A stretch of DNA of 64,000 nt from Aldrovandia affinis. Taxonomy: Eukaryota; Chordata; Actinopteri; Notacanthiformes; Halosauridae. The notes under the pieces were generated by a model. That model had not been told where the DNA came from. It saw only the letters and a program-made list of their open reading frames with translations, and made no database searches. The translations under genes and the position numbers were made by a program. The DNA lies in the NCBI GenBank assembly GCA_029706075.1, contig JAINUG010000261.1:1-64000 (forward strand). The letters are read 5' to 3'. This document shows, piece after piece, positions 1 to 64,000 of this stretch (positions are counted from its first letter, which is position 1; each line of letters starts with the position of its first letter).

Positions 1-1302
1 TTAGGAGTTCTAGCTGTTTCTTTATGTACACTAACCTGCTTAACGCAGTTGTTTTTAGAACGTATAAATGTCCAGCTCCTTTATTGAAACTGCCAAATTG
101 GCCAGAGACAAGGTATATTCCATTTACGATAGAGAAACTGAGCAATTCCACTGCCCAGGCGCATTTTTCTTACCGTTCTCACTAAATTAGAGCCCCACCT
201 CTTAACTCAAAATTTGGCGTTATGTACTAACTTGGTGGTGTCATTAATGCGCATATATGAACATATATATATCGGGCGCATATATATCATTGCTCGTCTA
301 CCCTATCACACAAGATTGTGTTGTGGATGTTTTGCATTTCACCTCTGACAAAAATCAAGGACTATTTGAAATGCAATATGTATTTAAACACATATTTAAG
401 TATTGCACTTAAATTGGTTCAAGATTGGTTCAATGCAATTAGATGAGAGAAAGACTATCTCTACACCTGTCAAATATTGTATGATACTGCACATATTTAT
501 TAATTAAATATATGTATGCATGTATGTGCATTGGTTTTTGCTAGGTAAAACTTTCATTACGATGAAAAAGAATACATAACTGGATGATGTATCATGCAGC
601 AATACCCTGAGTGCTTATGAACTATAAATGTGGGTATAGCACTCTGCACCTTCCAGACTAGTATCTCAGTTTCTTATATAACTCTCAATAATTTCGCAAT
701 GAAATGAAGGCACAGGTATTAATGGAAAAGTGGCTAATCTGATTGACCATAATGAAACCAAACCCTCACCACTCCCACAGGTAATTTATTAGTCTTAAAC
801 CAACCTTTTTTACAACTGGGCTGCAGGTGCACTACCCTCCTGAATTAAGTTGAACATGGTTTAATGCGTTACTGTCTTGAGTAAATGCTAGCATCTTGAC
901 ACTGCACATTGACAACAAAACCAGAGCCTTGTGTCTTTTATTAATGTAGTAATATCATGTAATTAATTATTTGCATATTATTACCATAACACTAGCATTT
1001 ATATTTTTTAAATCTGAGCCATGATTTCTATTTCATGATTTCTATTTTCTATTTCATTTCCAGATTTCTATTTTTTAAATATAAATTTATAATGAACCAC
1101 CACCTTAAATTCATAAATAATGAAATAGATATTACCAGTACTGATGTCCATGTAATAATTTTGGAAAAATTCAAAAATAAAATAATGGTACACAGAGAAA
1201 TAAAAATGAATTTCTTCCTTGAATATTTGCAATCCCATGTTCCAAAATGAGATCCCTCAACTGATGGAAGGTCTGGTTTAGTGCTCTGTAAGACAAATTA
1301 AT

Positions 1303-1502
1303 TAGAATTAATTAGTGCACTGGCTGTCAAAAGGCAGAGTTCTTAGCAGGGTGTATGAACTGAGAAACAAAATTCATGCTTTCCTCCTCGAGAAGAAGTC
1401 CTCCCTTGCCGATTTGTTCACTGATGATTGGCTTTTCATTTTGTCGTATCTGGCAGATATCTTTTCATTCCTGAACGAGCTGAATATGAAATTGCAAGGA
1501 GC
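1303..1502 (+). pseudogene. hAT transposase fragment (ZBED5/Buster-like), truncated
   Basis: The reading frame from about 1315 gives about 60 residues (HWLSKGRVLSRVYELRNKI and on) that resemble the C-terminal half of ZBED5/FAM200-type domesticated hAT transposases. Homology stops abruptly after the codons at about 1500, where the sequence jumps to the inside of an unrelated Tigger-like element. The corresponding reading frame in copy 2 (27608 onward) continues, so this is a deletion product. The last part of the 111-codon ORF, to 1650, is not transposase. Not functional. Confidence 0.75.
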
Positions 1503-1738
1503 CGCCCCTTATCGATATTTCAAGCATACTGAACTGTTAGTGGGTTTGTGTCAACCGTCTTTAGATATTGTTTTAATGTCACCTTTGCACCATTTATATC
1601 ATTTTTTAAATATTTTTAATTTTTATACAGCAGTGTACTGTATACTGTAATAAACAGAATAGAGGAAATCAGCTCTAATATACATTACTTAGGTTTGCAT
1701 ACTGTAAATACAGGTAATCGTTTTTATTTATTCTGAAT
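1502..1738. mobile_element. Internal fragment of a Tigger-like non-autonomous element
   Basis: Matches the inside of the 626-bp Tigger-like element at 29457-30082 (from about 29531 to 29767) but has neither terminal inverted repeat. It is bounded by two deletions relative to copy 2. The left junction lies within a shared AGGA microhomology and the right junction fuses directly to the 3' part of a Tc1 element. Confidence 0.7.
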
Positions 1739-1915
1739 ATGTATTTCACACAATCAAATGCAAATCAATTTATATCTTTTATATAATGTGATTTAAAATA
1801 TTCTGTTTCTCACTGTTAAAATAAACCTACCATTAAAATTATAGACCGTTCATTTCTTTGTCAGTGGGCAAACTTACAAAATCGGCAAGGGATCAAATAA
1901 TCATTTCCTTCACTG
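1739..1915 (-). mobile_element. Tc1 element remnant: only one terminal inverted repeat
   Basis: The sequence from TTTCACACAATCAAATGCAA to the end CATTTCCTTCACTG is the right terminal inverted repeat of the complete Tc1 element at 30151-31731. It is followed by the same TATATAT target flank. The left terminus and the transposase are absent, removed by a deletion corresponding to about 29768-31570 of copy 2. A dead remnant. Confidence 0.85.
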
Positions 1916-2067
1916 TATATATATTTTTCTACACCAAGCTTTTCCCCACAAATTTTTTTTTACCATGTGGCCTGTGTCTTGGTTTGGGTTTTGCAAAGAT
2001 GGATTGACTGTTTTTAATTTTACTCTTGAATAGTTCATGCGTGTTATTTATTTGTGTAGTTCTAGTA

Positions 2068-2330
2068 GGGGAGAGCGGGGTATGTTGTCACACTTTTCAC
2101 TCTGTCTTACCTGTACTGGGCGCAATACATCACAATGGTATAAATGTCATACCAAATGAAAGGTGGAAGTCTTGGGCACATATTTTGTATTAATTGCATT
2201 TTCATGTATTATTTCAGTATGGAGTTGTAGACAGTTAAATAGAGGGTGTGCACTTGTGACAACTTACCCCACCAGGGGGTAAGTTGTCACACTATGTCAT
2301 AGTATGTGGGGTAAATTGTCACATTGGATT
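2068..2330. repeat. Subterminal repeats of the pogo-like element (left)
   Basis: Four copies of a TTGTCAC-containing 14-15 bp motif: GGGGTATGTTGTCAC near 2080, its inverse GTGACAACTTACCCC near 2255, GGGTAAGTTGTCACAC near 2276 and GGGGTAAATTGTCACA near 2307. Two similar inverted copies lie near the other end (4295, 4320). Multiple subterminal sites usually mark transposase-binding regions; this role is inferred. Confidence 0.65.
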
Positions 2331-2454
2331 ATCAACAAATAAGAACACAACACAATAATTGTGAAGAAAACATTTTTTACTTTCAAATTCAAAACCAAGT
2401 ACATTTCATTACAGAACTCATTCATTAAAGAGCAAAATGCACAACGAAACACAT

Positions 2455-4204
2455 CTAATCAGACTCATCTTCCGAGTCACAGTTCTGGCACAAATAAATT
2501 GTGTGGCCTGGGGTGCAAGCATCATGGGCCCACTTCTTGCATCTCACACACTGCACCCAAGTCTCTTTTGGGCGGCTGTTAGAAAATGGCTCCATGCAGA
2601 CTAGGCAGAAGCATTCCTCTTCATCTGCTGCTGACTCGTCTAGTTTTCTTTTTACCCTTGCCTTTTTGTTCCCCAGAAACAGCCTGTTTTTAGATTGTGA
2701 TGTTTCCATTTGTAGTGCTTGCTTCACGGGTGTGTCTGTTAGAATTGCGGTTCTGCGCCGCTTTCTTCCATTATTAGTTTGTTTTCGGGGACCAGCTTTT
2801 GGAAATGGCCGGAGGTCCTCTGGAGTTGGTAGTCTGCTGCCAGCACTGGCATTGCTGGGTAAGGGTGAGCTGGCATGGGAACTGAACGGGTCTGTGTCTG
2901 TGTCTGTGCTTGTGCCTGGCAGGGCAGGGTTGGTACTGGGGCCTGACGGGGCAGGGCGATCCGTAACATAGGATGGCGCAAACTCAGTTTCCAAAAATAC
3001 ATCCCTGTTGTAAGGCTGTACCCCAGCTACCCTAAAGCCAGCCTGAATGTTCAAGGGGTTGCCGCCACAGGATAAGCGATTGCCACAATCCCAGGAATGT
3101 CATAAATTGACATTGTTTTCCCAGGATTGTTCCTCATCCATGCATCACACGCTGTGTTGATGTGCCTTTTTTAGCGGCCCGTAGACAGACCTGTCTAAGG
3201 GTTGAAGCCGATGAGAGCAGTGGGGTGGGAATGACACCATAATTATGCCGTTTTCTTTGGCATAATTGAGTCCATCAATGGACATATGAGATATGTGGTT
3301 GTCCAAAAGCAGTAAAGATGGTTTCTCCTTTGAGCATTTTGTATGCTCAGTGAAATGTTTCAGGAAGTCAACAAAGTGCACATCTTTCATCCACCCCGAT
3401 GGATTTGCCGCTCCCCTGCTGCCAGGTGGTCCGCTGTTTAAAAAATGGTCGCGGAAGTTGACACGGGAAATATGAAATATGGAGGTATACTATTTCCTGT
3501 GGCTGACACAGCACAGGCCAGTGTGACAAGTGTCCCCTTTCAGCGGAGGTCAGCGACCCTACTTGTTTGAATCCGCGTCTGGCCACTACTTTGTCAGGTT
3601 TATGGACCGTGGTCACCCCAGTTTCGTCGACATTCCATATGTCCCCTGGTCCAAATCGATGTCTGTCCAGCACATTTGCTAAATTGTCAAAGAAGGCATT
3701 GACATTTTCTCGGTTGAAGCTACTAGCTCTGGCAAGGCTAGTTGCCTCAGGCTTTCTTATCGACAGCATTGGGTGCCTTTTTAAGAAGGCTGTAAACCAC
3801 TCCGAGCTGGCCTTTTCTGTTTCAGCCCACATTGGTGTGAACTTCAGCTTGTGTGCCACAGCAAACTGGTAGGCAAGTATTTTGATCTCACTTGGCGACA
3901 GACCAAAATAAATGTCAGCTGACCTAGCAATATAATGAACAAGCTGCATCTCCAAATCAGGTGGAAATACCTGCCGTGGCTTTCTATAGCCAACCACTGT
4001 TGTTGGCATGGCTGCCTGACTGACAATTTCTTCGCTGGTAACCTTTTCACAATACCGAGTCAGAGTACGGTAATTTATATTAAAATCGTTTGCTGTGCTT
4101 CTGATTGATTTGTTCTCCAGCTTCACCTGTCTGACTGCCTTCAACATTATATCAGGTGCGGTGCTGCCATTCTCTGTCTTTCTTTGATAATTTCTCACCA
4201 TCAT
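2455..4204 (-). pseudogene. pogo-like transposase with C-terminal PHD-type zinc finger (frameshifted)
   Basis: The minus-strand gene starts at the ATG at 4204. An N-terminal helix-turn-helix/CENP-B-like DNA-binding region (about 100 residues, with [19 protein letters not shown]) is followed by a DDE_1 catalytic domain. The three expected acidic positions are visible as WNVDETG, LLLDNHISH and LQPLD. The C-terminus has C-x2-C, C-x2-C-x4-H-x2-C and C-x2-C (nt about 2465-2600), a PHD-like C4HC3 pattern, then an acidic tail. The coding frame changes at least four times (about 3540 to 3390, and 3155 to 3055), so it is inactive as assembled. It would cut and paste the surrounding element. Assignment to pogo rests on the DDE_1 motifs and TA target site; subfamily undetermined. 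Confidence 0.8.
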
Positions 4205-4639
4205 CTCACTTTATTTTGTTCCTTCGTTTGTTCGTTCCTTTCTTCCTTCCCTCAATGCTTCTTTCCTTCAAAAACAAATTTCAATTAGCCTCATGTGACA
4301 ACTTGCCTCAAAGCCATTGAGACAACTTGCCCCAAATGGGCATGTGGGCAAATGTTTGTTAAATCTCACGGCTAGTTCAACATAGTACTGCTATTATTGT
4401 TTCCTTTATTCGGTACACAAATATAATTTAGGACATTTATACCTAACAGTTTTATTACATAAAATGTACGACGCCATTTACTTACTTTTGAAGGAGACAA
4501 ACACACAACTTGTGCTCACTTGTAATTAAAGAGGCCTTTGACCACCTGTGAAAATGAATTTTAATCTGGCCCTAGTTGCAATACTTGAATTGTCCACGTG
4601 CGTGTCCGTTTTGGACTATAATCAAGCCTTGAGTAAACC

Positions 4640-4830
4640 AATATTGCAATCGCTCATTTGTCTTTGATGGTTATATTAACTGACATATTCATTGTTGATA
4701 TCTTTTATTTATACTTGTATTATGCCTACTTTTATATAGATGTGTCTATGTGAGCAATTACATCAAGGACAATTCCATGTATGTGCAAATATACTTGGCC
4801 AATAAAAACCTATTCTGATTCTGATTCTGA
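4640..4830 (+). mobile_element. LINE 3' end with (TTCTGA)n tail
   Basis: The sequence ends TTGGCCAATAAAAACCTATTCTGATTCTGATTCTGAA, an AATAAA-containing 3' end followed by a 6-bp tandem tail. This is the form of L2/CR1-group LINE (or LINE-mobilised SINE) 3' ends in fish. No coding part is left. A near-identical copy is at about 31980-32168. Confidence 0.5.
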
Positions 4831-5129
4831 ACAACCGTTCAGGCAGACAAACCATAATTGGTGATGTTGGTGGACAGGCAGGGTATGCGTAACCTGACAC
4901 TGCACATGTATTTTAATTTAAATGTTTATTTGTCTTGTAATAATTCAAATATTTGATTCCTTTGACTTGCAATGTTTCCTGTAATGATGCGATACAATGC
5001 TAGAATGTAACTAATACCTCACGGTTCAACTGTAGTGCCTGAATGCTGTTGGTCGCGGGTCGGACAGCTAACGTGTTAGGGTTGTCGTCACCTTCTGTCG
5101 TGGGTGAGTGGCAACTTTAAACGTTAACA

Positions 5130-5725
5130 TACGTTGGCAACACATTAGAGTGCGGTTCCTATCGCCGATTCGTATCTTGGATAAAATTATTTATGCAGCT
5201 CTGAAAGCCTCAATACACACAAACAATATATCACTTGGCAGTCGAGCAGTTGTGCAAAATAAAGAAATAAAGAAAACATTAGGTAAAAAAGTCGCTCTGG
5301 GGGGACTTAAAAAAATGTAAATTTGGGGGACAAAAATGTAATTTGTCTGCACCCCCCCCTCGTAATTTGCGCCTATGGATTCAAATGTTAGGAAAGATTT
5401 GATATGTTCCCTTTTTGGCTTTGAGGGGTGATCCCCAATGTCTCCATTGGGTCTTCATCAGGATGATCTGCTGATCTCTTTGTGGCATAATGGAGGATGG
5501 ATAACGTAGGCGGGCTTGCGACACAAAGGTTGCAGGTTCAATCCCCAGGTATGCCAATAGTCTTGTACCACTGCAAGATCCTCCTTCACCCAGCTGTCAT
5601 TTTCTCCAAACATTGCTGTGGTGACTCACTCCCAGGGCCAGATGTAGGCATAGGCAAACTAGGCACGTGTCTAGCATCTAATTGCCACAGGGAGACCCAG
5701 ATAGAGGGATTAAAACAAATTAAAA
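5130..5725. mobile_element. hAT-associated repeat containing a tRNA-like segment
   Basis: Non-coding part of a hAT-type element. It contains a run of mixed G and C tracts (5298-5360), a paired sequence reading 'gatccccaatgtctccattg ... gggtcttcatcaggatg', and a tRNA-like stretch near 5507-5555. The latter includes GGTTCAATCCCC (a good B-box match) preceded by GCGGGCTTGCGACAC. The same repeat occurs at 32480-33020 and, inverted and more diverged, at 51360-52150. The tRNA-like part might be a SINE head or chance similarity; the hAT link comes from the transposase fragment that follows. Confidence 0.5.
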
Positions 5726-6011
5726 TATAAAATATTTTAAAAAATGTACATATTGTAAAATATTTTGGATACAAACTCCAATCTAAATCTTTATTTCAAT
5801 TTATTATTTTTTAAAGTCATACAAAACTTGTAAAGGAGTTGGTTCTGCCTGCAGCGAGTTTCTAACCGAGGATCTTCAATGCAACATGAGAGCAATTTAG
5901 CCCACTGAGCTAAAGATTCAAGTCGCTAACTCTGGGAACATAGCACCTTGCAATGGTTCTTCCTGGTTCAGTGCACATCATGCTTACTATGTTAGCAGTT
6001 TCCTTTCAGCA

Positions 6012-6460
6012 ATGCTTTGTGGTGCAGCAAAAAAAAGAAAAATGAAGAGGAAGAAAGAAAACAAAGTCTACAAAAAAGCCGAGGAAATATTCGGATTCCT
6101 TACAAAAGTTAATTCAATGGGCATCCGAGAAGTGCGTGCAGCCACAGAACATCTGAAAGAAATATACCCACATGATCTTGAGAATGACTTTACAGAGAAG
6201 TTTTGCCAGTTCAGCTCAATGGTAAAGGGTTAACAATCAGTGATGGGCATGTATAAGAAGCTCAGAGAGCTAGGCCTGGGCGATGCATTCCCCAACATGG
6301 AAATATGCCTTTGCATGTATCTGGCATTACCGATTGCCAATTTCTCTGGAGAAAGGTTGTTTTCTGTATTAAAATGCGTTAAAACGTACCTGAGTTGAAC
6401 AGTGAAGGAAAATAAACGGAACCCGTTTGCGTTTGTTGGCGACTGAGAACGAATTTACCA
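6012..6460 (+). pseudogene. hAT transposase C-terminal fragment (DUF4371/ZMYM6-like), copy 1
   Basis: A 73-codon frame (lysine-rich start, then KVYKKAEEIFGFLTKVNSMG) ends at a stop at 6231. After it another frame reads MGMYKKLRELGLGDAFPNME and then LPIANFSGERLFSVLK, the signature of the hAT C-terminal dimerisation domain as in the DUF4371/ZMYM6-like group. Further in-frame stops follow. This is the decayed 3' end of a transposase; no BED finger or catalytic core is present upstream. The copy 2 equivalent is at 33290-33750. Confidence 0.7.
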
Positions 6461-6834
6461 CTTCCCTGGATTATGATGAAAGTCAGCATGAAAGCATCTG
6501 TAAATGTGAGTACACTTTCCATTTAAATACCTAACTATGAATAAGTAAAGACATATAATAAAATCAAATGTAAAATGCAACTAAATAAATGAAACGTAAT
6601 GGCCTATACCCCTATAAATATCAACTTGCATATAAATACCTAAATATAAATAAACAACAACAAAGTAAAATATATATACCTACCTAAACTAATAATAATA
6701 ATAATAATATGTGGCAGTTAAAAGGTTGTTGGGTTTGTTTACAAAGTATCTAAATGTGCGCGTTTGTCGGGTGGGGGTGGGGATCCGAAAAAAAAGGTTT
6801 GCCTAGTGTAGTCCATCCATTTAATCCGGCCCTG

Positions 6835-7168
6835 CTCACTTTTGTAGATTTATGCTATACAACATCAGGAGAGTTCATCCCTTCCACACATCGCTGCCCA
6901 TCTTCTGCCGCAGACTGAAAACACACTTCTTTAGACTGCCCCTCGGACCTTAACCCACCCATCCCTATATAAAACAACATTGTTTCACTTCTTGTTAATT
7001 TCCTTTCCTTTCCTTTCCAGCACTTGTGTTGTTTATGTCGCGTACTTAACGAATGATGTACTTAGACATTGTAACAAGTGGTTGTTCATTTACTTGAGCT
7101 GAATGCACTTTCTATAAGTCACTTTTCATAAAAGCGTCTGCTAAATGATTGTATTGTATTGTATCCCT
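6835..7168 (+). mobile_element. LINE/SINE 3' region ending in GCGTCTGCTAAATG and (ATTGT)n
   Basis: Begins near CCATTTAATCCGGCCC. It contains a short frame resembling the last residues of LINE reverse transcriptases (an RLKTHFF-type motif, nt about 6910-6940). It ends with AAAAGCGTCTGCTAAATG followed by ATTGTATTGTATTGT, a tail type very common in fish LINE/SINE 3' ends. The copy 2 equivalent is at about 34120-34450. Confidence 0.55.
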
Positions 7169-7353
7169 CTCCCTCATCTGAAGTGACTGCTCCCTTAAAT
7201 GATTAAACATTTCATTAATATGTATTAATATTCTACATTAATACCCTAAATCTAATACTTTTTCATTATTTCATGAGAATATTTAAATGTAATACTCTAT
7301 GCCAGAACAGCACTTCGATATTATTTACTGTGCCCACACTCATTCATGCACGT

Positions 7354-7354
<1 letters not shown>

Positions 7355-7405
<51 letters not shown>
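7355..7405. repeat. (CA)n microsatellite, copy 1
   Basis: Nearly pure CA dinucleotide run of about 51 bp. The orthologous tract in copy 2 (34642-34737) is about twice as long. Confidence 0.95.
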
Positions 7406-7409
<4 letters not shown>

Positions 7410-7812
7410 GCGCACAGTTGAGCAGATCAGACCAAAATAATAGGATTATATGTTATGTCTTATGTTAAAAAAGGACACTGTCTAGGTCATGAAAATTATA
7501 TACCTTACCTTCATCACAGCTGACTCTTCTGATGTTAAAGGTTCCCTTCTCTGCATATTTGAGCTTGATGTGCTGTCAGCCATTTTGGCTTAAGTGCCGT
7601 CTTAAGGCTTCAACCAAAAATTATTCTGGCTCCAAACAATGCTCAATGCTTCTGTTAGGTCTTTGTTGTTTTGTTGCTTAATTATTAAAGGTTTTGAGAA
7701 TGGCTACCATTCAAAACCTCAAAGCGATCCATTTACTGCTTTCTTGAACTAAACCGCCCGTAAAATTAGCAAAACTTTCAAGACAATTCTTTTGTCAAGG
7801 CTACCTAAATAT

Positions 7813-8830
7813 TGTGACGAACAGAGTCTACCTGCCACGCAGTTATAGTTTAATTAGCGCACCTGTTCAGACTGACTCTGCGCAAGTGCGACAGATCAGG
7901 AGGACCAACTAAAAAACAGGTGTGTTTTGTTCTGCAGGTGGTTCTCTTGTTTGGTGCAGGAGCTACCCAGGGGAGCGAGGAACACAGGTAGCCAGCGCTT
8001 GTGATGCTTGTTGTAAAGGGTGTTGGAAAGAACCGATTAGGACTTTAATAGGCTAAAGGTCTGTAGTAATGCAAATGTACAGAAACCTGCATTAGCAGAT
8101 GAACTGTTTAGGACTTTGGTCTGAAGAAAGACGTTGTGCACAGACTAGACCTGGGCTCCTGTGAGCATGCCCACACCCCCGCACCCTGCTGCACCAACAA
8201 CTCCAGAGCGTGGCTATTCCTTGTGAATACGTGTACCCCGTTGTTCTACCTAGAGCCATATTACTCCCTTTCTAGATTAAATCTAGCCATTTTATAAATG
8301 CATCATTTTTGTATTGTATGCAGACTCCAATGAACCGTTATATATTCAATATTGCGATTGCACCAGTGTATAACTATACCAATATGCACTATCAAATGTA
8401 ATCCATGTAGTGACTTCCTCCTTGATATTTTTATACTCTTACCATCTCAGAAGCATAGCAATGTATTTGTATCTAGATTAGGTTACAGAGTTAATATAGT
8501 TATATTTAGGTCAGGTTGAAAATTAGGTCAGGTTCAATGGCCAGTCCCCACCCCTAGCTGCATCAAACAGGCCCATAGACAGACAGAGCTTAAGTACAAT
8601 TTGATAAGCTACTACCGGCCTGTGTAACTTGTGTATAAATGGTATGTGTCTAGTATAATTGAAATACTGAAAAGGGTTCACTGTTATTTAATGATTTGCT
8701 TATCTGTATGACCATTACAGACAGGGCTGGAGTGATAGAGTGTTTTGCTATATATTTGGTTGTAATAAATAAACTATATTTTGTATATCTGATTGAGTCT
8801 GATTGCCTGGGGCTTGTATTATTGTTCACA
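7813..8830 (+). mobile_element. Possible solo LTR (TGTGA...TCACA), copy 1 only
   Basis: Starts TGTGACGAACA and ends TGTTCACA, an imperfect inverted pair with TG/CA ends. It has an AATAAATAAA polyadenylation-like signal at about 8764-8776, followed by a TG-rich stretch, the layout of an LTR's R-U5 region. No matching target duplication was found and no internal retroviral sequence adjoins, so this is tentative. In copy 2 only the first ~150 bp survive (up to 35284). Confidence 0.35.
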
Positions 8831-9904
8831 CCTATCTACTCCCTCCTTGGTGATGTTTCGTTCCAATATTAACAACACTGATAAAAAAATATGCTGCATA
8901 CAAATGTTTGTATTGTTTTCCTACATCAACCTTAAGGTGACTCAACTTTGGAGGTCTTTTACTAATTTATTAAAATCATAATTTACCGGATGCACACTCC
9001 CATTGACTTTATAGAGTCTCTATATATTGAAATAAATGACAATAGAAAGTTAAAAGTAATTATGATCATATAAATAAGTATTTGTTTCTGGAAGCATTTG
9101 TCAGGTTATTCCATGCATTTCCTGCTCTGACAGTGAATGCTATTTTACCCATCTCTCATTCTTGTCTTTATGGAATGTATCGTTGGTTGTGCTCCTTTTG
9201 TTTAATGTGTATTTCTTTAGCTAGATGAAGATTACTATGAATTGCAGCTGGTCTTTGTAAATTATGGAATTTATGAAAACAGTAACAAAATGAGAGCCCT
9301 TACCCTCAAGATGGCATGAGGGTTTAAGGGGTAATTTTGGAATTGGCCCCCTGACTCACTGATGTGAACTAGACACGGTGGAAACAAAGCCTCGGGCTAT
9401 TTGATGAAATTGCTTCCCAGAACCAAGGCTGAGAACCACTGCTCTATATGGACAATGGCTCCCTCTGGAACTCTAATGAGAACAGTTGTATTAGCAAGCT
9501 GTACTTTTGTGGCTGTGTTATGGCGTTCGTAGGTTATGATGATCTCCCCATTGGGTGTATTAACTAGCCATTGGTCACTAGACCCACTCTGGTTTGAGCC
9601 ATGTCATCCCTAGCAGATATGGAAGCTTTACACTTTTCCATGGTGGCTCCTTTCAGAACCCCACACAGGCATTCTGTGGCATCCCTGACAAATGCTTTAC
9701 TTAGGCACAACACTTATTTGGTGGTAGTACACATTTATACATTTGGGATCAAATAGAAATCAGGCAAGTCATCTAGATATGCCGCCACTGGCGGTGTGAC
9801 CATGTGGATGTGTGTTATTCTTCCAAAATCCTACATTTAGCACAGATTTGAGTCTGTAGACATTCTTACAGACTTCCAAGAGATGTATTAGCACTCTTTT
9901 CGTA
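8831..9904. other. Copy-1-only intergenic DNA; one hAT-like terminus
   Basis: No gene is recognisable. Around 9423-9443 the sequence AACCAAGGCTGAGAACCACTG has the form of a hAT 3' terminus (ending in ACCACTG), but no matching left end was found. This stretch is missing from copy 2, where 7980 is joined to 11540. Confidence 0.4.
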
Positions 9905-10151
9905 TTTTAAGGCATTTTTTAAACTGACATTGAGGACTATATGGCATGAATACATGTATACTAGTCAGTGCATATGTACATGCTGGTGATAAAATGAGAT
10001 TTAGGATGACTTTGCAAGAACACGTTCAAATGTAGGTAACTGTATGGAATGTGCAGAGTATATCTACCATGCTGAATAGTAATCAGACCCAATGAATCCC
10101 ATTAGATGTGTGGGGGAGAAAGTTCAAAATGTCTGAAGAGGTCAGGTCAGG

Positions 10152-10895
10152 TCAGTCAAAAGTCATGTAGTATGTGCTTGAAATGTGCTGAAGTGTGTGA
10201 CAGAAAGTGCAAACATCATGGTTGTTGCTGTTGTTTTTCTGTACTTCTGTGCCCAAGACTATAACCGCACTTCTTTGCTCTGCTGTTGTTAGGGAACTAA
10301 CTAAAGGGCGTAGCCCAAAGTAAAAATGTTTAAATGTTTCTCTGCCCAAATGGCAGAGGGTACACATAACCTTGCTGTGGATTTACTCGCCAACCACTCC
10401 GTTTCAGACTGGTGAATAAACATCCTATGTATTCACCAGCCCGAAACTGAGAGTAATTCATCTTCCACGACAGATCATAAACCCAATCACATAAACAGAT
10501 GCTTCTTCCACTGTTCCAAAGTCCAGGTTTGTGCTCATTGTTGTTTATGTACCAGGTTTCAAATTTTTTTGAATAGCAGCCCTACCATAAATATCAGCTT
10601 TGTGAAGCTCACAATGTAGTTTTTATTGAGACTGGGTCACAGAAGTGTATATTCAGTTCTGTGCCAATGTTTGAGGCCATTGTTTTGTGGTTTTTAGCAA
10701 CGATCCTGTTAAGAGTCTGCCTATCCCTCTTGGTGAGCTTCAGCTTGTGACCACTATTCCTGACACAGTTTGTGTGGTGTATGTGGTCATGATTTTCAAC
10801 ACTGTTCCCTTTGACACGTTAAATAAATTTGCCCTTTTCTGTAACTGATGCATAGCCCCTGCCTCTTTCAAAATCTGTTAGATCCCTCATGTCGC
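10152..10895 (-). pseudogene. Tc1-like transposase N-terminal remnant, copy 1
   Basis: On the minus strand, frames beginning MRDLTDFERGR (about 10890) encode a helix-turn-helix region as in Tc1 transposases: a run with VSKGTVLKIMTTYT and a second segment with KRDRQTLNRIVAKNHKTMAS. Stops and frame changes follow, and the catalytic DDE region is not recognisable. The 71-codon frame at 10152-10367 is a conserved shadow of this decayed tail; it recurs in every tandem unit of copy 2 because the DNA was duplicated, not because of coding constraint. Confidence 0.65.
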
Positions 10896-11153
10896 TTTAG
10901 AAACACAAGCATTAGAGTGTTGATGATAAAATGTATTTTATAGCAGATTTTTTAAGAGAATGCATTACACTATTATCAGCGCCAGCACGATAAACATACA
11001 AACTCCAAAACATCTTAGCATAAGGTGCCTAATCGAAGTGGCATAGAAGACTAGAAAGAATGAGACTTGCACACTTACTAGATTCTCCAAAAATGAGTGT
11101 AATGGTTTTATCTAACCATGCAGGTTAGTTAATGATTCGACCCTTAGGTCTTC

Positions 11154-11205
11154 ATCAGAACTGATGTAGTACAGTTCTGTACTGTACAGTTCTGATGAAG
11201 TGTGC
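11154..11205. repeat. Palindrome: CTTCATCAGAACTG / CAGTTCTGATGAAG
   Basis: Perfect 14-bp inverted arms enclose a loop that contains a second, smaller symmetrical sequence (TACAGTTCTGTACTGTA). It lies at the 3' edge of the hAT-like frame and recurs at 37170-37220, 39045-39090 (one arm mutated) and 40917-40965. It may be an element terminus or a stem-loop. Confidence 0.7.
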
Positions 11206-11642
11206 GAGTCTCTTTCTTTCTACTATTATCTGCACCGGCAACAATTCTAATATTTCTACAAGTTCTTGAAGGCAGTGGATGTCAGCCTGAGGGATCTTGG
11301 CTGGTGCATTTATGAGCCTTATTTTGTCTTGGTCTGCCCACAAGTTGGACCAATCAGATAAGAGTTCCAATATACAGCAGTTCTCTCCATTATTTTTGCA
11401 ATGTTCAACACATCTTTCACAACAATTTGAAAGACATGAGCAAAGCAGGCTTCCCAGTTGTGGAGTAACTCGTAGGATTCCACAACATTACTCTCCACAT
11501 CAGTCCGCCCATCCTCACGTCCAGTGTTGTCACATGTTATATACACTTCCTCAAGCCCGGGTAGGTCAAATGCTCTTCTCATATTACTAGTATTGTCAGT
11601 AATGATATTGCTGATTTTGCCATGGAATTCAAAGTGATTCAT
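11155..11642 (-). pseudogene. hAT transposase fragment (ZBED-type), copy 1
   Basis: The minus-strand frame from 11642 reads GKISNIITDNTSNMRRAF and then CFAHVFQIVVKDVLNIAK, the catalytic-core landmarks (IITDNxxNM and C-x2-H-x-L/F-Q-L) of hAT transposases of the ZBED4/6 group. A second frame (11370-11155) continues with CLQELVEILELLP, so at least one frameshift is present. It spans only part of the core. Copies in 37176-37574, 39048-39482 and 40923-41320 are better preserved across this stretch but lack about 150 bp at their 5' side. Confidence 0.7.
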
Positions 11643-13374
11643 TGTTTCTTCAAGTGCAGTGTTAATGTTATCCCCTGATGGCCTTTACATTTCTTGCAGG
11701 ACATTGTATGGCCTCTAGTTGTGAAAGAAATGGCTGGTAATGCCAAATAAATATTTAATCTGGCACGATGAACAAAGATCCACATACATCCATGTATTAC
11801 TGTGCATTGTATAGAAACCTACTGTTGACATCATTTTATGGGCTAGAACATGATAGCTTGGATCCACTGCCTCCATAAATCATGTGGATGCTGGGAAAGT
11901 TAACATGGGAAAGGGGAGTGATGTCTGCAATGTGTTCATTTTTGCCCTTATCTTTTTTTAATAATAAAAAGTTTATTTTCATTAAACTTGGTTTCTGCAT
12001 TGGGTCTTGCGGTTATGATGTTCGAGCACCACTAGGGGGCCGCAATTGGCTGTCCGCCACAGGGTGGGGGGAGGGAAGCTGTCATGAGTTCACTGCGTAT
12101 AGGAGTACTGGCTCTGGAGTACCGTAGTTAGTCGACAGCTTGGCAAGTGCTGGCTCGGAGGAGACGATACTTTGCCTTTGTCACTGCCGGTCTCAGGCAG
12201 GGCTGTGGCTCAGTTGGAACTCACAACGCTTAGGTTGGGGTTAAATCCTACTGGGGTTGAAAAATGTGGCATTCACTAAATTGGGAGCTAAAATATGGGA
12301 TAAAATCAGAAACAAATTCGAGGGGGATTGAAAAGAATAGAAAACAACAAAATGTTTTCTGCATCTTAGTTTGTACTACCACATGTGACACACCAAACCA
12401 CACTTTAGGTCATACCAAAATGTGTAGAATTCACTAAATTTGACTCCAGTGTCTTGAAAATATACTCTTAAGGGTGTCATTTATGAAATGCGAACATGCT
12501 GGTGATCAGCAATTAAACGCTGTATTTCTCATTAGCTGCATACTGCACACTTCGCACATTATTCTGGAATGGTGCCATGCCTCTTATTGTGAGAATTACA
12601 CCGTTATACCACATATCGCCGGCTCATTAGCATTTCATTAATTGCACCCCAAGTTTGTATTTAGTAAATGTATTTCAGGTTTACACTATGTTACGTTTTG
12701 GACTTTTTAAAAAGTAGTTACTTTCTGTAATCTATCTTCAGATAGTTTGAAAAAGTAGTTACTTTCTGAGATTCAAATATTCTTATTCAAATATTTGTAA
12801 TTATACACAAATGGTATTTGATTAGTTTTCAAATAATAGTTACTTTTCACAAAGCATATTTGAAAATATATTTATCCCAGGGCTGGTACGTGTATGTACT
12901 TGTAGTAATGTCAAATAAAGAACGGTAGGAGACTGTGTACGCATAGTCTTCTCTCTCGAATGTACAATCTCACCAGATATACAACTTTCTGTACAGCTTC
13001 ATCTAGTGGGTGTACAGGGCATAACGCAGTTCAGCTGGTAGATGATAGAATTGAAAATAAGCGGTCAGCTGGCTGTGTGCTTTTCATTCACTTGCTAGTG
13101 AGTGTGCTCTGGAATTGACAGAAGGCATTGCAGTGATGGGATGGCCAACATCTACAATTTGTCCAAATCTAAATTGGGATGAAAAAGGAGAAAAATACTG
13201 TGGTCTCCAAGTTGTCAAAATATATTGAAACTCTTTTTGCTTTGCTAAACATATTGTAGTGAATTGGGATGGTTATAGTGTGTGGGAAGGGAAGAGGTAG
13301 TGTGTGTGGGTGCACATAGGCAAGTAAATGTTTGGTGCAGTTCACAGATATGCATTGAAACACATTTTCTTGAT

Positions 13375-13380
13375 TTTATT
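13375..13380 (-). promoter_or_regulatory. Candidate polyadenylation signal of the NXPE gene
   Basis: AATAAA on the minus strand about 50 bp downstream of the NXPE stop codon (13430-13432). The distance is short but plausible; no transcript evidence is available here. Confidence 0.4.
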
Positions 13381-13429
13381 TGAAAATGCTCGAAATGCTA
13401 CTGCAGCATAATAATTTTTCAGAGAGCAT

Positions 13430-13971
13430 CTAAGGATAATGACAGATAAATGAGAGGGCCACTGCTAACTCATTAGAAAGGATGATGTTGTTAGGGTGGA
13501 TAGCAAAGCTGTTGGCAGCTACAGTCATGTCCCAGGCATCTACCAGTACCACGTTCAGGCCCTCAAACACTTTCCTCACAGCCAGGTTATTCATGTAGCC
13601 ATACCAGTCACTGAAATGTGACATCATTGAGGTCAGTTCCCTGGTGTTCTCCAGTTTGATAACGACCTGGGCCTGGGGGCTGCGGGCGTGCAGCCGGAGG
13701 ATCGCCCGGCGCATACTAAGTAGCCTACGGATGAAGACCTCCGGTGGGTAGGGCCGGAAGTGCTGTCCGACTCCAATGACCACGACCGCATCCGTCCTTC
13801 CTCCAACCGCTATGCTGTCTAATTCTTCAGCAATGGAGAGTATTTTAATGTTGGTCACAAGAGAACTAATCCAGGGGTGAGCATGCTTTTTCCACCAGAT
13901 AGTGATGTTGCTATGAGCATCAACAACCAACTTTGAGTTAGCAGGAACAGCTTGTTGTATGAATTTCAGAC
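13430..13971 (-). CDS. NXPE gene, last coding exon (PC-esterase-like domain)
   Basis: Acceptor TTTCCTCAG at 13972 and stop at 13430-13432; about 180 codons. It contains VVIGVGQHFRPYPPEVFIRR, VVIKLENTRE and VLVDAWDMTVAANSFAIHP, the conserved blocks of the NXPE C-terminal domain, with the D-x2-H-like end (DAW...H). Upstream in-frame codons (to 14053) are intron read-through. The segmental copy at 51183-51206 preserves the last codons with a 3-nt, frame-keeping difference. Confidence 0.88.
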
Positions 13972-13972
13972 C

Positions 13973-14302
13973 TGAGGAAATATGAATGAATAAATGGGAC
14001 AAATGTGAGATAACTATAAGTGAAGTGGCACTATGAGTATTTCTCAGGGTCATTACGAGTCCCGAGCTATATTACATCTACGTAACTGTCTCTTGGGAAT
14101 TTAAACTTCAAGTTTTGAACACAATTTAACCTAAATTGCTGAGCAAAAGACCTGCTGATTTCAACCCTCCCTCCCACAGCAATGTTCTTGCCAATTGTGC
14201 ATCACATGGAACACCAGACCAATCACCAGGATATTCCAGCCCTCAGTAAGTGTGAACCCAAACTGTTTATTTCTTTCTCTTTGAATTGCCTAGTGTTGTT
14301 AC
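13973..14302 (-). other. NXPE intron between the last two exons
   Basis: Bounded by GTAACA and TTTCCTCAG, about 330 bp. No repeats or other genes were seen. Confidence 0.75.
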
Positions 14303-14460
14303 CTTTCAGTAGCTTTTCCAAATAGTCTATCCACTGACGCATAGTGGAGTCACCAAACAGGTAGACAGTCTTTCCCTTTAGACATCTGGTGATGGCATCT
14401 TCACTGACGAAGGGGCGTGTCTGACAGTAGGAGGAAGACCAGCTGTTTGAATAGAAATAG
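14303..14460 (-). CDS. NXPE gene, 3' part of the interrupted exon (GDS motif)
   Basis: Continues from the insertion with FYSNSWSSSYCQTRPF, then CLKGKTVYLFGDSTMRQWID and YLEKLLK, and ends at a GTAACA donor (edge 14303). FGDS is the nucleophile-type motif of the GDSL/PC-esterase fold. It joins in frame (phase 1) to the exon at 13971. Its first five bases (AATAG on the plus strand, 14456-14460) are the target duplication also found at 22536-22540. Confidence 0.85.
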
Positions 14461-15186
14461 CTGTAGCATTCCCAGCTAGAATGATGGTCACTCTCAAGAA
14501 CTGATGGTTTATGCCGTTTTTATTTATGCATTTTCTTCAAACACACCGTGCATTTCCTTCACAAACGCACCGTGCATTTCCTTCACAAACGCAACGTGGG
14601 TTTCGTCATAAACACACCGTAAGAGCTAAACAAAGCAAAATAAAAAATACGTTGTCTCATTTTGCACAGCACAGCTTATAAACAATATATACATATTAAA
14701 ATCTCTGTGTAGACAACTCACTAATGAAGCATAATATAACTCAAAATTAGCTAATACAAACGAGAGAGCTAGTTAGGTTACAGATAGCATTACGCTGCTA
14801 ATGTCCGGAGGCTAGTTAACCAATTAGCTTAAAACAAACATTCTTTGGTACACATTCAACCGAATTACAAACAATTATCAAAGTAGACCATAAGAACAAA
14901 TACCTTGTCCGACGTCCAGCTAGGTGCTAGGATGAGTTTAAAGTATCTTAGAAAACAAAATTTCCCTTTCCTTTTCTCAATCAATTAGTTTTATGTCTTT
15001 CACCGTTAACAATTTTTCCCTTCTCCCCGCAGGCTTCCCAACATGCCTTGCGCAATACAGATTTTAACCATTGAAGGCTGTCGAAATAAAAGTCACGGCA
15101 GAAACCGTATTTTAAAACCCAAATACAAAGATCAAAAATACAAATTATACATCTGACGTACTTTCTTTAAAGGGGGGTCATTTACA
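14461..15186 (-). repeat. BEL/Pao 3' LTR (fuller version)
   Basis: 14461-15048 is shared with the other LTR. On the minus strand the polypurine-like GGTGGGAG is followed by TGTAAATGACCCCCC, and the LTR ends GCTACA next to the target duplication. With TG...CA ends the complete LTR would be about 725 bp, so 15049-15186 would be the start of U3. That 138-bp part is missing from the 5' LTR. A ZNF143/Staf-like motif (TCCCAACATGCCTTGCGCA, about 15036-15054) spans the point where the two LTRs stop matching. Confidence 0.7.
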
Positions 15187-15369
15187 CTCCCACCAAATCA
15201 TGAGTGCTTATAAACAATGTATGGCAAACATGGCACGAATGATTTCTAAACCTGAGATGACCAATGGCCATAAATAGAGTATCAGAAGAGTATGAATCAT
15301 AACACCTCATGAACAGTATCAGAAAACATTTTACAGGTAGGATGCAAAGTGTGTGTGGGTAAGAACATC

Positions 15370-16070
15370 TTAATCAGTCTCTAGCAACAAGACCAGCTTC
15401 TGAACTGGGCGTTCTAACACTGATGGCTTGATGAGACGCTCGCCTTTCTTGCCTAGCTTCCTATCACCGAGACATAATTTGACTCTCCTAACCAGTCCAT
15501 CTTTATCAACAGTGGTCTCTGAGACTCTACCCAATCGCCATTCGTTCCTAGGCAGATCATCATCTCTCATCATCACTATGTCGCCGACTTGCAAGTTTCT
15601 CCTTGGGATGTGCCAGCGTTGCCTGATGGCTAGGTACTCCTTCCGCCAGCGGCTCCAAAACTGCTCTGCCAGATATTGGACATGCCGCCACCTTTTCTTA
15701 GCGTACATGTCTTCCTAATGAACTTGCCTGGTGGAGGTAGAGCTGTAGTGGATTTCATCGTAAGCAGATGATTAGGGGTGAGTGGCTCAAGACTGTTGGG
15801 ATCATTGAGATTGTCAACAGTGAGCGGGCGACTGTTTACTATTGCCATTGCTTCGTAGAAGAAGGCTCGTAGAGAAGCATCGTCTAGCCTACTAGAAGAG
15901 AGCGACAGTGTGGAGCTAAGGATACCCCTCACAGTCCTGATCTGCCGCTCCCATACGCCACCAACGTGACTTGAATAGGGGGCATTCATATTGAAGTCGC
16001 ACTGTTTCTCAGCAAGAAAGGCAACTAATCTGTCCATGTCGGCTTCCTTGAGAGCTTCCTTCAGTTCGTT
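15370..16070 (-). CDS. BEL/Pao integrase C-terminal part
   Basis: Frame 16037-15710 contains [17 protein letters not shown], which provides the Glu of the D,D,E triad, followed by [14 protein letters not shown] and LTPNHLL, typical of BEL integrases. A third frame change near 15712 leads to 15708-15370 ([20 protein letters not shown] and [13 protein letters not shown]), the BEL-type C-terminal domain, with the stop at 15370. The protein would be complete apart from the frame changes. Confidence 0.85.
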
Positions 16071-18371
16071 TTGGCTCCCACAAAGTTGCTTCCTTGGTCA
16101 GATTTAATCTGACGAACTGCACCACGTATAGCAATGAAGCAGCGGAGACCATTTATAAAGGCGTCTGTTGACATGTCATCCAACATTTCAACATGAATGG
16201 CCCGAGAGCAGAAGCAGGTGAAGAGAAGACCATATCGTTTGTGCACCTTCCGTCCTTGTTTAGTGAGAAATGGACCAAAACAGTCCATACCGCAGTATGT
16301 AAATGGTGGTGATGGATCCACCCGCTCTGGAGGGAGGTCAGCCATCCTTTGCTCTTCTGTGGGCCTCCTGAGCTTTCTGCAAGTCACACACTGGCGAATA
16401 TGAGAAGCTACGGCCCGACCAATCCCTGGAATCCAGTAGCCATTCGACCTGATCTCGTTTATGGTGAGGCCTTTGCCTTGATGTTTGACCTTTTCATGGT
16501 AGTGAGCGATTATCATTTTCGTGAGGCGGTGTTCCTTGGGAATGATTGCAGGGTGTTTGACTGCGTTAGGAAGATTTGAGTCACAGAGTCTTCCTCCCAC
16601 CTTGAGCACACCATCTTCGTCCAGGAAGGCATTGAGGCGGTATAACTCATTACGAAGTGGCAGCTGAGTTCCTTTCCTTAGTAGCTTTAGATCTTCTTGA
16701 TACACCTGCCCTTGCACATCTTTGATTATGACACGCTCTGCGTTCTCCCGTTCGATTACCGTGGAGAGACCATTTGATCTGTCCTTGCTGATTCGTCGAA
16801 GAATACGCGCGACAGCTTGAGTAGCCCGGGACCAAGACGAGAGGTTAGACAGGCGTTCTGCAAGATGAACTTGCTCTGTAGTTCTCATGTTTAGTGTCTG
16901 AGCCCTAACTTCTGGGTCTCCTATTGGCAGCTCTGGGACCACGTCTTCTGGTAGGAATAGTTCCCTTTTCCATAAAAACTTGGGTCCTGTGAACCAATCA
17001 GATGACAGTAGTTCGTTGACAGTTAGGCCTCTGGAAGCGTGATCTGCAGGGTTTTCGTCAGTCGGGACGTATCTCCACTGCTGAGGAATTGTGTTGAGAT
17101 GTATCTTCTGTACCCGGTTGGCAACGAATGTGTGAAATCGTCGTGCCTCGTTGTTAATGTACCCTAAAATTACTTTGGAGTCAGTCCAGAAGAACTCTTC
17201 CAAGTCAGCACATCCAAGCTCCTCTTTGAGCACATTGCTTGTTTTTACTGAGACAGCTGCAGCTGTTAGTTCTAATCTGGGAATGGTTGTGACCTTTGTG
17301 GGAGAGACACGTGATTTTGCCATGACTAGGGTACAGTGAATGTCTCCATCTTCATTTTTGAGTCTCAGATATGAACACTGTCCATAGCCACCCATGCTTG
17401 CATCAGAGAAATGATGAAGCTCTCGTTTAATAACCTTTCCGAAGTCAGCAGGGGCATAACTACGGGGTATATTTACCTTCTCCATGTTGGCAAGATCCCT
17501 TTTCCAACATTCCCACCTTGGTTGAAGTTCATCAGTCAGAGGGTCATCCCAACCGGTGCCCTGCCTGCACATTTCTTGCAGTACTCTTTTTCCGTTGAGT
17601 AGGAATGGAGCTACAAACCCTAAGGGGTCATACAAGGAGGCAACTGTGGATAGTATACCACGGCGTGTTGCAGGTTGGTCCTTGAGATTGACGTTGAACT
17701 CAAAGCAGTCAGACTCTATGTGCCATTGGATCCCTAGTGCTCTTTCTGATGGCAGATCATCAAAGGCAAGGTTAAGATCCTTGATGTCGGACGCACGTTC
17801 AGATGACGGTATGCTTTCTAAGACAGCTCTGTCATTGGACACAAACTTGTGTAGTCGAAGACCACCCATAGCACAAAGTTCTCGAGCTTCTTGTGCGAGC
17901 TGAATGGCTTGTTCCGTACCGTCTATGCTCGTAACCCCGTCATCGACGTAAAAGTCTCTCATAATGAACTGTGAACCTAGAGGGTATAGGTCTCTGTTCT
18001 CCTTGGCTAGATGTTTCAGCCCGTAGTTTGCACAACCAGGAGAGGAGCCTGCGCCGAAGAGATGCACTTTCATGCGGAACTCTTGAGGCTGTGCACTAAG
18101 GTCTCCTTTCTTCCACCAAAGGAAGCGCAGATAGTCTTGGTCCGTTTCACACACATGGAATTGATGAAACATCTTCTCAATATCGCACATTAATGCAGTA
18201 GTGTGTTGACGAAAACGGATGAGAACGCCGTTCAGATTGTTCGTCAGATCAGGCCCGGTGAGCAGATGGTCGTTCAAACTGGTTCCCTTGTACTTGGCAG
18301 AACAATCAAATACCACACGCAGTTTATCTGGCTTTTTAGCATGGTAGACGCCGTGATGAGGGATGTACCAT
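16061..18371 (-). CDS. pol: BEL/Pao reverse transcriptase, RNase H and integrase N-terminus
   Basis: An open frame of about 750 codons. Reverse transcriptase shows VVFDCSAK, a D-containing [10 protein letters not shown] block and the YVDD catalytic box (FYVDDG). RNase H follows with [16 protein letters not shown] and WTDSKVIL. The integrase zinc-binding region has two His (about KVKHQGK) and CVTC, and the core begins with GMDCFGPF and SDQGSNF (the two Asp of D,D,E). Two frame changes bound it, near 18371 and 16069, each on a run of four T (A on the coding strand). The element copies RNA to DNA and integrates it. Confidence 0.88.
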
Positions 18372-21257
18372 TTTCGCCTTCCCTTCCATCATCTTGAACT
18401 TCTTCTGCATCACCCTTTTCAATGATCTCATCCATGAACTTGATATAATGCTCCTTATACCGTTCATCCTTTGACAGCTTCCTCTTGAGATGGCTGAGCC
18501 GGACAATAGCGAGTTGTTTGTTGTCCGGTAGATTGGGTCTCTCCTTAAACGGTAAGGGCATTTCATAGTGGCCATGACTATTTTTCTTTATACCGTCTTT
18601 CAGTTTGTTCAGGAAAAGGATGTCATCCTGAGACACTGTCTTTCCATCTGCACAGGCATCATTGAAGTCGGACTCCAGAATGCGTATAGCATCCGCAGGG
18701 GTTACCGGGGGGAGCTCTTTAACAGCAACCCGGTGACACAGACCTGGGACGCTTGGTGAGTCAAGGCATGGTGGTAAGCGCCCCACAATGCTCCATCCTA
18801 AGTCAGTTTGAACCGCGTAGGGTTCATCATCTCCTCCCGATATTACTTGTCTTGGTGCCATTGCCCTTGAACAGTTGTAGCCTATCAGAAGACCAACTTC
18901 ACAATCCTTCAGTGGTGGAATCTCATCTACTACTGTGGAGAGATGATTCCATTGCTTAGCCGTTTCACAGGTCGGAATGTGGGTGCGGTTTACTGGTATG
19001 CAATCCTTGGTATAAGCAGGAGGGAGGTCGATGTGGATGGAGGAGCTGTAACCTCTCACACGAAGCCCTGAGACTCTTTCACTCTTCACAATTGTGTCAC
19101 ATCCAATCATAGTGGTTAATCTCAGTTTCACTGGATGCGTGTCTACTTGCAGAGTTTTGCTCACCTCCTGGTCAATGAATGTGGTATCACTTTGGGTGTC
19201 GAGTAGGGCATAGACTAGTTTTTCTGTCCCTAAGTCGTTCTTCGAGGACACCCACACTGGTACGATCATCGAAGTGTTGGTAGATTGTCCTTCTCCAGCT
19301 ACACTGAGGGACATTGCAGTCGCTGGCGCTGCCTCTTCCACCTTACCTTGAGAAGGAGTTGCCAGAGGTGTAGGTTTCTCTTTCCTTACATAATTGTCAT
19401 CATGGAGACAAGTGGGATGTTTTCCCTTGCAGGTGTTGCAGGAATGGCGATGGCGACAGTCTTTGGCGTTATGACCGGGCTTTGTGCATCCAAAGCAGAG
19501 CTTGTTTTCTTTCACATATTTCCGTCGCTCCTCCAGAGACTTGGCCATGAATTTGGAACAACCATGTAGCCGATGCTGATTGTCTTGACAGAAGATACAC
19601 GGAGGCCTTGCACTTCCCTTGACTGACCTTTCATTGTCACTGTCTGTTGCTGTTTGAGTACTGAGAACACTTGCCTTGTTCCTCTTGGTGTCCCTGAGAT
19701 TTCGTTTCTCAGTGCTGGATTCTGATGGACGGAGAGCATGGAAGGAAGTTATTGGATTGCAGGCAATCTCTGCTTCCATTGACATAAAGGCAGCAAAGTC
19801 TCGGAAGCTGGGGAACTCTTGGCTCTCATTCAAGGTTAGTGTCACTTTTCTGTTCCAGCGAGAAACTGCCCAGTCAGGCAATTTTTGAACTAGCTTCTGG
19901 TTCTCTTCACAGTCATTTAATATTTGGAGACCCTTAACATGAGGCATAGCATCTTGGCAGGCATTCAAGAAATCTGAAAAGTCTCTGAGTCCTACAGCAT
20001 CCTTTGGTTGAACCTTTTGCCAACTTGCAAGCCTGTCTCTAAATGCTCTCTGTATGACGAATGGCTGGCCATATCGATGGTTCAGTTTGTTCCAAGCGTC
20101 TTTGTAGGCCTCTTCGTCATTCCTGAAGAAAGTTCCATCCAGGGTCTTACGAGCTGGGCCACCTACATACTTCTTCAGATAATAAAGCTTATCAGCTGAA
20201 GAGATGCCTTTTCTGTCAATAAGTGACATAAATGAGGCTTTCCATTCGATGTATTGGATAGGATCACCATTGAACACAGATGGCTCTGGCACTGGAAGTC
20301 TATTAAGGGCTATACTATCTTGGAAGGCCTGGGCTAGGGAAGACACATCTACCTGAGGTGAAGATGCTAAGACATTGGAGGGTCGTTGGATTGTAGCTGG
20401 AAATGTATAATGCAGATCTTCACCGCTGACGTTGGAGGGATGGACACTAGCTTCCTGTTTGTAGACCTCCAACCTGGCCCGAGCTGCCCTTACCTCTTTC
20501 TCTGCCTGTAGTCGTTCCAACTCACGTTTCTGTGCTTCAAGATCCTTCTCTTGCTGCTGTTCTAAGTGTTGTATCCTTTCCTTTTGCTTCTCTTCCTCCA
20601 GCAACACTTCATATTCCACTTCCTTTGCTGCCAGATCTGCTGCTGCGTCCGCACGTTTGGCCGCTATACATGGGGCCGAGGAGTGATGGCTGGAGTGAGC
20701 AACAGACTTGTGGCTCACTCTTGAGACAGTAGATCCATAAATGGAGCGAGCGTAGCTGCCGTCCAGTAACTCTCGAAGGCGACGTTTTACCTGTTCTGCA
20801 TCAAACTCTCCATCAATGAATGACAACCTTTCGTGGACAATTTTGATAATATCTGCCGTAACTGCCTCACATGCATCGACACAACGCCTTAACCCGGTTG
20901 ACGGTGTGGTGTGATCTCGGATTTCAAGATAGATGCTGGTTACATCCTCTTTCCCTTTCTCCAGTGTGTCAATCAGAGATACTAGCTGGCTGTCTGTAAT
21001 GTCTGACTTTAGCTGCTCTCTTGCTTTGCAGACTTGAATCTTCCATTGTTCATACATGGAGATAAGCTTTCTTTCCCTTTTCTGTGCCTCTTCTCTTTGT
21101 AATTCAAGCATTTTGTATGTCGGATTCTTTGGCCGCACAGAGCGCCGACTGCCTTGAGGTTCCTTGCTAACTTCCTGAAGTTGACATTGAGGCTGTTCAG
21201 AGCTCGCTCTTTAATTTGAATTTCTTTCTCTATACGATGTATCTCTGTTGTCTCCAT
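18371..21257 (-). CDS. gag-pro: BEL/Pao gag and aspartic protease
   Basis: First usable ATG at 21257 ([13 protein letters not shown]). The frame changes near 21165 and the main frame then runs to about 18371. An N-terminal coiled coil and a second glutamate/arginine-rich coiled coil (about residues 170-230 of the main frame) precede a capsid-like region ([15 protein letters not shown]). A CCHC knuckle ([14 protein letters not shown]) follows, then a further Cys-rich motif and an aspartic protease with [11 protein letters not shown]. The protease motif is DTQS rather than the usual DTGS/DSGS. This is the structural half of the BEL polyprotein, forming particles and processing the product. Confidence 0.85.
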
Positions 21258-21948
21258 TTCATATTGGAGAATACCCTTAAGCTCTTGAATTTCGAGCTGA
21301 AAGCTATTAATTTGCTTCTCTAACTCTCCTAATTCTAAAGGGAGGTAACTGACTCTATCATTTTTAAATCTGATTTACAATAACATTGGAAGAAATATAC
21401 ATTGACACATATGACAGCTTAACAGCAAAATATCTACAAAAGTGGTGTATCAAACCTTCAGTATAAATCAAACCCTTCAAAGGAGTATATATTCAAACCA
21501 TATTTTAACTCAAACAGATAACAATACACAGCAGCCCTTAATACCCTTGAAATGCACAAAAGAACAATGGAAAGTTATCGTTGTTATGTTCTTAAACCGT
21601 AGGTGTAGGCGTGAGCATTAATGTTCGCTGATGAAAAGGAATTTCTTCCGTGGCAGTCTTAATTGATCAGTTCCCAACTTTGGGATAATACTCACAGTTC
21701 CACTGCATGTGATTGTCTAGTTATGACTGTATCTGACCATCACACGGAATCCCTTAGCCCACTGCCCGTGGAGATGCCCGTTGAAGTCCTTGTCTCGACG
21801 ATCCAAGGTGAGGCGCAACACTGCTCGATAAAGGGTCCGATGTCGGCAGCAACACCGGACGTAGTAGCAATGTGGCACCGTGATCTTTCGTCGAGGACGC
21901 CGTTAAATGACGCAGCAGGGCGGCAGGATTGATGAGGTCAAGCTCTTA
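21258..21948 (-). other. BEL/Pao 5' untranslated leader
   Basis: About 690 bp between the 5' LTR and the first gag ATG. No ORF of significance is seen on the coding strand, and no tRNA primer-binding match was identified. Confidence 0.6.
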
Positions 21949-22535
21949 CTGTAGCATTCCCAGCTAGAATGATGGTCACTCTCAAGAACTGATGGTTTAT
22001 GCCGTTTTTATTTATGCATTTTCTTCAAACACACCGTGCATTTCCTTCACAAACGCACCGTGCATTTCCTTCACAAACGCAACGTGGGTTTCGTCATAAA
22101 CACACCGTAAGAGCTAAACAAAGCAAAAAAAAAAATACGTTGTCTCATTTTGCACAGCACAGCTTATAAACAATATATACATATTAAAATCTCTGTGTAG
22201 ACAACTCACTAATGAAGCATAATATAACTCAAAATTAGCTAATACAAACGAGAGAGCTAGTTAGGTTACAGATAGCATTACGCTGCTAATGTCCGAGGCT
22301 AGTTAACCAATTAGCTTAAAACAAACATTCTTTGGTACACATTCAACCGAATTACAAACAATTATCAAAGTAGACCATAAGAAGAAATACCTTGTCCGAC
22401 GTCCAGCTAGGTGCTAGGATGAGTTTAAAGTAGCTTAGAAAACAAAATTTCCCTTTCCTTTTCTCAATCAATTAGTTTTATGTCTTTCACCGTTAACAAT
22501 TTTTCCCTTCTCCCCGCAGGCTTCCCAACATGCCT
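21949..22535 (-). repeat. BEL/Pao 5' LTR (apparently truncated in U3)
   Basis: 587 bp, nearly identical to 14461-15048. It starts (minus strand) at AGGCATGTTGGGAAG directly after the target duplication and lacks the 138 bp that precede the same point in the 3' LTR. The inverted array of CACCGTGCATTTCCTTC repeats (22035-22080) is shared by both. Confidence 0.75.
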
Positions 22536-22601
22536 AATAGCCTCCGGGAAAAGGGGAATTCATTCCTGCCACACACTTTTCAGTTGGTTTGTGTACTCCA
22601 G
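22536..22601 (-). CDS. NXPE gene, 5' part of the interrupted exon
   Basis: Acceptor TCTTTCAG, then an open stretch ending KCVAGMNSPFPGGY, where the retrotransposon begins. The motif KC-x2-GM-x2-P-P-GG/SG is the conserved entry to the NXPE PC-esterase-like domain. Reading resumes in frame at 14460, on the far side of the insertion. The TAT codon of GGY lies in the duplicated target site. Confidence 0.8.
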
Positions 22602-22603
22602 CT

Positions 22604-23818
22604 GAAAGATTGAAAAAGACAGATAGAAAAAGCAAGGGATGTACACATCTAAGAAATGTTCATCACCTCTTTACACTGTGAGTAGATGAGTAGATGGCTA
22701 GATTGAGAGAACAGGTTTGAAAATTTGCCAGGTTACCAGGGAACACCCCTACTCATTGTGAAAAGTGCCATGGAATCTTTAATTGCCACACTGAGTCAGG
22801 ATCTTGGTTTAACTGATTTTATTTGCTTGGCCAGGAGGGAACACCATCCCCTTCTGGACAACCAAGCCTAACCCTGCTTACCTTCAGCTATGAGGTCGAA
22901 GAAAATTACAGGATGGTCTGCCTGCTGAACATGAAATGATCATTGAAATGATATTTTTCTTCTGTGAAATTGTGTCAATTCGATCCAAATGGTCATATGT
23001 CAGAAATGATTTGATTAGATTTTTGAAATTATATGAAATTGTATAGAATTGTAGGAAAGCACATTATAGGCAAAAATGGGCATACCAGCACAGCCAATGA
23101 CTGTCACAGTGGGGAAGTTGTTTTGAATTTGTATTCCAACGTTTTGCCTAAAAAAAAGATAAGTATCACATTTAGAGTTAAAACAGTAAACTTTTGCAGT
23201 AAACTCATGAGCTGCCTTTTGACTGACCAACATTTGCTGTAGTTAAGCTGTACCTGATACCAGGTGGGTTAACTGGGTATGCCAAATATCGGCATTAAGA
23301 AAACTACAGATATAGTAGGAAGGCCACTAGCAAAAGTTAATCAGGCAGAAATTGATGTATTTACAATACAATGTGTAAATACAATTTAGCTCTTGAAAAG
23401 GAAAAATAAACAGCAATTTGACCTCCCATGCTATATTCTGGATTTGAATATACAAACATCAAGATCAATAATGTACAATAATGTTTAAATATCAATAATC
23501 AATAATGTAAACAACTTAATTGACCCACATATTTTTGTTGTGATATTTCCAAATCAGGAATATCAAAAGCACAAGCTTCAGAATCGAATTCCTCCATCAT
23601 AAGCTGGAGCAACATTTCTCATTTATTCATAAGTATGACCTAGGGTGTAGATGATACCAAAGAGGTTCAAATCCAAACACACTTCTTTGTCAACAGCATT
23701 CGAGCAGCAAGAGAGGCTCCACCAGCTGTAGTGTAAACTACCATACTGGGTGGTATTAGACCAACACACATACAGCTGAGGTGGATCTGTGGAAACTTAG
23801 CTTGAGCACAGATTTCTT
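22604..23818 (-). other. NXPE intron upstream of the interrupted exon
   Basis: About 1.2 kb of AT-rich sequence. At about 22850-22895 the minus strand reads GAAGGTAAGCAGGGTTAGGC and on, which loosely resembles the 5S rRNA internal promoter region and could be a 5S-derived SINE piece; this is weak. Nothing else is recognisable. Confidence 0.55.
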
Positions 23819-23820
23819 AC

Positions 23821-24464
23821 CGGGCTAGTAGCTGAGGTTCCTCCTTAGCATGAATGATGTAGGACTGCGTGATGGACAGGGAGCTGCAGGGCAGGGTCTT
23901 GGGCTGGTAGCAGGCAAAATATTCCCCATCCTCCTTCTTCTTGTACTCACACAGGGGTCTGTCTGTGATCAGCCGGAGACCGCAATGAGAGATCTCCTTT
24001 TTGCTCCCATTGATAAAGGTTCCCTTGTGTACGGCCTTACCATAGTCCAGCATCCAGTCTCTCTGGAGGATCTGTACTGCCTCGGAAGAGTGGATCAGAA
24101 GCACAGAGACCTGCAACTCTCCAGGCCAGAATAAGTGGAAATGCACCCGGTAGGAGCCATTGAGGAGGTCAGTGACCTCTCCTGATGCGGATGCATGGAG
24201 TTTGGGAGAGTGGACCCTGGCCAGGATGAAGTCCCCTCCGTACGCCTTTGGATGACCCCCATAGTTCCTCATCTCCACCAGCACATTCAGAGTGTCCCCC
24301 ACACAGTACTGGCTTCTGGGCTGTTCCAGCCTGACCACACTATGCCGAGCACTGGAAGAGTTCTGGAAAGAAGTGACTATCGGGAAGGCTGTCGGGCGAT
24401 ACTCCCGTAATGAGAAGATTATGTCATCCGCAGTCATCTCTTTGTATGGAGTTTGAAATTGCTC
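23821..24464 (-). CDS. NXPE gene, neurexophilin-domain exon
   Basis: Bounded by an acceptor (CCATCTTCACAG, edge at 24464) and a donor (GTAAGA, edge at 23821); 644 bp. It encodes about 214 residues. Landmarks of the neurexophilin-like domain include YCVGDTLNVLVEMRNYGGHP, a YGGDFILARV segment, NGSYRVHFHLFWPGELQVSV and a cysteine near CEYKKKEDGEYFACYQP. The Met at 24437 lies within the exon, about 9 residues in, and is probably not the true start. It ends in phase 2. The next recognised exon seems to need phase 1, so either a base is wrong or a splice site is missed. Confidence 0.88.
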
Positions 24465-24811
24465 CTGTGAAGATGGCAGAACAATCAGTTGGAATTCACA
24501 TACATCTGGAATTGAGAAGACTTTATTGCAGATTTAACAGTGTTTTGGACGCCTCAAAGGAGAGAATAACATTTTAAATGAACTGATAAATTTAACCCCT
24601 GTGCTCCCCCCACTCGAACACTAAACCTAAATACATATCAACATGTCTTCCTCTCTCGCTCTTCCTTTAAAGTGATAACATCAAATAGTTTCCAAAATAA
24701 CAAGTAAAAACCTTGTGCATTCACAAGCCCCTCTGCATTTGGTTCAAATCGATTTTGATGTAAGATTCCATCTCATTTGTAATAACAGAATTTAAAATTA
24801 AGGGCTTCCAC

Positions 24812-24877
24812 CTGGATGGTGGAGTCTGCTCCAAACAGAATATTTCTTGCCTCTGCCCAGTTTGGTTGTTTCATGGT
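24812..24877 (-). CDS. NXPE gene, predicted 66-bp internal exon
   Basis: On the minus strand ACTTTTATTGCAG is followed by 66 bp, open in one frame (TMKQPNWAEARNILFGADST and two more residues), then GTGGAAG. A good acceptor, length divisible by three, and a phase that matches the next exon's start (GAG CAA...) support it. The donor is weak (GTGG) and the residues are not diagnostic, so it is a prediction only. Confidence 0.5.
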
Positions 24878-24879
24878 CT

Positions 24880-26172
24880 GCAATAAAAGTATGTTGCTTC
24901 AATATGGGTTGGGTTATGTTAATAAATACAATTGTCTTGCATTGTGCAAGTTTGTGACTGATACATTTGTTTTCATCCCCCAGACCATGGCTCTAGTTTT
25001 GTTGTCAAGGCGCAATGTCAAGATGCTAGCATTAATTCAGGACAGTGGCACATTAAGGCATGTTCAACTGCATTCTGATAATTTCATGACAAGGTAGCAC
25101 ACCTGCAGTGCCGTTGTAAAACAGGTTGATTTAAGAAGTATACATTACCTCTAGGTGTGGTGAGGGTTTGGGTTCATTATGGCCAATCAGATCAGACTCT
25201 TTTAATCCCTTTAATACCCGTTCATTAACATCATAGCGAACTGGCACTTTCATCATGTCTGATGAAGAGCAAGTGCCAAGGCTCTGTTGGGAGCGTTTCT
25301 CTCAGTAGCACTCTGATATACTTGACCAGGAGGTGTAAAGTGCCATAAACACATGTATGGCAAGCCTCTTCAGGTAAATAATTTAATTTGTGTATAGATA
25401 CGGCCTCCAATTATCTACTCCACTTCATTGTAGTGAAAGGTACAATATTTAATTGTAGAGACGGCCTCTCTCTCGCTTTCTCTCTCTCTCTCTCATTCTA
25501 GTGCATTGAACCACTCCTTACATGTGCAATGGTTAATTAATTTGAACATCTTGGCTTAATACAGATTGCATTTCAAGTAGCCATTTATTGACCAATTTGC
25601 CTCAGACTGAGGTAAAATACAGAACACACACAAAGCGGTCTTATGTGATGGGGGATTTCTGATTGTTTACTCTATCTGTTCACATGGGCACATTAATAAT
25701 GTCACCAAATTAGCACAGAACCCCAGTGTTTCAGTTAAGAGGTGGTCTAGGTGGATGAAAAAACGAAGGAATTATCAGAAATAAAACTTGCACAGTGCCT
25801 AATATTTTTATAGATTAATTTATTTTATTATTTATTATCACACGCCCTATTGCACTGCCCAACCTATGGGGATTTTCTAAAACGTTTATCCATATACTGT
25901 ATTAAGCAGTAAAAGCTGCTTAACGAGCATGACATATACTTTCTCAAATATATTATCTCATCCTTTTGCCCATGGTTAGTAGTCATGCTAAGCTGTGTCT
26001 ATGCAAAATATGGGAGCTATCTGTTTCGTTGTATTAGGCCTTGTTAAGAAGATCCATATGCTGTATTAAACCAGCAAAAACCAAGCTTAATGAGCAAAGA
26101 AATTATTTTTCTTAAACCTGTTTAATCATCTTTTTGCCCACAAAATCATGCTAAGCTTCACCTGTGCACAAG
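24880..26172. other. 5' side of NXPE gene: intronic/intergenic DNA with short repeats
   Basis: No exon was recognised. 25150-25200 is an inverted match to a short stretch of both segment copies (736-780 and 26910-26955; CCAAACCCTCACCAC). A CT-rich run lies at 25466-25496. 25870-26165 contains two diverged direct copies of a segment of about 150 bp (each with CATA-CTGTATTAA and CTTTTTGCCCA...CATGCTAAGC). The second copy of the large duplicated segment begins at 26173. Confidence 0.5.
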
Positions 26173-27490
26173 TTAGGAGTTCTAGCTGTTTCTTTAGGTA
26201 CACTAACCTGCTTAACGCAGTTGTTGTTTTTTAGAACGTATAAATGTCCAGCTCCTTTATTGAAACTGCCAAATTGGCCAGAGACAAGGTATATTCCATT
26301 TACGATAGAGAAACTGAGCAATTCCACTGCCCAGGCGCATTTTTCTTACCGTTCTCACTAAATTAGAGCCCCACCTCTTAACTCAAAATTTGGCGTTATG
26401 TACTAACTTGGTGGTGTCATTAATGCGCATATATGAACATATATATATTGGCGCATATATATCATTGCTCGTCTACCCTATCACACAAGATTGTGTTGTG
26501 GATGTTTTGCATTTCACCTCTGACAAAAATCAAGGACTATTTGAAATGCAATATGTATTTAAACACATATTTAAGTATTGCACTTAAATTGGTTCAAGAT
26601 TGGTTCAATGCAATTAGATGAGAGAAAGACTATCTCTACACCTGTCAAATATTGTATGATACTGCACATATTTATTAATTAAATATATGTATGCATGTAT
26701 GTGCATTGGTTTTTGCTAGGTAAAACTTTCATTACGATGAAAAAGAATACATAACTGGATGATGTATCATGCAGCAATACCCTGAGTGCTTTTGAATGAT
26801 AAATGTGGGTATAGCACTCTGCACCTTCCAGACTAGTATCTCAGTTTCTTACATAACTCTCAATAATTTCGCAATGAAATGAAGGCACAGGTATTAAAGG
26901 AAAAGTGGCTAATCTGATTGACCATAATGAAACCAAACCCTCACCACTCCCACAGGTAATTTATTAGTCTTAAACCAACCTTTTTTACAACTGGGCTGCA
27001 GGTGCACTACTCTCCTGAATTGAGTTGAACATGCCTTAATGCGTTACTGTCTTGAGTAAATGCTAGCATCTTGACACTGCACATTGACAACAAAACCAGA
27101 GCCTTGTGTCTTTTATTAATGTAGTAATATCATGTAATTAATTATATGCATATTATTACCATAACACTAGCATTTATATTTTTTAAATCTGAGCCATGAT
27201 TTCTATTTCATGATTTCTATTTTCTATTTCATTTCCAGATTTCAATTTTTTAAATATAAATTTATAATGAACCACCACCTTAAATTCATAAATAATGAAA
27301 TAGATATTACCAGTACTGATGTCCATGTAATAATTTTGGAAAAATTCAAAAATAAAATAATGGTACACAGAGAAATAAAAATGAATTTCTTCCTTGAATA
27401 TTTGCAATCCCATGTTCCAAAATGAGATCCCTCAACCGATGGAAGGTCTGGTTTAGTGCTCTGTAAGACAAATTAATTTGAATTAATTAG

Positions 27491-27601
27491 TGCACCTGCG
27501 ATGGATTGGCTGTCAGGGTGTAAAATGCTGGGATAGGCTCCAGCCCCTCCCAGCGACCCTGACCAGGAATAAGCGGCTTAGATAATGGATGGATGGATGG
27601 A
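27491..27601 (+). mobile_element. Short 5'-truncated LINE with (GATG)n tail (Rex3/RTE-like)
   Basis: About 110 bp present in copy 2 but not at the matching place in copy 1 (near 1310). It contains GGCTCCAGCCCCTCCC and ends GATAATGGATGGATGGATGGAT, flanked by a duplicated AATTAGTGCAC. Rex3 elements of fish are known for tandem GATG 3' ends and severe 5' truncation. This is a recent insertion. Confidence 0.65.
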
Positions 27602-29079
27602 TAATTAGTGCACTGGCTGTCAAAAGGCAGAGTTCTTAGCAGGGTGTATGAACTGAGAAACAAAATTCATGCTTTCCTCCTCGAGAAGAAGTCCTCCCTT
27701 GCCGATTTGTTCACTGATGATTGGCTTTTCATTTTGTCGTATCTGGCAGATATCTTTTCATTCCTGAATGAGCTGAATATGAAATTGCAAGGACAGCACG
27801 ACGATGTTTTCCGAAATTGGAAACATGTTCTCACTTTTCAAAAGTCCCTGAAGCTGTGGCTTGCACGACTCAGCCAGCCAAACCCAAGCCACTACATGTT
27901 TCCCACTATGTTACAGCACATAGAGGAAAATGATGTCACTGACACAGATGTGAAACGTTTCTGACTGGACTTCAATCCCCCTAGTCAGACACACATAGAA
28001 GTGACTGCTCTTGCGAGACTCATAGATACTTTGCAGCGAACGCCACGTCAGCTTCGATCCCTCCCCTGGGGATTAATCTCATTTCAGTTTAACTCTCGCC
28101 AACAGCCAATCGGGCAAACATACCCCTGTGTTGAACTCCCGGCCAAAGCCGACCAATGGAGATAACGGATAACCACTGGACCACATTAGCGGGAGGCCAC
28201 CACTCATAGATTGATCGCTATTACCCAACAGAGAGATATGACATTTTGAGTGAAAAAAGGTGGATTCAAAATCCCTTTGAATTTGAAAACCCAGAGCCAT
28301 TTTTGGATCTGGGACTAACTCCTGCTGAAGAAACAGATCTGTTACAGCTGAGCAGCGATCGCACGCTGAAAAGAAGACATGAATGCATGCCATTATCTTC
28401 ATTCTGGATAAGCATCAAAGCTGAATATCCTGTCCTAAGTAAGGCAAGCATTTTGCTACTTATCCCCTTCAAAAGCAAGTGAAGTTTATTTTCTGTTCTG
28501 ACAAAAATGAAGACAAAACATAGAAATAGACTGAATGCTGCACCCGAATGCATTTTCCTCCTGTATCGGACTGGAACACTATACTAAAAAAGCAAGCAAG
28601 CACACCTATCACATTAGCCAGGATAATGTGACTAATTTCTAGATATGCCATGGAATAATCTGTGTGTTTAACAAAAGGCCTATTGTTGACTGAAATTGAT
28701 TGAATACTTACAGTTTGATAGCTGCACTTAAACACATAGGCCTAGGCTGCTTGTTCTGATAATAGGCTATGCTGCTTTAAAAAAACAAAAAAATAAAACT
28801 TCAACACATATTTGATAGTAGGCAAGGCCTATTGAATGTTTGTAGGCCTATTGTTCTGATAGGCCTAATTTATAGGCCTTGGTTGAATCTATATATGAAA
28901 GGCTATCATAGGCCTAAATTCTGTTTTACTGATGGAAATAAAAACAATAAGATACCCTGTTAACTCTGCCTAATGCATTTACTTTGTCTCATTTATAAAG
29001 TATTTAGGCCCATATGTGTGCTTTCAATAACACCTGCATAAAACAAAGTTGTTATTTATAAAATGTTTAGGCAGGCATA

Positions 29080-29119
<40 letters not shown>

Positions 29120-29313
29120 GCCTATATATAATCTTCGAAATGGCTGGTTTACCTATCCAAGATAAAGATGGTCAGGAAAGTTATTAATTCATGCACAAAT
29201 TTGCCCTTCATACGATTTATAGATAATCATATAAGCCTTATTGTGAATTGGGTCGCGATGGTTTGCAATTTTTTAAAAAGTGGGTCACCAGAAAAAAAGT
29301 TTGGGAAACACTG
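27602..29313 (+). pseudogene. hAT element with ZBED5/Buster-like transposase remains
   Basis: The frame from 27608 (HWLSKGRVLSRVYELR to VTDTDVKRF, stop at 27962) is the central-to-C-terminal part of a ZBED5/FAM200-like hAT transposase. After a gap the frame near 28225-28480 (LTPAEETDLLQLSSD and SSFWISIKAEYPVLS) is the C-terminal dimerisation region. At 29296-29313 AAAGTTTGGGAAACACTG has the form of a hAT right terminus. A stop and frame change between blocks, and the missing N-terminus, make it inactive. Copy 1 lost 27796-29530. Confidence 0.75.
29085..29117. repeat. (TA)n microsatellite
   Basis: Pure TA run of about 33 bp inside the non-coding part of the hAT element. Confidence 0.95.
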
Positions 29314-29456
29314 ATCTACTGTAGTCTGTGTCACTGCCATAACCACTCCCTGCAAATTCTATTGGTCCTTATGCTTTCACATGAAAAAAAAGTGTGATAT
29401 TACTGGTGACTGGTATGGGAGAACATTAGCAGTATTGACCTTTTAAATACTGACTA

Positions 29457-30082
29457 CAGGTACTCCTCACTTAACAACCGAGTTCCGTTCATACGACTAG
29501 GTCGTTAAGCGAATTGGTCGATAAGCGAGGAGCCGCCCCTTATCGATATTTCAAGCATACTGAACTGTTAGTGGGTTTGTGTCAACCGTCTTTAGATATT
29601 GTTTTAATGTCACCTTTGCACCATTTATAACATTTTTAAAATATTTTTAAATGTTTATACAGCAGTGTACTGTATACTGTAATAAACAGAATAGAGGAAA
29701 TCAGCTCTAATATACATTACTTAGGTTTGCATACTGTAAATACAGGTAATCGTTTTTATTTATTCTGAATAAAGAAAAGGTCTACAGGAAACTCCAACTT
29801 GATAACTTTGTTTTAATTTGCATAACTCTTACATATTACAGAACATAAAAATACAATCAGCGAAAATGTACAGTATAGACGAAAATCTTGGAGATTGCGA
29901 ACGCTAGTGTAGTGAATACTGACCGACTGCGGGAACGAGACTGAGACTGACAAAGGGTGATGCGAGATGAGATGCTTGACGCTGAGACGCCGCGCTGCAG
30001 CGTACAATACCGACTGGTCGGAGAGCTGGTCGTAAATCCGCGCGGTCGTTAAACAGGTAGGTCGTTAAGTGAGGAGTACCTG
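29457..30082. mobile_element. Tigger-like (pogo) non-autonomous element
   Basis: Starts CAGGTACTCCTCACTTAAC and ends GTTAAGTGAGGAGTACCTG, a perfect 19-bp inverted repeat, flanked by TA on both sides (29455-29456, 30083-30084). Total 626 bp with no transposase. An additional AGGTCGTTAAG motif repeats near each end. TA target and CAGG-type ends match the Tigger/pogo group. Copy 1 keeps only an internal piece (1502-1738). Confidence 0.85.
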
Positions 30083-30150
30083 TAATTGTTTCAGTCTATA
30101 CTGAACAATTTAAACCATTGGACCCCACCCAACGCCTGCAATATAGCCTA

Positions 30151-31731
<1,581 letters not shown>

Positions 31732-31920
31732 TATATATATTTTTCAACACCAAGCTTTTCCCCACAAATTGCTTTATATCACAGTAAATTATCTTTTTTT
31801 TTTTTTTATTACCATGTGGCCTGTGTCTTGGTTTGGGTTTTGCAAAGATGAATTGACTGTTTTTAGTTTTACTCTTGAATAGTTTTATTCATGCGTGTTA
31901 TTTATTTGTGTAGTTCTAGT

Positions 31921-32168
31921 ACTTGAATTGTCCACGTGCGTGTCCGTTTTGGACTATAATCAAGCCTTGAGTAAACCAATATTGCAATCGCTCATTTGTC
32001 TTTGATGGTTATATTAACTGACATATTCATTGTTGATATCTTTTATTTATACTTGTATTATGCCTACTTTTATATAGTGTCTATGTGAGCAATTACATCA
32101 AGGAAAATTCCATGTATGTTCAAATATACTTGGCCAATAAAAACCTATTCTGATTCTGATTCTGAACA
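31921..32168 (+). mobile_element. LINE 3' end with (TTCTGA)n tail, copy 2
   Basis: Counterpart of 4584-4830. It starts right at the empty site of the pogo-like element, which confirms that the pogo insertion occurred in copy 1 or was absent here. Confidence 0.55.
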
Positions 32169-32479
32169 ACCGTTCAGGCAGACAAACCATAATTGGTGAT
32201 GTTGGTGGACAGGCAGGGTATGCGTAACCTGACACTGCACATGTATTTTAATTTAAATGTTTATTTGTCTTGTAATAATTCAAATATTTGATTCCTTTGA
32301 CTTGCAATGTTTCCTGTAATGATGCGATACAATGCTAGAATGTAGCTAATACCTCACGGTTCAACTGTAGTGCCTGAATGCTGTTGGTCGCGGGTCGGAC
32401 AGCTAACGTGTTAGGGTTGTCGTCACCTTCTGTCGTGGGTGAGTGGCAACTTTAAACGCTAACATACCTTGGCAATACA

Positions 32480-33020
32480 TTAGAGTGCGGTTCCTATCGC
32501 CGATACAAAATTCGTATCTTGGATTAAAATTATTTATGCAGCTCCGAAAGCCTCAATACACACAAACAATATATCACTTGGCAGTCGAGCAGTTGTGCAA
32601 AAAAATAAATTAAAAAAATACATTAGGTAAAAAGTGGGGGGGACAAAAATGTAATTTGTCTCCATCCCCCCCCGTCATTTGCGCCTATGGATTCAAATGT
32701 TAGGAAATATTTGATATGTTCCCTTTTTGGCTTTGAGGGGTGATCCCCAATGTCTCCATTGGGTCTTCATCAGGATGATCTGCTGATCTCTTTGTGGCAT
32801 AATGGAGGATGGATAACGTAGGCGGGCTTGCGACACAAAGGTTGCAGGTTCAATCCCCAGGTATGCCAATAGTCTTGTACCACTGCAAGATCCTCCTTCA
32901 CCCAGCTGTCATTTTCTCCAAACATTGCTGTGGTGACTCACTCCCAGGGCCAGATGTAGGCATAGGCAAACTAGGCACGTGTCTAGCATCTAATTGCCAC
33001 AGGGAGACCCAGATAGAGGG
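32480..33020. mobile_element. hAT-associated repeat with tRNA-like segment, copy 2
   Basis: Near-identical to 5130-5725 with small indels in the homopolymer regions. The tRNA-like GGTTCAATCCCC is at about 32847. Confidence 0.5.
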
Positions 33021-33289
33021 ATTAAAATATTAAATATAAAAAAAAATGTACATATTGTAAAATATTTTGGATACAAACTCCAATCTAAATCTTTTTTTAA
33101 AGTCATACAAAACGTGTAAAGGAGTTGGTTCTGCCTGCAGCGAGTTTCTAACCGAGGATCTTCAATGCAACATGAGAGCAATTTAGCCCACTGAGCTAAA
33201 GATTCAAGTCGCTAACTCTGGGAACATAACACCTTGCAATGTTTCTTCCTGGTTCAGTGCACATCATGCTTACTATGTTAGCAGTTTCC

Positions 33290-33750
33290 TTTCCGCAATG
33301 CTTTGTGGTGCAGCAAAAAAAAAGAAAAATTAAGAGGAAGAAAGAAAACAAAGTCTACAAAAAAGCCGAGGAAATATTCGGATTCCTTACAAAAGTTAAT
33401 TCAATGGGCATCAGAGAAGTGCGTGCAGCCACAGAACATCTGAAAGAAATATACCCACATGATCTTGAGAATGACTTTACAGAGAAGTTTTGCCAGTTCA
33501 GCTCAATGGTAAAGGGTTAACAATCAGTGATGGGCATGTATAAGAAGCTCAGAGAGCTAGGCCTGGGCGATGCATTCCCCAACATGGAAATATGCCTTTG
33601 CATGTATGTGGCATTACCGATTGCCAATTTCTCTGGAGAAAGGTTGTTTTCTGTATTAAAATGCGTTAAAACGTACCTGAGTTGAACAGTGAAGGAAAAT
33701 AAACTGAACCCGTTTGCGTTTGTTGGCGACTGAGAACGAATTTACCACTT
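33290..33750 (+). pseudogene. hAT transposase C-terminal fragment, copy 2
   Basis: Counterpart of 6012-6460: the same lysine-rich start, stop at 33518-33520, then the hAT dimerisation signature LPIANFSGERLFSVLK at about 33610-33660. It shares the stops of copy 1, so decay predates the duplication. Confidence 0.7.
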
Positions 33751-34119
33751 CCCTGGATTATGATGAAAGTCAGCATGAAAGCATCTGTAAATGTGAGTAC
33801 ACTTTCCATTTAAATACCTAACTATGAATAAGTAAAGACATCATAAAATCAAATGTAAAATGCAACTAAATAAATGAAACGTAATGGCCTATACCCCTAT
33901 AAATATCAACTTGCATATAAATACCTAAATATAAATAAACAACAACAAAGTAAAATATATATACCTACCTAAACTAATAATAATAATAATAATAATATGT
34001 GGCAGTTAAAAGGTTGTTGGGTTTGTTTACAAAGTATCTAAATGTGCGCGTTTGTCGGGTGGGGGTGGGGATCCGAAAAAAAAGGTTTGCCTAGTGTAGT
34101 CCATCCATTTAATCCGGCC

Positions 34120-34455
34120 CTGCTCACTTTTGTAGATTTATGCTATACAACATCAGGAGAGTTCATCCCTTCCACACATCGCTGCCCATCTTCTGCCGCA
34201 GACTGAAAACACACTTCTTTAGACTGCCCCTCGGACCTTAACCCACCCATCCCTATATAAAACAACATTGTTTCACTTCTTGTTAATTTCCTTTCCTTTC
34301 CTTTCCAGCACTTGTGTTGTTTATGTCGCGTACTTAACGGATGATGTGCTTAGACATTGTAACAAGTGGTTGTTCATTTACTTGAGCTGAATGCACTTTC
34401 TACAAGTCACTTTTCATAAAAGCGTCTGCTAAATGATTGTATTGTATTGTATCCC
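34120..34455 (+). mobile_element. LINE/SINE 3' region, copy 2
   Basis: Counterpart of 6835-7168, with the same AAAAGCGTCTGCTAAATG and (ATTGT)n end. Confidence 0.5.
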
Positions 34456-34641
34456 TCTCCCTCATCTGAAGTGACTGCTCCCTTAAATGATTAAACATTT
34501 CATTAATATGTATTAATATTCTACATTAATACCCTAAATCTAATACTTTTTCATTATTTCATGAGAATATTTAAATGTAATACTCTATGCCAGAACAGCA
34601 CTTCGATATTATTTACTGTGCCCACACTCATTCATGCACGT

Positions 34642-34654
34642 GCACACACACACA

Positions 34655-34737
<83 letters not shown>
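34642..34737. repeat. (CA)n microsatellite, copy 2
   Basis: About 96 bp, interrupted once by CT near 34655, against about 51 bp in copy 1. The 77-codon ORF over it (poly-Thr-His) is a by-product. Confidence 0.95.
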
Positions 34738-34742
<5 letters not shown>

Positions 34743-35284
34743 GTTAAGCAGATCAGACCAAAATAATAGGATTATATGTTATGTCTTATGTTAAAAAAGG
34801 ACAATGTCTAGGTCATGAAAATTATATACCTTACCTTCATCACAGCTGACTCTTCTGATGTTAAAGGTTCCCTTCTCTGCATATTTGAGCTTGATGTGCT
34901 GTCAGCCATTTTGGCTTAAGTGCCGTCTTAAGGCTTCAACCAAAAATTATTCTGGCTCCAAACAATGCTCAATGCTTCTGTTAGGTCTTTGTTGTTTTGT
35001 TGCTTAATTATTAAAGGTTTTGAGAATGGCTACCATTCAAAACCTCAAAGCGATCCATTTACTGCTTTCTTGAACTAAACCGCCCGTAAAATTAGCAAAA
35101 CTTTTAAGACAATTATTTTGTCAAGGCTACCTAAATATTGTGATGAACAGAGTCTACCTGCCACGCAGTTATAGTTTAATTAGCGCACCTGTTCAGACTG
35201 ACTCTGCGCAATTGCGACAGATCAGGAGCACCAACTAAAAAACAGGTGTGTTCTCTTGTTTGGTGCAGGAGCTACCCAGGGGAG

Positions 35285-35931
35285 CAACACTTCCTCAAGC
35301 CCAGGTAGGTCAAATGCTCTTCTCATATTACTAGTATTGTCAGTAATGATATTGCTGATTTTGCCATTGAATTCAAAGTGATTCATTGTTTCTTCAAGTG
35401 CAGTGTTAATGTTATCCCCTGATGGCCTTTACATTTCTTGCAGGACATTGTATGGCCTCTAGTTGTGAAAGAAATGGCTGGTAATGCCAAATAAATATTT
35501 AATCTGGCACGATGAACAAAGATCCACATACATCCATGTATTACTGTGCATTGTATAGAAACCTACTGTTGACATCATTTTATGGGCTAGAACATGATAG
35601 CTTGGATCCACTGCCTCCATAAATCATGTGGATGCTGGGAAAGTTAACATGGGAAAGGGGAGTGATGTCTGCAATGTGTTCATTTTTGCCCTTGTCTATT
35701 TTGGAGCACTTTCCTTTTTCATAATAAAAAGTTTATTTTCATTAAACTTGGTTTCTGCATTGGGTCTTGCGGTTACGACGTTCGAGCACCACTAGGGGGC
35801 CGCAATTGGATGTCCGCCACAGGGTGGGGGGAGGGAAGCCATCATGAGTTCACTGCGTATAGGAGTACTGGCTCTGGAGTACTGGCTCTGGAGTACCGGA
35901 GTTAGTCGACGGCTTGGCAAGTGCATTTGCA
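35285..35931. repeat. Partial leading unit of the tandem array
   Basis: Matches 11540-12150 of copy 1 and, unlike the three units that follow, keeps about 150 bp (AAGCCCAGGTAGGTCAAATG and on) next to CACTTCCTC. Its left edge is the deletion junction that removed the 7980-11540 equivalent. Confidence 0.8.
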
Positions 35932-36178
35932 TTTTAAGGCATTTTTTTAACTGACATTGAGGACTATATGGCATGAATACATGTATACTAGTCAGTGCAT
36001 ATGTACGTGCTGGTGATAAGATGAGATTTCGGATGACTTTGCAAGAACACGTTCAAATGTAGGTAACTGTATGGAATGTGCAGAGTATATCTACCATGCC
36101 GAATAGTAATCAGACCCAATGAATCCCATTAGATGTGTGGGGGAGAAAGTTCAAAATGTCTGAAGAGGTCAGGTCAGG

Positions 36179-36929
36179 TCAGTCAAAAGTCATGTAGTAT
36201 GTGCTTGAAATGTGCTGAAGTGTGTGACAGAAAGTGCAAACATCATGATTGTTGCTGTTGTTTTTCTGTACTTCTGTGCCCAAGACTATAACCGCACTTC
36301 TTTGCTCTGCTGTTGTTAGGGAACTAACTAAAGGGCGTAGCCCAAAGTAAAAATGTTTAAATGTTTCTCTGCCCAAATGGCAGAGGGTACACATAACCTT
36401 GCTGTGGATTTACTCACCAACCACTCCATTTCAGACTGGTGAATAAACATCCTATGTATTCACCAGCCCGAAACTGAGAGTATTGATCTTCCACGACAGA
36501 TCACAAACCCAATCACATAAACAGATCATATTACTTTCTTCCACTGTTCCAAAGTCCAGGTTTGTGCTCATTGTTGGTTATGCACCAGGTTTAGCATTTT
36601 TTCGAATATCAGCTTTGTGAAGCTCACAATGTAGTTTTTATTGAGACTGGGTCACAGAAGTGTATATTCAGTTCTGTGCCAATGTTTGAGGCCATTGTTT
36701 TGTGGTTTTTAGCAACTATCCTGTTAAGAGTCTGCCTATCCCTCTTGGTGAGCTTCGGCTTGTGACCACTATTTATCTTTCCTGACACAGTTTGTGTGGT
36801 GTATATGGTCATGATTTTCAACACTGTTCCCTTTGACACGTTAAATAAATTTGCTATTTCTGTAACTGATGCATAGCACCTGCCTCTTTCAAAATCTGTT
36901 AGATCCCTCATGTCGCTATAGAAACACAA
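36179..36929 (-). pseudogene. Tc1-like transposase N-terminal remnant, unit 1
   Basis: The frame from 36929 (DLTDFERGRCYASVTEIANL to FCDPVSIKTTL) is the best preserved of the four copies, about 100 codons covering both helix-turn-helix subdomains. It then decays. The C-terminal catalytic part is unrecognisable. Confidence 0.65.
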
Positions 36930-37175
36930 GCACTAAAGTGTTGATGATAAAATGTATTTTATAGCAGATTTTTTAAGAGAATGCATTACACTATTATCAG
37001 TGCCAGCACGATAAACATACAAACTCCAAAACATCTTAGCATGAGGTGCCTAATCGAAGTGGCATAGAAGATTAGAAAGAATGAGACTTGCACACCTACT
37101 AGATTCTCCAAAAATGAGTGTAATGGTTTTATCTAACCATGCAGGTTAGTTAATGATTCGACCCTTAGGTCTTCA

Positions 37176-37600
37176 TCAGAACTGATGTAGTACAGTTCTG
37201 TACTGTACAGTTCTGATGAAGTGTGCGAGTCTCTTTCTTTCTACTATTATCTGCACCGGCAACAATTCTAATATTTCTACAAGTTCTTGAAGGCAGTGGA
37301 TGTCAACCTGAGGGATCTTGGCTGGTGCATTTATGAGCCTTATTTTGTCTTGGTCTGCCCACAAGTTGGACCAAATCATTTTGAGATAAGAGTTCCAATA
37401 TACAGCAGTTCTCTCCATTCTTTTTGCAATGTTCAACACATCTTTCACAACAAGTTGAAGGACATGAGCAAAGCAGGCTTCACAATTGTGGAGTAACTCA
37501 TAGGATTCCACAACATTACTCTCCACATCAGTCCACCCATCCTCACATCCAGTGTTGTCACATGTTATATACACTTCCTCTAGTTGTGAAAGAAATGGCT
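37176..37600 (-). pseudogene. hAT transposase core fragment, unit 1
   Basis: 132 open codons, with CFAHVLQLVVKDVLNIAKRM and LQELVEILELLPV. It is one continuous frame here, whereas copy 1 is frameshifted. Only a slice of the catalytic core; no BED finger or dimerisation domain. Confidence 0.65.
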
Positions 37601-38298
37601 GGTAATGCCAAATAAATATTTAATCTGGCACGATGAACAAAGATCCACATACATCCATGTATTACTGTGCATTGTATAGAAACCTACTGTTGACATCATT
37701 TTATGGGCTAGAACATGATAGCTTGGATCCACTGCCTCCATAAATCATGTGGATGTTGGGAAAGTTAACATGGGAAAGGGGAGTGATGTCTGCAATGTGT
37801 TCTTTTTTGCCCTTGTCTATTTTGGAGCACTTTCCTTTTTCATAATAAAAAGTTTATTTTCATTAAACTTGGTTTCTGCATTGGGTCTTGCGGTTACAAC
37901 GTTCGAGCACCACTAGGGGGCTGCAATTGCATGTCCGCCACAGGGTGGGGGGAGGGAAGCCGTCATGAGTTCACTGCGTATAGGAGTACTGGCTCTGGAC
38001 TACTGGCTCTGGAGTATCGGAGTTAGTCGACGGCTTGGCAAGTGCATTTGCATTTTAAGGCATTTTTAAACTGACATTGAGGACTATATGGCATGAATAC
38101 ATGTATACTAGTCAGTACATATGTACGTGCTAGTGATAAGATGAGATTTAGGATGACTTTGCAAGAACACGTTCAAATGTAGGTAACTGTATGGAATGTG
38201 CAGAGTATATCTACCATGCCGAATAGTAATCAGACCCAATGAATCCCATTAGATGTGTGGGGGAGAAAGTTCAAAATGTCTGAAGAGGTCAGGTCAGG

Positions 38299-38783
38299 TC
38301 AGTCAAAAGTCATGTAGTATGTGCTTGAAATGTGCTGAAGTGTGTGACAGAAAGTGCAAACATCATGGTTGTTGCTGTTGTTTTTCTGTACTTCTGTGCC
38401 CAAGACTATAACTGCACTTCTTTGCTCTGCTGTTGTTAGGGAACTAACTAAAGGGCGTAGCCCAAAGTAAAAATGTTTAAATGTTTCTCTGCCCAAATGG
38501 CAGAGGGTACACATAACCTTGCTGTGGATTTACTCGCCAACCACTCCATTTCAGACTGGTGAATAAACATCCTATGGTTTTTAGCAACTATCCTGTTAAG
38601 AGTCTGCCTATCCCTCTTGGTGAGCTTCAGCTTGTGACCACTATTTATCTTTCCTGACACAGTTTGTGTGGTGTATGTGGTCATGATTTTCAACACTGTT
38701 CCCTTTGACACGTTAAATACATTTGCTATTTCTGTAACTGATGCATAGCACCTGCCTCTTTCAAAATCTGTTAGATCCCTCAT
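38299..38783 (-). pseudogene. Tc1-like transposase remnant, unit 2
   Basis: 111 codons from 38783; after VAKNH the frame crosses the unit-specific deletion and continues into unrelated codons. The novel fused frame is a by-product of the deletion. Confidence 0.55.
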
Positions 38784-39047
38784 GTCGCTATAGAAACACA
38801 GGCACTAAAGTGTTGATGATAAAATGTATTTTATAGCAGATTTTTTAAGAGAATGCATTACACTATTATCAGTGCCAGCACGATAAACATACAAACTCCA
38901 AAACATCTTAGCATGAGGTGCCTAATCGAAGTGGCATAGAAGATTAGAAAGAATGAGACTTGCACACCTACTAGATTCTCCAAAAATTAGTGTAATGGTT
39001 TTATCTAACCATGCAGGTTAGTTAATGATTCGACCCTTAGGTCTTCA

Positions 39048-39482
39048 TCAGAACTGATGTAGTACAGTTCTGTACTGTACAGTTCTGATTAAGTGTGCGA
39101 GTCTCTTTCTTTCTACTATTATCTGCACCGGCAACAATTCTAATATTTCTACAAGTTCTTGAAGGCAGTGGATGTCAACCTGAGGGATCTTGGCTGGTGC
39201 ATTTATGAGCCTTATTTTGTTTTGGTCTGCCCACAAGTTGGACCAAATCATTTTGAGATAAGAGTTCCAATATACAGCAGTTCTCTCCATTCTTTTTGCA
39301 ATGTTCAACACATCTTTCACAACAATTTGAAGGACATGAGCAAAGCAGGCTTCACAATTGTGGAGTAACTCATAGGATTCCACAACATTACTCTCCACAT
39401 CAGTCCACCCATCCTCACATCCAGTGTTGTCACATGTTATATACACTTCCTCTAGTTGTGAAAGAAATGGCTGGTAATGCAA
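39048..39482 (-). pseudogene. hAT transposase core fragment, unit 2
   Basis: 144 open codons, same landmarks as unit 1. One arm of the adjacent palindrome carries a substitution (GATTAAG for GATGAAG). Confidence 0.6.
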
Positions 39483-40174
39483 AATAAATATTTAATCTGG
39501 CACGATGAACAAAGATCCACATACATCCATGTATAACTGTGCATTGTATAGAAACCTACTGTTGACATCATTTTATGGGCTAGAACATGATAGCTTGGAT
39601 CCACTGCCTCCATAAATCATGTGGATGCTGGGAAAGTTAACATGGGAAATGGGAGTGATGTCTGCAATGTGTTCTTCATTTTTGCCCTTGTCTATTTTGG
39701 AGCACTTTCCTTTTTAATAATAAAAAGTTTATTTTCATTAAACTTGGTTTCTGCATTGGGTCTTGCGGTTACGACGTTCGAGCACCACTAGGGGGCTGCA
39801 ATTGCATGTCCGCCACAGGGTGGGGGGAGGGAAGCCGTCATGAGTTCACTGCGTATAGGAGTACTGGCTCTGGACTACTGGCTCTGGAGTATCGGAGTTA
39901 GTCGACGGCTTGGCAAGTGCATTTGCATTTTAAGGCATTTTTTAAACTGACATTGAGGACTATATGGCATGAATACATGTATACTAGTCAGTACATATGT
40001 ACGTGCTAGTGATAAGATGAGATTTAGGATGACTTTGCAAGAACACGTTCAAATGTAGGTAACTGTATGGAATGTGCAGAGTATATCTACCATGCCGAAT
40101 AGTAATCAGACCCAATGAATCCCATTAGATGTGTGGGGGAGAAAGTTCAAAATGTCTGAAGAGGTCAGGTCAGG

Positions 40175-40659
40175 TCAGTCAAAAGTCATGTAGTATGTGC
40201 TTGAAATGTGCTGAAGTGTGTGACAGAAAGTGCAAACATCATGGTTGTTGCTGTTGTTTTTCTGTACTTCTGTGCCCAAGACTATAACCGCACTTCTTTG
40301 CTCTGCTGTTGTTAGGGAACTAACTAAAGGGCGTAGCCCAAAGTAAAAATGTTTAAATGTTTCTCTGCCCAAATGGCAGAGGGTACACATAACCTTGCTG
40401 TGGATTTACTCGCCAACCACTCCATTTCAGACTGGTGAATAAACATCCTATGGTTTTTAGCAACTATCCTGTTAAGAGTCTGCCTATCCCTCTTGGTGAG
40501 CTTCAGCTTGTGACCACTATTTATCTTTCCTGACACAGTTTGTGTGGTGTATGTGGTCATGATTTTCAACACTGTTCCCTTTGACACGTTAAATACATTT
40601 GCTATTTCTGTAACTGATGCATAGCACCTGCCTCTTTCAAAATCTGTTAGATCCCTCAT
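40175..40659 (-). pseudogene. Tc1-like transposase remnant, unit 3
   Basis: The same 111-codon frame as unit 2, with identical deduced residues, in keeping with a very recent duplication. Confidence 0.55.
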
Positions 40660-40922
40660 GTCGCTATAGAAACACAGGCACTAAAGTGTTGATGATAAAA
40701 TGTATTTTATAGCAGATTTTTTAAGAGAATGCATTACACTATTATCAGTGCCAGCACGATAAACATACAAACTCCAAAACATCTTAGCATGAGGTGCCTA
40801 ATCGAAGTGGCATAGAAGATTAGAAAGAATGAGACTTGCACACCTACTAGATTCTCCAAAAATGAGTGTAATGGTTTTATCTAACCATGCAGGTTAGTTA
40901 ATGATTCGACCTTAGGTCTTCA

Positions 40923-41320
40923 TCAGAACTGATGTAGTACAGTTCTGTACTGTACAGTTCTGATGAAGTGTGCGAGTCTCTTTCTTTCTACTATTATCTG
41001 CACCGGCAACAATTCTAATATTTCTACAAGTTCTTGAAGGCAGTGGATGTCAACCTGAGGGATCTTGGCTGGTGCATTTATGAGCCTTATTTTGTTTTGG
41101 TCTGCCCACAAGTTGGACCAAATCATTTTGAGATAAGAGTTCCAATATACAGCAGTTCTCTCCATTCTTTTGCAATGTTCAACACATCTTTCACAACAAT
41201 TTGAAGGACATGAGCAAAGCAGGCTTCACAATTGTGGAGTAACTCATAGGATTCCACAACATTACTCTCCACATCAGTCCACCCATCCTCACATCCAGTG
41301 TTGTCACATGTTATATACAC
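40923..41320 (-). pseudogene. hAT transposase core fragment, unit 3
   Basis: As in unit 2, but split into two frames by a single-base loss in a T run near 41168. Confidence 0.6.
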
Positions 41321-42184
41321 TTCCTTTAGTTGTGAAAGAAATGGCTGGTAATGCCAAATAAATATTTAATCTGGCACGATGAACAAAGATCCACATACAT
41401 CCATGTATAACTGTGCATTGTATAGAAACCTACTGTTGACATCATTTTATGGGCTAGAACATGATAGCTTGGATCCACTGTCTCCATAAATCATGTGGAT
41501 GCTGGGAAAGTTAACATGGGAAATGGGAGTGATGTCTGCAATGTGTTCTTCATTTTTGCCCTTGTCTATTTTGGAGCACTTTCCTTTTTAATAAAAGTTT
41601 ATTTTCATTAAACTTGGTTTCTGCATTGGGTCTTGCGGTTACGATGTTCGAGCGCCACTAGAGGGCGGCAATTGGCTGTCCGCCACAGGGTGGGGGGAGG
41701 GAAGCTGTCATGAGTTCATTGCGTATAGGAGTGGCTCTGGAGTACCGTAGTTAGTCGACAGCTTGGCAAGTGGTGGCTAGGAGGAGATGATACTTCACCT
41801 TTGTCAATGCCGGTCTCAGGGCTATGGCAGTGAACTCACAATACGAGCGGGGGATTGACAGGGTTTAATTGGCTACTAAATTGGGAGAAATATGGGATAA
41901 AATCAGAAACAAATTCTGAAAAAACCCCAAAACAACTTGTTTTCTGCATCTTAGTTTGTACTACCACATGTGACACGCCAAACCACACTTTAGGTCATAC
42001 CAAAATGTGTAGAATTCACTCAATTTGACTCCAGTGTCTTGAAAATATACTCTTAAGGGTGTCATTTATGAAATGCGAACATGCTGGTGATCAGCAATTT
42101 AACGCTTTATTTCTCATTAGCTGCATACTGCACACTTCGCACATTATTCTGGAATGGTGCCATGCCTCTTATTGTGAGAATTAC

Positions 42185-42736
42185 TGTTACGTATTGGATA
42201 CGCAGGTGAATGCAGGTAGGACCCAAGCGCAGGACGATGACACAGGATGATATAGGTGAGGGTATTTAATAAATAAATACACACAAGGACTGGAACAGGG
42301 AACACAGGTAAGGGCAGACGAAGGCAAGCACGTAGGGAAGCTGGCTTGGAGGCAGGGCAGGGAGCTGGCTGGTCCGAGGGCACGCGGCAGGACAGGCAGG
42401 ACAGGCAGGACAGGCAGGACAAAAAACTATTGGATACCAACGGGGAAGGAGCCAGGCAGGGAAAACACACACACACACAACGAACTGACAATCGAATGAA
42501 GGGGAAAACTGGGGTACATATACTCTGCAGGGCTGATGAACTTGATGGGAGGCTGGTGTGCCGGAATAGGCAACAGGTGAACATGATGAGTGGTAACGAG
42601 GAATGATAACGGATAATTGAAAATAATAAAACAATTAACAACAATCACAAGGGAGAAAAGGAAAACCGAGATAGGAACAAGGGAAAAACTGTCAGGAAAC
42701 ACAAGGGAGATGGACAGGACGGACGGAGACGCAACA
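42185..42736 (-). repeat. LTR1 (3' LTR in element orientation)
   Basis: 552 bp. It contains a 10-bp tandem repeat (GGCAGGACAG, about four copies at 42385-42420), a short CA run and GTATTTAATAAATAAATACA. Near-identical to LTR2 and LTR3 apart from single-base indels. The outer edge is at the target duplication; the inner edge GCAACA abuts the polypurine tract. Confidence 0.85.
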
Positions 42737-44703
42737 GTACCCCCCCCAACGGGAGCCTCCTGGCGACCCACCAGGCCTATCGGGATCCTCCCGATGAAAA
42801 TCCCGGATGAGGAAGGGATCCCAGATGACCCGGGCGGGTGGGGGGGAATGGCTGGAGGGCACCGAGGACAAAAAGTGTCGCTTGAGGACGGGCCCCAGTG
42901 GGCCCTCGGGGAGGCCGGCGGCAGCAGGGCGCGGTGGCCTCGTAGGCCGGCGGCAGCAGGGCGCGGTGGGCCTCGGGAGGCCGGGCGGCAGCAGGGCGCG
43001 GTGGGCCTCGGGAGGCCGGGCGGCAGCAGGGGCGGTGGGCCGTCGGGGCCGGCGGCAGCAGGGCGGTGGGCCTCGGGAGGCCGGGCAGCAGCAGGGCAGG
43101 GGCAGGGGGCGGGGCGGCCGGGCGGCAGCAGGGGGCGTTGGGCCCGGGAGGCCGGCGGCAGCAGGGGGCGTTGGGCCCTCGTGAGGCCCGCGGCAGCAGG
43201 GGGCGTTGGGCCCTCGTGAGGCCCGCGGCAGCAGGGGGCGTTGGGCCTCGGAGGCCCGCGGCAGCAGGGGGGCTGGGCCCTCGTGAGGGCCCGCGGCAGC
43301 AGGGGGCGTTGGGCCTCGTGAGGCCCGCGGCAGCAGGGGGCGTGGGCCCTCGTGGAGGCCCGCGGCAGCAGGGGGTGGGGCCTCGCCGAGGCCCGCGCAG
43401 CAGGGACGTAGGGGCCCTCGGGAGGCCCGCGGCAGCAGGGGGCGTTGGGCTCGAGGAGGCCCGCGGCAGCAGGGGGCGTGGGACCTCGGGAGGCCCGCGA
43501 CGCCAGGCAAGGAAAGGCCTCGGGAGGCCTGCGACGCCAGGCAAGGAGAGGTCCTCGGGAGGCCTGCGACGCCAGGCAAGGAGAGGACTCGGGAGGCCTG
43601 CGACGCCAGGCAAGGAGAGAGCCCTCGGGAGGCCTGCGACACCAGGCAAGGAGAAGCCTCGGGAGGCCTGCGACAACAGGCAAGGAGAGGCCCTCGGGAG
43701 GCCCGCGCGGCAGGGCGCGCTGGGGGGCCTCGGGAGGCCGGCGAAGGCAGGGCGGCAGGGCCTCGGGAGGCCCGGCGAAGGCAGGGCGCGTTGGGCCTCG
43801 GGAGGCCGGCGAAGGCAGGGCGCGTTGGGCCCTCGGGAGGCCGGCGAAGGCAGGGCGCGTTGGGCCCTCGGGAGGCCGGGCGAAGGCAGGGCGTTGGGCC
43901 CTCGGGAGGCGGGCGAAGGCAGGGCGCGTTGGGCCTCGGGAGGCCGGCGAAGGCAGGGCGCGTTGGGCCTCGGGAGGCCGGGCGAGGGCGTTGGCCTCGG
44001 GCAGGGCGCGTTGGGCCCTCGGGAGGCCGGCGAAGGCAGGGCGCGCTGGGCCCTCGGGAGGCCGGCGAAGGCAGGGCGCGTTGGCCCTCGGGAGGCCGCG
44101 AAGACAGGGCGCGTTGGGCCCTCGGGAGGCCTGCGAAGACAGGGCGCGTTGGCCCTCGGGAGGCCTGCGAAGACAGGGGGCGCTTGGGCCCCTCGGGAGG
44201 CCTCGAAGACAGGGCGCGCTTGGGCCCTCGGGAGGCCTGCGAAGACAGGGCGCGTTGGGCTCCCTCGGGAGGCCTGCGAAGACAGGGCGCGTTGGGCCCT
44301 CGAGGCCTGCGAAGCACAGGGCGCTGGGCCCCGGGGAGGCCTGCGAAGACAGGGCGCGTTGGGCCCTCGGGAGGCCTGCGAAGACAGGGCGCATTGGGCC
44401 CTCGGGAGGCCTGCAAGACAGGGCGCATTGGGCCTCGGGAGGCCTGCGAAGACAGGGCGCATTGGGCCCCTCGGGAGGCCTGCGAAGACAGGGCGCATTG
44501 GGCCCTCGGGAGGCCTGCGAAGACAGGGCGCATTGGGCCTCGGGAGGCCTGCGAAGACATTGGGCCTCGGGGAGGGCGAAGACATTGGGCCCTCGGGAGG
44601 CCTCGAAGACAGGGCGCATTGGGCCCTTGGGGAGGCTGACGGTGCCAGGCAAGGAGGGGCCCTTGGAGAGGCCGGGTGACAGCAGGGCGCCATGGGCTCC
44701 CAA
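42427..44703 (-). other. Stop-free frame across core 1 (758 codons), Pro/Arg-rich repeats
   Basis: The deduced product is repeats such as RPPEGPNAPCLR and AGLPRAQRAL. Two other minus frames (42692-44881, 42777-44693) and two plus frames (43066-44679, 43445-45055) are similarly open across the same DNA. Units of 36 bp would keep a 12-residue repeat in phase, but C-run changes shift the frame from unit to unit. Reported as a property of the repeat, not as a gene. Confidence 0.3.
42737..42755 (-). promoter_or_regulatory. Polypurine tract of the LTR element
   Basis: On the minus strand CTCCCGTTGGGGGGGGTAC lies directly before the LTR. A G run plus TAC before the LTR is the usual plus-strand primer site of fish Gypsy-type elements. 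It is absent from core 2, where LTR2 is joined straight to the minisatellite. Confidence 0.65.
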
Positions 44704-44930
44704 GGAGGGTGGCAGGAGTCAGCGGAAGAGGAGGCCTCAGGCGATGGGCTCCCTCGGCGAGGCCGGCCACAGCAAGCAGCGATGGACCCTCAGAGGCCGG
44801 CATGAGCGAGTGGTGAGCGGTCCCCAGGGAGGCCGGCAGGAGCCAGCGAGGAGGGACCCACAGGGAGGCCTGCGATGCCAAGCAAGGAGAGTTAGGCAGG
44901 GTTTCCGGGAAGATCGGTGTTTCTTAATAA
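42895..44930. repeat. Core 1: zoned GC-rich minisatellite (34-36 bp units)
   Basis: About 55-60 head-to-tail units of the form GGAGGCCTGCGAAGACAGGG + CGCGTTGGGCCCTC. Unit types change in order: GGCGGCAGCAGGGCGC (to about 43140), CGCGGCAGCAGGGGGC (to 43500), TGCGACGCCAGGCAAGGAG (to 43710), GGCGAAGGCAGGGCGC (to 44095), TGCGAAGACAGGGCGC (to 44620), then several more diverged units to about 44900. The C run before TCGGG varies from 2 to 4. All six frames stay open for hundreds of codons because the repeat lacks stop triplets. Confidence 0.92.
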
Positions 44931-45015
44931 GGTCCAGATGCTTCCCCAACTGGGATATGTTGGCATTGATTTCTGCGGAGATCTTATGGAAACTGTCATC
45001 GACTGCTGGGTCCAT
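44737..45015 (-). CDS. Short gag-like ORF of the LTR element running into the minisatellite
   Basis: ATG at 45015, about 17 bp inside the element from LTR2. It encodes MDPAVDDSFHKISAEINANI then SQLGKHLDLIKKHRSS, a start resembling Gypsy-type gag openings (MDPA...), followed by Pro/Arg-rich residues from the first minisatellite units; stop at 44737. In core 2 the equivalent ATG (about 47546) is followed by a 2-bp loss that breaks the frame. Whether it is translated is unknown; the minisatellite may be an expanded piece of gag. Confidence 0.45.
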   Translation of the reverse strand: MDPAVDDSFHKISAEINANISQLGKHLDLIKKHRSSRKPCLTLLAWHRRPPCGSLLAGSCRPPWGPLTTRSCRPLRVHRCLLWPASPREPIA

Positions 45016-45031
45016 GATGGTCAGTTCGCTC

Positions 45032-45580
45032 TGTTACGTATTGATACGCAGGTGAATGCAGGTAGGACCCAAGCGCAGGACGATGACACAGGATGATATA
45101 GGTGAGGGTATTTAATAAATAAATACACACAAGGACTGGAACAGGGGAACACAGGTAAGGGCAGACGAAGGCAAGCACGTAGGGAAGCTGGCTTGGAGGC
45201 AGGGCAGGGAGCTGGCTGGTCCGAGGGCACGCGGCAGGACAGGCAGGACAGGCAGGACAGGCAGGACGAAAAACTATTGGATACCAACGGGGAAGGAGCC
45301 AGGCAGGGAAAACACACACACACACAACGAACTGACACCGAATGAAGGGGAAAACCGGGTACATATACTCTGCAGGGCTGATGAACTTGATGGGAGGCTG
45401 GTGTGCCGGAATAGGCAACAGGTGAACATGATGAGTGGTAACGAGGGAATGATAACGGGATAATTGAAAATAATAAAACAATTAACAACAATCACAAGGG
45501 AGAAAAGGAAAACCGAGATAGGAACAAGGGAAAAACTGTCAGGAAACACAAGGGAGGTGGACAGGACGGGACGGAGACGC
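45032..45580 (-). repeat. LTR2 (middle LTR)
   Basis: Starts TGTTACGT at 45032. The far end stops at GGAGACG and is fused to minisatellite sequence (CAGTGGGCCCTC), lacking the terminal CAACA, the polypurine tract and about 165 bp found between LTR1 and the repeat in core 1. Confidence 0.85.
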
Positions 45581-47440
45581 AGTGGGCCCTCCCGGGAGAC
45601 CGGCGGCAGCAGGACGCAGTGGGCCCTCGGGAGGCCGGCGCAGCAGTGGGGGCCAGGGCCCTCGGGTGAGGCCCGCGGCAGGGGGCAAGCTGGGCGTTAG
45701 GCCTCGGGAGGCCGACGGCAGCAGGGGGCGTGGGCCCTCGTGGGCCGCGGCGCAGGGGGCGTGGGCTCGTGGAGGCCGCGGTGAGGGGCCCTCGTGGAGG
45801 CACGCGGCAGGGGGCGTTGGGCCCCTCGTGGAGGCCCGCGGCAGCAGGCGTTGGGCCTCGTGAGGCCCCCGCAAGGGGGCGTTGGGCCCTAGGCCCGCGG
45901 CAGCAGGGACGTAGGGGCCTCGGGAGGCCCGCGGCAGCAGGGGGCGTTGGGCCCTCGATGAGGCCCGCCGGCAGCAGGGGGCGTTGGGACCTCGGGAGGC
46001 CCGCGACGCCCAGGCAAGGAAAGGCCCTCGGGAGGCCTGCGACGCCAGGCAAGGAGAGGTCCTCGCGGGGAGGCCCTGCGACGCCAGGCAAGGAGAGGAC
46101 TCGGGAGGCCTGCGACGCCAGGCAAGGAGAGGCCCTCGGGGAGGCCTGCGACACCAGGCAAGGAGAAGCTCCTCGGGAGGCCTCAGCACAACAGGCAAGG
46201 AGAGCCCCCTCGGGAGGCCCGCGGCGGCAGGGAACTCAGGCCCTCGGGAGGCCGGCGAAGGCAGGGCGATGGGCCCTCGGGAGGCCGGGCTAAGGCAGGG
46301 CGCTGCTTGGGCCCTCGGGAGGCCGCAAGGCAGGCGCGTCGGGCCTCGGGAGGCCGAAGGCCCGGGGAGGCCGGGCGAAGGCCCTCTCGGGAGGGCCGGC
46401 GAAGGCAGGGCGCGTTGGGCCCTCGGGGAGGCCGGCGAAGGCAGGGCGCGTTGGGCTCTCGGGAGGCCGGCGAAGGCAGGGCGCGTTGGGCCCTCGGGAG
46501 GCGGCGAAGGCAGGGCGCGTTGGGCCCTCGGGAGGGGCCGGCGAAGGCAGGCGCGTTGGGCCTCGGGGAGGCCGGCGAGGCAGGGGCGCGTTGGGCCCTC
46601 GGGAGGCCTGCGAAGACAGGGCGCGTTGGGGCCCTCGGGAGGCCCCTGAAGGCAGGGCGCGTTGGGCCTCGGGGAGGCCTGCGGAGCAGGGCGCGTTGGG
46701 CCCTCGGGAGGCCTGCGAAGCAGGGCGCGTTGGGCCCTCGGGAGGCCTGCGAGCCAAGCGCGTTGGGCCCTCGGGAGGCCTGCGAAGACAGGGCGCGCGT
46801 TGGCCTCGGGGAGGCCTGCGAAGACAGGGCGTTGGGCCTCGCGGGAGGCCTGCGAGGCAGGGCGGCGAGGCTCTCGGGAGGCCTGCGAAGACAGGGCGCA
46901 TTGGGCCTCGGGAGGAGGCCACGAAGAGGCAGGCGCGTTGGGCCCTCGGGAGGCCTGCAAGACAGGCGCGTTGGGCCCCTCGGGAGGCTGCGAGGACAGG
47001 GCGTTGAGCCCTTGGGCGAAGACAGGGCGCAGCCCCTCCCGGGAGGCTGCGAAGACAGGGCGCACTGGGCCTCGGGAGGCCTGCGAAGACAGGCATTGGG
47101 CCGGGGAGCCTGCGGGAGGCCTGGGAGGCCTAAGACAGGGCATTGGGCCTTGCGGGCCGCTTTGGGGAGGCTGAGCGGTGCCAGGCAAGGAGGAGCCCTG
47201 GAGAGGCCGGTGACAGCAGGGCGCCATGGAGGCTCCCAAGGAGGGTGGCAGGAGTCAGCGGCGTAGAGGCCTCAGGCGATGGGCCCCTCGGCGGGCCGGC
47301 CACAGCAAGCAGCGATGGACCCCTCAGAGGCCGGCATGAGCGAGTGGTGAGCGGTCCTCAGGGAGGCGGCAGGGAGCCAGCGAGGAGGACCCACAGGGAG
47401 GCCTGCGATGTAAGCAAGGAGAGTTAGGCAGGGTTTCGGG
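45581..47440. repeat. Core 2: zoned GC-rich minisatellite
   Basis: Same unit families in the same order as core 1, with changes at about 45660, 46000, 46215, 46590 and 47150. Zone lengths differ from core 1, and indels within units are more numerous. It ends with the same AGGGTTTC...GAAGATCGGTGTTTC sequence as core 1. The 566-codon minus frame (45539-47239) and others are stop-free by composition. Confidence 0.9.
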
Positions 47441-47562
47441 GAAGATCGGTGTTTCTTAATAAGGTCCAGATGTTTCTCCCAACTGGGATATGTTGGCATT
47501 GATTTCTGCGGAGATCTTGGAAACTGTCATCGACTGCTGGGTCCATGATGGTCAGTTCGTTC

Positions 47563-48116
47563 TGTTACGTATTGAATCGCAGGTGAATGCAAGGCCGGAC
47601 CCAAAGCGTTTGGCGATGACACAGGATGATATAGGTGAGGGTATTTAATAAATAAATACACACAAGGACTGGGAAACAGGGGAACACAGGTAAGGGCAGG
47701 AAGGCAAGCACGTGGGGAAGCTGGCTTGGAGGCAGGGCAGGGAGCTGGCTGGTCCGAGGCACGCGGCAGGACAGGCAGGACAGGCAGGAAGAGGCAGGGG
47801 CGAAAAACTATTGGATACCAACGGGAAGGAGGCCAGGCAGGGAAAACACACACACACAAACGGAACTGACACCGAATGAAGGGGAAAACCGGGGTACATA
47901 TACTCTGCAGGGCTGATGAACTTGATGGGAGGCTGGTGTGCCGAATAGGCAACAGGTGAACATGATGAGTGGTAACGAGGAATGATAACGGATAATTGAA
48001 AATAATAAAACAATTAACAACAATCACAAGGGGAGAAAAGGAAAACCGAGATAGGAACAAGGGAAAACTGTCAGGAAACACAAGGGAGGTGGACAGGACG
48101 GGACGGAGACGTAACA
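47563..48116 (-). repeat. LTR3 (5' LTR in element orientation)
   Basis: 554 bp, TGTTACGT to ACGTAACA. It differs from LTR1 and LTR2 by many small indels (for example GGCCGGACCCAAAGCGTTTGG for GTAGGACCCAAGCGCAGG). On the minus strand it is followed by GAACGAACTGACCATC and the ATG of the gag-like frame; no standard tRNA primer site was recognised. Confidence 0.85.
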
Positions 48117-48789
48117 ATTACACCGTTATACCACATATCGCCGGCTCATTAGCATTTCATTAATTGCACCCCAAGTTTGTATTTAGTAAATGTATTTCAG
48201 GTTTACACTATGTTACGTTTTGGACTTTTTAAAAAGTAGTTACTTTCTGTAATCTATCTTCAGATAGTTTGAAAAAGTAGTTACTTTCTGAGATTCAAAT
48301 ATTCTTATTCAAATATTTGTAATTATACACAAATGGTATTTGATTAGTTTTCAAATAATAGTTACTTTTCACAAAGCATATTTGAAAATATATTTATCCC
48401 AGGGCTGGTACGTGTATGTACTTGTAGTAATGTCAAATAAAGAACGGTAGGAGACTGTGTACGCATAGTCTTCTCTCTCGAATGTACAATCTCACCAGAT
48501 ATACAACTTTCTGTACAGCTTCATCTAGTGGGTGTACAGGGCATAACACAAGCACAGCTTTCACCAAATAAATAGAGTCATTCCTTAATACATTTCAGGG
48601 ATGAGCAGTATTGTACTTTACTAAAGACTTTGGATCAGTATTTGTGAATTGACTTAGTAATTTAAATGCAATCCTTCTGCAGTAACAGGGTTTTTCACAG
48701 CAGTTTTAATATAATTTGTGAACTGTGAAAAAAAAACTGTGTCCACACCGCAGAACAACTGAATAAGTTATGATTTCACATGCTTACTT

Positions 48790-49098
48790 AAAAGCAGTCC
48801 TTCAATAACAGGATAACAATGCCCCATCCACATGGCATGAGTGGTCACTGAATGGTCTTATGAGCATACAAACGATGTCAACCATATGCTATGGCCGTCT
48901 CAGATCAACCTAATTGAACACTTATGGGAGTGGCGCCTGAGACAGATTTTTCCACCACCATCAACAAAACACCTAATAATGGAATTTGTAGTGGAAGGAT
49001 GGTGTTGCATCCCTCCAATAGAATTCCAGACACTGGTAGAATCTATGCCACGGCATACTGAAGCTGTTCTGGCACGCTGTGGCCCAGCACCCAATTAA
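48790..49098 (+). pseudogene. Tc1-like transposase C-terminal fragment
   Basis: Frames read QDNNAP (about 48812), then NLIEHLW and PPSTKHLIMEF, ending VESMPRHTEAVLARCGPAPN at 49098: the last third of a fish Tc1 transposase, including the region of the final Glu. A frame change lies near 48840. Different from the Tc1 at 30151-31731. Confidence 0.75.
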
Positions 49099-49919
49099 TA
49101 CACTTTAGGTTGGTATATCCTTACTTGGCTTTGACCTTTATGAATGACCAATGATGACCAATGAGAGGCCACCAATACACAAACAAATCATTATCATGGC
49201 AATTTGACGCATCAAGTCACATAATTGATTTGACCTGTTCTATCATAATTTGACCCCTCAAGACATTTTAGTATAATTTGGCCATTCAGAAAAACCTAGT
49301 TCTTCAGGAGTAAAAATCCTTATGATCTCATATGTCATATCAATGATGCAATTTCATGTCAAATCATACTCATTACCTAAACAAAGTGAGCAAGTATGTT
49401 ACAGATGACTCATGACTCTATATATATAAAATATACTTATAAAGTGTAAGTGAAGGTAAATCAAGATTCACATCAAGCACATCATGATTCACGTTAATAA
49501 AGTCTGTAAGCATTGCATACACAAAATCCGTGCTCAGGCTTAAATTAAAATTATGTGTAACAGCTGAACATTTACCTTGAAAATGTAATATGGCAAAAAA
49601 TCTCTGCGAAATTCCAGTATTTATATTTTTCTTTGCACAAACAATGGTGTTCAGGGACCTCTAGTGGCCAGGATGAGTAATTATGACTTTGGTTGATTTC
49701 CACTCAAAACAGTGTCTGGAGAGAAATTGTGCCACTTGTGCCAAACAGTTCTTCCCCCTAAAGAAAACAACAACATCCACCCAGCAACAGCAGTAATCTA
49801 GAAGGAAGATGATATAATTCAGTGAGCCTCCTTCAATCTTGACAAGTGGCAGCCCTGAGAGAATCTGAGAGGTTCCTCATGTGTATTGGAACTGGGCATA
49901 TAACTAACATATACATATA

Positions 49920-50260
49920 TCTAAATGTAAAGTTCTGCATGTGGGACATAAAATATGTAAGACAAGAGTAGTTTGTGGGAGGAGCAAAGTTAAAATGTAT
50001 TCAAATTGAAAAGGTTGGGAGAAGTCTATCAGGATCTAAGTATTGTGCAGTCAAAAAGGCCCACAGGATGCTGGGATATATAGTAAAGTATTGAGTATAA
50101 ATCAATAAGATTATATTGATATTATATATGTCATTGATAAATACCATTGTCAGACCTAATTTAGAGTATTGTGTGCAGTTCTGGGCACCACACTTTGAGA
50201 AAGACACAATCTATTTAAAAAAAGCAAACTAAATTGCTTCCTGGTGTGTGGTATTCTTAT
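49920..50260 (+). pseudogene. LINE-like reverse transcriptase C-terminal remnant
   Basis: Broken frames give AVKKAHRMLGY (about 50050) and SLEYCVQFWAPHFEKDT-like residues (about 50160-50210), resembling the thumb-side region of LINE reverse transcriptases (EYCVQFW-P-H). Several stops and frame changes. Family not determined. Confidence 0.45.
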
Positions 50261-50508
50261 GTTCTTATGTGCTTATGTTCTTCTAAGATTCTTCTTTCTA
50301 GACGCGACCCTTTTTAAACTACCAGTTGGCATCAACAAAGCAGCAGATGCACAGTTGATGTCCACAGGAGAGCCAGCATAAGAACAGGGAAGCATTACCG
50401 TAGTATTATCAGTCTCTTTGTTACTGATACAGAGAGAAATACAGAGAATTTGAGGACTACTAGTTTTATTTCTCTCTGGTCAAACTGATTGCTTTTATTA
50501 CCTGGGAT

Positions 50509-50750
50509 TCAGCTGCAATAATCGGTGCATGAATCACATTCCTCACCAGTTGAATTTAGTTTCCCAATACAGTAATCAAGACATACCAAATTCTTCAGCT
50601 GCATTTCATTCCCATTTGCACAAATTTGCCTGTTCCAAAATGTTAAACCCAGAGGGAGGGTTCCAGCTGGCAAAATAACTCCCCCATCACAGCTCATGAG
50701 CAACTCTTGGGTCAGTTGGGTGCCTGAAGTCCACTGACGCAGTAGCTGTG
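50509..50750 (-). CDS. Unrecognised Cys-containing ORF, about 80 codons
   Basis: The minus-strand frame is open from about 50750 (LLRQWTSGTQLTQ) through an ATG at 50703 to a stop at 50509. Residues include GGVILPAGTLPLGLTFWNRQ, then NLVCLDYCIGKLNSTGEECD and SCTDYCS, with seven cysteines and one N-glycosylation sequon (NST). It could be an exon of an unknown secreted protein, a transposon piece, or chance. Absent from copy 1. Confidence 0.25.
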
Positions 50751-51206
50751 GCAGTTCAGCTGGTAGATGATAGAATTGAAAATAAGCGGTCAGCTGGCTG
50801 TGTGCTTTTCATTCACTTGCTAGTGAGTGCGCTCTGGAATTGACAGAAGGCATTGCAGTGATGGGATGGCCAACATCTACAATTTGTCCAAATCTAAATT
50901 GGGATGAAAAAGGAGAAAAAATACTGTGGTCTCCAAGTTGTCAAAATATATTGAAACTCTTTTTTGCTTTGCTAAACACATTGTAGTGAATTGGGATGGT
51001 TATAGTGTGTGGGAAGGGAAGAGGTAGTGTGTGTGGGTGCACATAGGTAAGTAAATGTTTGGTGCAGTTCCAATATAACAGATGTGCATTGAAACAATTT
51101 TTCTTTATTTTATTTGAAAATGCTAGAAATGCTACTGCAGCATAATAATTTTTCAGAGAGCATCTAAGGATAATGACAGATAAATGAGGCCACTGCTAAC
51201 TCATTA

Positions 51207-51306
51207 NNNNNNNNNNNNNNNNNNNNNNNNNNNNNNNNNNNNNNNNNNNNNNNNNNNNNNNNNNNNNNNNNNNNNNNNNNNNNNNNNNNNNNNNNNNNNN
51301 NNNNNN
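51207..51306. other. Assembly gap (100 N)
   Basis: Exactly 100 N, the conventional placeholder for a gap of unknown size. It sits at the right edge of segment copy 2, inside the expected second NXPE 3' exon. Confidence 0.99.
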
Positions 51307-51349
51307 GCGCTACACTTATGTTGTGTATGACTTAAAAAAAATAATACAT

Positions 51350-52150
51350 TACAATTTTACAATATGCACATTTTTTAAAATATTTGATATTTTAATTTCT
51401 TTTAATCCCTCTGTCTGGGCCCCCTTGTTGCAATTAGACACTAGGCACATGCCTAGTTTGCCGATGCCTACACTACCAGTCAAAAGTTTTAACCTCTGGC
51501 AGTTTACCACTTACCTTTGTACCATTTCAGGCTATTCACTGGACTTGAAAAGCTTACATTTCAGTAAAAACTTACATTTCAGGGTGTTCTAAAACTTCTG
51601 ACTGGTGTAGATCCATCCCTGGGAGTGAGTCACCACAGCAATGTTTGGAGAAAATGACGGCTGGGTGAAGGAGGACCTTGCAGTGGTACAAGACTACTGG
51701 CATACCTGGGGATTGAACCTGCAACCTTTGTGTCGCAAGCCTGCCTACATTATCCATCCTCCATTTTACCACAAGGAGATCAGCAGATCAGCCTGATGAA
51801 GGCCCCATGGAGACATTGGGGGGATTCACCCTCAAAGCCAAAAAGGGTGACATGCACCTGAAAACAAAATCTCTGAGAGTAGAAAGGACAAAAAAGGGAA
51901 CATATCAAATCTTTCCCAACAATTGAATCCATAGGCACAAATTACATATCCCCCCACTTTTTGAAATTACATTTTTCTCCCCCCCACTTTTTACCTAGTG
52001 TTATTTTTTTGGTTATTTTGCACAAGCCCCACCAGCTCGACTGCCAGATGATATATTGTTTGTGTGTATTGAAGCTTTCGGAGCTGTATAAAGAATTTTT
52101 ATCCAAGATACAAATTTTGTATGGGCAATAGGAACCGCACTCTAATGGGT
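51350..52150 (-). mobile_element. Third, inverted and diverged copy of the hAT-associated repeat
   Basis: Reverse-complement match to 5140-5760. 51360-51470 matches 5640-5760; 51610-51800 carries the tRNA-like GGGGATTGAACCTGCAACC; 51900-52150 matches the C/G tract region. More diverged than the other two copies and interrupted by a small MITE at 51472-51608. Confidence 0.75.
51472..51608. mobile_element. Short Tc1-type MITE
   Basis: The left end CACTACCAGTCAAAAGTTTT and right end AAAACTTCTGACTGGTGTAG are inverted and resemble fish Tc1-family termini. About 137 bp, no coding capacity. It splits the inverted hAT-associated repeat. Confidence 0.65.
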
Positions 52151-52261
52151 CCTTATCTTTCTTTAGGAGTAATGAAATGGAAACTTAGTATAAACTTGAA
52201 AGCAGTTGGATGTACTTAAGCTTTTGGTAAAAATTAAGGAAAGAAGTGGGCATAAAATTTA

Positions 52262-52612
52262 TTTGGGGTCGAGCTTCCGGTGACGCATCTATGGCGGTAC
52301 TCTAATTTCTAATTTCTTCAACATCTTGGTTATTTATTATTAATATAGCAGCTTTCACCCTTTAAACCACAACCAATGATCACATGGCAACACCAGGCAA
52401 GTCATCGCGCAAACTGGAAAGATAATTTTCGCCTATCAAGAAGAAATTTAGGGATTCAACCAACATGATCTCCCGAGAAGAACTGGATAGGGCCATTTTG
52501 AAAGGCGTTAAAATAGCACTACTTGAGCAATGGGGCGATCTTAACTCTATCATCACAACTGCAGTTACGGATGCCCTGACCAGTCTGAAATTGACACCTC
52601 AGCTTCCATTAC
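52262..52612 (+). mobile_element. L1-type LINE, 5' end and ORF1 N-terminus
   Basis: Starts near GAGCTTCCGGTGACGCATCTATGGCGG, typical of fish L1 5' ends. An ORF from 52465 (MISREELDRAILKGVKIALL) continues to about 52600 as the N-terminal part of an ORF1-type protein. It is then interrupted by an L2-type element and resumes at about 54830. Confidence 0.6.
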
Positions 52613-52927
52613 GATCAGTTCTGGTGTTAGCTATCGGGAAGTGGCGCTGCTCTGTTGTGACCCGGGCTGCCCTGCTGCTGCCGTGTAGTGTTTTTGTTTG
52701 TTTGTTTGTTTGTTTGTGTCTAATATTGCATGATTTTATTAGTACTACACAACAATGATTTTGTTGGAAGTACTGTTCCTGATTTTAATCGTCTGGGAAC
52801 TTATAACAAAATGCCATTCAACTCCAGCATGTTGGGATACCAAGCCGGCACTCCTACGCTACACCCGAGACCAACTCCTGCTGCTCCACCCCAGCTGCAC
52901 ACTTGCTCCCCAGCTACCTAGAGAACT

Positions 52928-54059
52928 GTGGGCTCGGACTCCGAGCGAACATGGACGACCGCGCAAGAGGGGAAAACGCGTAGGGGTAAGACAGAGACTA
53001 CGGAGAAGAGCAGACAGACCACCTCTGCCTTCCATGATTCTCTACAATGCCCGTTCCATGAAGAGCAGTTGACGAGCTACGATTTAACACCAGAGTTCGA
53101 CACGAGTACCGGGATTCGTGCCTGCTTGTGTTCACCGAGACCTGGCTACAGGAGGATGTACCCGACTCGCTCGTTGCCCTGGGAGGCGCTCCGACAGGAA
53201 TGCAAACTCGGGAAAGAGTAAGGGAGGAGGCACCTGTGTCTTTGTCAACCAAAAGTGGTGCTCTCAATTCACCACGAGGGAGTTGGTTTGTAAACCCGAC
53301 ATTGAGCTGGTATATCTAACTCTCAGACCCTTTTATCTTCCCCGTGAATTCCGGTATATTTTATTATGTACTGTTTATTTCCCGCCGAGTGTAAACGCTG
53401 CAAAGGCAGCCACCACAATAGCAGACTGTGTTCACAGACAATTGAAACGCACCCCTGAAACGCCTTGTTTTATTGCTGGTGATTTTAACCATTGTAAGCT
53501 TGAAGCTGCGCTGCCTGGATTCAAGCAATATGTAGACTGTAATACTAGAGGCAAAATAATTCTGGACAAATGCTATGGCAATGTTAAAGATGCCTACACA
53601 GCCAAGGCTAAACCCCCATTAGGCACCTCTGACCATAATGTTGTCCATTTAATTCCCACCTACAAGTCCCTGCTTAAAAGCAGTAAACCACAAGTAAAAA
53701 CTGTACATGTTTGGAACAATGATGGCATTGAAACCTTAAAAGGCTGCTTTTCCTGTACCAATTGGGAGCTCTTTCATAGCCTGGACTTAGAAGAGGGAAG
53801 AGATACCATTACAGACTATATTAAATTTTGTAGAGATAATGTGTTAACCCAGAAGTCAATAACTATGTACCCAAACAACAAACCCTATATTTCCAAGGAA
53901 ATTAAAAAGTGCATAGTTCAGAAAAAAATAGCATTTAAGAGTGGGGATTTTGTGGCTATGGGGAATATTCAGAAAGAACTCAACCACAAATTAAGGAAGG
54001 CTAGGAGGAAGGAGAAATTTGAAACCCACTGCTCTTCTATGAACACCAAAAAACTATGA
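52928..54059 (+). pseudogene. L2-type LINE endonuclease domain
   Basis: An upstream frame has LPSMILYNARSMKSS, a second LVFTETWLQED, and a third (to 54059) GGGTCVFVNQKWCSQF, CFIAGDFNHCKLEAALPGF and TSDHNVVHLIPTYK. These are the N-R-S, E-T-W, G-D-F-N and S-D-H blocks of apurinic-type endonucleases in L2/CR1 elements. The order shows frame changes near 53070 and 53200. A linker (YPNNKPYISKEIKKCI) precedes RT. Inactive. Confidence 0.85.
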
Positions 54060-54225
54060 ACTCCATGAAATTTATGACAAACATGGCTCCAGCTAAAAAG
54101 TGTCTTAGTGTTTTAAATGAGGGTGAGAAGGCCAATGAATTAAACAACTTTTATGTGAGGTTTGAAACAGCTGACTTCTGTTTGAAACAGCTGACTTCTC
54201 GTAGGAGCAAAAAGTGGCTCTAGAT

Positions 54226-54430
54226 CAGGGGTGGGCAATCTTACCCTGTGTGGGCCGGTGTGGGTGCAGGCTTTTGTTCCAACTGAACAGTGACACACCT
54301 GATTCCACTAATCAAAGCCCTGATTGAAGACTTTGATTAGCTGATTAGTCAAATCAGGTGAGCTACTGCTCGGCTGGAACAAAAGCCTGCACCCACACCG
54401 GCCCACACAGGGTAAGATTGCCCACCCCTG
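54226..54430. mobile_element. hAT MITE, 205 bp
   Basis: Perfect or near-perfect long inverted repeat: CAGGGGTGGGCAATCTTACC on the left and its inverse on the right, arms of about 60 bp. It is flanked by the 8-bp duplication CTCTAGAT (54218-54225; 54431-54438). The 8-bp duplication and CAGGGGTG ends are diagnostic of hAT. It sits in the L2 element between endonuclease and RT. Any ORF over it (54358-54702) mixes MITE and LINE codons. Confidence 0.93.
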
Positions 54431-54438
54431 CTCTAGAT

Positions 54439-54825
54439 ACATTACCTGCATCGAACTATCCAAAAATCACCATTTACCAGCATGTAGTACAGAGACTGTT
54501 CTCATGCACCTGCCACAGGAAGGCCACTGGACCAGATGGCATTTCTGGGTTTCTGCTGAAATCATGCAGTGAAGAGCTGGCAGAGGCCTGGTGTCCTATC
54601 TACCAGAAGTCTCTGGACTTACATTCTGTTCCTTCCACCTGGAAAAACTCATCAAAAAAGCATGCTGTAAGGAAAATAATGACTACCGTCCAGTTGCTTT
54701 GACTTCAGTAGTTATGAAGTGTTTCGAGAAAATCATTATCAACCTATTGAAAACAGAATTCAGCTGCTCACTAGATCCTTTTCAGTTCGCCTATAGGTGT
54801 AACAGACGAGGGTGGACAGTGTCCA
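54439..54825 (+). pseudogene. L2-type reverse transcriptase, N-terminal part
   Basis: RKATGPDGISGFLLKSC (about 54520) and, after a frame change near 54650, NDYRPVALTSVVMKCFEKII and LDPFQFAYRCNR are RT blocks 1-2a. The catalytic YADD region is missing because the element ends at about 54815. Confidence 0.85.
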
Positions 54826-55735
54826 AAAAGCAACTCGCTCGGATCATGCTTTGATGATCAAGCACGCATGATCGAGCAACTCAGGTCTAAACTCATAGAC
54901 ATGGAGGACAGAAGTCGTAGAAATAATTTGAAGCTAGTTAGCTTACCAGAATCGGCAGAGGGCTCCAATGCCATTGCCTTCCTTTAGAAGAATTTGCCGA
55001 AGTGGATCCCTACCCTGACCAGTCGTCACATTCCAATAGAGAGGGCTCATCGCATATATGAAGGGAAAAGTGCGGTTCCAATTCAAGGACGCAAATTTTC
55101 CGTCTGCTGAACTACACGGACAGACAAGCGATACTGAATGAAGTAAGGGACACACACCCTACCCATGACCGGCACAACCTGCTCTTCTTTGTGGATTACA
55201 GTAAGGAGACTTCACGCAACAGGAAAGAGATGTCCCAGTTCAGACGTCGTCTGGAGGCTACTGGATTGCAACTGCAACCCTTTCTGATGTATCCGGCTAT
55301 TCTAATATACGCCATTTAGCAGACGCTTTTATCCAAAGCAATTTACAGTAGTGAATGCATACATTTTCAGTATATGTGGTCCCAGTGGGGATTGAACCCA
55401 CAACCTAAGCGTTGCCAACGCTGTACTCTACCTACTGAGCCACACAGAACCACATACCTAAAGGTGACATACCAAGGCAAGCAGCTACAACTACATTCAC
55501 TGAAGGAGGCAGTTTCTTCAGTCTTTGCAACCGCTGAGGAGGCCCCGTGAACCAGGTGCAGAAGCTCCACTGGACAACAACGAGATGGATCTCAGCGGAC
55601 CCCCGGGAGGTGACACTCGAACCCGGAGTGGTGCCCAACCACCGTGGACGGCTCCAGCGGCCAGAGTGGCTTCGCCGGTCAACGTTGCATCGATGGGTAC
55701 CGCCAACTCACTGAGTAATGGTAGCAACTAGCTAA
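54826..55735 (+). pseudogene. L1 ORF1 C-terminal part (transposase_22-like), interrupted
   Basis: MEDRSRRNNLKLVSLPESAE (about 54900), then LPKWIPTLTSRHIPIERAHR, LLFFVDYSKETSRNRKEMSQ and QGKQLQLHSLKEAVSSVFAT (about 55480) are consecutive parts of fish L1 ORF1 proteins. Several stops and frame changes, and a repeat (55300-55465) inserted between the last two. It continues the L1 piece at 52262-52612. Confidence 0.75.
55300..55465. mobile_element. Teleost tRNA-related repeat
   Basis: Contains CATTTAGCAGACGCTTTTAT-CC and GGGGATTGAACCCACAAC-C followed by CTACTGAGCCACA, a pair of blocks found together in a very common teleost repeat. On the minus strand the second block looks like a tRNA (A and B boxes: TGGCTCAGTAGG, GGTTCAATCCCC). 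Inserted in L1 ORF1. Confidence 0.7.
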
Positions 55736-56502
55736 ACAGTGTTTTGTTCATATTTCTACGGAGAACTGCCACCGACAAGATAGGTTAGCTTCGAGTTTCG
55801 TTTGCTGCATAACATGGTTTGACTGGCTGGCAGGTTGGCTACCAACTGACTGGCTAGCTAGCTAACTAACTACATCGGGACTTCTGACTTCATTAAGCAA
55901 GGTCAGTGTTTTCATTTTAAGTACACTCACACGGTTAGTCAGACCTGAGCGAATGGCAAACAACGTAATCTACCCTTTATTTTCATAATCACGCCATGGC
56001 TTTCCTTTTGTGTAACGTTACTAGCTATTGGAATTAGCTAGCTAGCTAACTTACAGTAAACGGTTTCGTTTGATGGCTAATTTGACTTTTTGTTGAACGG
56101 ACGATGACTGATTAACAATTCAACGTCGGTTAAATGTGATTGGTGTGACAACTTAGTGGTATCATTTAGATGTATTCAAACTACATGTTTCAGCCTCTCT
56201 CTTCTCCCTCATAAGTTTAGTTAAAGCCCCGCTTCATCATGTAACGTTAGCTAAGTTGTTGGCGGAGGGATATGTATTGCCGTAGAGCAGTCACGGCTCT
56301 GAGAAACGTTACTTTTTTGCAACCCAAGGGAGGGTTTGTCTATTCCCTGCGGATTGCGTCTTTTGTGTATATAGTTTGTGTGTTTTCATGCTTATATTTT
56401 TTATTTGTAGCGGCTTGGATGGTCACTGGGCATTCTATGTATTTTTTGAGAGGGTGGGTAACTTTACTTATAGCTCATTTAATTACTACAACAGAGTACA
56501 AA
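55736..56502 (+). other. L1 inter-ORF region or later insertion
   Basis: AT-rich, with tandem GCTAGCTAACTAA-type stretches (55850-55875, 56035-56050). No coding similarity. It separates L1 ORF1 from the start of ORF2; longer than expected, so another unrecognised insertion is possible. Confidence 0.4.
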
Positions 56503-56640
56503 TATGGCTGAAATGAATGTTATGGGCTGGAATCTTCGGGGTTTCAATAATTCGGTAAAGCGTACCAGGTGCCTTGAATTCTTGCATCATAAACGTGTAT
56601 CGGTAGCTATGATTCAAGAGTCTCATCTTAAACTTCTCCT
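56503..56640 (+). pseudogene. L1 ORF2 endonuclease N-terminus, truncated
   Basis: ATGGCTGAAATG starts a frame giving MNVMGWNLRGFNNSVKRTRC then FLHHKRVSVAMIQESHLK: the W-N-x-R-G and Q-E-x-H motifs of L1 endonuclease. It is cut off after about 45 codons by the 3' end of another LINE. Confidence 0.8.
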
Positions 56641-57070
56641 ATAGAGCTCCTTCTCCTATAGAGCTCCTTTACTGTGGAACAGTCTACCCGTCTCTGTGAA
56701 GGAGTCAGACACGGTCTCAATTTTCAAGTCTAGGTTAAAAACACATCTCTTTAGTCTTTCTTATAGTCATTAGTTGCAGATGTGGAGGAGGCGTAGCAAT
56801 AGAGCCTTCTGGTGCAATGAGCTATCCTTACTGTCACCAATCATAAGTGATGATCCGCCCCTATCAGGACTGCTGATGATGTGGCGGGATGGTCTCTGAG
56901 TGCCCTCATGGCTGCGTGCTCCCTGTGCCACTCACCTAATTAGTTATGCTGCCCTAGATTACTTCTGCTGGTGCAAAAGTGTTATCACTCTACTCTTTCC
57001 TCTGATCCGGTGTGATATTTATCATAGTCATAATTGATAATTATAATTATATAAATAATACCTAACCATA
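56641..57070 (+). mobile_element. 3' end of a different LINE
   Basis: Starts with a 17-bp tandem duplication (CTCCTATAGAGCTCCTT). The frame LLWNSLPVSVKESDTVSIFK then SRLKTHLFSLSYS matches the C-terminus of LINE reverse transcriptases, followed by a 3' untranslated region. Family not determined. Confidence 0.6.
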
Positions 57071-57600
57071 TTTGCCATAATTTCAATTAACTCGTTCTGT
57101 ATATCATGGTGAGTATACTTCGCATTTCTGGGATTGTCTGATATTTCTTACGCAACAGTTTTGTCGAACTTGCCAATAACGTGTAAAAGTTCAATGAAGT
57201 TTAATGTTCAAGATGGCAACGTATCGTACATAGGCTAGTTATAGGTACTCTCATCTCGCGAGACCCCCCATTTTGATTTAAGGTGTTTTATGAAAATTTA
57301 AAATTGTAAGGAAATGCTTGGGGGGGCTGCGCCGGTGCTATGCAAATTCCTGATGGGGCTATAGCCCCGGCAAGCCCCACCCTGGCGCCGCCACTGCCTG
57401 CCTGTCCACCAACATCACCAATTAAGATTCATCTGCCTGAACGCTTGTTCAGTTCATATAACCATCAAAGAAAAATGAGCAATTGCAATATTGGTTTAAA
57501 AGCGTACAATACTCGAAAGTCGAAAGCTTGATAGTCGAAAACTGACACGCACGTGGCCAGCAGCGGACGTGTACGCAGACACGCACGCGGTGCTGTACAT
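57071..57600. other. Unassigned DNA with GC block at 57310-57400
   Basis: 57320-57400 (GGGGCTATAGCCCCGG, CTGGCGCCGCCACTG) contains a short perfect palindrome and an edge of the kind seen at fish DNA-transposon ends, but no partner end was found. The following 57405-57500 partly matches, inverted, the LINE tail at 4650-4870. Confidence 0.35.
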
Positions 57601-57619
57601 ACTAGTGATGTGAAGTTAG

Positions 57620-57770
57620 GTTCTTTTTCCTGACTCGTTCGCGAACGATTCGTTCAGTGAAAAGAACGAATCGTTCAATTCATTCACTTGATTCAGTAAT
57701 CCCCACTTCCCCAGATCGCATAGGAACCCTCATTCGTTCAGACATGTCTCATTCATTTAGTCAAGACCAA
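57620..57770. repeat. Dense GAACGA/TCGTTC palindromic motif cluster
   Basis: TCGTTCGCGAACGA (57637-57650) is a perfect palindrome, followed by TTCGTTCAGTGAAAAGAACGAA (an inverted repeat) and more TCGTTCA/ATTCATTCA steps. Such clusters mark a fish DNA-transposon terminus; the superfamily was not identified. Confidence 0.5.
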
Positions 57771-58234
57771 AAATGGACAAATTCCCCTGGATAAAATGCG
57801 GTAGGCATTTTTGAGGAAAAGTACTTCATGTGTTGTTTCTATATGATTTTTAGGTGCTGAATCCATTTATGTAGTATAACAAGCTGTAAAAGTTGTTGTT
57901 TAGTCATAAATAATAAAAAACTAAATGGCCTCCAAAACGGTTTTATTCTGTTTATTAAATCCAATCAAAGCAAGAAACAAGCAAAAAAAGTGTCTGGTAC
58001 AGTTTAAATCTTAAGCTAATTAAAACAAAACTATGCATTCACAGATTCTTCAAGCATGTAAATGATGGAAAACCAGTCTGAACGGATTGTCTTCAATACA
58101 AAGCAAAAAATAAGCTCCACTATTTCCAAACTCTGTGATCAGAAACCTTTCAAACAAAATAAACTATCAGTAATATGACTTGCAAAACACAAAACATCCC
58201 ACAAGTTACTGATTCATGCAAGTATCACTGGACT

Positions 58235-58913
58235 TTATGCACTTGCAAGATGCAATTGGAAGTAAGCGATCAGCAGTACCAAGATGTCTGTGTCTCTTGC
58301 AGAGACAACAATGCTCGCTGCTCTGCTTCTAATGCAGTAAAGAACAACTCTTGTGTCTGCCTCTTCATGTTTAGCTTCCAAGCTGTCAGTGTCAATGGTT
58401 GTGTCAGAAGCTTCGACCCTCTCATCGTCGCTGAAGCCACCTGCAGCGACTATGGTCTTGTTGGCTGGTGCTCTCAGAATCAGTTGTTGTGAGATAAAGC
58501 GAGCAAGGTCTGCCTTGTTGTCCTCGTGAGCAATGAAGTTCTGCCACTTTGCAGGAAGAGGCAATTCTCTGCTCTCAACTGGTCTCCTGATTGCCACCGA
58601 GCCTCTTCCATGCCATTTCCGTGTTCCACTTTTGATTGAGTGCTTGTGGTATCGATCAAACAGGACATCAAAGAGCTTCAAACTCTTTGGAAGCAAACAA
58701 TGTCACAAGTTCTTCTGCAGGGCCGTTCTTTGTCTTGTCCAATCATTCTTTCAGATCAGGATTCCTGTCTTCCAGGAAGCTAAGCAGCTGAGGAAAAAGT
58801 ATCCCCCACATGGATTGGAGAGTGATTTTGTGGGCTCTAATTGCTTTGGTGTAGGACTTTCCTGCCATTCCTGCCATAACCGGATGATCCATTCTAGCAT
58901 CAACCAATTATAA
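58235..58913 (-). pseudogene. Transposon-associated ORF with PIN/NYN-like motif, C-terminal part
   Basis: The minus-strand frame 58696-58235 carries KWQNFIAHEDNKADLARFIS, KTIVAAGGFSDDERV, EEADTRVVLYCI and SARDTDILVLLIAYF; the E-x-x-D-T-R and D-T-D acidic pattern resembles PIN-like nuclease folds common in fish transposon proteins. Upstream (58900-58700) another frame reads HKITLQSMWGILFPQLLSFL, with stops. The C-terminus is cut at about 58235. The element family is unknown to me. Confidence 0.55.
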
Positions 58914-59533
58914 AAGACTGGGACCCTTATTTCAATGTTATACAGTGGGTCCTTATTTGGGAGACATTGAACTTTACAAATATGAAGTATAACAACTTTT
59001 CCTCAAAAATGCCTACAGGGTTACAGAGTTTTGAATTTACGGCCCTGACTAATTCAGTGGAGTGGAGATAGCCGTTTTTGGCATGATAGATTCACTTGTC
59101 CAATGAGTGCGAAACCATTGCAATGCATCATTCTGATAGCAAACACAACTAGATAATGTACCCGATTAGACAAACTCAAAAGAGTTGTTATTCTCGAGCC
59201 CCAAAATAGTTGTGATTGTCGTTCATTTTGTTCAGTAGCCTAGGGTAATGCCCATTCATTCACTCATAAAACACGAGTTTAGGCAGTCAGCAGCTAATGG
59301 GTTTACTTTTGGTTTTACAATGTTATGTCCTGCAACAGCGCATCAGTTAAATGCTTTTGCACAATGCGATAAATTATTGTAACGATGAGCAGCTAGCTTA
59401 GCCACAGGAATGCTAGCTGCCCTCCATTTAGTTTGTGGGTAGCATGCTAGGTGACTACATATTCGTAAGCTATGGGCTACGAGGTCATCACATATCCCAG
59501 GGGCCCTTGCGGCCAGCTAAACTTAGTGTTCGG

Positions 59534-61315
59534 CTAGTTATGTTCATAAATGTTCAGGTCAGTCGAGGACAATGTGGGGGTGAAGAGGCACTGTGTCACA
59601 TCGCGGCTGTATGTGATATCTTGAGCTGGGCCTTGCAGTGTCCATCCCAGGCGTGTCCTCACAGTGGCTGGCCCACCAGGAAGTCCCAATCGAACATGCT
59701 CTATGGGTGTAATGAGGTGTGTGCAGTCAGAGACAATCAGCAGCACTGGGTGTACTCTGTTCAGCGACTGGAGAGGCAATCCGGCTAGGTGTCTGTACTT
59801 CTTCTGCAGTGTGCTGACAGGATAAGTGTGCTCTGCCAGCCCCAGCTGCTCGGCAGTGAATGCACTGTGAATCTTAAACCTCTCCGTAGGCTCAGCGGCA
59901 GGGGATATGGTGAAGGATACGGCCGCCCCGTGGAGCACCTGCAGCTCCTGTCTGACTGTGCGGAATCCTCTGGCTTCCCTTCAAGGCCTAACTTCTTTGC
60001 TGCTGCATGTAGAAGCATGGTCCGCTGTGATCCACCATCCAGCACAGCATATGCCTCCAATGTCCTGTTGCCATTCCTTATGATGACCTTGCTGATCTTC
60101 AGGAGCACTTTACAGTCGTATGATGGGCGGTTGACGTAACTGACTACACTGGCTGTGTTCACAAGACAGTTCTCTACCGTGGCCGTCGCTGGCGATTCAC
60201 CTCATGCCGTCGCTGGCGATTCACCTCATGCAGCACAAGCAGGTGTTTCCTGTTGCACATCTTGCAGGGGGCCTTCAGTGTGCACTTCGCTGCTCGATGG
60301 CCACGTCCACAACGCCAGCACCTGTTATTGCTTCTGATCAACGACTCCTTCTGCTCTCTATTCAGCTGCTTGAAGTTGGCACAGCTGTTCAGATAGTGGT
60401 TGGTGTTGTCGCAGTATGGACAGTAGGCGTTCCTTCTGTCCATCACACCGCGACTGTTGGCTGGAGGCTCCGGTGCGAGCGGGGATGTTAGGGCATGCGT
60501 CTCAGCTGCCTTCTCTGTGCCCAGGAGGACGGTGGTGGTCTTGCTCACATGCTTGGAGTCTCTCCGGTTCTCTTTCTTTCTGATGGATGACTCCACTTTA
60601 CTGTAGCTGGCACTCTTCCCACTGTCCTCTTGCACTTCCAGCTCATATTCCAACCAGTCTGCAAAATCTGTGAGTGTGGGGATGGCTACTCTCATGGGGT
60701 GGATGAATCTCTTGAAGCTGACAGTGAGGTCATGGGGTAGCTTACCCAGCACTCTGGCATACCCACCAGCGAGCGCACACGGAGAGCAAACAGGCGAAAG
60801 GCTTTCAAATCTCCACTGCAGACATCTGGGCCATCCATCAACTCTGTGATGTGTTGCACAGCCAGCTTGTGAGGCTGCCCGTACTTTTTGGTGAGAGCCA
60901 GCATCGTGTCTGTGTAAGGCTGCCTGGAGTTGCAGTAGGAATTGGCCACGAGTGAGGCTTCCTCATGTTTCAGATGGTCTGTGAGGATCTGGAACTTAAA
61001 TCGCTCCGTGGCATCAACTGGGGGGATGTTCTCCAGTGCAATCTTCATCTTTGAAAACTCTCTCGGGTCTGGCGACATCAGGTCTGGGATAGATGGCTTG
61101 GGACCTCTGTAGGTTCGCTCTCTAATGGTTGGCAGCTCTTCATAGGGGGAGCGATGTGGGAAGTATCCTCTCCCTGTTCCATCTGTGTACCCATACCGTG
61201 GCTCACGCAGTGTGTAGAATGGCGACGGCTGGGTTCTCTGGCCATACTGGTCTGCCCGGGCGTAACTTACTCGGGGAGGGGCAGGATGATATGGTAAATA
61301 GGAGCTGTCTGTCAT
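59534..61315 (-). pseudogene. Second BEL/Pao-type element: gag and protease only
   Basis: Four overlapping minus-strand frames, read in order: 61315-60692 (Pro/Tyr-rich start, LMSPDPREFSKMKIALENIP and KYGQPHKLA, capsid-like), 60752-60174 (a C-x2-C-x4-H-x4-C-like pair and CWRCGRGHRAAKC), 60162-59785 (protease, YAVLDGGSQRTML) and 59938-59534 (protease C-terminal region and link to RT). RT onwards is absent. An in-frame 24-bp duplication (HEVNRQRR twice) lies at 60180-60230. It differs from the element in the NXPE exon and is decayed. Confidence 0.8.
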
Positions 61316-61479
61316 GAATCAAGCAATCAGGAGAAGCGTGAGGAATGGGAGAATCGGGCCAGGTCATTATCGAGGCTGGAAATAGTTAACCGAGAGAACA
61401 TTTATACTTCGGGTTTCTCTTTGTTCATCGCTTGGACATTTTGCTAGCTTTGCATTTTCTGTTCTCTGTACCATTGTTG

Positions 61480-61793
61480 CCAATTGTCTCTAGCTCGCTA
61501 AGACCGTGGGTGGTGGCGTGTTTTCTTGTTTGTTTATTCCTATGTTTAGCTTAGTTACGTGTTGTTTAGTACACGTTTTGGATTGTTCAGTTTCTCTAGT
61601 TTTGTTTTTGTTTTTCGTCAGTGGCTTTTGGTTTGGTTATTTGTATTTTTACGTGTCTTGTTCAGACACTGTTTTGTTTTGTTTTCTGTCCTTTGCGGTT
61701 AAGCATTAAAATCGGCTTAAATCGCATCACTGCTTCCGGATCTCTCTCTCTCTCTCACCCGCATTTGGTTCCACATCTACCGGCCCCGTGACA
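61480..61793 (+). mobile_element. LTR-like segment (R/U5 end)
   Basis: GT-rich sequence, a TTAAGCATTAAAATC polyadenylation-like region at about 61700, a CT run (61740-61757) and the end CGGCCCCGTGACA (61781-61793), the usual form of a fish Gypsy-type LTR 3' edge. No second LTR or 5' edge was seen. Confidence 0.4.
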
Positions 61794-64000
61794 CTGTCTT
61801 GTTCAACCTGGCGTGAGACTCTGCGGTGGGAGAGCTCCTCTGTTAGCTCGTCACCGAGGCCAGGAGGGGGGAGGGACGCTTCTCTATGGCATCCCTCTGG
61901 CCCATGCTTCATGGTCTTCATGGTCACGCTGCATCTCTTCCTCCTTTTCGTCCCACACATCTTGTATCACGCTCCGGTCTGGTGCACTGCCTTGGCTGAT
62001 CGGCGACGAGGCCCTGGATCGCCCCAATAGCTCCTGCTCGGCTTCTCTGTTCTGGGGAACTTGGGTCTGGAACCGCCTCTGGGACCCTGGTCCAGTAAGG
62101 TCATAGCCCGACAGGTGGGGAGGGGGTTATTCTCTGCCTTCGGCGTCGGGCTACCATCTCATCTGGCTCAGAGTGTAGCATCTTTCCACAGCAATTTGCC
62201 TATCCGGCTCGAAGGACCAATGAAAAATAGTATACTGTGCTGGTGATGGGATGGTTCAAACCAGTCGGTCAGAACTCTGGCTTTGCTTATTGGTGGGGTT
62301 CCAAGGACCAGGCCATAGTTGCAATGAAAGGTTTAATTCACATTCATCAAAGTGCAATGTGTGTGTTTGTGTGTGGCATGTGTGGCGTGTGGTTTCTGAA
62401 TACAAACAAAATACAGAAATATAGAATTAGCTTTACATACAATACACCCTTTCAAATATAGATGTTGCCAATGATATCTACTTAAACATAACATGTACAT
62501 TCACTATTAAATTACTTAACCTACAGTCGGTAGGATAACCTATAGAATACACTCCACAGATAACTCTCTGCTTAATAAACGCTATTCGTATACAGACTAT
62601 AGCATGCGCCATGGGTGTTAAATGCGCATTCGTGGGTGACCGAAAGTAATGTAACTTACTTAAAACACTAGCAATAAACAGTAGCCTACTAACTTCGCTT
62701 TCATTATGCATCCATAAACATAAACATAATTACCTCACAGAAAGGCGATCGATTTACTCTATAAACATTGAGCATTATTAAAATCTTTATGCCCTCTGGC
62801 GTTACTCAATGCACACGGTAAACAGGCTCGTACCGGCTACAATAGCACAATGCTTAATTACAGTTCTAAACAGCAAATGCAACCGATAAACAGGAAGGCA
62901 ACTTACGGTTTCATGAACGCACGTAAAACATCTTAACTAGGCTTATTTCGACAAACAAAACAGAGAACTGTGGCATTAAACCGTTAAACAAAAAGTTATT
63001 GTGAACTGGCATTCGGCTATGCTGTACCGGAGCATCTTCTGTTTTCTCTCCTTTATTGGAATTCTCGCGCGATTCAGACGGCGCTCCCTCTCCTGGCAGT
63101 GATTGGCTGATGAGACCCCCACGGCCTTTTTAACAATATATAATATGAATTCCTGTTGTCTCAATTTTTCTTGCAGTTCCTCTTGTTTGCCTCGATTGCG
63201 TTGTTTCGATGGTTTAGTAAATCGCAAATATCCACAGACAAATGAATCTTCCTCGTCGGCCTCAAAGCCAGCAGCGCATCCCGGCTGTATGCATTGCTAT
63301 TACAACGGAAAGGTTTGGGCCAATTCCAAAGTTCCCCTTAAGCCCTCATGCCACAGATGAGGGTTTTGATCTTGATCAAGTGCCATGATATCACCAATAA
63401 TCATTCCAGGGACTGAGGGGCTGACGGGTGGTCAAAAGCGGCACTCTGACCCACCTTAGAATCATCAATTGAGCGCTACTACTCTCACCTTTACCAGTGA
63501 ATGGCACAACTACAGGAGGCTATGTGTCTCACTACGTCATGGAATTTCAGTTTCCGCGTTTGAAATTTAGACACGTATTTATTATAACAGAAAAGTGTTG
63601 TATCCATTATAATAATGATTCGGTACCCCAGTAAAAATGCAGTGCATACACAGTGGGAAAAGTACGTACGCTGCTTTAAAATGCATGAACATTAGCCACT
63701 TTTGCAACGAATTGTTATACTGTATTGTCCTCAATATTTGTATTCCGCAATACCATAGAACAGGATTGAATTAAAACAATTTCAGCCAAAAAATTCACTT
63801 AGCTGACATGCTTTTTATTTCTAATTGTCTTTATATACGGCCAAGTGTGATAAAACATTTTTGCATGTGGCACAAAAGACATGTCCAACTAGGCTACTGG
63901 GTGGAGAATCAATGTACAATGTACACTATACCACATCCTGTTTCAGGAAGAACAAATCCTATTATTCTATTCTGTTTTCCTTAATCTAGTCTGTGTCACT
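61794..64000. other. Mostly unassigned DNA to the right edge
   Basis: 61794-62250 is GC-rich and open in two plus frames, but no family is recognised. 62250-62980 and 63230-64000 are AT-rich with nothing identifiable. Around 63090-63150 the sequences GATTGGCT and CAATATATAATATG could be a CCAAT/TATA pair, unsupported by an adjacent convincing ORF. Confidence 0.4.

Follow-up and report, generated by a model that had tools for sequence, protein, structure and literature searches.

Non-autonomous LTR elements of the TRIM and LARD types consist of LTRs and replication signals and carry no enzymes. Tandem LTR retrotransposons with the order LTR-core-LTR-core-LTR are described, in the accessible portions of the reports, from rice (PMC11899658) and for Cassandra and BARE1 (PMC7215508), and the rice case lies within one target duplication. 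The Ty3/gypsy elements Ogre and Gmr9/GmOgre contain internal tandem repeats, which according to the available text of PMC9659126 lie within the 3' UTR or next to it, in elements that are classed there as autonomous. Self-priming, as presented in the accessible parts of PMC6317226 and PMC10085805, is typical of the Tf1/sushi elements of fungi and vertebrates, chromoviruses that include sushi-ichi of Takifugu and Tf1 of fission yeast.

Here we describe a locus of Aldrovandia affinis that can be compared with each of these systems. The sequence examined, referred to below as the window, comprises positions 1-64,000 of contig JAINUG010000261.1 (assembly GCA_029706075.1, forward strand). It contains a composite that is a gutted LTR element with a repeat array in place of genes, in which two fused copies are arranged around one middle LTR. 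The component parts are of known kinds and their combination is unusual. The element resembles Tf1/sushi chromoviruses in having a self-primer complementary to an LTR-adjacent primer site, outer LTR ends that fit the Sushi motif and a gag-like start directly past the primer site. It differs from them in the absence of reverse transcriptase, integrase and a full gag, in its minisatellite core and in the fusion of two units; since the element is without pol, this likeness stands apart from pol phylogeny. Relative to the tandem elements, as far as these are described in the portions of the reports cited above, the locus is distinguished by a truncated middle LTR, by loss of the polypurine tract at a microhomology and by cores that are mostly minisatellite. 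Nearly the whole interior is replaced here, in contrast to the Ogre and Gmr9/GmOgre repeats. From TRIM and LARD elements it differs by a zoned minisatellite core, a remnant gag-like start and a pol-tail-like end. Among the titles and abstract beginnings listed by searches of the open literature, as opposed to subscription journals and repeat databases, no LTR element of a fish or other vertebrate was found whose core is a minisatellite.

Results

Architecture of the composite and its insertion site

Sequence inspection and blastn give the order LTR1, core 1, LTR2, core 2, LTR3 between the two copies of ATTAC (Table 1). The outer LTR ends are TGTTACG and CGTAACA, and thus the TG...CA termini and the target duplication of an LTR retrotransposon are both present, the duplication being visible also at an empty site. 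As in tandem LTR retrotransposons, the units have an internal LTR in common inside one target duplication. The primer site that follows a 5' LTR is present in both cores, and the polypurine tract that precedes a 3' LTR is found in core 1 only.

Table 1 Features of the composite element and of its paralogous empty site (window positions).
Feature	Positions	Strand	Basis
Paralogous empty site with single ATTAC at 12595-12599	12074..13028	+	alignment of joined flanks
Target site duplication ATTAC, left copy	42180..42184	.	sequence; single ATTAC at paralogous empty site
LTR1, 3' LTR in element orientation	42185..42736	-	blastn
Core 1 (2295 bp)	42737-45031	-	
Polypurine tract, minus strand CGTTGGGGGGGGTAC, adjoining LTR1	42737..42751	-	sequence; function inferred from position
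Pol-tail-like peptide, 35 residues, core 1 only	42740..42844	-	translation
Core-1 minisatellite, unit ~35 bp, zones A-B-C-D-E-F, limits approximate	42895..44650	-	repeat detection, parsing
Gag-like start of core 1, 44 codons from ATG at 45015	44884..45015	-	translation
Primer-binding site of core 1 (putative), 11 nt, one G-U with self-primer	45020..45030	-	complementarity, fold
LTR2, middle LTR common to both units; terminal ACA missing on right	45032..45581	-	blastn, sequence
Self-primer GTCAGTTCGTT in LTR2, predicted R start	45326..45336	-	complementarity, fold
TATA box TATATGTA in LTR2, 31 nt before self-primer	45360..45367	-	sequence
6-bp microhomology GACGCA at LTR2/core-2 junction	45576..45581	+	sequence
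Core 2 (1981 bp)	45582-47562	-	
Core-2 minisatellite, zone order as core 1, limits approximate; tract and pol tail absent	45582..47160	-	repeat detection, parsing
Gag-like start of core 2	47418..47546	-	translation
Primer-binding site of core 2 (putative), AACGAACTGAC	47551..47561	-	complementarity
LTR3, 5' LTR in element orientation; most divergent copy	47563..48116	-	blastn, alignment
Target site duplication ATTAC, right copy	48117..48121	.	sequence; empty-site comparison

Alignment of the joined flanks with the paralogous site yielded 884 identical columns out of 956, with near-perfect agreement beside the insertion point. The right flank is identical to the paralog at 434 of 435 bp, with a single substitution counted over 434 aligned columns. 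On the left, 4 substitutions fall within the 225 columns closest to the insertion, and internal indels are absent from both stretches (0 in 434 and 0 in 225 columns). Farther left, the duplicate copies become more mosaic (89% over 904 columns). Because the flanks match an uninterrupted paralog with one ATTAC, the composite represents a single insertion that duplicated 5 bp of target, or grew from such an insertion, in one of the two duplicates. The arrangement of LTRs and cores between a single ATTAC duplication that had been proposed in an earlier note on this DNA is therefore correct in its coordinates, as judged by the blastn-defined LTRs, the flanking ATTAC copies and the empty site.

Pieces of a segmental duplication are found in the window (1-13028 versus 26173-48550), and the composite is in one copy and the empty site in the other. 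Pfam matches occur at 13430-14053 (NXPE4_C) and at 23817-24437 (Neurexophilin family). A segment of ~1.9 kb is present in tandem copies at 35456-41772, which are about 92-98% identical and end ~400 bp left of the element.

Minisatellite cores

Repeat detection found tandem periods of 34-35 bp in core 1 and core 2, alongside longer multiples. Parsing divided core 1 into 48 pieces and core 2 into 44, mostly of 33-37 bp, several of which represent two unsplit units or short fragments. Unit types A/B, C, D, E and F run in equal order in both cores, as the earlier note had observed: the longest common subsequence of the type strings is 35 (of 48 and 44), whereas the best of 1000 shuffles reaches 26 and the value falls to 13 when the order is reversed. 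Within the C zone, the best core-1 partner is the same-place unit for all six of the core-2 units. The reverse direction gives 4 of 6 core-1 units that are strictly best in place, one that is tied three ways and one that is better elsewhere. Core 2 is without a non-repeat left part of ~160 bp that core 1 has. As judged by eye, degenerate units continue to ~44883 in core 1 and to ~47420 in core 2, and their position on the gag side suggests that the array grew from inside. The common order of units supports the view that the zoned core would have been complete before its duplication, and both this proposal of the earlier note and its description of a non-autonomous LTR element are upheld. Its figure of at least 2 kb of repeat per core needs correction, as core 1 measures 2295 bp and core 2 1981 bp, a little below 2 kb, and neither core is pure minisatellite.

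Long ORFs in the cores were considered as genes and rejected, for the stop-free 35-bp unit rotates through the frames and is open on both strands. Since the array reads open in several frames of either strand, its ORFs provide no evidence of genes. A structural role of the array RNA was weakened as a candidate by the observation that the fold of a 290-nt stretch has a small stability advantage over shuffled sequence (z -1.67, a level reached by 11 of 200 shuffles).

Coding strand and remnant coding segments

The coding strand of the element is the minus strand, on which each core presents a primer site 1 base past the LTR and then an ATG. The gag-like frame of core 1 stays open for 92 codons, running into degenerate units, and the gag-like start of core 2 leaves the core-1 frame after 9 codons. 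These gag-like starts and the 35-residue pol-tail-like peptide may correspond to the gag starts and pol ends of fish chromoviruses. In a scan that covered the 92-aa gag-start peptide and the 729-aa core-1 ORF, no Pfam family was matched at E up to 1, a result consistent with the claim of the earlier note that enzymatic genes are missing. Protein database searches with peptides of the element found no relative. Where Tf1/sushi chromoviruses have a chromodomain, at the end of integrase, all that is left here is the 35-residue tail-like peptide, which gave no Pfam or protein match. Searches of viral and genome contig collections with LTR DNA patterns returned 0 matches, the LTR matched no phage or plasmid sequence, and three short window peptides were not found in paper texts.

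Self-priming and LTR signals

Primer sites for tRNA start with TGG, a start that the primer site of this element does not have. The core-2 site AACGAACTGAC has an exact complement of 11 nt in both LTR1 and LTR2, and LTR3 offers 8; a match of 11 nt was reached by 4 of 5000 dinucleotide shuffles of LTR2. The core-1 site is weaker, with 9 perfect bases (a length reached by 70 of 5000 shuffles) followed by one G-U and one more pair. In the unconstrained free-energy fold of LTR2 R-U5 with the core-1 site, nt 1-11 pair with the site and neighbouring bases form more duplexes, and the stability of the folded R-U5/primer-site region as a whole does not exceed that of shuffled sequence (z -0.48, a level reached by 33 of 100 shuffles). 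The expected start of the transcript is predicted to fall at the LTR2 self-primer, 31 bases after TATATGTA. Self-priming of the Tf1/sushi kind is accordingly seen here at the level of sequence, as 11 complementary nt and pairing in the fold, with the transcript start as a prediction.

The outer LTR ends fit the Sushi LTR end motifs TGTYANR...CNTNACA given in the accessible part of PMC3601003, and the rGmr1 motifs of that source fit equally; the inner end of LTR1, TGTTGCG, is outside the Sushi motif. The Sushi LTR model, built mainly on zebrafish LTRs, has a clear AATAAA according to PMC3601003. A search of the element strand for AATAAA, ATTAAA and TTTATT found AATAAA in none of the three LTRs and ATTAAA once in each. 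This difference from the Sushi model concerns a feature of one LTR model that is outside the definition of the Tf1/sushi group.

The complementarity of the primer site to the LTR after the TATA box, together with the pairing in the fold, leads to a reading of the element as a Tf1/sushi derivative. Moreover, the coding strand, gag-like start, pol-tail-like segment, polypurine tract and self-priming site, none of which was part of the earlier note, place the element near the Tf1/sushi chromoviruses. We therefore consider it probable that the element, which is coded on the minus strand and non-autonomous, derives by deletion from an LTR retrotransposon of the Tf1/sushi type (chromovirus, Ty3/gypsy), the gag and pol identities of its remnants being putative. 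In such a derivative, gag-pol would have been nearly all replaced by a GC-rich minisatellite of ~35-bp units, and the signals for copying in trans would have been kept in the form of LTRs with a TATA box, the self-priming site, the gag-like start and the polypurine tract. The transcript would fold back and prime its own copying, which would be done by the enzymes of an autonomous relative.

Origin of the three-LTR form

The three LTRs are not equally divergent. With positions 42186-42738 as query, blastn gives 98.0% identity to LTR2 and 93.6% to LTR3. The MAFFT alignment contains 4 substitutions in 546 columns for LTR1/LTR2, 32 in 545 for LTR1/LTR3 and 27 in 543 for LTR2/LTR3; gap placement differs in blastn, which counts 18 mismatches for LTR1/LTR3. 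Private substitutions number 4 in LTR1, 0 in LTR2 and 27 in LTR3. The LTR2-core1-LTR1 portion looks like a normal unit, and LTR3-core2 is more divergent. At the junction between them, LTR2 runs straight into core 2; its terminal three bases are missing, as are the tract and the pol tail. LTR2 ends at GACGCA, a hexamer found also in a core-2 unit.

From this arrangement we tentatively prefer, at less than even odds, a fusion of two copies that preceded integration to a clean LTR crossover. In this reading, one cDNA (LTR2-core1-LTR1) would have lost three bases from its 5' end and been joined there, via GACGCA, to a second copy (LTR3-core2) whose array was broken; a single integration of the fusion product would have followed. 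The rationale for this preference is that one joining event explains both the divergence of LTR3 and the truncated junction, whereas LTR exchange followed by deletion needs two events. A clean LTR crossover with a deletion at the junction nevertheless yields an identical map.

Such a crossover could have been an unequal exchange between both LTRs of one integrated element, on sister chromatids or homologues, with a later deletion of ~160 bp that removed the tract, the pol tail and three LTR bases. Unequal exchange would keep the single target duplication and the equal order of units, and it has been proposed for tandem LTR elements in the accessible part of PMC11899658, as has exchange among arrays in that of PMC7215508. 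Apart from requiring two events, it is at odds with the finding that LTR2 carries 0 of the 27 LTR3-private substitutions and that the private counts are far from equal, although errors could cause this pattern; we regard this exchange as possible but doubtful.

Somewhat less likely still is the reverse transcription of a tandem transcript, derived for example from a one-LTR circle or from read-through, that was inserted whole after a template switch at GACGCA had deleted the tract. One event would then account for one duplication and for the microhomology junction, and a one-LTR circle as the source of such transcripts is proposed for plant tandem elements in the available text of PMC11899658. 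Both halves would come from one template, however, and the higher divergence of LTR3 and core 2 would have to be error.

The quality of the letters bears on all of these readings. Indels compare with substitutions as 7 to 4 for LTR1/LTR2 and as 12 to 13 for the unique part of the core, compared with ratios of 0-0.33 in seven hand-chosen control pairs of window paralogs. Pooled, LTR1/LTR3 and the core show 45 substitutions and 23 indels, versus 70 and 9 in four non-overlapping controls (Fisher p = 0.0013); the LTR1/LTR3 ratio alone is 0.34 (MAFFT) and two other window pairs give 0.35 and 0.37, such that the ratio is not conclusive. The LTR3-private substitutions are clumped: of the 26 gaps between neighbours, 19 span 5 columns or fewer, and no more than 14 did so in any of 20000 random placements. 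Furthermore, LTR1/LTR3 divergence exceeds flank divergence, though the insertion should postdate the duplication, barring gene conversion that evened the flanks. For these reasons, the indel excess, the clumping and the divergence above that of the flanks, part of the difference between copies is probably consensus error, of which the near flanks show none. If the extra divergence of LTR3 and core 2 is sequencing error, the case for two source copies may be removed.

The same observations can be carried further, to a locus with one LTR-core-LTR element, in which noisy reads were duplicated during assembly to give an extra core and an extra LTR. The indel-rich copy differences and the clumped LTR3 substitutions speak for it, as does the proximity, at 3 kb, of a gap. 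We consider it unlikely, given that the structural difference of core 2 falls at a clean microhomology of 6 bp, that the adjoining flanks are free of noise against the paralog and that the LTR1/LTR3 ratio is no higher than in two other window pairs. The gap itself consists of 100 N at 51207-51306, ~3 kb right of the element.

The one ATTAC pair and the empty-site paralog around the composite led us to reject recombination of two independent insertions. The suggestion in the earlier note of recombination between LTRs of two copies is weakened on this ground, and further by the truncation of LTR2 at the microhomology and by the lack of LTR3-private substitutions in LTR2, unlike a possible LTR1/LTR3 hybrid.

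Discussion

How might an element of this kind be maintained? One speculative model, to which we assign a low likelihood, is that a family of self-priming, minisatellite-cored parasites of Tf1/sushi elements spreads in this genome, with the array of near-palindromic ~35-bp units, open in many frames, kept as an aid to copying or packaging. Its members would be able to join up as cDNA, end to end, prior to integration and would thereby seed dispersed GC-rich minisatellites. Should the core be common to copies elsewhere, a retrotransposon would be tied directly to the way in which GC-rich minisatellites spread in a vertebrate. With an empty site nearby, the fused form is an example that can be dated, and it bears on whether tandem LTR elements arise before integration or after it. 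The locus also carries a warning, namely that assemblies may be poorly polished where GC-rich arrays lie inside repeats.

Other mobile elements are present in the window. A BEL/Pao element at 14461-22535 has matches to peptidase A17, reverse transcriptase and integrase (RVT_1 and rve below the Pfam cut-off), terminal repeats of ~588 bp that are 99.3% identical, and two overlapping ORFs, hence one coding break near 18.3 kb. A second BEL/Pao-like gag fragment, also in two overlapping ORFs, is located at 60174-61315, with DUF1759 in the ORF at 60692-61315. On the minus strand at 55306-55451, a tRNA-Ala-like sequence lies beside a UnaL2 LINE 3' element, and the pair probably represents a SINE of tRNA origin that ends in an L2 tail.
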